From Archangium violaceum (GTDB lineage: Bacteria; Myxococcota; Myxococcia; Myxococcales; Myxococcaceae), in contig NZ_CP069396.1 of the NCBI RefSeq assembly GCF_016887565.1, positions 10,212,001 to 10,276,000 on the forward strand: DNA of 64,000 nt, in the 5' to 3' direction. The notes under the pieces were generated by a model, which was not told the origin of the DNA, did no database searches, and worked only from the letters and a program-made list of their open reading frames with translations. The position numbers were made by a program, and so were the translations under genes. Positions within the stretch are counted from its first letter, which is position 1, and the number at the start of each line of letters is the position of its first letter. This document shows, piece by piece, positions 1 to 64,000 of this stretch.

Positions 1-602
1 CGGTGGGCCTGCACGAGCTGCGCAACGTGCAGAAGCAGCTCCTGAAGACGCACCCCAAGGTGAACATGCGCCTGAACTACCGGCGCAACGACCAGGTGTA
101 CGACGACGTCATCCTGGGAGCGGCGGAGATTGGCATCGTGGCCTACCCGCAGCCGCGCGCGGGCGTGGACATCCACCCCTTCCGCGACGACAAGCTGGCG
201 GTGGTGTGCTCGCCCAACCACCCGTTCGCCACCAAGGCGAAGGTGAGCCTCACGGCGCTCTCGGGCGTGCCCTTCATCGCCTTCGACCGCGAGGCCCCCA
301 CGCGCAAGGCGCTGGACCGGCTCTTCCGCGAGAAGAACCTGGACCTCAACCCGGTGATGGAGATCGACAACGTCGAGACCATCAAGCGCGCGGTGGAGAT
401 GGGCATCGGCGTGGCCATCCTCCCCTCGTCCACGGTGTCGGCCGAGGTGGCGCAAGGCACGCTGGCGTCCAAGCCCTTCGCCGAGGGTCCGGTGTCCCGG
501 CCCATCGGCCTGCTCATCCGCAAGGGCAAGTACCTGGACCGCGCCTCGGCCGCGGTGCTCGAGGCCTTCAAGCTGGCCGAGGCCACGGGCGACGAGGGTT
601 AG
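1..602 (+). CDS. LysR-type transcriptional regulator, C-terminal part (5' end outside window)
   Basis: The open frame enters from the left edge and about 200 residues are visible. They match the periplasmic-binding-protein-like effector domain of LysR regulators: alternating beta/alpha segments, a region DDVILGAAEIGIVAYP typical of the hinge, and MGIGVAILPSSTV near the end, which matches the common GxGxAxLP motif. The N-terminal winged helix-turn-helix is missing only because the window starts inside the gene. The GTG at base 3 is an internal codon, not a credible start. The stop codon overlaps the stop of the convergent hydrolase gene by 4 bases. The effector and target genes cannot be told from this fragment; CysB/Cbl-like members are one possibility. 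Confidence 0.85.
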   Translation, partial: VGLHELRNVQKQLLKTHPKVNMRLNYRRNDQVYDDVILGAAEIGIVAYPQPRAGVDIHPFRDDKLAVVCSPNHPFATKAKVSLTALSGVPFIAFDREAPTRKALDRLFREKNLDLNPVMEIDNVETIKRAVEMGIGVAILPSSTVSAEVAQGTLASKPFAEGPVSRPIGLLIRKGKYLDRASAAVLEAFKLAEATGDEG

Positions 603-1360
603 GCGGCCGTCTCGATGCCGCCGTGGGAGGGCGCCAGCGCGTCCAACCACGGCGTCAGCAGCCGCGCGCACTCCTCGGGGTGCGTGAAGTAGGGCACGTG
701 GCCCGCCCCGCGCAGCAGGTGCCGGGGCGTGCCCGGAGGCAGCGAGGCCGCGAGCCGCTCCATCGTGGACGCGGGCACCAGCACGTCGCGGTCTCCCTGG
801 ATGCACAGGCAGGAGACGGGCAGCCCGCGCAGCTCCGGCGGAGGCGGCTCGCCGCGGATGGCGAAGGCGCGGTGGAGCGTGGTCATCCGCTCCAGGGAGG
901 TGGTGGGTACCACCTCGGGCACCCGCGCCGTCGGAATGCGCTTCCACGCGGCCAGGGCCGCCGTGAAGGGCCCGGGGCGTCCCAGGACGGCGATGGGCCC
1001 CATCAGGGCGATGACGTTGCCGCGCAGCCCCAGGTGCTCGGGCCGGGTGAAGGAGCCGAGGAAGGCCACCCCCCGCACGGCGCCGGCCGCGGCCAGATGC
1101 CCGGCCACCATGCCTCCGAAGGAGCTGGCCACCACCGCGTCCGCCTCGCCGGCCGCCATGAGCACCTGGCGGGCGAGCGCCCCCGCGCCACGGGCCGCGA
1201 GACGTCCTTCCGGGTACTCGACGAGAACGGGCCGGGCCACCTCCGCCAGCCGCTCGGCGAGCGCCTGGAAGCCCGCGCCCCGTGCTCCCAACCCGGGCAG
1301 CATCAGCACCCGGGGACCCATGCCTCGACCCAACTCCGTCAGCTCGACCACTCGACGCAT
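599..1360 (-). CDS. alpha/beta-fold hydrolase
   Basis: A protein of 253 residues with the alpha/beta-hydrolase layout. An oxyanion-type turn LPGLGARG lies near residues 21-28. The nucleophile elbow is ASSFG (Ser80), which uses Ala where Gly is more usual. The acid is in CIQGDRDVLVP and the histidine in LRGAGHVPYF. The start at 1360 is chosen because GAGGAG sits about 6 bases upstream; an in-frame Met 10 codons earlier lacks such a site. There is no signal peptide, so it is probably cytoplasmic. The substrate cannot be predicted; small esters, lactones or acyl intermediates are typical. It converges on the LysR gene and their stops overlap. Confidence 0.8.
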   Translation of the reverse strand: MRRVVELTELGRGMGPRVLMLPGLGARGAGFQALAERLAEVARPVLVEYPEGRLAARGAGALARQVLMAAGEADAVVASSFGGMVAGHLAAAGAVRGVAFLGSFTRPEHLGLRGNVIALMGPIAVLGRPGPFTAALAAWKRIPTARVPEVVPTTSLERMTTLHRAFAIRGEPPPPELRGLPVSCLCIQGDRDVLVPASTMERLAASLPPGTPRHLLRGAGHVPYFTHPEECARLLTPWLDALAPSHGGIETAA

Positions 1361-1457
1361 GTGACTCCTCGCGAAACGCGCTCCGAACACCGCCCGCGCG
1401 CCGCTTCTGCCCGCCCGCGCACGCCTCCCTGGAGAGCGGCCGGGCGGCCGTCAGCGC

Positions 1458-2054
1458 CTACCAGGAGAGCTCCATCTCCGAGTGGCTCAGGCTCACCCGC
1501 TTCCCGGACACCTTCACGTTCGCCATCCGCAGGGAGTCGAAGAGGCCCCGCGTCGCGCCCTCGACGTACTCCATGGGGAGGGTGTTGCCCTCGAGCACGA
1601 GGGCGCACGCGTTCGAGCCGCTCCACCGCACCGAGCACCCGCCGTGCTGCACCGACGTCCGGTAGACCGAGGGGAGACTGTGGAGCAGCTGCTTCGGCCC
1701 GCGTCCGGCCAGCTTCACCAACACCCGCCCCGCCGAGGACTCCAGGTAGTCCGACACCACCTGGGTGCCCAGGTGCCGCATCGCCGCGTCGAAGCCTCCG
1801 TGCTTCTCGTCCAGGGCCCATGCCGCGGCGTAGAGCAACCGATTCAACGAGCTGACGGGGTAGGAGAAGAAGGCCCTGAACCTGTCGCCTCCAGCGGCCT
1901 GGATGCACTGGCTCAACACCACCGCGTCCCCCAGGCCTCGCACCACCTTCAACGCGCCGTTGAAGAAGAAACCGTGCAGGGTGTCCCCGGGCCCGGCCAG
2001 GGCCAGCCGTTGCTCCAACTCCTGCTGTGAGCCCGTCTCCGCCACTTCTCGCAC
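1458..2054 (-). CDS. DUF2378 / TIGR02265 family protein
   Basis: A 198-residue protein resembling the DUF2378 (TIGR02265) family, a paralogous family largely restricted to Myxococcales. Supporting segments are DTLHGFFFNGAL, the central PVSSLNRLLYAAAWAL and the Cys-containing C-terminal part HGGCSVRWSGSNACALVLEG. Length is normal for the family. The start is a GTG codon preceded by a G-rich stretch rather than a clear Shine-Dalgarno. No signal peptide or membrane segment is seen. Function is unknown; the C-terminal half recalls small-molecule-binding (V4R/heme-NO-like) folds, but that is speculation. It is divergent from the pseudokinase gene across 214 bases in which no further gene and no convincing promoter was found. 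Confidence 0.8.
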   Translation of the reverse strand: MREVAETGSQQELEQRLALAGPGDTLHGFFFNGALKVVRGLGDAVVLSQCIQAAGGDRFRAFFSYPVSSLNRLLYAAAWALDEKHGGFDAAMRHLGTQVVSDYLESSAGRVLVKLAGRGPKQLLHSLPSVYRTSVQHGGCSVRWSGSNACALVLEGNTLPMEYVEGATRGLFDSLRMANVKVSGKRVSLSHSEMELSW

Positions 2055-2268
2055 GAGAGTGCCCCCGCTCAGCCCCGCTCCTCGGGAACTGTCATTGTGC
2101 GACTCACCACCAGCGGGTCAAGACACGCTGCGTGCCAACCGGCGGGAGTCTCCGGGTAATTCGCTCGAAACCCGTGGACCCCGGGTATCCGCCTCATGTT
2201 GGAGGATGGACGTCACACGGGAGGCCCCCCCGGGGCATGCGCGGTCAACCCGTCTACACTCCAGTGCC

Positions 2269-3099
2269 ATGAGCGCGCTGACGACAGGTGACGTCATCGG
2301 AGGGAAGTGGCGCATCATCCGTCTGGCCCTTGGCGACGAGCCCGGCTCGGAGTTCCGGGTCGAGCCAACCGGCGGAGGGGCAGCCCGGCGGCTCACCCTG
2401 TGGCGTGCGCTGAGGGCTCCAGCGCCCATCGAGCTGGAGCGCTTCGCTCAGGCCGTGCGGACGGGCGACCGGTTGGGGATGCCCACCTTCCCGCCGGTGG
2501 AGGACGTCGGGTTCGACACGGCCCGCGAGGCGCTCTGGCTGGTGCGCGAGTGGCGGAACGGGGAGTCGCTGCCCTCGGCACTGGGAGGGCTCCACCCGGT
2601 GGGGCTCGACCTCCCCATCCTCCAATCCCTGGCGGAGCAGCTGGCGGGAGCCCTCGCCGCCGCCCATGCCGCGGGCGTCGTCCATGGACGGTTGCGGCCT
2701 TCACGGCTGTTCGTCGCCCCCTCGCCCCGAGGCATGCGGCTGTCCCTGCTCGACCTGGGACTGGAGTCCTTCCGGAGGGAGAGCGGACACGACTGGTTGA
2801 AGCCGCCCCAGATGGGAGCGGACTACGTGGCCCCCGAGTCGGGGCACCCCAGTGCCCTGCCAGCCTCCGCCGACGTCTTCTCCTTCGGCCTCATCGTGAG
2901 GGACATGCTGGCCACCCGGCGGGACGGAGCGTGGAAGGGACGCTGGGAGCCCTGGGTGGAGCGAGCCACGGAGGCGGCTCCCGGCAGCCGGTTCGGCTGC
3001 GTCATCGAGGCGCTGCGAGCGTTGCGGCCCGTGCTGAAGTCCTTGCCGGATCTCCCACCTCCACCGCCACCCAACTACGAGCGCGAGCTCGACAAATAG
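2269..3099 (+). CDS. Ser/Thr protein kinase-like protein, probable pseudokinase
   Basis: The 276-residue protein has a eukaryotic-type kinase fold but broken catalysis. The helix-E/catalytic-loop region reads AAHAAGVVHGRLRPSRLFV, so the HRD Asp is lost (HGR) and the loop Asn is replaced. The DFG motif is DLG, which keeps an Asp. The APE motif is intact (VAPES), followed by the usual SADVFSFGLIVRDML helix-F region. A clear glycine-rich loop and VAIK lysine are not visible in the N-lobe. There is no transmembrane segment or extracellular sensor. The start ATG at 2269 opens the kinase domain directly. It precedes the multi-PAS histidine kinase by 63 bases on the same strand, so the two may be co-expressed. 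It probably works as a scaffold or allosteric partner. Confidence 0.8.
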   Translation: MSALTTGDVIGGKWRIIRLALGDEPGSEFRVEPTGGGAARRLTLWRALRAPAPIELERFAQAVRTGDRLGMPTFPPVEDVGFDTAREALWLVREWRNGESLPSALGGLHPVGLDLPILQSLAEQLAGALAAAHAAGVVHGRLRPSRLFVAPSPRGMRLSLLDLGLESFRRESGHDWLKPPQMGADYVAPESGHPSALPASADVFSFGLIVRDMLATRRDGAWKGRWEPWVERATEAAPGSRFGCVIEALRALRPVLKSLPDLPPPPPPNYERELDK

Positions 3100-3162
3100 G
3101 ACTGAATCGCCGCCTGTTGAGGAGACAGCGCCGGACGCGAGCGTACGACGTGCCGGGGGGCC

Positions 3163-5370
3163 ATGCTCGATCCTCAGTCAATCCATGGCGTACTCGTTTT
3201 GAGCCTGGACCCCACGGGACAGATCCTCTCCTGGAACCGAGCCTGCGAGGAGGCCACGGGTTGGACACTCGACGAGGTTCGTGGACGGAGACTCGCGGAC
3301 CTCGGGCCAGGAGGCCTGGCTCCAGCGGGAGCCCATCCAGGATGCGAGGGCGTCGCCCCGCCTGCTCCTCGCCGGTTCGAGGGTCCACTCCCGACGCGCG
3401 AGGGGACGGTGCGCTGGGTCGACTGGGCCACGACGCCGCGCATCACCACGGAGGGCCATGTCGAGGAGACCCTCGCCATCGGACTCGACATCAGCGGCCG
3501 GAAGCAGGAGGAAGAGCTGCGGATCCTCTTCGAGGAAGCGTCCGACGGCATCACGCTCGCGGACCCGGAGGGACGCTACCTCGCGGTCAACCCGAAGCTC
3601 TGCGAGATGCTCGGCCGGACACGCGAGGAGCTGCTTTCGATGACCGTCGCGGATCTCGTCGTGCCGGAGGAGGTGGCGCGCTTGTCCGAGGTCCGGGAGA
3701 AGCTCCTCGCCGGGAAGGTCGACGTCGGTGAGTGGAAGATCAGACGCGGGGACGGCAGCCTGGCCACCATCGAAGTGAGCACCCGGATGCTGTCCGACAA
3801 GCGGTGGCTCGCGTTCGTCCGGGAAGTGTCCGAGCGCAAGCGCGCCCAGGAAGAGCGTGAGCGCCTCCTCGGCGAGCTCGAAGCGAAGCGGCGCTGGCTC
3901 CAGGCGGTGCTCGACACCGTCCCGCTGGGGGTGATCCTCTTCGAGCCCGGTGGCCGGATCTCCTTCAACGCCCGGACCGAGGAGCTCTTCGGCCTGAAGC
4001 TCTCTCCCGAGGGGGGAAGCGTACAGTACCGCAGCCGCGTCTTCTTTCCCGACGGGACGCCCGTTCCGCCGGATCAGCTCGCCTCGAGCCGGGTCCTTCG
4101 GACGGGAGAGACGCTCGTCGGCGTCGAATACCTCGTCGAGCACACGAACGGCTCGCGGCTCCCCATCCTCGGAAGCGCCGCGCCCATTCGAGACACCAAC
4201 GGAGAGATCATCGGAGGCGTGGGCGTATTCCAGGACATGAGCGAACGGATGCGGACCGAAGAGGTCATCCGAGCCAACGAACGTCTCTTGAACGGCATCT
4301 TCGAGCTGCTCCCCGTGGGCGTGTGGATCGCGGACCAGACGGGGCGCATCGTGCGCACGAACCCCGCCGGGCAGCTCATCTGGGCCGGCGCCCGCTACGT
4401 CGGAGTGTCCGAGTTCGGCGAGTACAAGGCCTGGTGGGCCGACACGGGCAAGCCGATCGCCCCGGAGGAGTGGGCGTTGGCGCGTGCACTGACGAAGGGC
4501 GAGACCTCCCTCGGCGAGCTGATCCGCATCCAGTGCTTCGACGGCACGTACAAGACGGTCATCAACTCGGCGCTGCCGCTGTACGACGAGCACCGGAAAT
4601 TCACCGGGGCGATCGTCGTCAATGAGGACGTCACGGACTTGCTGGAGGTCGAGGCGGCGCTGCGCCACGCGGTACGGGCACGGGATGAGATGCTCGGCGT
4701 GGTCTCCCATGACCTGAGAAGCCCGCTGCAAGCCATTGATCTCGCCGCGAAGCAGCTCTCCAACCGGGTGAGGAAGGAGGGCGGCGGCGAGTGGATTCAC
4801 GGCATCGTCGAGCGCATCCTGCGCTCCAGCCGCACCATGCGAACGCTCATCGAGGATCTGCTCGACATCGTGAGCATCGAGGAAGGACGGCTCTCCGTTC
4901 AGCTGAGCACGGTCGAGCCCTCGGCGCTCGTCCACGAGGCGGTCGAGTCACAGCAATTGCAAGCGGAAGACAAACAGCTCCTGCTGGTGGCAGAGGTGGG
5001 CCCTGGTCTGCCGCCGGTCTCCGCGGACCATGACCGCATCCTCCAGGTACTCTCCAACCTCGTCGGAAACGCGTTGAAGTTCACCCCTGCTGGCGGACAT
5101 GTGTCGGTCCGGGCCGTCGCACGGGGTGACGAGGTGCTCTTCTCCGTCACGAACACCGGCGCGGGAATTTCCGAGGAACAACGGCGGCACATCTTCGATC
5201 GTTTCTGGCAGGCGGACCCCGCGGACCGGAGAGGACGGGGCATCGGGCTCGCCATCGCGAAGGGGCTCGTCGAGGCACACGGGGGCCGGCTCTGGGTCGA
5301 GAGCGAGGTTGGCCGGTGGGCGACCTTCTCCTTCACGGTCCCCGTCATGCCGCCGAAGACCACGGAGTAG
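3163..5370 (+). CDS. Multi-PAS sensor histidine kinase
   Basis: A soluble 735-residue histidine kinase. About four PAS/PAC units occupy residues 1-500 (for example SWNRACEEATGWTLDEVRG, then YLAVNPKLCEMLGRTREEL, then SFNARTEELFGL). HisKA follows with the H box VVSHDLRSPLQ (phospho-acceptor His516). The HATPase_c domain has N box SNLVGNALKFTP, G1 box TNTGAGI, F box FDRFWQ and G2 box GRGIGLAIAKGLVEAHGG. The G1 box has Asn where Asp is usual, a change also seen in other PAS kinases. There are no membrane segments, so it senses a cytoplasmic signal. No receiver domain is fused and no response regulator is adjacent, so its partner is elsewhere. Confidence 0.9.
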   Translation: MLDPQSIHGVLVLSLDPTGQILSWNRACEEATGWTLDEVRGRRLADLGPGGLAPAGAHPGCEGVAPPAPRRFEGPLPTREGTVRWVDWATTPRITTEGHVEETLAIGLDISGRKQEEELRILFEEASDGITLADPEGRYLAVNPKLCEMLGRTREELLSMTVADLVVPEEVARLSEVREKLLAGKVDVGEWKIRRGDGSLATIEVSTRMLSDKRWLAFVREVSERKRAQEERERLLGELEAKRRWLQAVLDTVPLGVILFEPGGRISFNARTEELFGLKLSPEGGSVQYRSRVFFPDGTPVPPDQLASSRVLRTGETLVGVEYLVEHTNGSRLPILGSAAPIRDTNGEIIGGVGVFQDMSERMRTEEVIRANERLLNGIFELLPVGVWIADQTGRIVRTNPAGQLIWAGARYVGVSEFGEYKAWWADTGKPIAPEEWALARALTKGETSLGELIRIQCFDGTYKTVINSALPLYDEHRKFTGAIVVNEDVTDLLEVEAALRHAVRARDEMLGVVSHDLRSPLQAIDLAAKQLSNRVRKEGGGEWIHGIVERILRSSRTMRTLIEDLLDIVSIEEGRLSVQLSTVEPSALVHEAVESQQLQAEDKQLLLVAEVGPGLPPVSADHDRILQVLSNLVGNALKFTPAGGHVSVRAVARGDEVLFSVTNTGAGISEEQRRHIFDRFWQADPADRRGRGIGLAIAKGLVEAHGGRLWVESEVGRWATFSFTVPVMPPKTTE

Positions 5371-5385
5371 AACGGCCCCCACCGC

Positions 5386-6705
5386 TCAATACAGCTTGCG
5401 CAGGCGCGCGGCGAAGAAGCCGTCCCAGCCCTCGGGGCCCGGCAGCGTGCGCAGGTACGCCTGGGTGAGCGGGAGCTTCACCGACTCGTGCGGCACCGGC
5501 GGCTCCGCCGTCCACTCCGGGTGGCTGCGCAGGAACATCTCCACCTGGTCCTGCCCCTCCTGCGGCTCCGACGTGCACACCGCGTACACCAGCAGCCCTC
5601 CGGGGGGCACCGACTCCTGGCAGTTCTCCAGGATGCGCCGCTGCAACACCGCCAGCCGGCCGATGTCCTCCGGCTTGCGCCGGTAGCGCAGCTCCGGGTG
5701 CCGCCGCAGCGTCCCCAGCCCCGAGCACGGCGCGTCCACCAGCAGCGCGTGGAACTCGCCCCACTCCTCCGGGAAGGGCTGCGAGGCATCGTGCGCCTGG
5801 GCCTTCAGCCGCCCCGACAGGCCCAGCCGCTTCGCCTCGGATTCGATCTTTCGCAGCTTGTTGGCGTGCAGGTCCACGGCCACCACCTCGTGCTTCTCGG
5901 CCAGATGGCACGCCTTGCCGCCCGGCGCCGCGCAGGCATCCAACACCCGCGCCGTCTCCGGGATGTCGCCATACACGCCCACCAGTTGCGCCGCCTCGTC
6001 CTGCACCTGCCACAGGCCCTCGGCGTAGCCGTACACGTCCTCCAACCGCCCCACCGGAGGCATCACGATGCCCACCGGAGACACCGCCGTGGGCCTCACC
6101 TCCAGCCCCGTCTCCCGCAACTGCTCCAGCAGCGCGTCGCGCGTCACCTTCGAGGTGTTCGCGCGAATCACCACCGCGGGTGTCTGGTTGTTGGCGGCGA
6201 GCATCGCCTCGGCGCGCTCGCGGCCGAACTGGCGCACCCAACGCTCCACCAGCCACCGCGGGTGGCTCTCGCGCACGGACAGGTACTCGAGGGCATCGCT
6301 CTCCGGGGGCAGCGGCTGCGAGGGCAGGGAGGACAGCTTGCGCAGGATGGCGTTGACGAAGCCCGCCGCGCGCACCAGCCCCACGTCCTTGAGCGCCTGC
6401 ACCGTCTCCGCCACCGCCGCGCGCGCTGGCACGCGCGTGTAGAAGAGCTGGTAGGCCCCCACGCGCAACGCGGCGAGCACCTTGTCCTCCAGCGCGTCCA
6501 GCTTGCGGTCCGCGAAGCGGGTGATGGCGTAGTCCAACGCGAGCTGGCGTCGGGTGGAGCCGTAGGTCAGCTCGGTGATGAGCCCCGTGTCGCGGGGATC
6601 CGCTGGCGGCGACTCCGAGAGCACCGTGTCGAGCACGACGTTGAGGTACGCATCCGTGGCCCGGACGCGGCTCAGGACCTGGATGGCGATGGCGCGCGCG
6701 TTCAT
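5386..6705 (-). CDS. rsmB: 16S rRNA (cytosine(967)-C5)-methyltransferase RsmB
   Basis: RsmB transfers a methyl group from S-adenosylmethionine to C967 of 16S rRNA. The 439-residue protein has the expected order: an N-terminal NusB-like RNA-binding domain (about residues 1-135, starting ARAIAIQVLSRVRATDAYLN) and a Rossmann methyltransferase domain. SAM motif I is DACAAPGGKACHLAE, motif IV is DAPCSGLGTLRRHPELRYRR with the product-release Cys, and motif VI is YAVCTSEPQEG with the nucleophilic Cys. Length matches family members. It ends 15 bases from the convergent histidine kinase gene. The upstream gene ends 10 bases before its start, so it is probably co-transcribed with the dehydroquinase-like gene and fmt. 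Confidence 0.95.
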   Translation of the reverse strand: MNARAIAIQVLSRVRATDAYLNVVLDTVLSESPPADPRDTGLITELTYGSTRRQLALDYAITRFADRKLDALEDKVLAALRVGAYQLFYTRVPARAAVAETVQALKDVGLVRAAGFVNAILRKLSSLPSQPLPPESDALEYLSVRESHPRWLVERWVRQFGRERAEAMLAANNQTPAVVIRANTSKVTRDALLEQLRETGLEVRPTAVSPVGIVMPPVGRLEDVYGYAEGLWQVQDEAAQLVGVYGDIPETARVLDACAAPGGKACHLAEKHEVVAVDLHANKLRKIESEAKRLGLSGRLKAQAHDASQPFPEEWGEFHALLVDAPCSGLGTLRRHPELRYRRKPEDIGRLAVLQRRILENCQESVPPGGLLVYAVCTSEPQEGQDQVEMFLRSHPEWTAEPPVPHESVKLPLTQAYLRTLPGPEGWDGFFAARLRKLY

Positions 6706-6715
6706 CCTTCTCTTC

Positions 6716-7702
6716 CTACCCTTCCAACCGGGTCATCATGTCCACCAACTCCGAGTCCGACAGCTTGCTCACGGGCATGGTGGAGAGCGTGAGGCGCTGC
6801 AGGCAATCCTCCAACATGTCCCGGTAGCCGCTCTCGGCGGCGGCCCCGAGCTGCACCTCGGTCCACTTCGCGCGAGCCCAGGTGGCCAGCTCCGAGGGCG
6901 TCATCCGTCCCGCGAGCCGGTCGGCGATCTTCTGGCGCACCAGCGCCCGGGAGAGGAAATCCGCCGCGGGCGTGCCCTGCGCGCCCTTCACCTTGCGGCC
7001 CAGCGTCTTGCGCGGCGAGGCGGGCTCCGCTGGCGCTTCCACCTTGCGGCCCAACGTCTTGGTGGCCCCGCCCGGAGCGCGCGCCAGCGCCTTCGCCGGT
7101 GCATCGGCCGCGCGGGCCAGGGCCCTCGACGGAGACACGGCCAGGGCCTTCTCCGGAGGCGTCTCCTGCCGCCGACGGCCGAGCGTCTTCACCGGCCCCG
7201 AGGACTCCTCGGCCTCTTCGTCCTCCGCCTCCTCGTCCTCGGAGGCCTCCAGGTCGGCCTCCTCCTCGTCCGACTCCGTCAGCTCGCCGGTGAGGTCGCC
7301 GTTCGCGAAGCGCTCGAGCGCCTCGAGGTACGACTGGAAGCCCTGGCCCTCGATGGTGGCGGCACAGGCCTCGGCCACCACGGACTCCCGCTCACCGAGC
7401 CGCTCCAGGTAGACCTCGATGGCGGGCACGCCTACCGCCTCCAGCGCCTCCATGAGGGGGTAGGAGCCGAAGAGGCCAGCGGGGCTCACCACCACGCCGT
7501 CCAACCGGGAGCGCTCGGCATGCAGGGTGTCGAGGAGGACGCCTTCGTGATTGGACTGCACCACCTTCAGCTCCAGCCCCAGCTCCGTGGCCCGGGCATT
7601 CAGCGCCGCATCGAGATCCGCGAGCCTTCCACCCTGCCGGCCTTCCCGCTCGCCCAGCAGGTTCAGGTTCGGTCCGTGCAGCACCAACAGCCTCTTGCCC
7701 AT
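6716..7702 (-). CDS. Degenerate type II dehydroquinase-like domain with acidic linker and KTLGR repeat tail
   Basis: Residues 1-140 resemble AroQ (type II 3-dehydroquinate dehydratase): VLHGPNLNLLGEREG at the N terminus, VVQSNHEGVLLDTLH, and GQGFQSYLEALERFA at the end. Catalytic elements look lost: the flexible-loop Tyr is absent (REGRQGGRL), and the NPG(A/G)xTHTS segment with its catalytic His reads SPAGLFGSY. A very acidic stretch follows (residues about 142-170, mostly Glu/Asp), then three copies of KTLGR (VKTLGRRRQ, TKTLGRKVE, RKTLGRKVK) mixed with KALA/RALA repeats. The last 85 residues form a predicted helical domain (SRALVRQKIADRLAGRMTPS). It lies between fmt and rsmB. It is probably not an active dehydratase; a binding or scaffolding role is inferred. 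Confidence 0.7.
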   Translation of the reverse strand: MGKRLLVLHGPNLNLLGEREGRQGGRLADLDAALNARATELGLELKVVQSNHEGVLLDTLHAERSRLDGVVVSPAGLFGSYPLMEALEAVGVPAIEVYLERLGERESVVAEACAATIEGQGFQSYLEALERFANGDLTGELTESDEEEADLEASEDEEAEDEEAEESSGPVKTLGRRRQETPPEKALAVSPSRALARAADAPAKALARAPGGATKTLGRKVEAPAEPASPRKTLGRKVKGAQGTPAADFLSRALVRQKIADRLAGRMTPSELATWARAKWTEVQLGAAAESGYRDMLEDCLQRLTLSTMPVSKLSDSELVDMMTRLEG

Positions 7703-7717
7703 GTTCCGCGTCCTCTC

Positions 7718-8653
7718 CTAGGTATCAAAGGGCCGGCTGCCCGGCGCCAGCTTGCGGCCCGCGAGGAACTCGCCCGCCGCCATCACCCGCTTGCCCTCGG
7801 GCTGCACCTCCAGCAGCACCAGGGAGCCCTCCCGGCACGCCACCTCCAGCCCCTGCGGCCCGGCGGACAGCACCGTGCCCGGCTCGCCACGCCCCTCCCC
7901 CACCCTCGCCCGGTGCACCTTGAACAGCTTGCCGTCCAGGGTGGTGAAGGCACCCGGCCACGGGGTGAAGGCGCGCAGCCGCCGCTCCAGCTCCACCGCG
8001 GGCCGCGTGAAGTCGAGCTTCCCGTCCTCCTTCTGGATGATGGGGGCCAGCACCATGCCCTCCGAGGGCTGGGGCACCGGCTTCAGCTCGCCGCGCAGGT
8101 ACGCGGGCAGGCACTCTCGCAGCAGCTCCCCGCCCAGCTTGGACAGCCTGTCGTGCAGGGTGGCACTCGTCTCGTCCGGGGCGATGGGCAGACGCTTCTC
8201 CGCCAGCACCGGTCCGGTGTCGAGGCCCTCGTCCATCACCATCAGCGCCACGCCCGTCTCCTTGTCCCCATGGGCGATGGCCCACTGGATGGGGGCGGCG
8301 CCCCGGAAGCGCGGCAGCAGCGAGGCGTGCACGTTGAGGCACCCCTTGACCGGCGTCTCCAGCAGGTCCTTGGGCAGGATCTTGCCGTAGGCCGTCACCA
8401 CGGCGACGTCTGGATTGAGCTTGCGCAGCTCGTCGGAGAAGGGAGGCGTGCGCAGCTTCTGGGGCTGGAGCACGGGCACCCCGCGCTCGAGCGCATAGGC
8501 CTTCACCGGGGAGATGGAGAGCGCCTGGCCACGGCCCTTGGGCTTGTCGGGCTGGGTGACGACGGCCACCACGTCTCCGATGTCGAAGAGGGCGGCCAGG
8601 GAGGGCACGGCGAACTCGGGCGTGCCCATGAAGACGATGCGGGGACGGGTCAT
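7718..8653 (-). CDS. fmt: Methionyl-tRNA formyltransferase
   Basis: Fmt formylates initiator Met-tRNA using 10-formyltetrahydrofolate. The 311-residue protein opens with RIVFMGTPEFAVPSL. It carries the formyl-folate signature NVHASLLPRFRGAAPIQWAI (catalytic Asn/His), VMDEGLDTGPVL with the catalytic Asp, and the C-terminal OB-like domain (AFTPWPGAFTTLDGKLFKV) that binds tRNA. The start at 8653 is chosen because it gives the canonical N terminus; the open frame continues upstream without homology. The downstream gene starts 15 bases after the fmt stop, and rsmB follows, a common fmt-rsmB association in bacteria. No def (peptide deformylase) gene is seen next to it here. Confidence 0.96.
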   Translation of the reverse strand: MTRPRIVFMGTPEFAVPSLAALFDIGDVVAVVTQPDKPKGRGQALSISPVKAYALERGVPVLQPQKLRTPPFSDELRKLNPDVAVVTAYGKILPKDLLETPVKGCLNVHASLLPRFRGAAPIQWAIAHGDKETGVALMVMDEGLDTGPVLAEKRLPIAPDETSATLHDRLSKLGGELLRECLPAYLRGELKPVPQPSEGMVLAPIIQKEDGKLDFTRPAVELERRLRAFTPWPGAFTTLDGKLFKVHRARVGEGRGEPGTVLSAGPQGLEVACREGSLVLLEVQPEGKRVMAAGEFLAGRKLAPGSRPFDT

Positions 8654-8685
8654 ATCGGGGGACTCTTCTCCTGCACCGGGGCGCG

Positions 8686-9282
8686 TCAGGCAACGGACTT
8701 CAGCGCACCCGAGGTGGGACCTTCGATGGCCTGACGTTTGCGGGCTCGGATGGAGCCGAGGATGCTGAGGGCGGCCTGGGTCTCCTGGGTGGTGGCCAGG
8801 GGCCCCAGGGTGTCGATGACCTCGGAGAGCAGCCGCGCCTCCTCGGCCTCGCGCTCGCGGATGCGGTCCACCGCCTCGCTGAAGCGGTCGAAGAAGCCGC
8901 GCAGCTCGTCCTTCTGACGCAAGGGGCGCATGCGCGGGTAGCGGCCGGCGGCGAGCGTCGCGATGTAGAGGCTCATCACGTAGACGGGACCGGCCACACG
9001 GTGGGTGAGGACGAGCCCGAAGAGGGCCAGCACCCCCGCCACGCCCAGCGCACCCAGTCCTGTGAGCCACAGCAGCGTCTCGCCACTGGTGACCACGGCC
9101 ATGGGGGTGGGGTTGCTCATCAAGGACATGTGCACCCGGTACGCGAGCACACCGACGAGCAGCACCCCGCCTCCGCCGAGCGCGGCGAGCCGGAGGATGT
9201 ACCGGAGTTGGAAACCGGCATCGAGCAGGAATTTCCGGCGCACGACATGAGGGCGGGTGGAAGGTTGAGTATCGACGGACAT
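8686..9282 (-). CDS. Two-helix membrane protein with HAMP-like cytoplasmic tail
   Basis: A 198-residue protein with two transmembrane helices (about residues 27-49, ending VLLVGVLAYRV, and 68-95, ending VLALFGLVLTHRV). After the second helix comes a HAMP-like segment beginning RVAGPVYVMSLYIATLAAGRY, and a charged helical coiled-coil tail (FDRFSEAVDRIREREAEEA). No kinase, cyclase or chemotaxis signalling domain follows, so this is a stand-alone HAMP-type protein. A start at 9282 (MSVDTQ) is preferred over an upstream in-frame Met, which would put 29 non-homologous residues before the first helix. It ends 32 bases before fmt begins on the same strand. Function unknown; a membrane signalling adaptor is a guess. 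Confidence 0.65.
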   Translation of the reverse strand: MSVDTQPSTRPHVVRRKFLLDAGFQLRYILRLAALGGGGVLLVGVLAYRVHMSLMSNPTPMAVVTSGETLLWLTGLGALGVAGVLALFGLVLTHRVAGPVYVMSLYIATLAAGRYPRMRPLRQKDELRGFFDRFSEAVDRIREREAEEARLLSEVIDTLGPLATTQETQAALSILGSIRARKRQAIEGPTSGALKSVA

Positions 9283-9387
9283 GGCGTTGAGCAGCGTACT
9301 CCAATCTCCCGGGTCGGTTTGCTCCTTCCGACAGGACGGGTTTACACGAAAAGCGTTGTCAACCCGCAACCAGCAACGGGGGGCCCC

Positions 9388-10989
9388 ATGATTCGCCTAC
9401 TCACCGCCTCGAGCCTGACGCTCGTGCTCCTTCTCACCCTGCCCGGGTGCAAGGTGGATCCGACCTCCCCGGACTATTGGGAGAAGAGCCTGGGCAAGGC
9501 CCGGCGGCCCCAGGACAAGGTCCGGGTCATCGAGACCCTGCGCAGCTCGGGCCACCTCGACGCACGCTTCCTGCCCATGCTGCACGAACAGCTCGCCTCG
9601 GAGCGGAAGCCCGAGGTGAGGGCGGCGGTGGCCAGGGCCCTGGGGGACATGAAGAACCCGGCCTCGGTGGGCCCGCTGGGGAGCGCGGTGGAGGTGGGGG
9701 CCTCGGACTCGGCCACGAACCTGCTGAACAAGGAACTGGCGGCGGCCTTGGGAGAGATTGGAGACCCGAAGGCCGCGCCGGTGCTGTTGAAGCTGCTGAC
9801 CGCGAGGGACAACTACACACGCATCGAGGCGGTGGATGCGCTGGGGCGCATGCGCGTCTCCGAGGCCGTGGAGCCGCTCGTGCAGCTGGCCACGGACGAG
9901 GGGGCGGAACCCTTCCTGAACCGCAAGGCCATCGAGGCGCTGGGACGCATCGGGGACGCACGGGCGATACCAGCGCTGATGCGGACGCTGACGAAGGAGC
10001 GCCGGGGGGTGTCCTTCTACGTGGAGAGCTCGTTCTCGCTCTTCCAGCTGGGCCAGCCGGCGGCGGATGCGCTGCTCGCGGCGCTGGAGGGCAAGGACGC
10101 CGAGCTGACGCAATGGGTGAGGAAGAACGGCATCAACCCGGCGAGCTACTCCTTCAAGGCGGCGGAGATTCTCGGAGACCTGCGCGAGCACCGGGCGGAA
10201 GGCACGCTGGTGCAGCAACTGGCGTTCAAGAACGAGGATCCGCGGATCCAGGCCGGAGTGAGGGCGCGAGCGGCGGATGCGCTGGCGAGGATGCGCTCGG
10301 CGGCGGCGGTGAAGCCACTGGCGGCACTGGTATCCGAGCCGGATGCGGGATTGAGGCGGGAGTACACGCACGCGCTGACACGGCTGGGAGGGCGCGAGGC
10401 GCTACCGGCATTGGAGAAGGCGGCGGGCCAGGGGGACTGGTACGCACGAGAGGCGGCCATCGAGGCGCTGACGATGCTGGGGGATGAGAAGGAATTGCCC
10501 GCGGTGGAGAAGCTGGCGGCGGCGGAGCCGGCGAAGACGGCGGCCGAGTGTGAGGAGTTGGGTGGCGAGGGCTGCGGCGACCCGGCGGCGTTGGGGAAGA
10601 AGCGGGCGGAGACGATTGCCCGGCACGGCAAGCGGCTGGAGGCGGCGAAGGCGTGCGGGGCGGACGCGGGCTGCTGGGCGAAGAAACTCCAGGACGAGGA
10701 CAAGGGCGTGGTGGCGCGCGCGGCGATGGAGGTGGGCCGAGGCAAGACGGCCGCGCATGTGGGAGCGCTGTTGGCGCGGATGCTGGAGAAGGATCCGAAC
10801 ACGCGGATGGCACTCATCCTCGGGGTGGAGTGGCTGGTGGAGGACACGAAGGAGGCCGCGGCCCAGGTGAAGAGCGCACTGCCCGTGCTGGAGAAACAGC
10901 TCACCGAGGAGAAGAGCCGCACGGAGTACGTGAGGGCGAACGAAGACCTGCGGCGGCTGGTGGCGAGGGTACAGCGGCGGAAGACCTGA
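9388..10989 (+). CDS. HEAT-repeat lipoprotein
   Basis: A 533-residue protein with a lipoprotein signal peptide: a hydrophobic stretch from residue 3 and lipobox LPGC, so cleavage leaves a lipidated Cys near residue 20. The mature part is made of HEAT/PBS-lyase type helical repeats of about 30 residues, such as VRAAVARALGDMKNPASVGPL, AALGEIGDPKAAPVLLKLL and AIEALGRIGDARAIPALM. Near residues 385-430 there is an insertion with four Cys (ECEELGGEGCGDPAAL and KACGADAGCWAKKL), possibly two disulfides, consistent with a location outside the cytoplasm. It probably acts as a protein-interaction scaffold at the cell envelope. It is divergent from the HAMP-like gene across 105 bases. Confidence 0.8.
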   Translation: MIRLLTASSLTLVLLLTLPGCKVDPTSPDYWEKSLGKARRPQDKVRVIETLRSSGHLDARFLPMLHEQLASERKPEVRAAVARALGDMKNPASVGPLGSAVEVGASDSATNLLNKELAAALGEIGDPKAAPVLLKLLTARDNYTRIEAVDALGRMRVSEAVEPLVQLATDEGAEPFLNRKAIEALGRIGDARAIPALMRTLTKERRGVSFYVESSFSLFQLGQPAADALLAALEGKDAELTQWVRKNGINPASYSFKAAEILGDLREHRAEGTLVQQLAFKNEDPRIQAGVRARAADALARMRSAAAVKPLAALVSEPDAGLRREYTHALTRLGGREALPALEKAAGQGDWYAREAAIEALTMLGDEKELPAVEKLAAAEPAKTAAECEELGGEGCGDPAALGKKRAETIARHGKRLEAAKACGADAGCWAKKLQDEDKGVVARAAMEVGRGKTAAHVGALLARMLEKDPNTRMALILGVEWLVEDTKEAAAQVKSALPVLEKQLTEEKSRTEYVRANEDLRRLVARVQRRKT

Positions 10990-11122
10990 CCCCTGCCGTC
11001 TACCTCCCCGCGGCCCATCCAGTGGCTTGACGAGCGGACCCGTCTCCCCGTGTGATTCCGGGATGACGGTTTCCAGCCCAGGCGGCTCGCCGGGGAGGTG
11101 CGTGTCCACCCGTCGCTCCCGG

Positions 11123-13210
11123 ATGGAGTGGCACCTCGGTTCGGTCCTGCTGACCCTGGCGCTGCTGGGAGGATGCGCTACGGGCCATCCGCGAGGGAGT
11201 GCGCTGGGCGGCTTCGGCCTGCACTCGCGCTCCTCGTCATCCCGCCATGACTTCGGATCGCGACGGCTGGACACCTCCACCGCGACAGAAGCAGCGGCGG
11301 GTAGCGCGGGAGGATTTCCCGAGCAGACGGTGGACGAGTCCGGAGCAGGTGGGGTGCTCGCCCCCTTCCTGGCGTGCACCTCGCCCTCCGAGTTCATCGA
11401 GTCGCAGCGCGGGGTGGACATGTCCCAGCTCGTGGAGGGGCTGGATGACTGGTCCGCCGTCCGGCTCGGTGCATTGGGACCGCTACGCGCGGGCGCCGAC
11501 ATCCTCAACCACAAACGCGCCGCATTCCTCGTCACCGTCGTCCGGGAATACGGAGCCACCCGCGCCGAGCCATTCGCCCTCTTCATCGTCCACTCGGCCT
11601 TCGACAATGACGTGCGCGAGGTGCTCGGGCTGCTGGCCCGGGGCAAACACCTCGGCGAGACACTGGGGCGAATGGGCGCCGTCCGCGAGGCGTTGAGCCA
11701 GCGGGGAATCAACGTGTCGGATTACCAGGACCGCCCCGAGCGCCTCGGAGACATGGCGCGGGGCCTGGCCACTGCCGCCACGGAAGCCCTTTCCACCAGC
11801 GAGCTGCGCCAGGGCGCGGTGGCCCTGAAATACTCCGTTCAGCGAGGGCAGGTACCGCAGCCCTACCAGGAAGCCCTCGACGAGGTAGAGCGGGCGGAGA
11901 TGCAACAGGCCCTCTCGCCAGGGAGCGTAACGCTCAGGAGCTTCGACGCGCTGACGTTCGGAGTGCCAGTGGGCTTCTACAACCTGGTGGCCGGCACGTG
12001 TCACGGCGTGTACTCGCTGTCCCAAGGTCGCTACGAACAGGCCACGCGCGAGCTGTCGGCCGCGGCGGTGCTGGTGGGCTTGTACGCCGGAGGCAAGGGG
12101 GTGCGTTACCTCGCCGAGACCAGGGGTACTCCGAGCGTTGGATGGCGACGGGAAGGGCGGCTCCCGGTACCGGAGTTGGGCTTCCAGGGACTTTCCGAGG
12201 TGGTGGAGCGGCTCTGGGAGCGTCTGGGTGGAGAGGGCATTCGCGAGCTCGCCAGGTACATCCAAGCCAACCGTGAGGCGGCCCTGCTGGTGTACGAGGG
12301 CGGAGAGCCCGCGGCCCTGGCCCTGTACGAGGCCCGGGGCAATGTGGCGAGGGCACAGGCATGGTTGTCGGAAGCCAGACCCCAGCATGCGAGCCCCACC
12401 CCGGCGAGAGCCGGTACTGGCAAGGGATTGGGTGGTGTGGCCTCACTGGTGGACGAGGCAACGGGCCACGGCCGGGAGGTGGTGGAAGCCAAACTCGCGT
12501 GGGCGGAGCTCGAGTCGGAGGGCCCACGCCTGTCTGGAAACGTGGCGGTGCTGGAGAAACAGCGCCCTTCGGTGGACACCCCGCCACCGGGGGCCCAGGG
12601 AGGCGTGCTCTGGCACGAGTACGTCGCCTACTGGGAGACGCGCCTGGGGGAGCTGAAGAAGGGCCAGGCAGCGAAGCCACCCCTGGCTTGGGAGGGTTAC
12701 GAGAAGATGCGGGGGCTGTTCGCCCGGGGACTGGCGTTCGAGCGTGCCATGGTGTCCCTGTTGCGAGCAGACGCGGCCCTGCCCCGAGCCATGCGCCGAT
12801 ACCTCCAAGACTTCAACAGCCCGCGCATCGAGACGAACGTGGGCGTGGCCAAGCGGGGCACCGAGGGGGTGCGCTTCGCGGATGTGCTCGTCTTCGAGGC
12901 AGAGCCCCTTGCAGGACAGCCTCCTCGCGTGGAGACATTCAGCTTCAAGAGCCGCAACCTGTCACTGCTGGAGGAAGACGATTTGACGGCACAAATGGTG
13001 GCGGACGCGAGCGAAGCCCTGCGGTATTACGGCGAAACGCTGAACATCCGCCGGCGCGCTCTGGAACTTTTCGACAAGCAGGTGCCAGTCCAGAAGGTCC
13101 GCCTCATTTACGAAGGCGGCGAGCTCAGGCCCAAGAAGCCCCAAGAGCAGAAGGCTGCCGTGGAAGAAACGGGGAGGAAGGTCAAGGGAGTGGAGGTGCT
13201 GTTCCAATGA
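11123..13210 (+). CDS. Large lipoprotein, possible secreted effector with C-terminal catalytic-like domain
   Basis: A 695-residue protein starting MEWHLGSVLLTLALLGGC with lipobox LGGC; the open frame extends 32 codons upstream, but this start gives a proper lipoprotein signal. The middle is helical with hydrophobic Gly/Ala-rich segments (LSAAAVLVGLYAGGKGVRYL). The last 160 residues look like a separate globular domain with conserved-looking charged positions: RFADVLVFEAEP, VETFSFKSRNLS, ASEALRYYGETL and VQKVRLIYEGGELRPKK. A PD-(D/E)xK nuclease core is conceivable (ADVLV followed by SFKSR), but the usual Glu/Asp before x-K is Ser here, so this is weak. The stop overlaps the next gene's start (ATGA), implying coupled translation. 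I do not recognise a named family. A polymorphic effector with a cognate partner downstream is inferred. Confidence 0.6.
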   Translation: MEWHLGSVLLTLALLGGCATGHPRGSALGGFGLHSRSSSSRHDFGSRRLDTSTATEAAAGSAGGFPEQTVDESGAGGVLAPFLACTSPSEFIESQRGVDMSQLVEGLDDWSAVRLGALGPLRAGADILNHKRAAFLVTVVREYGATRAEPFALFIVHSAFDNDVREVLGLLARGKHLGETLGRMGAVREALSQRGINVSDYQDRPERLGDMARGLATAATEALSTSELRQGAVALKYSVQRGQVPQPYQEALDEVERAEMQQALSPGSVTLRSFDALTFGVPVGFYNLVAGTCHGVYSLSQGRYEQATRELSAAAVLVGLYAGGKGVRYLAETRGTPSVGWRREGRLPVPELGFQGLSEVVERLWERLGGEGIRELARYIQANREAALLVYEGGEPAALALYEARGNVARAQAWLSEARPQHASPTPARAGTGKGLGGVASLVDEATGHGREVVEAKLAWAELESEGPRLSGNVAVLEKQRPSVDTPPPGAQGGVLWHEYVAYWETRLGELKKGQAAKPPLAWEGYEKMRGLFARGLAFERAMVSLLRADAALPRAMRRYLQDFNSPRIETNVGVAKRGTEGVRFADVLVFEAEPLAGQPPRVETFSFKSRNLSLLEEDDLTAQMVADASEALRYYGETLNIRRRALELFDKQVPVQKVRLIYEGGELRPKKPQEQKAAVEETGRKVKGVEVLFQ

Positions 13211-14547
13211 AGAGGCTGAAGTCATCGGACTTGAAGGCGGAGGACAGCCTCACCTTCACGTTCGAAGGTGCCTTCGACCAGCAAGCGGCACTCGATCGCC
13301 AGTTGGAGCCCGTCCTCCAGGCGCTCGAGGAGTACGCGGGCGAGTGGATGCCGGACGTCGTTGAAGGCAAGCGACAGCGCAAATACTCCCGCGCCGCCAT
13401 CTGGAAGTCCATGGAGGAGAAGCGCGACGAAAACAGCACGTCCATCGTGCTCGGTCGCACGAAGTGGCCCGTGCTGTATATGCGACTCCGGCTCTACTTC
13501 CCGCCGCTCCCTCCCGAATTGCGCATCACGCTCGAAGTGAAACCCCTGTCCTTCTTCTCCGAGGCGGAGCGCTGCCGGAAACTCGTGGACATGGTGCGCG
13601 CCTGGGCCACCCACCATCCAGTCACCCACGCCGACGCCAGCAGCCTGGCAGAAGACCAGTTGTCGGACGCCCCCTTCTTTGGCCGCGATCTGCAGACCTC
13701 GGTGAGAGACGGGTTCGACAAGCTCTACGCGCTGTCCTGGCTCAACGTCTTCGGCCCCAAGCTGGTGGAAGCCGTCGGCCGCGAGCGCATGCTGTCCACG
13801 CCAGCCCACCGGGTGGAGGAACTCCCCAACGGCTCCATCCTCCTGGTGACGTGGCCCATCGCCGCCGACTTCGCCAGCGACGAGGCACGCCAGGCCCAGG
13901 CCCGAGCATTCGTCCACCTCCGGCCAGACCTGGTCCTGGACACCGAGCTCAGCACCCTGCGCGAGCGCAGCGCAGCGCTCGCTCCCGTGGAGCCCCGCTT
14001 CCACCCTGACCTGGCGCCTCTCCTCTCGCGCGTGGTGGACCACGTCACCGTCGGCGAGCGCCAGCGCAAGATCGCCGAGCTCAACGCGTACCAGCCACCC
14101 AAGCCGGACGAGTGGCTCCCCGTTGAGTCCGCCCTCCCCCCGGACGTGGAGGACCCGGAGCGCGTGCGCCAATACTACGCTCACCTCGCCGAACGCCTCG
14201 TGGCACTCCTGCACTCCAAGGTGCCCTCCGTCCTCGAGGAGACCCCCGAGTCACTCACGGACGTCGACGCCTACTTCTGGTGCGAGGACTTCCCGAGGGT
14301 CTTCGAGCGCGAGCGCATCGACGAGCACGCGGTACCCGCCGTGGCCGCGTACCTGGGTGAGGTGCTGGTACGCAACCTCGGCGGGCAGTGGATACCTCGC
14401 AAGAAGCTCGGGGAGATGCAGGTGCGCGTTGGCCCGCGCGTCTGGTTCCCCTACGTCCGGGCCCACCGTTACATGCGCTCGCGCCAGTCTCTGCTGGACC
14501 ACTCCCTCACGCAGCTCTACCGCGTCGCCGAGCGCCATCGTTCCTGA
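13207..14547 (+). CDS. Uncharacterised protein coupled to the upstream lipoprotein, possible cognate/immunity partner
   Basis: A 446-residue soluble protein without signal peptide or membrane helices, whose ATG overlaps the upstream stop by 4 bases. It appears to have two halves. The first (residues 1-270) contains LYMRLRLYFPPLPPELRITLE and ALSWLNVFGPKLVEAVG, followed by NGSILLVTWPIAADFASDEA. The second contains AVAAYLGEVLVRNLGGQW and RVGPRVWFPYVRAHRYM. Alternating beta/alpha segments with GxYLGE- and GGxW-type motifs recall immunity proteins of polymorphic toxin systems, but I cannot place it in a named family. A cytoplasmic protein translationally coupled to a secreted lipoprotein fits protection from, or assembly with, that lipoprotein. 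The 3' end faces the multicopper oxidase gene 12 bases away. Confidence 0.55.
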   Translation: MKRLKSSDLKAEDSLTFTFEGAFDQQAALDRQLEPVLQALEEYAGEWMPDVVEGKRQRKYSRAAIWKSMEEKRDENSTSIVLGRTKWPVLYMRLRLYFPPLPPELRITLEVKPLSFFSEAERCRKLVDMVRAWATHHPVTHADASSLAEDQLSDAPFFGRDLQTSVRDGFDKLYALSWLNVFGPKLVEAVGRERMLSTPAHRVEELPNGSILLVTWPIAADFASDEARQAQARAFVHLRPDLVLDTELSTLRERSAALAPVEPRFHPDLAPLLSRVVDHVTVGERQRKIAELNAYQPPKPDEWLPVESALPPDVEDPERVRQYYAHLAERLVALLHSKVPSVLEETPESLTDVDAYFWCEDFPRVFERERIDEHAVPAVAAYLGEVLVRNLGGQWIPRKKLGEMQVRVGPRVWFPYVRAHRYMRSRQSLLDHSLTQLYRVAERHRS

Positions 14548-14552
14548 CCGGA

Positions 14553-14570
14553 GTCCCCACTAGTGAGGAC
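14553..14570. terminator. Short near-palindrome between convergent stops
   Basis: An 18-base near-perfect inverted repeat (gtccccactagtgaggac, centre CACTAGTG) spans the stop codon of the multicopper oxidase gene, 6 bases after the stop of the convergent gene. It may form a small bidirectional stem but has no T-run, so a terminator role is only a suggestion. Confidence 0.25.
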
Positions 14571-16182
14571 CCGGGGCGTGGTTGGCCTCGCCCTCCTTGA
14601 CCTCCACGAACTGCATCATGCCGTGGTCCTCGTGGAACAAGATGTGGCAATGGAACGGGAACACCCCGATGTAGCGCTCGTAGCGGGTGAGCAGCTTGAC
14701 CGTCTGCTGTGGGAGCACCACGATCGTGTCCTTCCAGAGCACCTTCCCATCCGGCATCTCCACCATGAAGGGATTCACGTGGATGTGGAACGTGTGGTCC
14801 AGCGCGTTGGGATTGCCTGGGAGCGCCGGGTCGATCGAGGTGATGACCCACCGATCCACCCTGCCGAGCTTGAGTTGGAGTGGCGGATCATCGGGATCGA
14901 ACTGCTTGCCGTTGATCAGGAACGTCGCGACGCCAGTGGCCGGGTCGATGGCGGAGGAGAACACGACTTTCTGCTCGGTGATCTTCTCGTCCTCATCCAA
15001 CTCGATGGGGGGAAGGGCATGGGGCTTCAGTTCCTCCTCGGTGGGCAGCCGCCTGTGGCGCACTGGCCAGCGCTTCACCACGATGCGGGCCAACACCCGG
15101 CGCTCCGGGACGAGGTCGGCATCTTCCTTCATGTCCATCAGCAGGTAGACGCCCGGCGCCAGCGGCGTGCCATCCTTTTCCACCGCATGCACCAGCACGT
15201 CCGTGCGGTAACCGGAGTACAACTCCGTCGTCTCCACCTTGTCGAGCCGGCCCGTGGTGATGCCGTCATGCGCGATCTGGTACTGGGGAATGACCTTCTG
15301 TGGGTCGTCCTCTGAAACCAACCGGACCTCGAGCCGCTCATGGGCGCCGGCATGGAGGAAGCGCCAGCGGTGCACGTCGCCTCGCGCCATGTGGATGGTG
15401 GGCTCGAACTCGCCATTGACGGAAAAACGCAGCCCCAACCTCGTGCTGAGACTGGGCATGCCTTCAAGCCCAGGCCGGAACGGCTCGTCGGACTCATCCA
15501 GTCCGTTCACCACCTGGCTCGGATCATCGGGGTCCTTGACGCCTGGCCTGAAGAGAATCTCCTGGAAGAAGAAGATGTGCTCCTTGGCCGCGCGGATGGG
15601 GGGCAGCTCATCAATGGCTCCCCGGATGATGAGGGGGCCAGCCATGCCACTGGCGACCTGGACGGCCGTCGAGCCGTGCTTGTGAGCGTGGTACCAGTAG
15701 GTCCCCGGCGGATGGTCGTTGGGAATCTTGATCTCGTAATGAAAGTGCTCGCCAGGGGCGATCTGGACCTTCACGTTGTCCGAATTGCCGGCCGGAGAGA
15801 CATGCAACCCGTGAACGTGGAGATTGGTCGTGTTGAGACCATGCATCCCGTTCTCGTGCCCCGTGTCCGAACCAGGCTCGTCGTGACCGGACTCCCCGTG
15901 CTCGGGCGCCTCATGACCGGGCTCCTCGTGCTCGGACTCCTCGTGAGGGAGGAAGTTGCTGATCGCCACGAGCAGCGTGTCCCCCGGGCGCCGCTCGATG
16001 AGGGGCCCCATCAACTTCCCATTGTAGGAGCGCAGCTTGACCTGCTCCTCCACCATCTTCCCGGTCGCCGAGTCGAACCGGACGACGGTATTGGTTGCGT
16101 ACTTCACATCGAGCTTCACGGTCTCATCCTTCTTCTTGTGAAGCCGTGATTCGAGGTCCTGCATGCCTTTCTCTTCGATCAT
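14560..16182 (-). CDS. Multicopper oxidase with His/Glu-rich insertion
   Basis: A three-cupredoxin multicopper oxidase of 540 residues that couples substrate oxidation to four-electron reduction of O2. All four copper-binding motifs are present: HVHGLHV (residues 122-128), YWYHAHKH, HTFHIHVNP and FPFHCHILFHEDHGM, the last carrying the type 1 Cys-His and a Met axial ligand. Residues 80-114 are a low-complexity insertion with seven His and many Glu (EEPGHEAPEHGESGHDEPG), a likely metal-binding loop next to the trinuclear site. No Sec or Tat signal is seen at the N terminus (starts MIEEKGMQDLES), unusual for CueO/laccase types. Another Met six codons in could be the start. It lies after a hairpin at the end of the 16.4-25.3 kb operon and 192 bases away, so it may have its own promoter. 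Confidence 0.9.
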   Translation of the reverse strand: MIEEKGMQDLESRLHKKKDETVKLDVKYATNTVVRFDSATGKMVEEQVKLRSYNGKLMGPLIERRPGDTLLVAISNFLPHEESEHEEPGHEAPEHGESGHDEPGSDTGHENGMHGLNTTNLHVHGLHVSPAGNSDNVKVQIAPGEHFHYEIKIPNDHPPGTYWYHAHKHGSTAVQVASGMAGPLIIRGAIDELPPIRAAKEHIFFFQEILFRPGVKDPDDPSQVVNGLDESDEPFRPGLEGMPSLSTRLGLRFSVNGEFEPTIHMARGDVHRWRFLHAGAHERLEVRLVSEDDPQKVIPQYQIAHDGITTGRLDKVETTELYSGYRTDVLVHAVEKDGTPLAPGVYLLMDMKEDADLVPERRVLARIVVKRWPVRHRRLPTEEELKPHALPPIELDEDEKITEQKVVFSSAIDPATGVATFLINGKQFDPDDPPLQLKLGRVDRWVITSIDPALPGNPNALDHTFHIHVNPFMVEMPDGKVLWKDTIVVLPQQTVKLLTRYERYIGVFPFHCHILFHEDHGMMQFVEVKEGEANHAPGPH

Positions 16183-16327
16183 CGTGTCCGCTCCGGGTGG
16201 TAAGTAGGGTTCAGCCCATCACCAAGATTGAGGTGGACCGGCGCGGATGTGATGCTTCCTCCCGCTGCTATTGGCTCACCCGGAAGTGCGAGGGACCTGT
16301 CACATCGCACACGACCCCGGAGACACG

Positions 16328-16362
16328 AAGGGAGGTGACGGCTCGCTCGCCACCTCCCTTTT
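16328..16362. terminator. Hairpin ending the 25.3-16.4 kb operon
   Basis: A perfect 10-bp stem (aaggaggtg-type arm at 16328-16337 pairing with cacctccctt at 16351-16360) with a 13-base loop lies 12-15 bases past the stop of the carboxymuconolactone decarboxylase-like gene. The T-run (TTTT) is on the plus-strand side; the minus-strand transcript has only TT after the stem, so it is an imperfect intrinsic terminator in the operon's direction. Confidence 0.55.
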
Positions 16363-16374
16363 CCAACCGCCCTT

Positions 16375-16743
16375 TCAGCCAGTTGCCTCGAGCTCTTGCT
16401 CCCTGAGCTCTTGGAGGATGCCCAACGAGCTGGCCACCTTGTTGAATCCCGCATACACCGACATGAACAGGAGCAGCTCCTCCAACTCCGCGAGCGTCAT
16501 TCCCTGCTTGAGCGCCATGTCGACGTGGGTCTTGTAGGGGCCGCCGGCATTGACGTTGCCGCACACGATGTCGATGGCGATCGTGATGAGCGCCTTGGTC
16601 TTCTGGTCGATCAGCGGCAATCCCCACACCTCGCCAGCCGAGCGGATGCAGAAGTCGCCCCACCGCTGGCTGATCGACTTCAGGGCGGCCTGGAGCTCCT
16701 CGTCCCCCAGCACCGCGTTCTTCTCGATCGGAATCGAGCTCAT
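16375..16743 (-). CDS. Carboxymuconolactone decarboxylase (CMD/AhpD-like) family protein
   Basis: A 122-residue all-helical protein of normal length for the CMD family, with the characteristic segment KALITIAIDIVCGN..., then PYKTHVDMALKQGMTLAELEELLLFMSVYAGF. The family includes gamma-carboxymuconolactone decarboxylases and AhpD-type peroxidase partners. The AhpD ExxxCxxC/H pair is not complete here: there is one Cys in DIVCGN and a His in KTHVDMA, so peroxidase activity is uncertain and an isomerase/decarboxylase-like role is possible. A strong Shine-Dalgarno (AAAGGAGGAG) precedes the ATG. It is the last gene before the hairpin, 15 bases after the EthD-like gene, and probably shares its transcript. 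Confidence 0.85.
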   Translation of the reverse strand: MSSIPIEKNAVLGDEELQAALKSISQRWGDFCIRSAGEVWGLPLIDQKTKALITIAIDIVCGNVNAGGPYKTHVDMALKQGMTLAELEELLLFMSVYAGFNKVASSLGILQELREQELEATG

Positions 16744-16758
16744 CGTTGCTCCTCCTTT

Positions 16759-17679
16759 CTAGGCATCCATGGGGGGGCGGCCGGTCAGCATGAGGTGGGT
16801 CACGTCCTCCCTCAGCTGGTTGGTGGCACCGATGTTCGTGATGAGCTCGGCCACCATGGAGCTCCGCTGGCCGGCGAGCGTCATCCGGTCGCCGTAGACG
16901 AACGTATGGGCCTTGCGCTCCGGGAAGGGGCTGAGCTGCTTGACGTACTTCCCCAGGTCCGTCACCGCGCCCGTGAACGCGCTCGAGGCGAAGAACGCCT
17001 CCATCTCCAGCCGGGACTGGAAGGCGATCTCCATGGCCGCCTGGTATTGCTTCTCCGGTGCCTCGCTGTGCGAGACGCCGGCCGCGTCCGGGCGGGAGTT
17101 GTCCACCTCGTCGAACAGGTGCAGACGGAGCTTGAGAACCCGGTCGCTCTCCGCGAGGGCGGGCGCGAGGCGCTCCGTCAGGTGCTGGCGGAAGTCCTCC
17201 ACGGGGATGCCATCGGCCTTGCGCAGCAGCACGTGGAACTTCTGCGCGCCCACCGCGCCGTTGGGCGAGCCGTCGTCGAGGCGGTCGACGTAGGTCCTGC
17301 TGTTGCCCGGGGACGAGTTGTACCCGATGGCCTTCCGGAACAGGTTGTGCTCGTCATCCATCAGGATGGCCGCGGCCTGGAACCACGTCCGGCGGTCCTC
17401 CTCGCTCCTGAACGTCAGCTCGGCGATGCCGTCGAACTGGTCCTCGTCCGGAGTGGAGGTGTCCACTCCCTCGATGGTGGGCCAGGTGCCCCCCTCGTTG
17501 TGGGCCAGGTGGAACTGCCAGTACTGGTGCTGCCCCGGCAACCGGGCGCAGACGGGGCCGTGGACGTTCCTCCAGTAGTGACTGAACAGCTCCAGGCTGA
17601 TCCCTCGCCGCTTCCACAGGAGCACGTAGAAGGCCACCCTGCCGTTCTGATCCCTGCTCGCATGATTGCTCGTCTTCAT
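16759..17679 (-). CDS. EthD-domain protein (ferredoxin-like dimeric barrel)
   Basis: A 306-residue protein with two ferredoxin-like alpha/beta-barrel halves. The N-terminal half matches the EthD pattern: FYVLLWKRRGISLELFSHYWRNVHGP, with the conserved YWxxxHGP. The second half repeats the theme (KFHVLLRKADGIPVEDFRQHLTERLAP), suggesting an internal duplication. Members of this fold bind or act on small hydrophobic or quinone-like substrates. A strong AGGAGGAAGG site precedes the start, only 2 bases after the DJ-1/PfpI stop, so translation is probably coupled. The exact activity cannot be assigned. Its place between DJ-1-like and CMD-like proteins suggests handling of reactive small molecules. 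Confidence 0.75.
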   Translation of the reverse strand: MKTSNHASRDQNGRVAFYVLLWKRRGISLELFSHYWRNVHGPVCARLPGQHQYWQFHLAHNEGGTWPTIEGVDTSTPDEDQFDGIAELTFRSEEDRRTWFQAAAILMDDEHNLFRKAIGYNSSPGNSRTYVDRLDDGSPNGAVGAQKFHVLLRKADGIPVEDFRQHLTERLAPALAESDRVLKLRLHLFDEVDNSRPDAAGVSHSEAPEKQYQAAMEIAFQSRLEMEAFFASSAFTGAVTDLGKYVKQLSPFPERKAHTFVYGDRMTLAGQRSSMVAELITNIGATNQLREDVTHLMLTGRPPMDA

Positions 17680-17681
17680 TG

Positions 17682-18308
17682 CTACCTTCCTCCTGGTTGG
17701 GGGGCACTGGCCCGTTCGATCTCCCGGATGAACAGCTCCATGAACCGGTCCACGACCGCCGGGTGCTTGCCGGTGATGAGGTCGCCGTCGACGACCAGCT
17801 CAGCCGTCCCATCGCCCTCGTAGACGACCTCTCCCCCGGCGTTCTCCACGTCGCAGAGGATGTTGTGCGCGCAGGTCACCCGGCGGCCCCGGATCAGCTC
17901 GGTGTCCGCGCAGAAGAGCCACAGGCTGTGGCAGATGGCGCCCACCTTCAGCCCCGGCGTCCGCATGACCTTCCGGAGGAATTCCACCGCGGGGGCCTGG
18001 TTCTTCTGCCCCTTCTTCACCGTGACCTGGTACCGCAAGCGATCCATCGCATAGGCACCGATCGCGATGATGCCCTGGTAGTCCTTGGGGTCGGCGTGGG
18101 CCACCTCCTTCGAGACCACCACGTGGTCCTCCACCTGGCCATTGTCTGGATTGGCTCCGAAACGCAGCGACGCGTTCCCCCACAGCGCGGACATGTACTC
18201 GACCTCGTAGCCCCGCTGTGGAAAGTACTCGTTGAACCTGCGGAACTCGGTCTGGTCGAAGTGCTCCTCGATGAGCACGCCGATCCTTTTCCTGCTCTGG
18301 CTTGGCAT
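17682..18308 (-). CDS. DJ-1/PfpI family protein
   Basis: A 208-residue protein with the DJ-1/PfpI class I glutamine amidotransferase-like fold. The N-terminal strand KRIGVLIEEHFDQTEF carries the family Glu, and the nucleophile elbow is VGAICHSLWLFC with the reactive Cys. RVTCAHNILCDVENAGGEVV and GDLITGKHPAVVDRFMELFI complete the fold. Relatives act as glyoxalases/deglycases, chaperones, proteases or hydratases. The insertion between the first strand and the elbow is longer than in small DJ-1 proteins, closer to PfpI-type members. AGGAGAG lies about 8 bases before the ATG. It is 38 bases after the NTF2-like gene and 2 bases before the EthD gene, so clearly in the same operon. Confidence 0.85.
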   Translation of the reverse strand: MPSQSRKRIGVLIEEHFDQTEFRRFNEYFPQRGYEVEYMSALWGNASLRFGANPDNGQVEDHVVVSKEVAHADPKDYQGIIAIGAYAMDRLRYQVTVKKGQKNQAPAVEFLRKVMRTPGLKVGAICHSLWLFCADTELIRGRRVTCAHNILCDVENAGGEVVYEGDGTAELVVDGDLITGKHPAVVDRFMELFIREIERASAPQPGGR

Positions 18309-18346
18309 CTGTCGTCTCTCCTGTCTCGAAGGCGGAGTCCGGCCGC

Positions 18347-18913
18347 TCAGGTCGTGATCTGCTTCAGCAGCCGGTCCGGGGCGAAGACGTCGCGGTAGAA
18401 GGTGAGCTGCTCGGTCTTGAGGTAGCAGCCGCCGCGATCCCCGCGCCTCATCCAGGTCACGTTTCCCTTGGCCAGGGTCTCGTTCGTCTCGTCATCCACG
18501 CACTTCCACTCGAAGTAGACGATGTCGTGGTGGAACATGACGATCGGCCAGCACATGGTGACGCCCGGCTGGGCGATGAGCGCCCACCAGTGCCGCTCGC
18601 GCTCCTTCTGCTGCTCCAGCCCGAAGTAGGGGCCGTCCTGGCACAGATAGACGAGATCCTCCCGGTACTCGCCCGCCAGGATATCACCCCGCCCCTGCCT
18701 CAAGGCCTCGCAGTGCGTGGGCCACCAGGCCTTGTTCTCCCGTTCGATCTGCTCGAGCGTGTAGTCGGGTCCAATCGCTGGCAACGTGGCCTCCTTCTTC
18801 GCCACGAGCCTCTCTCCCTCCGCGATGAGCTTCGCCCTCAGCTCCTCGGGAACCAGGCCCGGCCTCGAGTAGTCCGCGATGAGCTCCGCGTAGTAATTGA
18901 GCCGCTTCTTCAT
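18347..18913 (-). CDS. NTF2/SnoaL-like small protein
   Basis: A 188-residue soluble protein. An N-terminal helical part (YYAELIADYSRPGLVPEEL) precedes a curved-sheet region with aromatic strands: DGPYFGLEQQKERERHWWALI, MCWPIVMFHHDIVYFEWKCVDD and GCYLKTEQLTFYRDVF. This is the pattern of NTF2/SnoaL-like domains, which serve as isomerases, dehydratases or ligand-binding scaffolds. I recognise the fold type only, not a named family. The RBS AAAGGA is present. It sits 69 bases after the phosphatase gene and 38 bases before the DJ-1-like gene. Its position links the signalling half of the operon to the enzyme half. Confidence 0.6.
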   Translation of the reverse strand: MKKRLNYYAELIADYSRPGLVPEELRAKLIAEGERLVAKKEATLPAIGPDYTLEQIERENKAWWPTHCEALRQGRGDILAGEYREDLVYLCQDGPYFGLEQQKERERHWWALIAQPGVTMCWPIVMFHHDIVYFEWKCVDDETNETLAKGNVTWMRRGDRGGCYLKTEQLTFYRDVFAPDRLLKQITT

Positions 18914-18982
18914 GGAATGACTGTCCTTTCTGGATCGTGTTGGCGCCGATCCGCGCGCGTACGTCTCCTGTCGTCCCTCGAC

Positions 18983-20026
18983 TCAGGCGTCGAATGGGCT
19001 GTCGGGGCCCTGGTAACGAATGACGAGCATGGCGATGTCGTCCGACTGCGGCGCTCCGGCGGCGAAATGCCGCACGTCGGCCATGACGTCCCGCACCAGG
19101 TCGGGCAGCTTCAGATCACGCAAGCGATCGAGCGTGGTCTGGAGGCGCTCCTCGGTATACAGATTGCGCTGCTCGTCCATCGCCTCGGTGATTCCATCGG
19201 TGTAGAGGAAGATGCAGTCTCCCTCTCGCAGGGTGATCTTCCCCGACTTGAACTGGAACCCGGGCGCGAAGCCGAGCGCGATCCCCGTCTTCTTCTCCAG
19301 CATCGTCACCGGCGCCTCGCGGGGCACGATGAAGGGAGCGTTGTGCCCTCCGTCGCAGTACTCCAGCTCACCGGTACGCACGTCGAGCAGGCCGCAGAAC
19401 ATGGTCACGAACATCAGCGCTTCATTGCTCTCGGCGAGCGCGTCGTTCACCTTCGCGATCGCGTCACAGAGGCTCGCGTTGGAAGGGACGTGGTTCTTGA
19501 TCAGGGTACTGGTCACCGCCATCAGCAGCGCCGCGGGAACCCCCTTCTCCGAGACATCTCCAATCATGAAGAAGAACCGGTGGGGGTCGACCCAGAAGTA
19601 GTCGTAGAGATCTCCCCCGACCCCGAGGGCTGGCTGGATCAACGCGTGGAGAGCGAACTCGTCACGGTTCGGGCATTTGGGGAGGAGCTTCGGCAGGAGC
19701 CCCCGTTGGATTTCTTGCGCGGCGTTCATCTCGCTCTCGATCCGCGCCTTGTTGGCGACCGTCGCGCGAAGGCTCTCGGTTCGCGCCGACAGCTCGGTGG
19801 CCAGCTCCAGGACGAGCTTCGCCAGGTGGCAGATATCCTCGTCACCATCCTCCTGAACCAGCGCCCCGAGGCGGCGTCGGACCCCCTCGCCCGGAGGAAG
19901 ACCCAACCTCACCATCTCCTGGGCGATCGCGATCAGCTCCTCGTGCTGTGGGCTCCTCGGGACTCCTGAGGAGACGTGCCCGGGTGACAGCATGCGTTGC
20001 GTGCTCATCTCAATCACCTCCGTCAT
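18983..20026 (-). CDS. SpoIIE/RsbU-type PP2C serine phosphatase
   Basis: A 347-residue protein. About 125 N-terminal residues are helical and include an RsbU-like linker (ESEMNAAQEIQRGLLPKLLP) that joins to a PP2C phosphatase domain. Metal-binding motifs are visible: GVGGDLYDYF, IGDVSEKGVPAALLM, CDGGHNAPFI, LYTDGITEAMDE and PQSDDIAMLVI. In partner-switching systems such enzymes dephosphorylate a STAS-domain antagonist and so free a sigma factor or other target from the RsbW-type kinase. Its start overlaps the kinase stop (ATGA), so kinase and phosphatase are made together. No PAS or GAF sensor is recognised in the N-terminal part, so the input signal is unclear. Confidence 0.92.
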   Translation of the reverse strand: MTEVIEMSTQRMLSPGHVSSGVPRSPQHEELIAIAQEMVRLGLPPGEGVRRRLGALVQEDGDEDICHLAKLVLELATELSARTESLRATVANKARIESEMNAAQEIQRGLLPKLLPKCPNRDEFALHALIQPALGVGGDLYDYFWVDPHRFFFMIGDVSEKGVPAALLMAVTSTLIKNHVPSNASLCDAIAKVNDALAESNEALMFVTMFCGLLDVRTGELEYCDGGHNAPFIVPREAPVTMLEKKTGIALGFAPGFQFKSGKITLREGDCIFLYTDGITEAMDEQRNLYTEERLQTTLDRLRDLKLPDLVRDVMADVRHFAAGAPQSDDIAMLVIRYQGPDSPFDA

Positions 20027-20454
20027 GTCTCGCCCCGGCGCCTGTACATCACCAGGGTCGTCCTGTTCTTCAGACCGGTGCTCTCGTGATGGAAGGCGTC
20101 CACGCTCTTCGTGATGAGGAAAAGTCCCAGCCCGCCCATCGCCCGTTCATCCAGCGGGCAGGTCAGATCCTCTTCGGTGGGCAGCGACACCGACATCACG
20201 TCGAAGGGCACGCCGGTGTCCTCGATGTCGAGGGTCAGCGCCCCCGGGTCGAGATGCATGCTCAGCACGAGCATTCCCGTGAGCCCCGCCTCGGCGTAGC
20301 CGTGGACGATGATGTTCGTCGCCACTTCATCCACGGCGAGGCGCAACCGATAGGAGGCGTGGCCGTCGAGCCCCGCGGCAGCCGCCGCCGCGAGGGTGAA
20401 GGCACCGATCGGGGCGAGCGACTCCAATGTTCCCGGGAAGCTCACGGCGCTCAT
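20023..20454 (-). CDS. RsbW-like anti-sigma factor / serine kinase (GHKL ATPase)
   Basis: A 143-residue single-domain HATPase of the RsbW/SpoIIAB type. Visible motifs are the N box LAVDEVATNIIVHGY, the ATP-lid region IEDTGVPFD and GGLGLFLITKSVDAF. These kinases phosphorylate STAS antagonists and sequester a sigma factor or another protein. It overlaps by 4 bases both the STAS gene upstream and the phosphatase gene downstream, a complete antagonist-kinase-phosphatase cassette in one transcript. No sigma-factor gene is in the window, so the output partner is elsewhere or is one of the enzymes of this operon. Confidence 0.9.
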   Translation of the reverse strand: MSAVSFPGTLESLAPIGAFTLAAAAAAGLDGHASYRLRLAVDEVATNIIVHGYAEAGLTGMLVLSMHLDPGALTLDIEDTGVPFDVMSVSLPTEEDLTCPLDERAMGGLGLFLITKSVDAFHHESTGLKNRTTLVMYRRRGET

Positions 20455-20804
20455 GCGGGCACCCTCCTCCGTTCCAGGGCCAGCGATTCGGGCAGCTCGT
20501 CGAGGAGCGTGACGCTCTGGTGGATGCCGGTGAGCTGGAGGGTCTGCAGCACGCTCTCCTGTGCTCCGACGAGGATGAGCTCCACGTCCTTGCCCAGCTT
20601 CTGCTTGGCGAAGATGAGGACACGCAGCCCGGCACTGGCCATGTACCGGAGCTCCTTCAGAACCAGGACGAGGCGCTTCGGCTCACGGGTGGCGGCGAGC
20701 TCCACCATCTCCTTGAGCCTGAACGCCGAGGAAGCATCCAAGTCACCCATGAGCTCGATGAGAGCCGTTCCATCCAACACATCCAAAGAGACTTCCAGTG
20801 CCAT
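20451..20804 (-). CDS. STAS-domain anti-sigma factor antagonist (second of two)
   Basis: A 117-residue single STAS domain of the RsbV/SpoIIAA type. The conserved loop reads YMASAGLRVLIFAKQ with Ser57 at the phosphorylation position. The N terminus is MALEVSLDVLDGTALIELMGD. The start at 20804 is chosen over a Met 7 codons upstream because AAAAGGAGTG sits 8 bases before it. The stop overlaps the RsbW-like gene by 4 bases. It is 96 bases after the GlgX stop, with a potential stem in that gap. It is probably the direct substrate of the kinase encoded next to it. Confidence 0.92.
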   Translation of the reverse strand: MALEVSLDVLDGTALIELMGDLDASSAFRLKEMVELAATREPKRLVLVLKELRYMASAGLRVLIFAKQKLGKDVELILVGAQESVLQTLQLTGIHQSVTLLDELPESLALERRRVPA

Positions 20805-20847
20805 GAGACCACTCCTTTTGTTCATTCAATTGACCGCGATGAGAAGA

Positions 20848-20885
20848 AGGCCAGGCTTCCGGCGCGGCACTCCGGAGGACGGCCT
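20848..20885 (-). other. Imperfect stem between glgX and the STAS gene
   Basis: Outer arms aggcc/ggcct (20848-20852 and 20881-20885) enclose an inner stem ttccgg/ccggag. On the minus strand it is followed by TTCTTCTC, then the strong RBS of the STAS gene. It could be a weak terminator or attenuator that lowers expression of the signalling genes relative to glgX. It might also be no more than local GC-rich complementarity. Confidence 0.3.
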
Positions 20886-20900
20886 CGCCCGACCCGGGCG

Positions 20901-23027
<2,127 letters not shown>

Positions 23028-23029
23028 GG

Positions 23030-23410
23030 TCACGCACTCCTCTGATCGGGGGAACCGGCGTCTGGCGCGCGCTGCTCCTCGAACGAGCCGGGCAGCGCCT
23101 CCTCGAGCGTCTTCGTCACCGAGAAGAACCGCAGGAACCCCGTGATGCTCATCACTTCCTCGATGTCCTGGCAGACGCCCACCAGGGTGAGCCGCGCGCT
23201 CCGGGCGAGGGCCTCGCGGTGGAGCAGGAGCAGGGAACGCAGGCCGGCGCTCGACATGTACGTCGTCCGGGTCATGTCGATCAGGAGCGCGGCCCCCTCT
23301 CGGAACCGCGATGAGAGGGTCTTCTCCAGCTCGGGAGCGGTCCTGCCATCGATCTCTCCCGAGATCTCGGCAACGGTGAAGTTTGGGTAGTCTTGGATCT
23401 GGATTTCCAT
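23030..23410 (-). CDS. STAS-domain anti-sigma factor antagonist (first of two)
   Basis: A 126-residue STAS protein: MEIQIQDYPNFTVAEISGEID at the start and the phosphorylation loop TYMSSAGLRSLLLLH (Ser54 expected). The C-terminal 20 residues (FEEQRAPDAGSPDQ) are a disordered tail. The start at 23410 has AGGAG 10 bases upstream. An in-frame GTG at 23440 overlaps the upstream stop (GTGA) and would add 10 residues, so this alternative cannot be excluded. It is divergent in sequence from the second STAS protein of the operon, so the two may answer different phosphatases or bind different kinases. The GlgX gene begins 2 bases after its stop. Confidence 0.9.
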   Translation of the reverse strand: MEIQIQDYPNFTVAEISGEIDGRTAPELEKTLSSRFREGAALLIDMTRTTYMSSAGLRSLLLLHREALARSARLTLVGVCQDIEEVMSITGFLRFFSVTKTLEEALPGSFEEQRAPDAGSPDQRSA

Positions 23411-23436
23411 GGCGTGGGTCTCCTGGGTGGGTGAGG

Positions 23437-25314
23437 TCACCGGTCAACGGGCTCGAGGCGCACCCTGAACTTGAGGGTCGTCCGCGTATCGGGCAGGCGG
23501 ACGGTGAGCCCGTCGGCATCGAAGTCGGAGTAGGGCTCCCCATCGGCGGTCACGCTGCCGATGCGGATCCGGCCCGGAGGGAGGATGTCGGGCGCGACGC
23601 GGAGCAGGCCGTCCTTGAAGGCGCCCGGCCGAGGCTTGAAATAGAAGTCCATCGGCTGCTTCGTGATGAGCAGGTTGGTGTAGACGGCGGCCAGGTAGCA
23701 GAGCTCGAAGGCGTGATAGCCGCTCATGGAGTGGCTGCCCTTGAGCCGCTCGTTGCCCATGAGGTACGGCACGCCGTTGGCGAGCACGTTGAAGTAGACG
23801 GCGCCGTCCTCGTGATCGAGGAAGAACGCGTTGTAGAAGGACGAGGCCTCGCGGGCGTGGCGCAGCGCCGTCTCATCCCCGAGCGAGCCAGCGAGGATCA
23901 GGTAGGCGAGGATGGCCTGCTCCTGCTGCCACCAGGCCTTCCGGTCGTGCCACGTGAAGTGGTACTGCGTCTTGCCCGGGCGGAGCATCCGCTCCATCAC
24001 GTCGTACCAGCCGCCGCGCTGCCGGTCCGAGCCCACGGCCGGCATCGTCTCGCCGAGGGCGCGCGCGAGCTCCACGTACCGCGCGTCCGGCCGGAGGTGG
24101 TGGATGCGCATCAGGTTCCAGGCGATCTTCGCGTTGTGGCCGACCACCGCGCGGTCCTGCTGCCACCGCCACTCGCGGTCGGGGCTCCAGTCCTCGTGGA
24201 AGCGCTCCTGCACGAAGGGGCTGCGGAAGGGCTCGGGGAAGCGCCGCACGATGGTGTCGGCGGTCTCGGCGAGGAAGTCGGCGTAGCGCTCGTCGCCGGT
24301 GGCGAGGAAGAGGTTGAGCAGATAGGCCGGCGCGTGGTCCCCCACCGAGTTCCAGTTCTTGCGCGCGCGGTTGTCACCGAGCCGCGGACTGCGCCCATCG
24401 AGGGTGATCGGATCCAGATGGGAGAAGTAGCCGCCCTGCTCGGAGGGGTCGCGGAAGTACCGGCGGAAGAGGGAGACGGTGCGCTCCGCGTCCTCCAGGA
24501 TGCGCGGGTCGCCGGTGATGCGGTAGGTCTGGACCGGCCCGGCGAGCGCGTAGATCTGCTCGTACGCGGGGATGGCGTCGTAGTCGTCGCCGAACTCGGA
24601 GGCGAAGATCTTGTCCTCCACGGCTCCGACGCGATCCTTGACGGTGGAGGCGCGAACCTTCTCCTCGTGGCCCGATCGCACGTCGATGCCGTGGTACCAG
24701 TAGACGATGTCGTCCTCGACATCCCGGAAGCGCATGTGCTCCCGGAGGTACTCGGTGCCCTTCTCGGCGGCCTCGAGGTAGCGATCCTCTCCCGTCATCA
24801 GGAAGGCCGTGGCGAAGCCGTAGACGAGGCGGGAGATGGTGTCGGTCTCCTGCCGGACGGTGGCCCGGCTCAACTTGCGGCCATCGAGGCTGATATGGGT
24901 GCGGTATTGGCTGTAGTCGATGGGGCCGCCCTCGAACTGGGCACGCAGGTAGAACTCACTGAGCTCCTGGATCTGCTGGATCCACCAGTCCCGCTCCTCG
25001 GCGCGGTACCTGCCCGGCTCATCCCCCACGAAGGTGAGCTGCTGCGCCTCGAACTCCAGGCCGCCATCCTCCGGGTAGAAGGTGCCGTAGACATAGAGGT
25101 AGCACCCCGGCACGAGCATCTCCTTCATCTTGTCGGTGCAATCCCGATAGGGCTCCCCCAGGTTGCGGAGAAGTTTCGCGTGGGCCGCGGGGGCAATGCC
25201 GATGGAGAACTCGCGTCCATCCGACGTCTTCAGCTTGAAATCGCCGGACACGGGGTCGGCGGAGACGACGTATCCCGCGATCAAATCGGAGAAGGAGAAG
25301 TCGGTACCTTTCAT
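23437..25314 (-). CDS. AGE-fold ((alpha/alpha)6-barrel) protein with N-terminal beta domain
   Basis: A 625-residue protein. Residues 1-110 form a beta-rich, OB-like domain (IAGYVVSADPVSGDFKLKTS and YLYVYGTFYPEDGG). The rest resembles the N-acylglucosamine 2-epimerase / cellobiose 2-epimerase helical barrel: ISRLVYGFATAFLMTGEDRY, GDHAPAYLLNLFLATGDERY, KIAWNLMRIHHLRPDARY and KAWWQQEQAILAYLILAG, with many Trp/His residues lining the expected active cleft (YWYHGIDV, FTWHDRKAWWQQEQ). A sugar epimerase/isomerase or a sugar-binding role is inferred; the substrate is not known. The start at 25314 has AAAGGA upstream; 29 further codons upstream lack support. It is the first gene of the operon that continues with STAS-GlgX, which suggests a shared carbohydrate theme. 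Confidence 0.75.
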   Translation of the reverse strand: MKGTDFSFSDLIAGYVVSADPVSGDFKLKTSDGREFSIGIAPAAHAKLLRNLGEPYRDCTDKMKEMLVPGCYLYVYGTFYPEDGGLEFEAQQLTFVGDEPGRYRAEERDWWIQQIQELSEFYLRAQFEGGPIDYSQYRTHISLDGRKLSRATVRQETDTISRLVYGFATAFLMTGEDRYLEAAEKGTEYLREHMRFRDVEDDIVYWYHGIDVRSGHEEKVRASTVKDRVGAVEDKIFASEFGDDYDAIPAYEQIYALAGPVQTYRITGDPRILEDAERTVSLFRRYFRDPSEQGGYFSHLDPITLDGRSPRLGDNRARKNWNSVGDHAPAYLLNLFLATGDERYADFLAETADTIVRRFPEPFRSPFVQERFHEDWSPDREWRWQQDRAVVGHNAKIAWNLMRIHHLRPDARYVELARALGETMPAVGSDRQRGGWYDVMERMLRPGKTQYHFTWHDRKAWWQQEQAILAYLILAGSLGDETALRHAREASSFYNAFFLDHEDGAVYFNVLANGVPYLMGNERLKGSHSMSGYHAFELCYLAAVYTNLLITKQPMDFYFKPRPGAFKDGLLRVAPDILPPGRIRIGSVTADGEPYSDFDADGLTVRLPDTRTTLKFRVRLEPVDR

Positions 25315-25484
25315 CTCAGCGTCCTTTCTGGGTAACTGCGCTGTTGGGGTAGAGGAGAAGTCGCTGGATGTGATGGAGCGCACCCGTGGCGTCCGGGGCA
25401 TGACGCACCGCGGGACTCCGGGGAGGGCCGAGCAGCCGTCACACCCGTTGGCGGCCCGTCGCTTGCCTGCTGAGAACCGCTCCT

Positions 25485-25979
25485 TCAGCCCTCGAAGCGC
25501 CTCGGGCCGCCGTGGAAATGGCGGTCCAGGAAGGCCTCGGCGGACTCCCGCGCGGCACGCGTCTCGGACGAAGACCCACCGTCCTCGCCCCAGTCGGCGA
25601 ACCGCGCGCGCTCCAGCACCGACGACGGGCGCGGGTCCGTGTCGGGCCCGAGGACGCGCTCCACGGCCGAGAGCAACGCGTGCGCCTGAGCCACCACAGC
25701 GAGCGCCTCCTCGAACGAGACGCGCTTCCCGGCCAGCTCATTGAACAGCCGGCAGTCGTAGCGGCGGCAACCTTCCGGGCGCTCCGCGTAGACCGAACAC
25801 CGCCGGTCCTTCAAGGCCGTACAGCCCTGCCGGACGGCGGGCGAGCCATCCGCGAGCGCCACCACGTCGAGCCCGGTGCGCCGGGCCGCTTCGACTTCGG
25901 AGCCCTGGAGCGGAACGTGGCTGAAGAGGTTGCCGTCACAGCACAGGCCGCAGCGACGGCACAGCTCGGACAGGGACAT
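25485..25979 (-). CDS. YkgJ-family cysteine cluster protein
   Basis: A 164-residue protein with the Cys pattern of the YkgJ/CxxCxxCC family: CRRCGLCCDGN at residues 7-17, then CTALKDRRCSVYAERPEGCRRYDCRLF. The family probably binds a metal or Fe-S cluster. The C-terminal 80 residues are helical and less conserved. It begins 6 bases before the end of the upstream gene on the same strand, so both are probably one transcript. The 170 bases between its stop and the AGE gene start contain no gene; a promoter for the AGE operon is expected there, but no convincing -35/-10 pair was found. Confidence 0.85.
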   Translation of the reverse strand: MSLSELCRRCGLCCDGNLFSHVPLQGSEVEAARRTGLDVVALADGSPAVRQGCTALKDRRCSVYAERPEGCRRYDCRLFNELAGKRVSFEEALAVVAQAHALLSAVERVLGPDTDPRPSSVLERARFADWGEDGGSSSETRAARESAEAFLDRHFHGGPRRFEG

Positions 25980-25985
25980 GGAGCT

Positions 25986-27368
25986 TCAGCCCACCTCGCG
26001 CACCGGGGGCTCGTCCCCACCCTCCGAGCCGTCCTCCTCGGGGCTCGCGGGCGCGGGCTCGTCCTGGAACGCGCTGGGCAGCAGGTTGAAGGGCAGCACC
26101 TTGGCCAGGGCCACCAGCAGCAACAGCCCTCCTGGCGCCGCGAAGATGGCGAGCGCCGGAATCGCCTTGGCCACGTCGATCAACTGCGCCCGCATGCGCT
26201 GGCGCTCCTCGGCGGTGAGCGGCTGCCTCCGCGCCGCCTTGGTGAGCAGGTGGTACAGCTCGCCCGTCTCCCGGACCTCCTGCATGAGCCGGTGGAAGTT
26301 GCGCTCCATCGTGTCCTGCATGCTCGACACGAGGTCCTCTCCCATCACGTCGGCCGCGGAGGACACGGTGAAGACATCCACCACCGAGCGGTTCTTCGCG
26401 TAGAACTCGGCGACCTCCAGCTCCAGTTGGTGCACGGTGCTCTCGGGCACCCGGAGCGCCAGGGCCAGCCGCTCGATGAAGGCGCGCTCGCCCCGGGAGC
26501 GCCGGCCGTCCACCAGCGAGGCCAGCAGCGTCTGCTCCAGGATGAAACGCCGCAGGTCCACGCTGCGCACGTCCTTCACCGCCGTCTTCAGGGGGTGGCG
26601 GCGCTCGAAGGACTCCCTCACGGCGGCACGCAGCTCGCCCTCCAGCGCGTGCGGAAGTCCCAGGTCCTCCACCTGGCGGAGGATGGCGCGACGCGCCGAG
26701 TAGGTGGGTGGCCGATCCACGCACGCCAGGCCCGTGAGCACCTCCACGAGCAGCGCCTTCTGCCGGGCGGCGAAGTCGATCCGGCGCCGGGCCATCTCCC
26801 GGTTCAACCCCTGGCGGGCGAAGTAGTCGAGCGCCTGCCTACCGAACATGTGCGCGTCCGCGTAGAGCGCCCCATTGTGGAGGACGAGCCCGTAGGCCGG
26901 ATCTCCCGACAGCGACAGGGCGCGGCGCTCCAGCGCGTCCTCCACCCTGCTCCACAGCCGCCGGGGCACCTCGTGCCCCTGGCGCAGCTTCTCCTCGAGG
27001 GCCTGGGCCTCGTCCAGCTGTCCGGTGAGGATGGCGAAGAGGAGCAGGAGCTGCTCGCGGCGGGGGCCCGCGGGCGTACCGGCCAGGGAGGCGATATCCA
27101 GGGCCATGCGCGCCAGGGTGCGCACCACCGCGCGGAAGAGCAGCTCCTCGGGAGCCCCCTCGGCGGGCAGGCCGCCCACCCCGTCCGCCGGAGTGCCGTA
27201 CAGCAGACCGCTGGCACGCAGCATCCGGCGCAGGTACGCGCGGGCCCGGGCACGCCCAGAGAGGGACTCGGGGAGCTCCAGAGGCACGAGGAGCCCCGGC
27301 GCGCGCCCATGGGCCGCGACCGACTCCTCGAGCAACGAGGAGAGCCATCCCGCCTTGCCTAAGTGCAT
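25986..27368 (-). CDS. TerB/LETM1-like membrane-associated protein
   Basis: A 460-residue protein. The central part (residues about 295-350) resembles a TerB-like helical domain: ILEQTLLASLVDGRRSRGERA and FIERLALALRVPESTVHQLE. Near the C terminus a basic helix (TAEERQRMRAQLIDVAKAIP) leads into a hydrophobic segment ALAIFAAPGGLLLLVALAKV and PFNLLPSAF, very like the conserved core of LETM1 proteins. An acidic tail follows. The start at 27368 is chosen for GGAG at 6-base spacing; the longer frame upstream is non-homologous. It is divergent from the HSP90-family gene across 265 bases holding a direct repeat. The role is unknown; ion homeostasis or a membrane adaptor is suggested by the fold. Confidence 0.65.
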   Translation of the reverse strand: MHLGKAGWLSSLLEESVAAHGRAPGLLVPLELPESLSGRARARAYLRRMLRASGLLYGTPADGVGGLPAEGAPEELLFRAVVRTLARMALDIASLAGTPAGPRREQLLLLFAILTGQLDEAQALEEKLRQGHEVPRRLWSRVEDALERRALSLSGDPAYGLVLHNGALYADAHMFGRQALDYFARQGLNREMARRRIDFAARQKALLVEVLTGLACVDRPPTYSARRAILRQVEDLGLPHALEGELRAAVRESFERRHPLKTAVKDVRSVDLRRFILEQTLLASLVDGRRSRGERAFIERLALALRVPESTVHQLELEVAEFYAKNRSVVDVFTVSSAADVMGEDLVSSMQDTMERNFHRLMQEVRETGELYHLLTKAARRQPLTAEERQRMRAQLIDVAKAIPALAIFAAPGGLLLLVALAKVLPFNLLPSAFQDEPAPASPEEDGSEGGDEPPVREVG

Positions 27369-27432
27369 GGGAGCTCCACCCCAGGTGACACCCCGGGCAG
27401 CGGGCAGGGAATAACCTACTTCGCCGCCCCGG

Positions 27433-27501
27433 CGCCACCGGTGCCCCCCGGAGACAGGGAGGAGAGGCCGGAGCGAGGGCCCCGCCACCGGTGCCCCCCG
27501 G
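27433..27501. repeat. Direct repeat in a divergent promoter region (2 x 19 bases)
   Basis: The 19-mer cgccaccggtgccccccgg occurs at 27433-27451 and again at 27483-27501, exactly 50 bases apart and identical. Each copy contains the perfect palindrome CACCGGTG. Both lie in the 265-base interval between the divergent TerB/LETM1-like and HSP90-family genes, where nothing else is coded. This fits a pair of operator sites for a dimeric regulator spaced by about five helical turns, or a small local duplication. Confidence 0.5.
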
Positions 27502-27633
27502 TGCCCGGTGGGCCGCTTGTTCAGCGGGCGAACACTCGTCCCGAGGCAAATCTGGTGGCCCTGCACGGCGAGGTGGACAGCCCCACCGGCGAGGGCGTAC
27601 GGGTCGCGAGGTATACGCTAGGCTGCTCCGCCC

Positions 27634-29463
27634 GTGGACCATCGCTTCCAGGTCAACCTCAGGGGGGTCATCGACCTCCTGTCCCACCACCTCTACAGCA
27701 CGCCTGGCGTGTTCGTGCGCGAGCTGTTGCAGAACGCCACCGACGCCATCCGCGCCCGGCAGCACCTGGAGCCCGCCCACCGGGGCTCGGTGCGGGTGGA
27801 GCTCATCGAGAAGCAGGATGGTGGGCCGCCCACCCTGCTCTTCAGCGACGACGGCGTGGGGCTGACGGAGGAGGAGCTGCACCGCTTCCTGGCCACCATC
27901 GGCGAGAGCTCCAAGCGCGAGACGCTGGAGGCCCGCCGCAACGACTTCATCGGCCAGTTCGGCATCGGCCTGCTCTCCTGCTTCATGGTGTGCGATGAGC
28001 TGCTGGTGGTGACTCGCTCGGCCCGGGGGGATGGCGGCACCATGGAGTGGCGGGGCCGGCATGACGGCACCTACTCCGTGCGGCCGTCCGAGCACCCGCT
28101 GGAGCGGCCGGGCACCCAGGTCTTCCTCGTCGCCCGGGCGGATGCCGCCGAGTACTTCACCCCGGAGCGGGTGCGCCAGCTCGCGGTCCATTATGGGGGG
28201 CTGCTGCCCTTCCCCATCCACCTCGGCGTGGACGGCCGCGTCGAGCACCTCAACCCGGACCTCCCGCCCTGGCGCCGCCAGTACGCGAGCGCGGCGGAGC
28301 GTCGCGCGGCGCTGCTGGCCTACGGGCGCGAGGTGTTCGGCGTGGAGTTCGTGGACTGCATCCCCCTGCGCGCGGAGGCGGGCCAGGTGGAGGGCGTGGC
28401 CTTCGTCCTGCCCTTCTCGCCGCACTTCAACGCCCGGCAGAAGCACCGCGTGTACCTCAAGGACATGCTGCTGTCCGAGAGCGCGGAGAACCTGCTCCCC
28501 GAGTGGGCCTTCTTCGTGCGCTGCGTGGTGAATGCCCAGGGCCTGCGCCCCACCGCCAGCCGCGAGTCCTTCTACGAGGACGCCACGCTGGCGCGTGCCC
28601 GCGAGTCGCTCGGTCAGTCGCTGCGTCAGTACCTGGTGGACCTGGCCACGCACGAGCCCCGCACCCTGCAGCGCCTCATCGCCCTGCACGGCCTGTCGGT
28701 GAAGGCGCTCGCGCTGGACGACGATGACTTCTACCGGCTCATCATCCACTGGCTGCCCTTCGAGACGACGCTGGGGATGATGACGCTCGAGCACTACCGC
28801 CAGTCATTCCCCACGGTGCGCTACGTCACCCACCTGGATGCCTTCCGGCAGGTGGCACGCGTGGCGGCGGCCCAGGGGCTGTGCATCATCAATGGCGCCT
28901 ACACGCACGACACCGCGCTGCTGGAGAAGCTGCCGCGCGTGTTGCCGGACACCCAGGTGGAGCTCTTCTCCGCGGCGCAGCTGCCCCAGCGCTTCGAGGA
29001 GCTGACGCCGGAGGAGCGCGACGCGGTGGCCCGGCTCCGGCAGGTGGCCGAGGAGGCCCTGGAGCCCTTCCGCTGCGAGGTGACCCTCAAGAAGTTCCTC
29101 CCCCCCGAGGTGCCCACGCTCTACGGGGACGTGGACGATGGGGCCTTCCGGCGCGACGCGGAGCGCGCCCGCGAGGAGACGGACGAGCTGTACGCCGCCA
29201 TGCTGGAAGGAGCGCTGGCGGAGTCCCGGGAGGAGGAGCGGCCGCAGCTGTGCTTCAACTTCCTCAACCCGGTGGTGCGCCGGCTGGCCCGGGTGAAGGA
29301 CGACGCGCAGCTCAAGCTGTCCGTGGAGATGCTGTACGTGCAGGCGCTGCTGCTGGGGCATCGCCCGCTCAACGCGCGGGAGATGGCGCTGCTGAACCGG
29401 GGGCTGCTCGGCCTCATCGCGGCGCGCCTGGACGAGGACGAAGGCTCAGGGGGAGTACATTGA
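27634..29463 (+). CDS. HSP90-family (HtpG-like) protein
   Basis: A 609-residue homolog of the molecular chaperone HtpG, which is 624 residues in E. coli. The N-terminal GHKL ATPase motifs are present: VRELLQNATDAIRAR with the Mg-binding Asn, FSDDGVGLTEEEL, and the lid GQFGIGLLSCFMV. The middle domain has the Arg-containing catalytic-loop region (NARQKHRVYLKDMLL, GLRPTASRESFYED). The C terminus diverges, and sequence conservation is low for HtpG, so this is a specialised paralog, not the housekeeping chaperone. It starts with GTG at 27634. The TPR-like gene overlaps its stop (TTGA), so the two products are probably made together and may form a client/co-chaperone pair. Confidence 0.85.
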   Translation: MDHRFQVNLRGVIDLLSHHLYSTPGVFVRELLQNATDAIRARQHLEPAHRGSVRVELIEKQDGGPPTLLFSDDGVGLTEEELHRFLATIGESSKRETLEARRNDFIGQFGIGLLSCFMVCDELLVVTRSARGDGGTMEWRGRHDGTYSVRPSEHPLERPGTQVFLVARADAAEYFTPERVRQLAVHYGGLLPFPIHLGVDGRVEHLNPDLPPWRRQYASAAERRAALLAYGREVFGVEFVDCIPLRAEAGQVEGVAFVLPFSPHFNARQKHRVYLKDMLLSESAENLLPEWAFFVRCVVNAQGLRPTASRESFYEDATLARARESLGQSLRQYLVDLATHEPRTLQRLIALHGLSVKALALDDDDFYRLIIHWLPFETTLGMMTLEHYRQSFPTVRYVTHLDAFRQVARVAAAQGLCIINGAYTHDTALLEKLPRVLPDTQVELFSAAQLPQRFEELTPEERDAVARLRQVAEEALEPFRCEVTLKKFLPPEVPTLYGDVDDGAFRRDAERAREETDELYAAMLEGALAESREEERPQLCFNFLNPVVRRLARVKDDAQLKLSVEMLYVQALLLGHRPLNAREMALLNRGLLGLIAARLDEDEGSGGVH

Positions 29464-30614
29464 CGGAGCTGGACTGGCGCGAGCAGGTCGGCAAGCTGCT
29501 CGGGCGCGCGGAGAGGCTGGAGCCGGGCGAGGCCAAGGTGATGGCCCTGGAGGAGGCCGCGCGGCTGGCGGACGCGCACGGTGACGTGCCGCTCGCCTTC
29601 GAGGTGCGCGACGCCCTCATCGACGCGGCCACCTTCGGAGGCTTTCCGGACCGGGCGCTGGTGGCCTTCGCATGGTGCCGCGGACAGCAGCAGCGGGACC
29701 CGGAGCGTTTCTCCCCCGAGCCCCTGCTGTGGAAGCAGAAGTGGGTGGTGGGCCGGCTCGACGAGTTCCCCCACATCAGCCGCAAGCAGATAGAGGGCGC
29801 GCTGGATGATGTGGAGCAGTGCTTCGCAAAGGCGGGCGCGGGACGGCGGGCGGTGCTGAAGCTGCGCTACCAGGCCGCTCGGGACATGGGCGATGACGCG
29901 GCGGCCGAGTCCTTCTGGGCCCAGTGGGTGAAGGAGCCGCGCGACCACCTCACCGACTGCCGCGCGTGCGAGCTGGACGATGAGTTGGACCACCACATCG
30001 ACCGGGGCGAATACGCCGTGGCGCTGGAGAAGGCCCGGCCCCTGCTGGAAGGGCGCAGCACGTGCGCCGAGGTGCCCCACCTGACGCTGGGCAGCGTGCT
30101 CTACCCGCTCTTCAAGTTGGGACGGCTGGAGCAGGCGCGGGACAGTCACCTGCGCGGGTATGAGCTGGTTCAGCGCAACCGTGAGTTCCTCGCCACCCTC
30201 GGCGAGCACCTGGAGTTCCTGGCGCTCACGGGCAACGTGGAGCGCGGGCTGAAGCTCTTCGCGCGCCACGTGGGGTGGGCGCTGGAGCACTCGAGCCACC
30301 GCGACCGCTTCACCTTCTATACGGCCTCGCTCGCGCTGATGGAGCAGGCCCTGGCGGAGGGGCACGAGCGCGTGACGCTCTCGCTGCCTCGCACCTTCAC
30401 GTTTTACTCGCCAGGGGAGGAGTACGAGACGCGAACGCTTCGCGGCTGGCTGGCCTCCCAGGCCGAGGGCATCGCCGCGAAGTTCGACGCTCGCAATGGG
30501 ACGGACCGCTTCCACAAGCTGCTCGCCCGCGCCAGACAGCTGGGCACGGAAGTCGTGCCCTTCCCCATCGAGGCCCCCATCCTCCCCTCTCCCTCCGGGA
30601 GAGGGACGGGGTGA
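29460..30614 (+). CDS. Helical-repeat (TPR-like) partner of the HSP90-family protein
   Basis: A 384-residue, entirely helical protein with TPR-like pairs: VMALEEAARLADAHGDVPLA, GSVLYPLFKLGRLEQARDSH and EHLEFLALTGNVERGLKLF. It starts at an unusual TTG whose last two bases begin the TGA stop of the HSP90-family gene, a 4-base overlap implying translational coupling. Such proteins often act as co-chaperones or scaffolds for HSP90 proteins. The last ten codons (ILPSPSGRGTG) are read from one arm of a palindromic repeat at 30583-30720, so the natural C terminus was probably altered by repeat insertion. No membrane or signal segment. Confidence 0.75.
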   Translation: MTELDWREQVGKLLGRAERLEPGEAKVMALEEAARLADAHGDVPLAFEVRDALIDAATFGGFPDRALVAFAWCRGQQQRDPERFSPEPLLWKQKWVVGRLDEFPHISRKQIEGALDDVEQCFAKAGAGRRAVLKLRYQAARDMGDDAAAESFWAQWVKEPRDHLTDCRACELDDELDHHIDRGEYAVALEKARPLLEGRSTCAEVPHLTLGSVLYPLFKLGRLEQARDSHLRGYELVQRNREFLATLGEHLEFLALTGNVERGLKLFARHVGWALEHSSHRDRFTFYTASLALMEQALAEGHERVTLSLPRTFTFYSPGEEYETRTLRGWLASQAEGIAAKFDARNGTDRFHKLLARARQLGTEVVPFPIEAPILPSPSGRGTG

Positions 30615-30720
30615 GGGTAGCGGGAACCTCGGATTGAACCCGTGAACCCCTCTTGAGGTCACGGGTTGGAGCACCGTGACGGGTACCCTCACCCTGACCC
30701 TCTCCCGGAGGGAGAGGGGA
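30583..30720. repeat. 138-base palindromic repeat element
   Basis: Two 41-base arms (30583-30623 and 30680-30720) are inverted copies with about 38 matching positions. Each arm contains its own hairpin (ccctctccc-tcc-gggagaggg). Between the arms a second inverted pair, aacccgtga and tcacgggtt, flanks cctcttgagg. The element resembles the REP-like 'CTCTCCC' repeats common in some proteobacterial and myxobacterial genomes. It lies between convergent genes and overlaps the end of the helical-repeat gene, so it could also terminate transcription from both sides. Confidence 0.75.
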
Positions 30721-30732
30721 TTGTTGTTGAGC

Positions 30733-31728
30733 TCACGGCCGCTTGTCGGGGCTCTCCGTCTTGGACGGATCTCGCTCCACCACGGGGCCGAGGATCTCGT
30801 CGATGCGCCGCATCATGTCCGCGCTCAACTTCACCCCCGCCGCCTTCACGTTCTCCTTCACCTGCTCGGGCCGTGACGCGCCGATGATCGCCGAGGACAC
30901 ATTCGGGTTCTGTAGCACCCATGCCACCGCCAGCTGCGCCAGCGACAGGCCCACCCCGTCCGCCACCGGCTTGAGCTGCTGCACCCGCGTCAGCACGTCA
31001 TCCGACATGAAGCGCCGGACGAAGCGCGAACCCTTCTCGTCCGTCGCCCGGCTGCCCTCCGGCGGCTTCTGTCCCGGCTTGTATTTGCCCGTCAGCACCC
31101 CCTGCGCGATCGGTGACCAGACGATCTGCCCCACCCCCAGCTCCTTCGAGGTCGGTACCACCTCCGCCTCGATGACCCGCCACAGCATCGAGTACTGCGG
31201 CTGACTGGAGATGAGCTGGAAGCCCAGCTGCCTCGCCAGCTTCACGCCCTCGCGGAGCTGCTCCGCCGTCCACTCGGACACGCCGATGTAGAGCGCCTTG
31301 CCCTGCCGCACCACGTCGGCGAAGGCCTGCATCGTCTCCTCGAGCGGCGTCTCGACGTCGTACCGGTGCGCCTGGTACAGGTCCACGTAGTCCGTCTTCA
31401 GCCGCCGCAGCGAGCCGTTGATGGACTCCAGGATGTGCTTGCGCGACAGGCCCCGATCATTCGGTCCGGGACCCGTGGGCCAGTACACCTTGGTGAAGAG
31501 CTCCAGACCCTCGCGCCGCTGGCCCTCCAGGGCCCGGCCGAGCACCTCCTCCGCGCGCGTCCCCGCGTAGACATCCGCGGTGTCGAAGGTGGTGATGCCC
31601 TCGTCGAGCGCGGCACGGACGCAAGCGAGCGCCGCCGCCTCCTCGACCTGGGAGCCATGGGTCAGCCAGTTCCCGTAGGAAATCTCGCTGACCATGAGAC
31701 CACTGCTACCGAGATGTCGGAAGTTCAT
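30733..31728 (-). CDS. Aldo/keto reductase (Kv-beta / YghZ-like)
   Basis: A 331-residue NADPH-dependent oxidoreductase of the AKR superfamily. The catalytic tetrad is visible: FDTADVYAGTRAEEVLG (Asp, Tyr), FTKVYWP (Lys) and DLYQAHRYD (His). The cofactor end reads SAIIGASRPEQVKEN, the typical phosphate-binding loop. The N terminus MNFRHLGSSGLMVSEISYG and the W-containing GNWLTHG segment are close to the voltage-gated K-channel beta-subunit-like branch, whose members reduce methylglyoxal and other aldehydes. It ends against the palindromic repeat and is followed on the same strand by the receiver-GAF histidine kinase. Confidence 0.9.
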   Translation of the reverse strand: MNFRHLGSSGLMVSEISYGNWLTHGSQVEEAAALACVRAALDEGITTFDTADVYAGTRAEEVLGRALEGQRREGLELFTKVYWPTGPGPNDRGLSRKHILESINGSLRRLKTDYVDLYQAHRYDVETPLEETMQAFADVVRQGKALYIGVSEWTAEQLREGVKLARQLGFQLISSQPQYSMLWRVIEAEVVPTSKELGVGQIVWSPIAQGVLTGKYKPGQKPPEGSRATDEKGSRFVRRFMSDDVLTRVQQLKPVADGVGLSLAQLAVAWVLQNPNVSSAIIGASRPEQVKENVKAAGVKLSADMMRRIDEILGPVVERDPSKTESPDKRP

Positions 31729-31775
31729 CCGCGCGACTTAACCCGCGCCACGGCGCCGACACCACCGCGACCCCG

Positions 31776-33350
31776 TCAGCCTTCCGCCAGTGGACGGGCT
31801 GGAAGCGAGACGGTGAACACAGTCCCGTCACCCGGCACGCTGCGCACCGCGATCTCCCCCCCGAGCCGCCGCACGATGTTGCGACTGATGGACAGTCCCA
31901 GTCCCGTCCCCGTCGAGCCCTTCGTGGTGAAGAAGGGTTGGAAGAGCCGGGGCAGGAGCTCCGAGGGGATTCCAGGCCCCGTGTCGCTGACCTCGATGAC
32001 GGCCAGGTCCGCCTCGCGCCGGGTGGTGACGCGGATCTCCCCGCGCCTGCCCGCCCCCTCCGCGATCGCCTGCGCCGCGTTGACGAGCAGGTTGACGAAG
32101 ACCTGGGAGACCGGCCCCGGGCTGCCCCGCACCAGGAGTCCCTCGGCCAGCTGGGCCTGGACGTCCGCCCGCTGCGTCGTCTCGATGCGCGCGATGCGCA
32201 GCGCCGAGCGGATGGCCTCGTTGAGATCGAACCACCCCCCGTCCTCGTCATCCGTGCGCGCCAGCGAGCGCATGTCCCGCACGATGTCGCTGATCCGGTG
32301 GGCGCCCTCGCGCGCGTCCAGCACCGCCTGCTCCAGCTCGTCCAGGTCCACCTGGGCCCCCCGGCGCAGCGCCGCCAGCTGGTCCCGGATGAAGCCGAGG
32401 TTGCTGAGCACGTAGGCCGCCGGGTTGTTGATCTCATGCCCGATCCCCGCCGCCACCTGCCCCAGGGTCGCCAACCGTTCGGATGCCGCGAGCTGGCACG
32501 CCAGGCGCCCGTTCTCCAGCGCCAGCACGATATGGCTGGAGAGCACCGCCGTGCGATCCAGGTCCTTCTTGCCGAACATGCGCGCGCTCTCCCTGCGCAG
32601 CAGGCCCAGCACCCCGAGCACCCGCTCGCCCACCGCCAGGGGATAGAGGATGAGTGATGCCCCCATCCCCAGCCCCAGCTCCCGGTTGGGGCCGAGCCGC
32701 CGATCCTCCAGGCCCGGAGCCACGAGCGCCGGGGTCCGATCGATGGACAGCGCTTGCACGACCTTCTCCCCCAGCTCGCGCAGCAGGTAGCCCTCGGCCT
32801 CGGAGGCCACGCCCCGCTCGTGCGCCACCTGCAACCGCCCCTGCACATCCAGCATCAGCAGCACCACCGCGTCCGCGGCCAGCAGCGACTGGCTCCCCTC
32901 CACGATGGCCTGGGGAAGCCGCTCCAGCTCGTTCGTCGAGAAGAAGGCCTGGCTGGCCCGCACCAGATCCGTCGAGACGTTGAGCCGGTAGCGGTCGAGC
33001 GCGCGCGCCACGCACGAATACATCTCGTGGATGTCGAACGGCTTGCGGATGAGATCGAACGCACCGGCCCTCATGCATTCGATCGCGGTCTCCACCTCGG
33101 CATAGCCGGTGGCGACGATGACCTCGGTGGCCGGCAGGGCCTGCTTCACCTCGTGCAGCAGCTCGAGCCCGCTCATGAAGGGCATCCGCACGTCGGTGAT
33201 GACCAGGCCGGGTGAACACTCGCGCAGCACGCGCAGGGCCGCCTTGCCGTCGGACGCCTCGCTGATGGCGTACCCCTCCTGCTCCAGCTGGTACCGGAGG
33301 AGCAGGCGCATATCCCGTTCATCGTCCACGACGAGGATCTGCTCAGGCAT
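31776..33350 (-). CDS. Receiver-GAF-histidine kinase hybrid
   Basis: A 524-residue protein. Residues 1-120 are a receiver domain (QILVVDDERDMRLLL, VITDVRMPF with Asp53, and IRKPF with Lys103). A GAF domain covers about 130-285, followed by HisKA with GIGHEINNPAAYVLSNL (His305) and a C-terminal HATPase with N box VNLLVNAAQAIAEG, G1 DTGPGIP, F FQPFFTTK and G2 GTGLGLSIS. This N-terminal-receiver layout lets one kinase be controlled by another: phosphorylation of Asp53 regulates output of the His305 kinase. The gene follows a membrane histidine kinase by 62 bases on the same strand, the obvious candidate donor. The start at 33350 has GGAG upstream. Confidence 0.92.
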   Translation of the reverse strand: MPEQILVVDDERDMRLLLRYQLEQEGYAISEASDGKAALRVLRECSPGLVITDVRMPFMSGLELLHEVKQALPATEVIVATGYAEVETAIECMRAGAFDLIRKPFDIHEMYSCVARALDRYRLNVSTDLVRASQAFFSTNELERLPQAIVEGSQSLLAADAVVLLMLDVQGRLQVAHERGVASEAEGYLLRELGEKVVQALSIDRTPALVAPGLEDRRLGPNRELGLGMGASLILYPLAVGERVLGVLGLLRRESARMFGKKDLDRTAVLSSHIVLALENGRLACQLAASERLATLGQVAAGIGHEINNPAAYVLSNLGFIRDQLAALRRGAQVDLDELEQAVLDAREGAHRISDIVRDMRSLARTDDEDGGWFDLNEAIRSALRIARIETTQRADVQAQLAEGLLVRGSPGPVSQVFVNLLVNAAQAIAEGAGRRGEIRVTTRREADLAVIEVSDTGPGIPSELLPRLFQPFFTTKGSTGTGLGLSISRNIVRRLGGEIAVRSVPGDGTVFTVSLPARPLAEG

Positions 33351-33412
33351 GGGGGAGCTCCGGGTCGGCGAGGGGGTGAGGACGGCGGGGGTTCCGTTGG
33401 AAGGGCGCGGGT

Positions 33413-34825
33413 TCACGCGGAGACCTCCGTGTGGTGCACCAGCGCCGCGGGGAGCCACAGACGCACCGTGGTCCCGGCGCCGAGCACCGTCTCCACGTCG
33501 ATGTGGCCTCCGTGCGACTCGATGATGCTGCGGGTGATGGACAGGCCCAGGCCCGTCCCCTGCCCGACCGGCTTGGTGGTGAAGAAGGGATCGAAGATGC
33601 GCTGGAGCACGTCCGGGGCAATCCCCCTCCCGGTGTCCCTCACCGCCAGCTCCACCCCGTCACGCCCCGGCGAGACGCGCGCCTCGATGGACACGCGGCC
33701 CCCCGGCGGCGTCGCATCCAGCCCGTTGCCCACCACGTTCAACAGCGCGGACTCGAGCTCCGCCACACGGCCCTCCAGCTCGGGCAGGCTCGCTGGCGAG
33801 GAGACGATCCCCAGACTCACCTCGCCGTGCCGGGCCTGCCCCATGGCCAGCTCACACACACGCTCCAGCAGGGGTCCCACCTCGATGCGCTCGCGCGCCG
33901 GGCTGCTCCTGCGGGAGTAGTCCAGGAGCGTCCGCACCAGCTGGGCGCAGCGCTGCGTCTGCTTCTCGATGGACAGCAGCGCCATGCGCGATGCCTCGTC
34001 CTGGGAGGGCTTCCTCAACAGCCCCTGCGCGAATCCGAGGATGATGCCGAGCGGGTTGTTGAGCTCGTGCGAGAGGCCCGCCACCAGCGTGCCCACCGCC
34101 GCCATCTTCTCCGACTGCACCAGCGACTCGCGCAGCCGCGTGTACTCGCGCAAATCTCTCACGATGCAGACATGTCCCTGCACCTGCCCCATCGCGTCGA
34201 GGATGCGCGACAAGGTGACCTGCACCGGAATCGTGCCCGCCTTCGCCGTGACGAGCGACAGCTCCACCTCCACCGGTTCGTTGTCACTGGCGCGGGCGAG
34301 GAGCGCGGAGAACAGCTCGCGCTCCTCCTCGGGAACCACCCTTTCCAGGAAGGGCGCCCCCAGCATTTCCAGCCGTGGCCACCCGAAGAGCTTCTCCGCC
34401 GCTGAGTTCCAGACGTGGATCCACCCCTCCCCGCCCACCATGATGATGGCATTGGGAGACGTGGAGGTGATCTGCGCCAGCAGGGAGAGATGGTCGCGCG
34501 AGCGCTCCAGCTCGACGGTGTGCTCCTCGAGCTGCTCGAGCATCAGGTTGAAGGTGCCCGCGATGGCGTCCAGCTCGTCCCGCGATTGGCCCGGGATGCG
34601 CTGGCTCAGGTCCCCACTGTCGATGATGCGCCGCATGGTGGCCTGAAGCCGTTGCAGCGGGCGCAGCATGAGCCGGGCGCGCCAGATGAGCAGCAGCGCC
34701 AGCAGGAGGACCAGCACCCTGCCGCCGCTGCTGGACACGGTGGCCATCAAGCAGCCCACCAGGACCACGTCGATCAGGATGAAGACGAGGACATGCTTGC
34801 CCTGGAAGCGCCGGAGGACGTTCAC
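33413..34825 (-). CDS. Membrane sensor histidine kinase (HAMP-PAS-HisKA-HATPase)
   Basis: A 470-residue kinase with two closely spaced transmembrane segments at residues 11-29 and 36-48, so almost no periplasmic sensor is present. HAMP runs to about 105, PAS is at 120-230 (AIIMVGGEGWIHVWNSAAEKL), HisKA has LSHELNNPLGIILGFA (His253), and HATPase has VVGNGLDATPPGG, DTGRGI, FDPFFTTKP and GTGLGLSIT. It starts at GTG with GAGG about 7 bases upstream. A short frame upstream overlaps that GTG (see 34822-34926). The receiver-GAF kinase is next in the transcript and is the probable phosphotransfer or control partner. Confidence 0.92.
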   Translation of the reverse strand: MNVLRRFQGKHVLVFILIDVVLVGCLMATVSSSGGRVLVLLLALLLIWRARLMLRPLQRLQATMRRIIDSGDLSQRIPGQSRDELDAIAGTFNLMLEQLEEHTVELERSRDHLSLLAQITSTSPNAIIMVGGEGWIHVWNSAAEKLFGWPRLEMLGAPFLERVVPEEERELFSALLARASDNEPVEVELSLVTAKAGTIPVQVTLSRILDAMGQVQGHVCIVRDLREYTRLRESLVQSEKMAAVGTLVAGLSHELNNPLGIILGFAQGLLRKPSQDEASRMALLSIEKQTQRCAQLVRTLLDYSRRSSPARERIEVGPLLERVCELAMGQARHGEVSLGIVSSPASLPELEGRVAELESALLNVVGNGLDATPPGGRVSIEARVSPGRDGVELAVRDTGRGIAPDVLQRIFDPFFTTKPVGQGTGLGLSITRSIIESHGGHIDVETVLGAGTTVRLWLPAALVHHTEVSA

Positions 34826-34926
34826 GGAGTCGCCTCACGGCTCGGCCACCCGGGCGTCTTCTCCTGTGCCACGGCCACGCCGCACAGCAGCGCGAGGCCG
34901 AGCTCTCCTGGCACCCGTCGTTCCAT
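34822..34926 (-). CDS. Possible small ORF coupled to the histidine kinase start
   Basis: A 34-codon frame starting ATG at 34926 (MERRVPGELGLALLCGV...) ends in TGA that overlaps the GTG start of the membrane histidine kinase (GTGA). A G-rich stretch (GGGGGCGG) lies just upstream. The frame is too short to prove from sequence and no homolog is recognised. It may be a leader peptide for translational coupling, or chance. Confidence 0.25.
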   Translation of the reverse strand: MERRVPGELGLALLCGVAVAQEKTPGWPSREATP

Positions 34927-35002
34927 GACCGCCCCCGGAAATCCCGTCAGCTCAGGATATACGAGCCCGGGTCGGAGGCGAGACCCACCCTGAAATCGTC
35001 AC

Positions 35003-35030
35003 GGGTGCCGGGGGACCGCGCCCGGCACCC
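35003..35030 (-). terminator. Hairpin after tex
   Basis: A perfect 10-bp GC-rich stem (gggtgccggg at 35003-35012, cccggcaccc at 35021-35030) with an 8-base loop lies about 20 bases past the tex stop. There is no clear T-run, but the strength and position fit a transcription stop. Confidence 0.55.
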
Positions 35031-35049
35031 CAGAGGGTAGGTTTTACTC

Positions 35050-37371
<2,322 letters not shown>

Positions 37372-37459
37372 GGCGACACACACCCTACACCACCCCACAC
37401 AAGATTGCGAGTGGGTGGAAGGGGGGCCAGCGGCAGCCTGTCCGCCGGCCCCCGGAGGT

Positions 37460-38194
37460 TCACGGCTTGTCCGAGGGCACCTCGCCCGTCAGTACGCAGA
37501 TCTTCACGTCCGGGTCGCACTTCACCGGGAAGACGGGGTTGATGCCCGAGCCGCGGTTGCGGCCCGCCGCCGGGTTCGGCTTCGGGTCGCACTTCGTCTC
37601 ATCGGGCTGGCCGTTGGTGGCACACGACACCACGGGCCAGATGCCCTTCACCGTGTAGTCGGCGGTGCAGCCATTCTCGGTGTAGCGCAGCTCCGCGGTG
37701 AACTGCGTGCCCGGAATGCCCGGCGTGTTGTAGATGCGCAGGTTGGACCACTCGTAGACGAGGCTGAGCGGCGCCTTGCTGATGCCGCTGTAGCGCGACT
37801 CCAGACGCGCCGTGCCGAGCGAGGGCACCTCGCAGAAGTTGTCCGACCCCGGAGCGTCCGTGGTCAGCTCGCCCACGGAGTTCGGCTGTCTGGGCGCGTC
37901 CGGATCCACCTGGGTGTCCTTGTGCGCCAGCTCGTCGCCCATGCGCTGGGTGCGAATGGCCACCGTGTCCCGGGCACTGGGGTCCTCGCTGAAGTACTTC
38001 TCCAGGCCCACCACCGCCGGCTTGAGCTGGGCGCACGCCTGGCTCGTGTCCTGCCCAGGCTTGGGCGTGTAGACGGTGATGAACGACCCCTTGGCCACCA
38101 CGCACTGCGGATCCTGCTGATAGGCACCACAGGCGCCCAGGGTGAAGGCGGACAGCACCGCGCCCGTGCTCAATCCAATCGATCGAAGATTCAT
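37460..38194 (-). CDS. Lipoprotein downstream of the TonB-dependent receptor
   Basis: A 244-residue protein with a lipoprotein signal ending LGAC (MNLRSIGLSTGAVLSAFTLGAC). The mature part contains at least six Cys and immunoglobulin-like beta segments (SLVYEWSNLRIYNTPGI and TQFTAELRYTENGCTADYTV), ending with a Cys-rich Pro/Gly tail (KCDPKPNPAAGRNRGSGI). The RBS GGGAGA is present. It begins 23 bases after the receptor stop, so they share a transcript. It is probably an outer-membrane or periplasmic accessory of the receptor. No named family is recognised. Confidence 0.7.
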   Translation of the reverse strand: MNLRSIGLSTGAVLSAFTLGACGAYQQDPQCVVAKGSFITVYTPKPGQDTSQACAQLKPAVVGLEKYFSEDPSARDTVAIRTQRMGDELAHKDTQVDPDAPRQPNSVGELTTDAPGSDNFCEVPSLGTARLESRYSGISKAPLSLVYEWSNLRIYNTPGIPGTQFTAELRYTENGCTADYTVKGIWPVVSCATNGQPDETKCDPKPNPAAGRNRGSGINPVFPVKCDPDVKICVLTGEVPSDKP

Positions 38195-38217
38195 GGAGTC
38201 TCTCCCGGGTGCGAGCA

Positions 38218-41200
38218 CTAGAAGCTCAGCTTCACGCCGAAGCGGATGGACCGAGGCGTCTGGTACGCGATCGGCTTCTTGAAGTTGGGGTTGACCTCGC
38301 TCGGCGTGATGGCCGTGGGGTTGTCCAGCGGCGAGGAGCTCACGTAGACGCGGCACCTGCCGCCATCGTCCCGGCAGCCCTCCACGTCGTCCGGCGAGCC
38401 ACCATTCTCGATGGGGTGCACCTGGGTGAAGGTGAAGGTCTGATCCACGGCCGTCACCTGCTGGAAGTTGAAGACGTTGAACGCGTCCAGGGTGAGGCTG
38501 AGCATGTAGTCGCCGGACAGCTTCCGGTTGAGGCCCAGGTGCGCGTCCACGTTGTGCACCCAGGGCAGCCGGCCCGCGCTGCCACGCGGCAGGATGAACG
38601 TCTCCGAGCCGCTGCGCCGCGGGTGATAGCCCAGGTAGTTGAGCGGCGCGCCCGAGCGGGCCCGGTAGCCGCCACCCACGTTGATGCTCATCTGCTTGCC
38701 GAGCTGGAACTCCCTGGCGCCAAAGGCCTTGAAGGAGTGCGTGCGGTCGCCGGGCAGCGGGCCGTCGCGGTTGACGGTGAGCGACAGCAGGTCGAAGTCG
38801 CGCGTCAGGTTGGGGGAGATCTGACCGGTGTCCGCCCGGAACAGACCCGAGTAGTTGCCGCGCAGCGACGACCACGTGTAGCTGACCTGGGCCAGCCACT
38901 GATTGGAGAAGGCCTTGTTGTAGTAGAGGCTCACCGCGTCGTAGTCGCGGCGCGCTTCCGGGAAGTCCTCCGAGTAGCCCTTGCCCGGGTTGCCCAGGAA
39001 GAAGGTGGTGCCGTCGTCGCGGCTCATGTCCTCGATGACGTCGTTGAGGTAGCGCCGCGTGTACGACAGGCCCACGCGCCCGAGCAGCAGCTCGTATTCG
39101 CCGCCCACGACGAACTCATCGCTGGACTGGGCGCGGATCTTCGGATCCACCGGCACGCGATCACCGCCCTCGGAGATCCACCGCTGGCTGGAGCTCGAGG
39201 GGCTGCCGCTGACCTGCTGATTGCCAGCGCTGTTGCAGTCCCCACCGGGCGCGAGATCCGCGGCATCCCTGGGGTCGCACCGGGGCGAGTTGTAGAAGGT
39301 CGACAGGAGCTGCTGCTGGGGGAACGACAGGTCCGCCATGTCGAGCGGGACGTTCTCGTAGAAGCGCGCGTAGTTGGCGTAGAGCTTGGAGCGCCCCTGC
39401 TGGGTGAAGTCGTAGATGACGCCGACGCGGGGCGACCACTGGTTGGGCAGGTGCAGGCCCACCTTGCCGTCCAGGCCCCAGATGGTCTGCGCGTCGTAAC
39501 GCACGCCCGCGTTGACCGACACCTTGTCGAGAATGGACCAGCTGTCCTGGACGAAGCCGCCGACCGTCAGCGAGGTGGAGGTGCCCGCCTTGCTGGCCAG
39601 GAACACGGGCTGGTCCGGCGCCTCGAGGTAGCCGTACTGGGTGCGGCTCTCGAAGCACGTGCCACTGGTGCACTCGCGCCAGGGAGTCAGACCGGTGCGC
39701 GCACGGTCGTTGAAGAAGCTGGCGCCCTCGGCGTCGAAGCCGGCCTTGATGACGTGGTGGCCGAGCGCCTCGAGCAGATAGGTGCCCAACACCTTGCCCT
39801 GATAGCGGTCCAGCTTCGAGACGCTGATGGTGCCGGGTCCGCCCGTCGTGTACGAGGTGACCGGGCAGCGGGTGGCGCTCACCCCCGCGGGCAGCCCCTC
39901 GGGAGAATCACAGACGGAAGGGTCCGGGAGCTGCTCGTACTCGGTGATGCTGTGCCAGTCGCGCGTCGTCGTCCCGCTGTTCGCCACGCTGCGCGAGCGC
40001 CGCCACGTCACGTTGGGCGTCGCGGAGAGTCCGTACCCGCTGGAGAGCCCCGAGCCATCCGAGGGAAGGATGGAGGCATCCTGGTGGTGCCAACCGACCG
40101 TTGCATCGAGCAGCAGCGTCTTGTTGAAGAAGGAGGAGGTCTGCTTGGCCACCACGTCCAGCGCGCCGCTCGTGCGGCGGGTGGCGATGGAGTCATAGGC
40201 GCCCTGGACGTACGCGGTGCAGGACAGCCCGCTGCACACCTCCGGCGCCCCGTCGCGGCTGAAGGAGTAGCGGCCCGCTCCACCCGAGCGGGTCGGCGTG
40301 CCATACACCGACAGAGACAAGGTGTGGTCCGGGTTGAAGAGGTAGGTGAGCTTGCCGATGTACTGGACGGTCCGCTCGTCCGCGAAGCGCGCCGTCCGCG
40401 TGCCCTCGATGGGCGTGGCGACCTGCAGGGTGGTGGCCGGGTCCTTGCGCGGCTCGCCGATCCGATCGCAGCCGTTCGCCTTGTCCACCGCGGTGCAGAT
40501 GTCCAGGGTGCTGAGCTGACGCTCCACCAGGATGCGGGTGAACGAGGGGGCCACGCCCGCGTAGAACCACAGCTTGTCCTTCACGATGGGGCCACCCAGC
40601 TCGAAGCCGAAGTCTCCCTGGTTCCAGGGTGTCCCCTGGGCGGAGATGACGCTGCCCGCCTGAGCAATCTCGGGGGCCCCCGTCTGCAGGAAGCCCGGGG
40701 CCACGTTGCCGAAGAGCGAGCCGTGGAACTCGTTGGAGCCGGACTTGGTCACCACGTTCATCACGCCGCCCGTGGAGCGACCGTACTCGGGCATGTAGCC
40801 ACCCGTGATGATGTTGACCTCCTTGACGAACTCCACCGAGAGCGGCGTGCCGATGGTGCCCACCGCCGGGTCATTCACCGACAGGCCATCCACCACGAAC
40901 TGGTTCTCGGGCGACGTGCCGCCACTGATGCTCACGCCGTACTGGTCGTCCTGCGCGCCGGGGGCCATCTCGGCCAGGGACTCGAAGGAGCGCGCCGCCG
41001 AGCCCTTCGAGCCCGGGCGGCTCACCGCCAGGTTGCGCAGCAGGTTGGAGTCCACGCTCATGCCCGACGCGCTCGAGCCCACGTCGATGGTGGGCGCGGT
41101 GGCCGTGACGACCACCTCCTCACTCAGGCCCTCCTCCGGCAGCAACTCCACGTTGAAGCGGATGGTGCGGTCGATGAGCAGCTGGATGCCGTCGCGCGAA

Positions 41201-41472
41201 TAGGGACGGAACCCCTCGTGCTCCACCCGGAGGGTGTAGAGGCCCGGCGGCAGCTGGGGAATGCGGTACAGGCCGCTGGCGTCCGTGAGCACGGTCTGCT
41301 CGCCCTGGAGGCTGGGGGAAGTGGCCGTCACCACCGCGTCCTGCAGCGGCTTCTTGTCGGCGGTGTTGACGATCTTTCCGGTGATGACCGCGGTGCCCTG
41401 GGCCCAGGCGCTGGCCCCGAACAGCAACAGCAGGACACACAAGCCGCGAGCGAGTCGAACGTGTGAAAGCAA
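38218..41472 (-). CDS. Oar-like TonB-dependent receptor
   Basis: A 1084-residue outer-membrane receptor. A signal peptide (residues 1-25, CVLLLLFGASAWAQG) is followed by a carboxypeptidase-regulatory-like beta-sandwich (GTAVITGKIVNTADKKPLQD), then a plug domain (SISGGTSPENQFVVDGLSV and ITGGYMPEYGRSTGGVMNVV), then a long beta barrel ending in an aromatic C terminus (IRFGVKLSF), as BamA substrates do. This is the layout of Myxococcus Oar, which exports or imports proteins or peptides. The start is a TTG with AGGAGGGGG upstream. The lipoprotein gene is next. The plus-strand open frame across it is an antisense shadow. Confidence 0.92.
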   Translation of the reverse strand: MLSHVRLARGLCVLLLLFGASAWAQGTAVITGKIVNTADKKPLQDAVVTATSPSLQGEQTVLTDASGLYRIPQLPPGLYTLRVEHEGFRPYSRDGIQLLIDRTIRFNVELLPEEGLSEEVVVTATAPTIDVGSSASGMSVDSNLLRNLAVSRPGSKGSAARSFESLAEMAPGAQDDQYGVSISGGTSPENQFVVDGLSVNDPAVGTIGTPLSVEFVKEVNIITGGYMPEYGRSTGGVMNVVTKSGSNEFHGSLFGNVAPGFLQTGAPEIAQAGSVISAQGTPWNQGDFGFELGGPIVKDKLWFYAGVAPSFTRILVERQLSTLDICTAVDKANGCDRIGEPRKDPATTLQVATPIEGTRTARFADERTVQYIGKLTYLFNPDHTLSLSVYGTPTRSGGAGRYSFSRDGAPEVCSGLSCTAYVQGAYDSIATRRTSGALDVVAKQTSSFFNKTLLLDATVGWHHQDASILPSDGSGLSSGYGLSATPNVTWRRSRSVANSGTTTRDWHSITEYEQLPDPSVCDSPEGLPAGVSATRCPVTSYTTGGPGTISVSKLDRYQGKVLGTYLLEALGHHVIKAGFDAEGASFFNDRARTGLTPWRECTSGTCFESRTQYGYLEAPDQPVFLASKAGTSTSLTVGGFVQDSWSILDKVSVNAGVRYDAQTIWGLDGKVGLHLPNQWSPRVGVIYDFTQQGRSKLYANYARFYENVPLDMADLSFPQQQLLSTFYNSPRCDPRDAADLAPGGDCNSAGNQQVSGSPSSSSQRWISEGGDRVPVDPKIRAQSSDEFVVGGEYELLLGRVGLSYTRRYLNDVIEDMSRDDGTTFFLGNPGKGYSEDFPEARRDYDAVSLYYNKAFSNQWLAQVSYTWSSLRGNYSGLFRADTGQISPNLTRDFDLLSLTVNRDGPLPGDRTHSFKAFGAREFQLGKQMSINVGGGYRARSGAPLNYLGYHPRRSGSETFILPRGSAGRLPWVHNVDAHLGLNRKLSGDYMLSLTLDAFNVFNFQQVTAVDQTFTFTQVHPIENGGSPDDVEGCRDDGGRCRVYVSSSPLDNPTAITPSEVNPNFKKPIAYQTPRSIRFGVKLSF

Positions 41473-41498
41473 AGGTGACGCCCCCTCCTAGGAAGTCA

Positions 41499-41525
41499 GG
41501 TCTACCTTTGCCACATTTTCGTCAA
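41499..41525 (-). promoter_or_regulatory. Candidate promoter for the Oar-like receptor
   Basis: On the minus strand TTGACG (41525-41520) is followed after 15 bases by TAGACC (41504-41499), about 27 bases before the RBS and TTG start. The -35 match is good but the -10 match is weak and the spacing is short, so it is tentative. Confidence 0.3.
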
Positions 41526-41535
41526 AGTTGGGAAA

Positions 41536-42825
41536 TCAATACCCGTAGCGGATGATTCGCTCCACCCGGTAATTCCCGGCGGGCTCCACCGGCCGCAGCA
41601 ACATCAGCTCCGCGGGCTGCTCCACCCGCAGTGTGAGGGCGCTCCGGGGTGGCAGGGGCAGCACGTCCCCTTCCTTCACGCCCCCGGGAGGGAGCGGCAC
41701 CACCGTGAGCCCGGTGCCATCCACGAGCTCCACGGCGCCGTACACGCGCAGGTCCCCCAGTTCCTCGATGGTGCCCGTGAGCACCACGGAGCGTGAGCCC
41801 TCCCGGTCGCGCACCGCCAGGGTCGCCGCCACGCCGACATCCGCGAGGAATGCAGCCCCCGCCTCGCCGAAGACATGAGCGCCCCGGATGACGAGGTGCA
41901 GCAGGCCCTTGCTCTCATTGAAGGGGATGGACTCGTAGCGCGCGACGTCCGCGTGCTCCACCGCTCCGCTCGCCAGCGCCTCCAGGGCGGTCACCAGGGC
42001 CACGAAGTTGAGCCGGAGCAGCGGCACATCCGGCTCGGCCGAGGGCCATGGGCCGGTCTCGATGAGCACGGTGGGCGTGCCCCAGCGCACCAGGTTGTCG
42101 CCGAAGGCGCGGGTCTCGAAGGAGTCGTCGTAGCGGCCGATCTGCCCGGGGGCGAGCGGCTCCAGGGCGTCCCGGATGACGGCGCACACCTTCTTGGCGA
42201 GCACCCGCCCCGGGTTGTCCCCGCGCGCCACGTCGAAGGGCGGAGCCAGCAGCGAGATGGAGGCGGGCCGGCCCGTGCCGCCCACCGCCGTGCGCCAGCT
42301 CTGGTTGTGCAGGTTGAAGCCGAGCGACGGCTGGAGCCGGTCCCTCACCGCCTTGAGCGTCCGCCCCTCGGGGGTCTGGAGCGCCAGCGCGTCCCGGTTG
42401 ATGTCGATGCCCTGCGCGTTGCGCCGCTGGAAGCGCTCGGCGCCATCCGGGTTGAGCATCGGCAGGGCGTGCAGGGTGAGCGCGGAGAGCAGCCGCGCCA
42501 CCCGGGGGTGCTCGCGGTGGCGGCGCACGTACTCGAAGAGGTCGAGGAGCGCCGTCGTGGCGGTGGGCTCGTCCCCATGCATCTGGGACCAGAGGAGGAT
42601 GTGCCGGGGGCCGCCGCCGAACCGGACGAGGTTGAGCGAACGCCCCTCCACCGAGCGGCCGACCTCCTCGAGGTGGAACAGGTCCGGCGCCAACTCGTGG
42701 AGTCGCCGCAGCCGAGCCTCCACGAGGGCGTGGCGGACGAGAGCGGGGGGAGGCAGGTCCTGGGGATGGATCTCGGACCAGAGGTCGGAGAGCTCGCGGG
42801 GAGCGGCGGGGGCGGACGGGGTCAT
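41536..42825 (-). CDS. Zinc carboxypeptidase, M14 family
   Basis: A 429-residue peptidase with M14 active-site residues: the zinc pair His83 and Glu86 in WSQMHGDEPTATTALLDLF, third ligand His173 in SLGFNLHNQSWRTA, and catalytic Glu256 in TVLIETGPWPS. GIDINRDALALQ carries the substrate-carboxylate Asn-Arg. The C-terminal 120 residues are a beta-rich extra domain (RDREGSRSVVLTGTIEELGD). There is no signal peptide, so it probably acts in the cytoplasm on peptides or on small substrates such as succinylglutamate-like amides. The start at 42825 is the first Met with the correct N-terminal homology. It is divergent from the alpha-hydroxyacid dehydrogenase gene across 108 bases. Confidence 0.9.
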   Translation of the reverse strand: MTPSAPAAPRELSDLWSEIHPQDLPPPALVRHALVEARLRRLHELAPDLFHLEEVGRSVEGRSLNLVRFGGGPRHILLWSQMHGDEPTATTALLDLFEYVRRHREHPRVARLLSALTLHALPMLNPDGAERFQRRNAQGIDINRDALALQTPEGRTLKAVRDRLQPSLGFNLHNQSWRTAVGGTGRPASISLLAPPFDVARGDNPGRVLAKKVCAVIRDALEPLAPGQIGRYDDSFETRAFGDNLVRWGTPTVLIETGPWPSAEPDVPLLRLNFVALVTALEALASGAVEHADVARYESIPFNESKGLLHLVIRGAHVFGEAGAAFLADVGVAATLAVRDREGSRSVVLTGTIEELGDLRVYGAVELVDGTGLTVVPLPPGGVKEGDVLPLPPRSALTLRVEQPAELMLLRPVEPAGNYRVERIIRYGY

Positions 42826-42933
42826 GAGCCTGGCCGGCAGGATGCCACGTTTGCCGAACCGCCGGTTCCCCCTGGTATCTTCCCGCCGCCTCGCGAACAC
42901 CGCGCCGGGTGTCACCTCTCCAGGAGTCTCTTC

Positions 42934-44160
42934 ATGATCTGCAACATCGAAGACCTACGCCAGCGGGCCCGCCGGCGGCTGCCCCGGGCCGTCTTCGAGT
43001 ACGTGGATGGAGGCGCCGAGGACGAGTACACCCTGGGGGCGAACCGGAGCGCCTTCGAGCGCTACCTCTTCCGGGCCCGTGCGCTCGTCGACGTGAGCAC
43101 GAGGGACCAGTCGACCACGGTGCTCGGAGAGAAGCTGGCCACACCCCTCATCCTGGGGCCCACCGGGCTCGCGGGGCTCGTGGCCCCCTGGGGCGAGGTG
43201 CTCGCCGCGAAGGCGGCGGCCAACAAGGGGGCCCTCTTCACCCTGAGCACCATGTCCATCTGCACCATCGAGGAGGTGGCCGCCGCGGCGCCCCCGCCGC
43301 TCTGGTTCCAGCTCTACGTGTGGAAGGACCGGGGCATCACGCGCTCGCTGGTGGAGCGGGCGCGGGCGGCCGGCTACCGCGCGCTCTGCCTCACCGTGGA
43401 CGTGCAGGACATGGGCAACCGGGAGAAGGACCGGCGCAACGGCTTCATCGTGCCGCCCCGTGTCACCCTCTCCAACTTCCTGGACGTGCTGCGGCACCTC
43501 GGGTGGGTGATGCGGATGTCCCGGAGCCCGCGCGCCACCTTCGGCAACTTCATCGAGACCGGCGCCCTGCCGAAGAAGGACGCGGTCTCCGTGGCGGGCT
43601 TCACCAACAGGCAGTTCGATCCGTCCGTGAGCTGGAAGGACATCGAGTGGCTGCGCTCCATCTGGTCGGGGCCGATCGTCCTCAAGGGCATCTCCTGCGC
43701 CGAGGACGCCCGTCTGGCGGTGGAGCACGGCGTGCAGGCGCTCATCGTCTCCAACCACGGCGGCCGGCAGCTCGACTTCCTCCCGGGGGCGCTCGACGTG
43801 CTGCCGGAGGTGGTGGACGCGGTGGAGGGCCGCGCCGAGGTCATCCTGGATGGAGGCATCCGCCGGGGCTCCGACGTGGTGAAGGCCATCGCGCTGGGAG
43901 CACGGGCCTGCATGGTGGGCCGGCCCTTCCTCTACGGGCTGGCCCATGATGGACAGGCCGGCGTGGAGCTCAGCCTGGACATCCTCTCCAAGGAGATCGA
44001 CCGGACCCTGGCGCTGCTCGGCCGCCCCAGACTCGCGGATCTGGATCGCTCCGCGCTCCGGCTGGACATGCTGCACTCGCAGTCCGAGTCCCGGGCTCCC
44101 GCCCTGCGAGTCCTCGAGGGTGCGCGAGGCCTGCCCGCGGGGAGCGCGACGGGGACGTGA
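42934..44160 (+). CDS. FMN-dependent alpha-hydroxy-acid dehydrogenase (lactate/mandelate type)
   Basis: A 408-residue flavoenzyme of the lactate dehydrogenase/mandelate dehydrogenase/glycolate oxidase family. The N-terminal segment FEYVDGGAEDEYTLGAN and the FMN-binding PLILGPTGLAGLVAP are typical. The active-site His275 lies in VSNHGGRQLD, and the flavin phosphate loop in VILDGGIRRGSDVVKAIALGA. A long segment (VTLSNFLDVLRHLGWVMRMS) matches the membrane-associating or substrate-capping region of L-lactate/mandelate dehydrogenases. The start has CAGGAG at 7-base spacing. It is followed by an amino-acid/Na+ symporter, which could supply substrate or share a transcript. Confidence 0.93.
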   Translation: MICNIEDLRQRARRRLPRAVFEYVDGGAEDEYTLGANRSAFERYLFRARALVDVSTRDQSTTVLGEKLATPLILGPTGLAGLVAPWGEVLAAKAAANKGALFTLSTMSICTIEEVAAAAPPPLWFQLYVWKDRGITRSLVERARAAGYRALCLTVDVQDMGNREKDRRNGFIVPPRVTLSNFLDVLRHLGWVMRMSRSPRATFGNFIETGALPKKDAVSVAGFTNRQFDPSVSWKDIEWLRSIWSGPIVLKGISCAEDARLAVEHGVQALIVSNHGGRQLDFLPGALDVLPEVVDAVEGRAEVILDGGIRRGSDVVKAIALGARACMVGRPFLYGLAHDGQAGVELSLDILSKEIDRTLALLGRPRLADLDRSALRLDMLHSQSESRAPALRVLEGARGLPAGSATGT

Positions 44161-44207
44161 GGGGGGGAAGGTGCCAGGGAGGCCCGAACGGACTATGACG
44201 GGCCTTC

Positions 44208-45566
44208 ATGCTGCCTGAACCCATCCGCCACGCGATCGACGTAGCCAGCAACGCCGTCTGGGGGCCCTGGACCATGGCCCTCCTGCTCGGGACCGGCGTG
44301 TTCCTGACGGTGCGGCTCCGGTTCGTCCAGGTGGCACGCTTCCGGGACGCGCTGCGCGCCATGGTGCCGACCCAGGCGAGCGGCGCCGGCTCGCTGAGTC
44401 CCTTCCAGGCGTTCATGACCGCGCTCGCCGCGTCCATCGGCACCGGCAACATCGCGGGCGTGGCCACGGCCATCGTGAGCGGTGGACCGGGGGCGCTGTT
44501 CTGGATCTGGGTGTATGGCTTCTTCGCCACGGCCATCAAGTACTGCGAGGCCGTGCTGGGCATCCGCTACCGCCAGGTCCATGGGGAGCGGCTGTCCGCG
44601 GGCCCGATGCACTACCTGAAGGACGGACTGGGCTCGCCGAAGCTGGCGTGGCTCTACGCGCTCATCGCGGGCGTGGCCGCCCTCACGACGACGCCCTTCA
44701 CCCAGCCCAACTCCATGGCCGTGGTGCTGCAGAGCCAGTTCTCGATTCCGCCCCTGGCCTCGGGCCTCGTCATCGCCGTGCTCACGTGGCTGGTGGTCAT
44801 CGGCGGCGTGAAGAGCATCGGCCGCGCGGCCGAGCGCCTCGCGCCGCTGAAGGTGGGCCTCTACCTGGCCGGCGGGCTCGTGGTCATCCTCACGCATGCC
44901 GCGCGACTGCCCGAGGTGTTCGCGCTCGTCTTCCGTGAGGCCTTCTCCCTGCATGCGGCCGGGGGTGGCGCCGCCGGGGTGGGGATGATGGTGGCCATGC
45001 GCTACGGCATCGCCCGGGGCATCTACGCCAACGAGGCCGGGTATGGCACCGCGGCGGTGGCCTACGGCACGGCACGCACCGAGGCCCCCGTGCAGCAGGG
45101 GCTCCAGGCGGTGATGGAGGTGTTCATCGTCTCGTGCGTCACGTCGACCATCAGCGCGCTGGTGATCCTGGCGAGCGGCGCGTGGACGTCCGGGCTCACG
45201 AGCACGGCCGTGGTGGCCCAGGCCTTCAACACCGCCATGCCCACCGTGGGCGGGTGGATCGTCGCGTTCTGCGCCTTCCTCTTCGGCTACACCACGCTGA
45301 TTGGCTGGGCCTACTACGGCGAGCAGTTCCTTGAGTATGCCATTGGACTGCGCGTCACCCTGCCCTACCGCTGGCTCTACTGCGGCCTGGTCGTCTTCGG
45401 CGCCATGGGCAAGGTGGAGACCATCTGGGCCTGGGGAGATCTGATGAATGGCTTGCAGGTGTTCCCCAACCTCGTGGGCTTGATTGGCTTGAGCGGCGTG
45501 GCGGCGTCGACGCTGCGCCAGCAGTCCAAGCCGCAACAGGCGGAGCCCGCCGCGCCCGTGGCGTGA
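44208..45566 (+). CDS. Sodium:alanine/glycine symporter (AGCS family)
   Basis: A 452-residue integral membrane protein with about ten hydrophobic helices, carrying the AGCS signature IYANEAGYGTAAVAYGTAR and the GTGNIAGVATAIVSGGPGALFW conserved core. It takes up alanine, glycine or related amino acids with Na+ or H+. It starts 47 bases after the alpha-hydroxyacid dehydrogenase stop, so co-transcription is possible. A promoter candidate for the next operon begins 55 bases after its stop. Confidence 0.92.
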   Translation: MLPEPIRHAIDVASNAVWGPWTMALLLGTGVFLTVRLRFVQVARFRDALRAMVPTQASGAGSLSPFQAFMTALAASIGTGNIAGVATAIVSGGPGALFWIWVYGFFATAIKYCEAVLGIRYRQVHGERLSAGPMHYLKDGLGSPKLAWLYALIAGVAALTTTPFTQPNSMAVVLQSQFSIPPLASGLVIAVLTWLVVIGGVKSIGRAAERLAPLKVGLYLAGGLVVILTHAARLPEVFALVFREAFSLHAAGGGAAGVGMMVAMRYGIARGIYANEAGYGTAAVAYGTARTEAPVQQGLQAVMEVFIVSCVTSTISALVILASGAWTSGLTSTAVVAQAFNTAMPTVGGWIVAFCAFLFGYTTLIGWAYYGEQFLEYAIGLRVTLPYRWLYCGLVVFGAMGKVETIWAWGDLMNGLQVFPNLVGLIGLSGVAASTLRQQSKPQQAEPAAPVA

Positions 45567-45620
45567 TCTTCCAAGAGGTCGGCCCAGGGTTGGCTGGTGC
45601 ATGGCGCCGAATCCCGGCAT

Positions 45621-45649
45621 TTGTCCCCACCCTCAACCTGACCTATACC
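45621..45649 (+). promoter_or_regulatory. Candidate promoter for the ATPase-HNH operon
   Basis: TTGTCC (45621-45626) and TATACC (45644-45649) are separated by exactly 17 bases, close to a sigma-70 consensus with ideal spacing. They lie 35 bases before the ATG at 45684, which itself has GGAGAG about 5 bases upstream. This is the clearest promoter seen in the window and implies the operon is independently transcribed. Confidence 0.5.
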
Positions 45650-45683
45650 CGCGCAGGACGGGCGATCCACGCTCGGAGAGACG

Positions 45684-46952
45684 ATGCTCGAACGGTTGGA
45701 GCTCCATCACGTCGGACCGGCACCGAAGTTGGAATTCGACTTCGCGCCCCGGCTGAATCTGCTCACGGGTGACAACGGGCTCGGGAAGACGTTCATCCTG
45801 GACGTCGCATGGTGGGCACTGACCCGCTCCTGGGCCGGCTCCCCCGCTTTGCCCCACCGGGGGCAGGGTATCCGCCCCACCATCTCCTTCCGGTACAGGA
45901 GCAAGACCACCACTGTCGACTCCTCCAGCGAATACGACTTTCAGCAGCAGGCCTGGACGCCCAAGCGTGGGCGACCCGGCAACCCGGGGTTGGTGCTCTA
46001 TGCCCGCGTGGATGGCTCGTTCTCGGTCTGGGATCCGGCGCGTAACTACTGGAAGAACGCGCCTACCCTGGGAGTGAATGCCCCGGACCGGCCCCTCGCC
46101 TATCACTTCACGCCCTCTCAGGTCTGGGATGGACTGCAGCCAGACGGCAAGGTTCTCTGCAATGGCCTGATCCGCGACTGGGCCTCCTGGCAGGGTCGCA
46201 ACAACGAGCCCTACCTGCAGCTCTTGAAGGTGCTGGAAGTACTCTCCCCCTCGGATGAGGAACGCATCGTTCCAGGAGAGCTCACCCGCATCAGCCTGGA
46301 AGACGTACGCGACATGCCGACGCTCCGGACTGCCTATGGTCAGGAAGTGCCGGTGGTACATGCCTCCGCTGGGGTCAAGCGCATCATCGCCCTTGCCTAC
46401 CTGCTCGTGTGGACCTGGCAGGAGCACATCCAGGCAAGTCGCCTGCTCAATCAGGACGTGACCCGGCAGATCATCTTCCTGATCGACGAGGTCGAAGCGC
46501 ACCTGCATCCACGCTGGCAACGGACCATCCTGCGCTCGCTGCTGAGTGTGATGGAGGCCCTCACGGGCGCTGATGATGTGGAGATCCAGGTTGCCGCCGT
46601 GACCCACTCACCGCTCCTACTCGCCTCGCTGGAACCGCTGTTCGATCCGCAGCGAGACGCGCTCTGGCATATGCAATTGGTCAACGGAGAGGTGACCCTG
46701 GAGCGGGAGGCCTGGCGGCGGCGCGGCGACGCGAACTCCTGGCTCATCTCCGACGTGTTCGCACTGGGCGAGCCCCGCTCCCTGGAGGCGGAGCAGGCCC
46801 TCCAGCGTGCCGAGGATCTGATGCGCCGCCAGGACGTCCAGCGCACGGAGTTCGACGAGGTCCAACAGAAGCTGAGGGAGAGTCTTCCGGACGTCGATCC
46901 GTTCTGGGTGCAGTGGCGGTTCTGGGCGAGGCAGTCGGGACTCGAGAAATGA
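45684..46952 (+). CDS. PtuA-like ATPase of a Septu-type defence pair
   Basis: A 422-residue ABC/SMC-type AAA ATPase. Walker A is GDNGLGKTF (Lys35), the ABC signature-like segment is HASAGVKRIIALAYL, Walker B is IIFLIDEVEAHLHPRW (Asp268-Glu269) and the H-switch is AVTHSPLLLASL (His308). The last 100 residues form a helical region with no further domain, so no TOPRIM (OLD) nuclease is present. Length and layout fit PtuA-type ATPases paired with an HNH protein. The next gene overlaps its stop (ATGA). No reverse transcriptase gene is nearby, so this is not a retron-associated PtuAB. It most likely senses phage infection and activates the HNH partner. Confidence 0.8.
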   Translation: MLERLELHHVGPAPKLEFDFAPRLNLLTGDNGLGKTFILDVAWWALTRSWAGSPALPHRGQGIRPTISFRYRSKTTTVDSSSEYDFQQQAWTPKRGRPGNPGLVLYARVDGSFSVWDPARNYWKNAPTLGVNAPDRPLAYHFTPSQVWDGLQPDGKVLCNGLIRDWASWQGRNNEPYLQLLKVLEVLSPSDEERIVPGELTRISLEDVRDMPTLRTAYGQEVPVVHASAGVKRIIALAYLLVWTWQEHIQASRLLNQDVTRQIIFLIDEVEAHLHPRWQRTILRSLLSVMEALTGADDVEIQVAAVTHSPLLLASLEPLFDPQRDALWHMQLVNGEVTLEREAWRRRGDANSWLISDVFALGEPRSLEAEQALQRAEDLMRRQDVQRTEFDEVQQKLRESLPDVDPFWVQWRFWARQSGLEK

Positions 46953-47659
46953 TCCGCGTCGAGAAGCAGCCCGAACCCCGTCCACCCGACTTCGACTTCG
47001 ATGGGGAAGTCCGCCAGCCCGGTTTGAGTGCCCTGGCCGAACTGACGGGGCAGGCCCCCACGCTCAGCCGCCCAGGTCCTCGCATCCGGAAACAAGCGGA
47101 TCGGCTCGAGGACCTGAGCCCCAAGGTGCTCCGTCAGTACGACTACTGGACCCGGGCGCTCGATGCGCTTCACGCGGCCTATCGGGGCATCTGCGCCTAC
47201 TCATGCTTCTATATCGAACCCATCGCTGGACCGACGGTGGATCACTTCGTCGCCATCACGAGCGCCGCGCCTCGTGAAGCCTACGAGTGGAACAACTACC
47301 GGCTTGCATGCTCGTTGATGAACGCATGCAAGAACGCCTTCGCGGACGTCTTGGATCCATTCGACGTGCGCGACGGCTGGTTCGTGCTCAACCTGGACAC
47401 CTTCGAGGTCGACCCCGCGAAAGACCTCGAAGCGGATTTGAAGAAGCGCGTGGAAGACACGTGCGACCGCCTGAAGCTCAACTCCCCCGAGTGCAAGAAC
47501 ATGCGCCGCCGGTGGTTCAACATGTACTGGACCCCCAAGGACCCCACCCGGCCCGTTCCACTGTGGTTCTTCGAGGAGCATGCCCCCTTTCTCGCTCGTG
47601 AGATGCGCCGACAGGGCCGCGTTCGCCCCGAGGACCAGGAGCGTGCGGACGGCACCTGA
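46949..47659 (+). CDS. PtuB-like HNH endonuclease
   Basis: A 236-residue protein beginning MIRVEKQPEPRPPDFDFD, like HNH partners in PtuAB pairs (TIGR02646-type, retron/Septu HNH proteins). The nuclease core runs from GICAYSCFYIEP (Cys82, Cys86), through PTVDHFVAI with catalytic His99, to WNNYRLACSLMNACKNAF (conserved Asn, Cys and Lys). CxxxC instead of the common CxxC is a variation. The C-terminal part is helical and Arg-rich (RRRWFNMYWTPKDPTR). Translation is coupled to the ATPase by the ATGA overlap. It probably cuts nucleic acid upon ATPase activation. It ends 15 bases from the convergent DUF819 gene. Confidence 0.75.
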   Translation: MIRVEKQPEPRPPDFDFDGEVRQPGLSALAELTGQAPTLSRPGPRIRKQADRLEDLSPKVLRQYDYWTRALDALHAAYRGICAYSCFYIEPIAGPTVDHFVAITSAAPREAYEWNNYRLACSLMNACKNAFADVLDPFDVRDGWFVLNLDTFEVDPAKDLEADLKKRVEDTCDRLKLNSPECKNMRRRWFNMYWTPKDPTRPVPLWFFEEHAPFLAREMRRQGRVRPEDQERADGT

Positions 47660-47674
47660 GGGAGGCGCGGGCCC

Positions 47675-48877
47675 TCAGTGGAGGAGCCGGTACACCTGCT
47701 CCAGCAGCACCGCGCACAGCAGGCCGCCGTAGGTGCCCAGCACGTAGCCGGCCACCGCCAGCATCACCCCCACGGGTGCCAGCGCCGGATGGAAGGCCGC
47801 CGCCACCACCGACGCGGAGGCCGCTCCCCCCACGTTGGCCTGCGAGCCCACCGCCGCGAAGAAGATGGGCGCCCGCAGCAGCCGCCTCGCCCCCAGGGTG
47901 AAGCCCGCGTGCACCGCCATCCACACCACCCCCACCGCCACCATCGCCGGCGCGTCCAGCAGCCGCCGGAAATCCGCCTTCGCGCCAATGGTCATCACCA
48001 GTACATAGAGGAACAGCGCGCCGATGCGGCTCGCTCCGGCACCCTCCAGGTTGCGCAACGGGGTGAACGAGAGCGCCGCCCCCACCGTCGTCACCAGGAT
48101 GACCACCCAGGTGAAGCCCGTGATGATGGTGCCGATGTCCGGCAACTGCCTGGCGATCGCCGTGCACGCCACCGTGGTGCCAAACCCGATGGTGAGGATC
48201 CACACCAGGTCCGACAGGCTCGCGGGCCTCAGCACCGAGGCGTGGAAGCGCTCCACCTGCTCGCGCACCACGTCGATGGCCCGCCGGTCCGCGCCCATGC
48301 GCTCGTCCATCTGCCGCTCGCGCCCCGCGAAGTAGAGCAGCACCGCCGTCCACATGTTCGACACGCCCACGTCCACCACCACCATCATGCTCAGCGTGTC
48401 TTCCCTCGTCCCGATGCTCTGCCCGATGGCCACGAAGTTCGCGCTGCCGCCAATCCACGAGCCACTGAGCGCCGCCAGCCCCTTCCACGCCTGCTCACCG
48501 AGCTCCGCCGGCATCCAGTGGCCCAGCAGCAGGTACGCGAGCGGCCCCCCGATGATGATGCCCGCCGTCCCCGCCAGGAAGAGCACCACCGCGTTGCGCC
48601 CCAGCCGCGCGATGGCCTTCAGGTCCATCGACAACACCTGGAGCACCAGGCTCGTCGGCAGCAGGTACGCCGCCACGAAGCCGTAGAGGTCCGACTTCGT
48701 GGGGATGACGCCCGTATTCGAGAGCAGCGTGGGGACGAAATAGACGAGGACGAGCATGGGCAGGACCCTGAAGACCCGCGCGCCCACCGGGTGCCGCTCC
48801 GCGAGGAACAACAGCGCCAGCACGGCCAGCAGCACCGTGAGCACCGCCATCGGGCTCTGGATGAGCGGCTCCGTCAT
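47675..48877 (-). CDS. DUF819 membrane protein
   Basis: A 400-residue polytopic membrane protein with about ten transmembrane helices, matching DUF819 (YjcL-like) proteins: VPTLLSNTGVIPTKSDLYGF, GSWIGGSANFVAIGQSIGTR and GSQANVGGAASASVVAAAFH. The two glycine-rich repeats indicate an inverted-repeat transporter. It overlaps the dipeptide epimerase stop by 4 bases (ATGA), so its cargo may be the dipeptides or amino acids made by that enzyme. Confidence 0.88.
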   Translation of the reverse strand: MTEPLIQSPMAVLTVLLAVLALLFLAERHPVGARVFRVLPMLVLVYFVPTLLSNTGVIPTKSDLYGFVAAYLLPTSLVLQVLSMDLKAIARLGRNAVVLFLAGTAGIIIGGPLAYLLLGHWMPAELGEQAWKGLAALSGSWIGGSANFVAIGQSIGTREDTLSMMVVVDVGVSNMWTAVLLYFAGRERQMDERMGADRRAIDVVREQVERFHASVLRPASLSDLVWILTIGFGTTVACTAIARQLPDIGTIITGFTWVVILVTTVGAALSFTPLRNLEGAGASRIGALFLYVLVMTIGAKADFRRLLDAPAMVAVGVVWMAVHAGFTLGARRLLRAPIFFAAVGSQANVGGAASASVVAAAFHPALAPVGVMLAVAGYVLGTYGGLLCAVLLEQVYRLLH

Positions 48878-49902
48878 GGGGAGCCCTGGGGCTCCACGCC
48901 CAGCCCGGGCCCGTCACCCAGGCGGATGTAGCCCTGCTCCACCGGGTGCCCGCGGAAGGGGTCCGCCGAGATGAGCAGGTTGCCGTCCAGGTCCAGCCAG
49001 TCCACCAGCGGCCCCAGGTGCGCCGCCGCCGCGATGCCCACCGACGTCTCCACCATGCACCCCAGCATCACCTTCAGCCCGCAGGAGCGCGCCGTCTCGA
49101 TGAGGCGCAGCGCCTCGCGGATGCCTCCGCACTTCTGCAGCTTCACGTTGATGCCGTGGTAGCCCTCGGCGAGCTTCGGCACGTCCACCGCCATCATCAC
49201 CGCCTCGTCCGCCACCAGCGGCAACGGCGAGCGCTGGCGCAGCCACTTCGCTCCCTCCGTGTCCGCCGCCGGCAGCGGCTGCTCCACCAGCTCCACCCCC
49301 TGCCCCGCCAGCCACTCGATGTGCTTCAGCGCCTCCTCGGGGGCCCAGGCCTCGTTGGCGTCCACCCGCACCGTCTTGGGCGTGGCGGCCCGCACCGCGC
49401 CGAACGTCTCACGCACCGACTGTGCGCCCAGCTTCACCTTGAGCACGGGGTACGGCTCCGCCTCGCGCACCTTGCGCACCAGCGTCTCCGGGTCGTCGAT
49501 GCCGATGGAGAACGACGTGAGGGGCATCCGCGCCGCGTCCAGGCCCAGCATCCGGTAGAGCGGCGCCCCGAGGCGCTTGCCCGCGAGGTCGTACAGCGCG
49601 ATGTCCAGCGCCGCCTTCGCCGCGTGGTTTCCCGGCAGGGCCTCCTCGATGCGCTCCGAGAGCACGCGGAAGTGACGCAGGTCCGCCCCCTCGAGCACCG
49701 GCGCCAGCTTCTGGAGCGCCTCGGTCACCGTCTCCGCGGACTCGCCATAACGCACGTTCGGCGCGGCCTCGCCCCGGCCCACCAGGTCTCCCTCTCGAAG
49801 CTCCACGAGGACGTTGCGCTTCGAGGTGCTGGTGCCTCGCGAGATGGTCCACGCGTGGCGGAGGGGTAGCTCGATGGTTCGGACGGTGAGCGGGAGCGGC
49901 AT
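48874..49902 (-). CDS. Dipeptide epimerase (enolase superfamily)
   Basis: A 342-residue member of the muconate-lactonising/enolase superfamily. Catalytic residues are in place: Lys-x-Lys in VLKVKLGAQ, metal ligands in VRVDANEAW, VEQPLPA and LVADEAV, and the second Lys in NVKLQKCGG. The C terminus has the specificity segment GCMVETSVGIAAAAHLGPL, as in L-Ala-D/L-Glu epimerases, which recycle murein dipeptides, although other dipeptide specificities occur. It is the first gene of a two-gene operon with the DUF819 transporter and is divergent from the M20 peptidase lipoprotein across 99 bases. Confidence 0.9.
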   Translation of the reverse strand: MPLPLTVRTIELPLRHAWTISRGTSTSKRNVLVELREGDLVGRGEAAPNVRYGESAETVTEALQKLAPVLEGADLRHFRVLSERIEEALPGNHAAKAALDIALYDLAGKRLGAPLYRMLGLDAARMPLTSFSIGIDDPETLVRKVREAEPYPVLKVKLGAQSVRETFGAVRAATPKTVRVDANEAWAPEEALKHIEWLAGQGVELVEQPLPAADTEGAKWLRQRSPLPLVADEAVMMAVDVPKLAEGYHGINVKLQKCGGIREALRLIETARSCGLKVMLGCMVETSVGIAAAAHLGPLVDWLDLDGNLLISADPFRGHPVEQGYIRLGDGPGLGVEPQGSP

Positions 49903-50001
49903 GTCGGGGAGCCTCCAGGGGCGTCGCCATTACCACAGGCCGGGAGGCCCGGTCTTCTCCGTTCCTCCCCACGGCGCCACGGACTCCCATACACTGGCGG
50001 C

Positions 50002-51411
50002 ATGCGCCCCCTGCTCTTCGTTCTCGCCCTCCTGGCCGTGCCGGGTTGTGGCCACGCCGCCGGCCCGTCCCGGAGCACTCCGCCCCAAGCGGCCGGGGAG
50101 ATGCGCACGCTGCTCGCCGAGCTCATCGCCGTGGACACCTCCAACCCCCCGGGCAACGAGGCCGCCGCCGCCCAGGTGGCCGCGCGGTGGTTGCGCGAGG
50201 CCGGCATCGAGTCCCAGCTCGCCGAGCCCGCTCCCGGACGCGCCCACCTCATCGCCCGGCTGAAGGGCAACGGCCGCGCACGCCCCGTCCTGGTGCTCGC
50301 CCACCTCGACACGGTCCCCGCCCGGCGCGAGGAGTGGGCCTCCGACCCGTGGACGCTCACCGAGCGCGATGGCTTCCTCTACGGGCGCGGCGTTCAGGAC
50401 AACAAGGGCATGGTGGCCGCCAGCGTGCTCGCGCTGCGGCGGCTGAAACGCGAGGGGACGAAGCTCTCGCGTGACGTGGTGCTCGTGCTCAGCGCGGACG
50501 AGGAGGTGGGCTCCAACGCGGGCATCGGCTGGCTGCTGGAGCACCACCCCGAGCTGCGCGAGGCGGAGCTCGCCCTCAACGAAGGAGGCCTCACGGAACT
50601 GTCCGAGGATCGCGCCCGCGTACGCTTCGTCAGCCTCCAGGCCGCGGAGCGCGTGTCACGCAACGTGGTGCTCAAGGCCACCGGGCCCGGCGGTCACTCC
50701 TCGGTGCCTCCGGCCGCGCCCAACCCCATGGTGCGTCTGGCCGCGGCGGTGGCTCGCGTCGGAGCCCTCACCTTCCCCACCCGGCTCACGCCCGTGACCC
50801 GGTTGAACGTGGAGGGCCGCGTGAAGGTGACAGGCGGTGAGCTGGGCCAGGCCCTTCAACGGCTCGCGGCCACTCCGGATGCGCCGCCCCAGGAGGCGGT
50901 GGACACCATCGCCCGACTGGAGCCGGCCCTCGCGGCCGTGCTGCGCACCACCTGCGTGCCCACCGTCTTCAACGCCGGCACCCGGCCCAACGTCATCCCC
51001 GCCACCGCCGAGGCCACCATCAACTGCCGGCTGCTCCCCGACGAGGACATCCAGGCCGTCCGCGCCCGGCTCGTCGAGGCCGTGAACGACCCGGACATCC
51101 AGGTGCAGCTGGACATGAAGCCTCCGGACTCGCCCGCCTCACCCGTGGGCGACAACGCGATGTTCCGCGCCACCCGGGCCGCCGCCGCCCGCGTGTGGCC
51201 CGGCGCCCCCGTCTTCCCCCGCATGTCCACCGGCACCACCGAGTCCACCGCGCTGCGCCGCGCCGGCATCCACGCCTACGGAATCGACCTCTTCGCCCTC
51301 ACGCCGGACGACGCCCGGACGGCCCACGCGCCCAACGAGCGCGTCCCGGTGGCCTCGCTCCAGCCCGGCGCCGAGTTCGTCCACCTGCTGCTCTCCGAGC
51401 TGGCGAAGTGA
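50002..51411 (+). CDS. M20 metallopeptidase lipoprotein
   Basis: A 469-residue protein with a lipoprotein signal ending in VPGC, so it is envelope-anchored. The mature part is an M20 (ArgE/DapE/carboxypeptidase G) peptidase: zinc ligands in VLAHLDTVPA, GVQDNKGMVAAS and SADEEVGSNAG, and the last His in TAHAPNERVPV. An inserted dimerisation domain contains TGPGGHSSVPP. It should remove terminal residues from peptides or acylated amino acids in the periplasm. It is divergent from the dipeptide epimerase, which suggests a shared peptide-recycling theme. Confidence 0.9.
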   Translation: MRPLLFVLALLAVPGCGHAAGPSRSTPPQAAGEMRTLLAELIAVDTSNPPGNEAAAAQVAARWLREAGIESQLAEPAPGRAHLIARLKGNGRARPVLVLAHLDTVPARREEWASDPWTLTERDGFLYGRGVQDNKGMVAASVLALRRLKREGTKLSRDVVLVLSADEEVGSNAGIGWLLEHHPELREAELALNEGGLTELSEDRARVRFVSLQAAERVSRNVVLKATGPGGHSSVPPAAPNPMVRLAAAVARVGALTFPTRLTPVTRLNVEGRVKVTGGELGQALQRLAATPDAPPQEAVDTIARLEPALAAVLRTTCVPTVFNAGTRPNVIPATAEATINCRLLPDEDIQAVRARLVEAVNDPDIQVQLDMKPPDSPASPVGDNAMFRATRAAAARVWPGAPVFPRMSTGTTESTALRRAGIHAYGIDLFALTPDDARTAHAPNERVPVASLQPGAEFVHLLLSELAK

Positions 51412-51451
51412 GCCCTCGGACACTCCCCCCGACTGCATTCACCCGAGCCCC

Positions 51452-52714
<1,263 letters not shown>

Positions 52715-52720
52715 GGCGCC

Positions 52721-53032
52721 TCAGCGAACCTCGGGGCAGTCCCAGATGCGCTTCGTGGTGCTTCCCGAGGTGTAGCTCCGACAGGTGCACACGTAGTCCG
52801 TGTAGATGCCATCCGTGCAGCTCAGGATCGAGCCGACAGAGGTACAGGCCGTGTTGTCGAGATCCCAGCAGTACGGCTGCGGGGGCGGGAGGCGGCTCTG
52901 GAGCTCCGCCTCCGAGCCCTCCTCCTGACTCACGATGACGACGGGCTCGCTCTCGGGGACGGGAGTGGGCTCGGAAGCAGCGGCGAGTGCCGGCAGGGCC
53001 AGCCCCAGGATGACGAGGAACGCCTTCTTCAT
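52721..53032 (-). CDS. Small secreted Cys-rich protein
   Basis: A 103-residue protein with a Sec signal peptide (MKKAFLVILGLALPALAAA). The mature protein has a Glu/Pro-rich start and a C-terminal Cys-rich module: PYCWDLDNTACTSVGSILSC, then YVCTCRSYTSGS and IWDCPEVR. The six or more Cys suggest disulfides. Short Cys-rich proteins with this pattern are frequent in myxobacterial secretomes, but no function is known. The start at 53032 has GGAG 9 bases upstream. It converges on the C39-like gene. Confidence 0.75.
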   Translation of the reverse strand: MKKAFLVILGLALPALAAASEPTPVPESEPVVIVSQEEGSEAELQSRLPPPQPYCWDLDNTACTSVGSILSCTDGIYTDYVCTCRSYTSGSTTKRIWDCPEVR

Positions 53033-53157
53033 GTGCTTGCTCCAGGATGTGGGAAACGCAGCCCCCACGGCATGCCCGTGGAGGCCGCGAGGTTCCAGCT
53101 AACAACCCGCTCGGAGAAAGCGCAAGCTCAAGGATTTTCTCGATTTGTGCAACTAGA

Positions 53158-55134
53158 CTACCCGCCGTAGCAGATGCCGCCGCAGAGGGCCTCCACCTTC
53201 CCGCCCGGCATGAGGAAGCGGTTCACCTGCTCGCGGCTCTCGGTGTCGCGCCGCACGGCCTCGTGGACGCCGTTGTCCTGCGGTGGCAGGTCGGCCACGG
53301 TGCCCGGCAACGGCTCCGGCAGCTTGAAGTCGAACTGGACCAGCGCCGAGCCGTCGACCTCGCCCTCCTGGGGCGGGAGCCACGGCACCTGCTTCGTGGC
53401 GGGGAGCTGCTGCACCAGACCCATCGCGCGGGAGTGCAGCTCGGTGGCCACGTTGGGTACCTGGACATCTCCCAGGCCGTACTGCACGAGCACCCGGCGC
53501 GACGCGGGCCCACCGGCGTACGTGTTCGCCAGCACGTGGGGCGCGTAGGTGAGCGGATCGATCCGGTCGAAGCCCGTCTGCGTGAGCGCCGCGAACTTCT
53601 GCTGGTCGAGCGCATCCGGCACCGTCTGGGCGATGGTGGAGAGGAACTGACTGAAGGGCCTCGCGCGGAACATCATGAACGAGAAGTCCGCCCCTCCCAC
53701 GCTCAGCACGCCCCGCTCCACGTGAGGCGAGAGCGCCAGGTAGGTGCCTCCGAGGATGTGACCCTGGCTGATGCCGTAGAAGTACGTCTGGGCCGGATCG
53801 TACACGAGCACGCCGTTGTCCTTCAGCGCGGCCAGGTCCCGCAGCGTGGTGCGCGCCGCGTAGGTGACGGCGATCTGGTTGGCCATGGCCTGGTGCACGC
53901 GATCCGTGAAGCGCAGGGTCTGGCCGGGAGTGGTGGCGATGGCGCCCAGGACACCGGGGGCATCCGCGGCGGACATGCCCCACCAGTCCACCGTGAGCAC
54001 CACCATCTTCGTGGCCTCGAGGAAGGGCCGCATGAAGGAGGTGGAGTCCGCCTCGCTCCGGCTCCCGAAGAAGCCGTGGCCATATTGGAGGAAGCGCACC
54101 GGCGCCACGGACTGGCCCCAGACGCTCCGGGGAATCTGGAGCGTGAAGGCCACCTCCGTGTCTCCATTGCGCCGCACGCGGCCCTGCTCATCCCTCGCGA
54201 GCAGCGCGCCCGGTTGGGCGTTCTCCATGAAGAGTGGCACGCGCAGCGTACCGAGGATGCGCCGGGCGATGTTGGCGTCCACGTTGTCCTTCACGTCCAT
54301 CACCGTGACGACGGGAGGCGTGGCCTCCAGGGCCTCCATCGCGAGGCGCCGCACGTCGAGCATGTCGCGGGTGACGTTCTCCTCGGACTCGGTGGTGAAG
54401 TCCCACGCCAGCTGGAGCTCCGCGCGCGGAATGCCCGCCGCCGCGAGCGCCGGGAAGATCCGCTCCTCGTAGCGCTGGGCGAGGGGTGCCAGGAGCGGAT
54501 CGCCCCCCGTCTGGCCGTCGCGGATGCGGCGGAAGCCCTCGGGGACGGGCACCGGACTGCCATCCTTCGCCTTCAATCCGCGCAGGGCCACGATGTAGCG
54601 GGTCTGGTCGCGCAGCCGCACCAGCGGACGCAGGAGGAGCGCGCGGCGCGCGTCATTGGAAGCGCGCGGATCCAGCTCGGCGAAGTGGAGCACGCCCTCG
54701 CCCCGCTCGGCGTCCAGCAGCACCGTGGCCCCGCTGGTCGCCGCCGTGGGACCCTGGATGGACGGCAGGTTGGAGACATCCACGCCACCGGGAAAGAGCG
54801 CGAGGATCTGCGTGCCGTGAGACCAGCCGTCCGCCGGGTGCAGCTCCGTGAAGTCGAACGCCGTCCCATCCTTCGCCTTCAGCTTCGCCGCCTCGGAGAG
54901 CCGCACGCGGTGGCCCGAGGGCAGCGTCGCGTCCTCCGCGAGGAAGTAATCCGAGGGGAACGGCAGGAGGCAGTCATTCTCCGACGCCAACGGGTTGCAC
55001 CCCTGGGTGACCTCTAGCGGCGGGAGGTCCTTCGGGGGGAGCTGCTCCCCTCCCTCGGGATCCGAGCAGGCGGCCAGCGCCACCACCACCAACGGCAAGG
55101 TCCACGCACCGCGTCTCCTCATCCACTCCCACAT
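53158..55134 (-). CDS. Large lipoprotein with alpha/beta-hydrolase-like domain
   Basis: A 658-residue protein with lipobox LAAC (TLPLVVVALAACSD). The N-terminal part resembles proteins that start with a metal/carbohydrate-like segment (NDCLLPFPSDYFLAEDA). The C-terminal half contains a serine-hydrolase elbow FYGISQGHILGGTYLAL (GxSxG), an upstream VRFLQYGHGFFGSRSEAD oxyanion-type stretch and VLVQYGLGDVQVPN. It is likely an extracytoplasmic esterase/lipase-like enzyme or a binding protein. The start at 55134 is favoured by AAGGAG upstream; a Met four codons later is a possible alternative. It is divergent from the assembly-line gene. Confidence 0.75.
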   Translation of the reverse strand: MWEWMRRRGAWTLPLVVVALAACSDPEGGEQLPPKDLPPLEVTQGCNPLASENDCLLPFPSDYFLAEDATLPSGHRVRLSEAAKLKAKDGTAFDFTELHPADGWSHGTQILALFPGGVDVSNLPSIQGPTAATSGATVLLDAERGEGVLHFAELDPRASNDARRALLLRPLVRLRDQTRYIVALRGLKAKDGSPVPVPEGFRRIRDGQTGGDPLLAPLAQRYEERIFPALAAAGIPRAELQLAWDFTTESEENVTRDMLDVRRLAMEALEATPPVVTVMDVKDNVDANIARRILGTLRVPLFMENAQPGALLARDEQGRVRRNGDTEVAFTLQIPRSVWGQSVAPVRFLQYGHGFFGSRSEADSTSFMRPFLEATKMVVLTVDWWGMSAADAPGVLGAIATTPGQTLRFTDRVHQAMANQIAVTYAARTTLRDLAALKDNGVLVYDPAQTYFYGISQGHILGGTYLALSPHVERGVLSVGGADFSFMMFRARPFSQFLSTIAQTVPDALDQQKFAALTQTGFDRIDPLTYAPHVLANTYAGGPASRRVLVQYGLGDVQVPNVATELHSRAMGLVQQLPATKQVPWLPPQEGEVDGSALVQFDFKLPEPLPGTVADLPPQDNGVHEAVRRDTESREQVNRFLMPGGKVEALCGGICYGG

Positions 55135-55317
55135 AGGTTGCACGCTCCTTGTCAGCACCGGCGGGAAGCCGTCCCGGGGGTTTAGCCGGAGGCAGCGCGT
55201 GCGGGAAGCTGGAGGCCGAGCGTCGCTAGATGCTGACTTCACTCAAAGTGACGTATTCTCGCGGGCCTTCCAGCAGGCGCGGCAGCTCTCGAGCTCCGGC
55301 TCCCCCCACCATCGACC

Positions 55318-64000
<8,683 letters not shown>

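What the first reader, a model, noticed from the sequence alone, without database searches (positions are those of the whole stretch)
16375..25314. Partner-switching cassette fused by operon structure to glycogen debranching and an AGE-fold enzyme
Ten genes run on one strand with mostly 2-96 base gaps or 4-base overlaps: AGE-fold protein, STAS, GlgX, STAS, RsbW-like kinase, SpoIIE phosphatase, NTF2-like, DJ-1, EthD, CMD. Such signalling cassettes normally control sigma factors, yet none is here and metabolic enzymes lie between the switch components. The kinase might target an enzyme, or the operon might be a stress-induced carbohydrate/detoxification unit. I know no described system with this set.
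Basis: partly seen in the sequence, partly recalled or inferred. Interest (0 to 1): 0.78.

Follow-up and report, generated by a model that had tools for sequence, protein, structure and literature searches.

The report
Mobile icfG-type carbon-switch operon
This ten-gene block is a horizontally acquired copy of a signalling-plus-sugar-metabolism operon first studied in cyanobacteria, and relatives in which one signalling domain is physically fused to the sugar enzyme suggest that the switch controls an enzyme and not only gene transcription.

Summary
The ten genes are there, at the stated coordinates and spacings. 'No described system' is wrong: this is the icfG operon of Synechocystis (slr1852-1861), here as a 9.19-kb insertion in a 13.2-Mb genome (probably a myxobacterium; no call names it). 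The nearest same-genus genome has an empty site, and the NTF2-like gene is absent from 95 other genomes of the family. The core AGE-STAS1-GlgX-STAS2-RsbW-SpoIIE recurs in several phyla and on plasmids.

New here: in 30 of the 80 nearest relatives fetched, the AGE-fold protein and a STAS domain share one open frame. That domain matches STAS2 best in 30 of 30. Separate STAS2 proteins keep the phosphorylatable serine in 43 of 43 rows tested, usually with a kinase gene nearby. Fused ones have no kinase or phosphatase gene in the stretch fetched (0 of 30); their phosphosite is the most relaxed of 117 columns (12 of 30 lack Ser or Thr). The simplest reading: STAS2 is a detachable regulatory domain of the AGE-fold enzyme, released or withheld by the RsbW/SpoIIE switch. 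That would give the icfG system an enzyme target besides the sigma factor SigC reported in 2025. No binding was shown; a sigma-only switch and AGE as sensor remain rivals.

The parts
16256..25444 (.). 9,189-bp insertion carrying the whole operon
   Evidence: In L150 (G005, same genus, 94% identical on the right flank) the partners of window 16255 and 25445 have 3 bases between them; GC 0.656 against 0.698 for the rest of the window
23437..25314 (-). AGE-fold protein (Slr1855-type), N-terminal domain plus (alpha/alpha)6 barrel; H393 and H534 kept, K396 where solved epimerases have Glu
   Evidence: PF07221; invariant in 79 of 79 relatives; AGE part of the fused relative L026, as modelled, Z 38 to 5x32
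23030..23410 (-). STAS1 (Slr1856-type), phosphosite Ser54 at codon 23249-23251
   Evidence: PF01740, TIGR00377; Ser in 48 of 48 relatives tested
20901..23027 (-). GlgX glycogen debranching enzyme; D352, E389, D462 kept
   Evidence: TIGR02100; 70 of 70 relatives tested
20451..20804 (-). STAS2 (Slr1859-type), phosphosite Ser57 at codon 20634-20636; closest kind to the STAS domain fused to AGE elsewhere
   Evidence: PF01740
20023..20454 (-). RsbW/SpoIIAB-type serine kinase (Slr1861-type); E43, N47, D79 and G-box kept
   Evidence: PF13581; E43, N47, D79 in 39 of 39 relatives, G-box glycines in 38-39
18983..20026 (-). SpoIIE/PP2C-type phosphatase (IcfG-type), metal-binding Asp kept
   Evidence: PF07228; 35-36 of 36 relatives
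18347..18913 (-). 188-aa NTF2/SnoaL-like protein, 62-80% identical to the 18 relatives aligned, mostly cyanobacterial
   Evidence: Alignment A4; model and Foldseek matches
17682..18308 (-). DJ-1/PfpI protein, nucleophile Cys126
   Evidence: PF01965; Cys in 60 of 60 relatives tested
16759..17679 (-). EthD-domain protein
   Evidence: PF07110
16375..16743 (-). CMD-like protein; the family's redox cysteines are not conserved at the places checked
   Evidence: PF02627; Cys61 is Asn in 22 of 22 relatives
16328..16360 (-). 13-bp-stem hairpin just after CMD, possible operon end
   Evidence: RNA fold -27.2 kcal/mol, z -1.92; no T-run follows, and one search does not list it

Best explanation
It is an icfG-type operon acquired by lateral transfer (this part about 97% sure). 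Shown: gene set, order, kinase, phosphatase and phosphosite residues, and the insertion. Inferred: the RsbW-type kinase phosphorylates STAS1 Ser54 and STAS2 Ser57. The SpoIIE phosphatase, driven by an unknown signal, removes the phosphate from STAS1, so that unphosphorylated STAS1 occupies the kinase. Unphosphorylated STAS2 then docks on the AGE-fold protein, as the covalently attached STAS domain would in the fused relatives, and sets the activity of that protein, which acts on sugars from glycogen together with GlgX. The switch thus couples a stress or carbon signal to glycogen use at the enzyme level, with or without a sigma factor as a second output. The confidence below is for the enzyme-target mechanism as a whole.
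For: Same gene set as slr1852-1861 (L058 Synechocystis salina). In 30 of 80 loci the AGE frame runs on 100-166 aa without a stop into a tail that matches window STAS2. Of 11 such proteins given to Pfam, PF07221 is found in 11 and PF01740 over its cut-off in 8, from five phyla. An annotated Nostoc plasmid record has it as one CDS of 723 aa. The fused STAS is nearest to STAS2 by best-domain score in 30 of 30 (35-102 bits, against STAS1 13-34 and other STAS 5-24). RsbW or SpoIIE in the fetched flanks: 0 of 30 fused, 39 of 50 unfused. Phosphosite: Ser in 48 of 48 STAS1 and 43 of 43 STAS2 tested, but S8 T10 A4 P3 K2 R2 E1 in 30 fused tails. Ser57 has the largest rise in variability of 117 columns, with 12 changes among 25 fused and 0 among 36 unfused rows. 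In Synechocystis loss of the STAS2 homologue Slr1859, not of Slr1856, attenuates growth in low carbon with glucose (told in PMC11619594).
Against: No binding or activity was measured. 18 of 30 fused tails still have Ser or Thr at the phosphosite, 14 of 19 among those named as Cyanobacteriota, so phosphorylation there is not excluded. Pfam does not see STAS in 2 of the 11 fused proteins given (L053, Gemmobacter L139) and sees it only below cut-off in L099. In unfused operons STAS1, not STAS2, is the gene next to AGE, and in L060 and L069 STAS2-RsbW-SpoIIE lie on the other strand several kb from AGE-STAS1-GlgX. Slr1861 is reported to control SigC (PMC12329169), so a sigma output exists in Synechocystis. 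The AGE-fold protein has Lys where solved epimerases have Glu, and Gln where 8h1k has Asp254, so its activity is unknown. Whether fusion or separation is ancestral is open (AU p 0.652), and fused and unfused forms differ by a single change on the tree, so part of the contrast is one historical event.
Confidence: 0.5

Rival explanations
1. A purely transcriptional partner switch: the kinase is an anti-sigma factor, the STAS proteins are its antagonists, and the target sigma factor is encoded elsewhere. The metabolic genes are only co-transcribed.
For: Slr1861 is reported as anti-sigma factor that controls RNA polymerase-SigC formation, with the antagonist Ssr1600 encoded elsewhere; the Slr1861-SigC contact is a model in the passages seen (PMC12329169). 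The window genome has 53 Sigma70_r2 matches to choose from.
Against: Does not explain why a STAS2-type domain shares a frame with the AGE-fold protein in 30 of 80 loci, nor why the fused form is seen without kinase or phosphatase nearby (0 of 30). A cassette found in several phyla and on plasmids would have to find a fitting sigma factor in each host.
Confidence: 0.25
2. AGE is the sensor, not the target: it binds a sugar and passes the signal to its STAS partner, as the sensor domain of RsbR-like proteins does, and the STAS passes it to the kinase.
For: Domain order (N-terminal ligand-binding barrel, C-terminal STAS) is that of RsbR-like sensors (recalled). The Glu of solved AGE enzymes is Lys in 79 of 79 relatives. 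Ser or Thr remains in 18 of 30 fused tails.
Against: A sensor that feeds a kinase should keep its kinase-facing surface. The phosphosite is the most relaxed column of the fused STAS and its neighbour 58 is in the top ten, and no kinase gene is near (0 of 30), though one elsewhere in those genomes was not searched for.
Confidence: 0.2
3. Chance neighbourhood: unrelated genes assembled in one operon of a large genome.
For: None of 38 near genomes has the AGE gene.
Against: Same core order in 43 of 50 unfused loci; distances of five genes correlate pairwise 0.51-0.79, 0 of 2000 permutations as high; one-piece insertion.
Confidence: 0.02

Closest known systems
icfG operon of Synechocystis PCC 6803 (slr1852-slr1862)
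   Same: AGE-like Slr1855, STAS Slr1856, GlgX Slr1857, STAS Slr1859, SpoIIE-type IcfG, RsbW-type Slr1861 (papers); the S. salina locus L058 also has NTF2-like (78%), CMD (63%) and DJ-1 (69%) genes just before AGE
   Different: In the window NTF2, DJ-1, EthD and CMD follow the switch instead of preceding it, an EthD gene is added, and the kinase gene precedes the phosphatase gene (the reverse in L058; over 32 unfused loci with both, kinase first in 19 and phosphatase first in 13)
GlgX with AGE::STAS fused loci (found here, e.g. L026, L028, L068, L093, L105; Nostoc sp. C052 plasmid)
   Same: AGE domain 59-65% identical to the window protein by tblastn; GlgX beside it in 29 of 30; STAS of the STAS2 type
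   Different: AGE and STAS are one protein; GlgX of another subgroup (45-50% identity); no RsbW or SpoIIE in the stretch fetched
SiaABCD of Pseudomonas (recalled, not tested)
   Same: Partner switch whose output is an enzyme, not a sigma factor
   Different: Target is a diguanylate cyclase and SiaC is another STAS-like type; no glycogen genes
AGE superfamily sugar epimerases (8h1k glucose-2-epimerase, 5x32 mannose isomerase)
   Same: (alpha/alpha)6 barrel, Z 33.7-38 for the AGE part of the fused relative; His393 aligned
   Different: Extra N-terminal domain; Lys396 for Glu and Gln385 for Asp254

Membership tests
icfG-type operon | AGE, STAS, GlgX, STAS, RsbW-type kinase and SpoIIE-type phosphatase in one operon-like block | tested here: met
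   gene set (L058)
icfG-type operon | Order AGE-STAS1-GlgX-STAS2 | tested here: met
   Same order in 43 of 50 unfused loci and in L058
icfG-type operon | AGE protein groups with the unfused AGE proteins of such operons | tested here: met
   46 rows including the window on one side of a branch, SH-aLRT 97, quick tree, long window branch 0.58
icfG-type operon | Kinase phosphorylates both STAS; phosphatase acts on STAS1 | not testable with these tools
   Residues for it are present; activity reported for Synechocystis only
Rsb/Spo partner-switching module | Ser at the STAS phosphosite, kinase N- and G-boxes, PP2C metal-binding Asp | tested here: met
Rsb/Spo partner-switching module | Sigma factor encoded with the module | tested here: not met
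   No Sigma70_r2 match in the window, nearest about 124 kb from its edge; in Synechocystis SigC is not in the operon either (gene list)
AGE superfamily epimerase | AGE (alpha/alpha)6 fold | tested here: met
   PF07221; profile E 2e-9 to 8bry; model of the fused relative Z 38
AGE superfamily epimerase | Glu three residues after the His of the GH motif | tested here: not met
   Lys396 in 79 of 79 relatives; Glu in the 8bry and 8h1k alignments. So AGE-fold protein, not shown to be an epimerase
GlgX debranching enzyme (TIGR02100) | Score over curated cut-off and GH13 catalytic residues | tested here: met
   712.4 over 640.9 bits; D352, E389, D462

The most novel reading that the evidence does not exclude
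STAS2 (Slr1859 type) is the detached regulatory domain of an AGE-fold carbohydrate enzyme. The icfG kinase/phosphatase pair sets how much of it is free to dock, so this is a phyla-crossing, sometimes plasmid-borne partner switch that controls an enzyme of glycogen use directly. In the fused relatives the same pairing is made permanent and the phosphosite decays.
Probability: 0.5. Interest if true: 0.82.

Novelty: new member of a known kind. Interest (0 to 1): 0.66.

Why it matters
The icfG operon has been tied to low-carbon and glucose growth since the 1990s, yet the target sigma factors of its two STAS proteins are still called unknown in the 2025 paper. The natural AGE::STAS fusions, and the relaxed phosphosite when the two are fused, point to a concrete, cheaply testable target, Slr1855 for Slr1859. 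They also show that the cassette is not a cyanobacterial speciality but a mobile unit found in several phyla and on plasmids.

Tried and rejected
Chance neighbourhood: rejected. Vertical inheritance in the host lineage: rejected. AGE gives 0 of 38 other genomes. In 195 genomes of the window's phylum, besides the own one, only 43-44% paralogues in seven and a 28% match in one were found; in the stretches fetched the seven have DJ-1 beside them but no switch genes. The NTF2-like gene is in 1 of 96 family genomes, the own one. The multicopper oxidase (14560-16182) as an eleventh operon member: rejected, since it lies outside the insertion and its stretch is present in the relative's empty-site locus; a hairpin lies between. 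Direction of change (fusion or separation): the quick tree put the fused forms at the base, but a single fused clade is not rejected, p 0.652, so I make no claim. Sigma-70 promoters and T-run terminators in 16150-25700: no promoter-like site and 3 terminator-like sites, against 0.9 and 4.4 in shuffles; uninformative in this GC-rich genome. The VIA table spans mainly model residues 103-562, so the folds of the N-terminal domain and of the STAS part were not tested there. Paper searches for STAS domain with 'N-acylglucosamine 2-epimerase', 'AGE family epimerase' with STAS, glgX+STAS+SpoIIE, partner-switching+glycogen+anti-anti-sigma found no paper; the library holds only open-licence papers.

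Rows dropped: L077 (broken AGE frame) from alignments and tree; L027, L031, L033, L034, L038, L060, L063, L069 (taken as near-copies) and L096 (stop in the translated match) from the AGE tree; STAS frames of 260 aa or more (48 of 50 STAS1 and 43 of 45 STAS2 of the unfused loci remained); L055, L075, L089; L055, L077, L089, L096. The STAS tree was too short to resolve (111 columns, long branches); only the score comparison from that call is used. Its 28 other STAS domains are the loci of the best 30 of 41 matches in four genomes plus 5 of the own genome, less 7 that belong to the clusters; one of the 28 (L127) was read from the wrong place, so 27 are sound. One search read some control loci on the wrong strand and was replaced.
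Full report
What is there. Family searches confirm nine labels. The tenth, a 188-aa protein without a Pfam match, has an NTF2/SnoaL-like predicted fold, with modest scores (best E 9e-5). The next gene on the same strand, a multicopper oxidase (Pfam), begins 192 nt further on. A 13-bp-stem hairpin (16328-16360) lies between; it has no T-run and its fold is only moderately better than shuffles (z -1.92).

It is an insertion. The window lies in a single-contig genome of 13.2 Mb; that it is a myxobacterium is my inference from size and GC, no call names it. The same-genus genome G005 matches the window on both sides (86% on the longest left-hand piece, 94% on the right), but the partners of window positions 16255 and 25445 have only 3 bases between them. 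The 9,189 bases between hold the whole operon and have GC 0.656, against 0.698 for the rest of the window. The AGE gene has no match in 38 other near genomes. Among 195 genomes of the phylum, seven others have only 43-44% paralogues and one a 28% match. Those seven sit beside a DJ-1 gene but have no STAS, kinase, phosphatase or NTF2-like match in the stretches fetched. The NTF2-like gene is found in 1 of 96 genomes of the family, the own one.

It is known as the icfG operon. A paper on Synechocystis describes the operon slr1852-1862 with Slr1855 (epimerase), Slr1856 (antagonist), GlgX and IcfG (PMC8670252, passages). PMC12329169 (passages) lists Slr1861 kinase, Slr1856 and Slr1859, IcfG and an isoamylase. 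It reports that the Slr1861/Ssr1600 pair controls RNA polymerase-SigC formation (the Slr1861-SigC contact is modelled in the passages seen) and that IcfG dephosphorylates Slr1856 but not Slr1859, and calls the target sigma factors of Slr1856 and Slr1859 unknown. PMC11619594 (passages) tells that loss of Slr1859, not of Slr1856, attenuates growth in low carbon with glucose. The original papers of 1994, 1999 and 2001 were not read (the 1999 one is not held).

Spread. These are therefore the nearest 80, not a random draw. By record title 52 of the 80 are Cyanobacteriota; the others are Pseudomonadota, Chloroflexota, Deinococcota, Verrucomicrobiota, Myxococcota, Actinomycetota, Planctomycetota, Armatimonadota, Nitrospirota and two unplaced. 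In a sample of 291 cyanobacterial genomes 24 have a match at E <= 1e-100. Of 72,556 plasmid records 21 have a match, 17 of them over at least 80% of the protein. Streptomyces, Deinococcus and Runella plasmids carry AGE-STAS-GlgX-STAS followed by an ATP-binding protein and/or a SpoIIE protein.

Two architectures. In 50 of the 80 loci AGE is a separate protein. STAS1 is present in 50 of 50 and GlgX in 49 (identity 62-70%); the order AGE-STAS1-GlgX-STAS2 is seen in 43. Of the seven others three end with the contig (L036, L080, L084), two have STAS2-RsbW-SpoIIE on the other strand several kb away (L060, L069) and two show no STAS2 (L062, L063). RsbW is seen in 39 of 50 and in 37 of the 39 with at least 6 kb downstream; SpoIIE in 36 of 50 and 34 of 39. 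In the other 30 the AGE frame runs on for 100-166 residues into a tail that matches STAS2. GlgX (45-50% identity) lies upstream in 27, downstream in 2 and is unseen in 1, and RsbW or SpoIIE is found in 0 of 30. Given 11 fused proteins, Pfam finds PF07221 in all 11 and PF01740 over its cut-off in 8 (Cyanobacteriota, Actinomycetota, Planctomycetota, Armatimonadota, Nitrospirota); L099 gives STAS_2 below cut-off, and L053 and the Gemmobacter plasmid protein give no STAS match. The Nostoc plasmid record has the fused protein as one CDS of 723 aa named only 'AGE family epimerase/isomerase'; the Gemmobacter CDS of 711 aa is of the same length class. The AlphaFold2 model of the L026 fused protein (pLDDT 79.3, pTM 0.78) shows the AGE fold (Z up to 38).

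Which STAS is fused. By best-domain score every one of the 30 tails is closest to separate STAS2 proteins (35-102 bits), above STAS1 (13-34) and above 28 other STAS rows from five genomes (5-24), 27 of which are sound. On the AGE-domain tree (74 rows, quick) the unfused rows, window included, form one side of a branch with SH-aLRT 97. Whether the fused rows are a clade is open (AU p 0.652), so fusion or separation may have come first.

The phosphosite. Separate STAS1 and STAS2 have Ser at the phosphosite in 48 of 48 and 43 of 43 rows tested (window Ser54 and Ser57). Fused tails have S 8, T 10, A 4, P 3, K 2, R 2, E 1, so 12 of 30 cannot be phosphorylated there; among the 19 cyanobacterial tails 14 keep Ser or Thr. 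Against 41 separate STAS2 proteins, Ser57 shows the largest rise in variability of all 117 columns (0 to 2.44 bits, mean rise 0.27). Positions 88, 66, 27, 93, 35, 21 and 58 follow, while G20 and R61 stay fixed and Q68 nearly so. This is what one expects if the kinase-facing surface matters only while STAS2 is a free protein, and another surface, shared by both forms, meets the AGE barrel. That last step is inference; no structure of the contact was computed, and which columns face the kinase is recalled from SpoIIAA/SpoIIAB, not tested.

Working parts. Kinase motif residues E43, N47 and D79 are kept in 39 of 39 relatives, phosphatase metal-binding Asp in 35-36 of 36, GlgX catalytic residues in 70 of 70. 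In AGE, H393 and H534 are kept in 79 of 79, but Lys396 stands where the two solved enzymes aligned have Glu, and Gln385 where 8h1k has Asp254. So the protein is AGE-fold, but an epimerase activity is not shown. Distances of AGE, STAS1, GlgX, STAS2 and RsbW correlate pairwise at 0.51-0.79 over 33 rows, as expected of a unit that travels together.

Verdict. The sigma-only switch (0.25) and AGE as sensor (0.2) are live rivals.

Noticed in passing
L056:1886-3460, L056:3450-6830 and similar frames in L050, L051, L057, L060, L063, L069: In several cyanobacteria EthD and the NTF2-like protein share one open frame, and CMD and EthD share another; in L056 the latter frame of 1,127 aa also holds glyoxalase and SnoaL domains: a second natural-fusion module near the operon.
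   Followed up: partly
L018, L019, L020, L021, L023, L024, L025: Seven other genomes of the same family carry an AGE paralogue (43-44% identical) next to a DJ-1 gene, without any switch gene in the stretch fetched.
   Followed up: partly
window 16375-16743: The CMD-like proteins of this cassette have Asn at the place of the window's Cys61 in 22 of 22 relatives, and no common Cys three residues on.
   Followed up: no
L055 near 14441: One STAS2 open frame in Hormoscilla holds two tandem, near-identical STAS domains (sequence printed).
   Followed up: no
window 10989-25986: The stretch left of 25986 differs between same-genus genomes: in L152 and L154 the left match ends at 10989 and the right one begins at about 25980, so this looks like a variable site in the genus.
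   Followed up: no
window genome C1:12103421-12104974: A second small group of two STAS domains and two HATPase_c_2 domains lies at about 12.10 Mb, possibly another partner switch.
   Followed up: no
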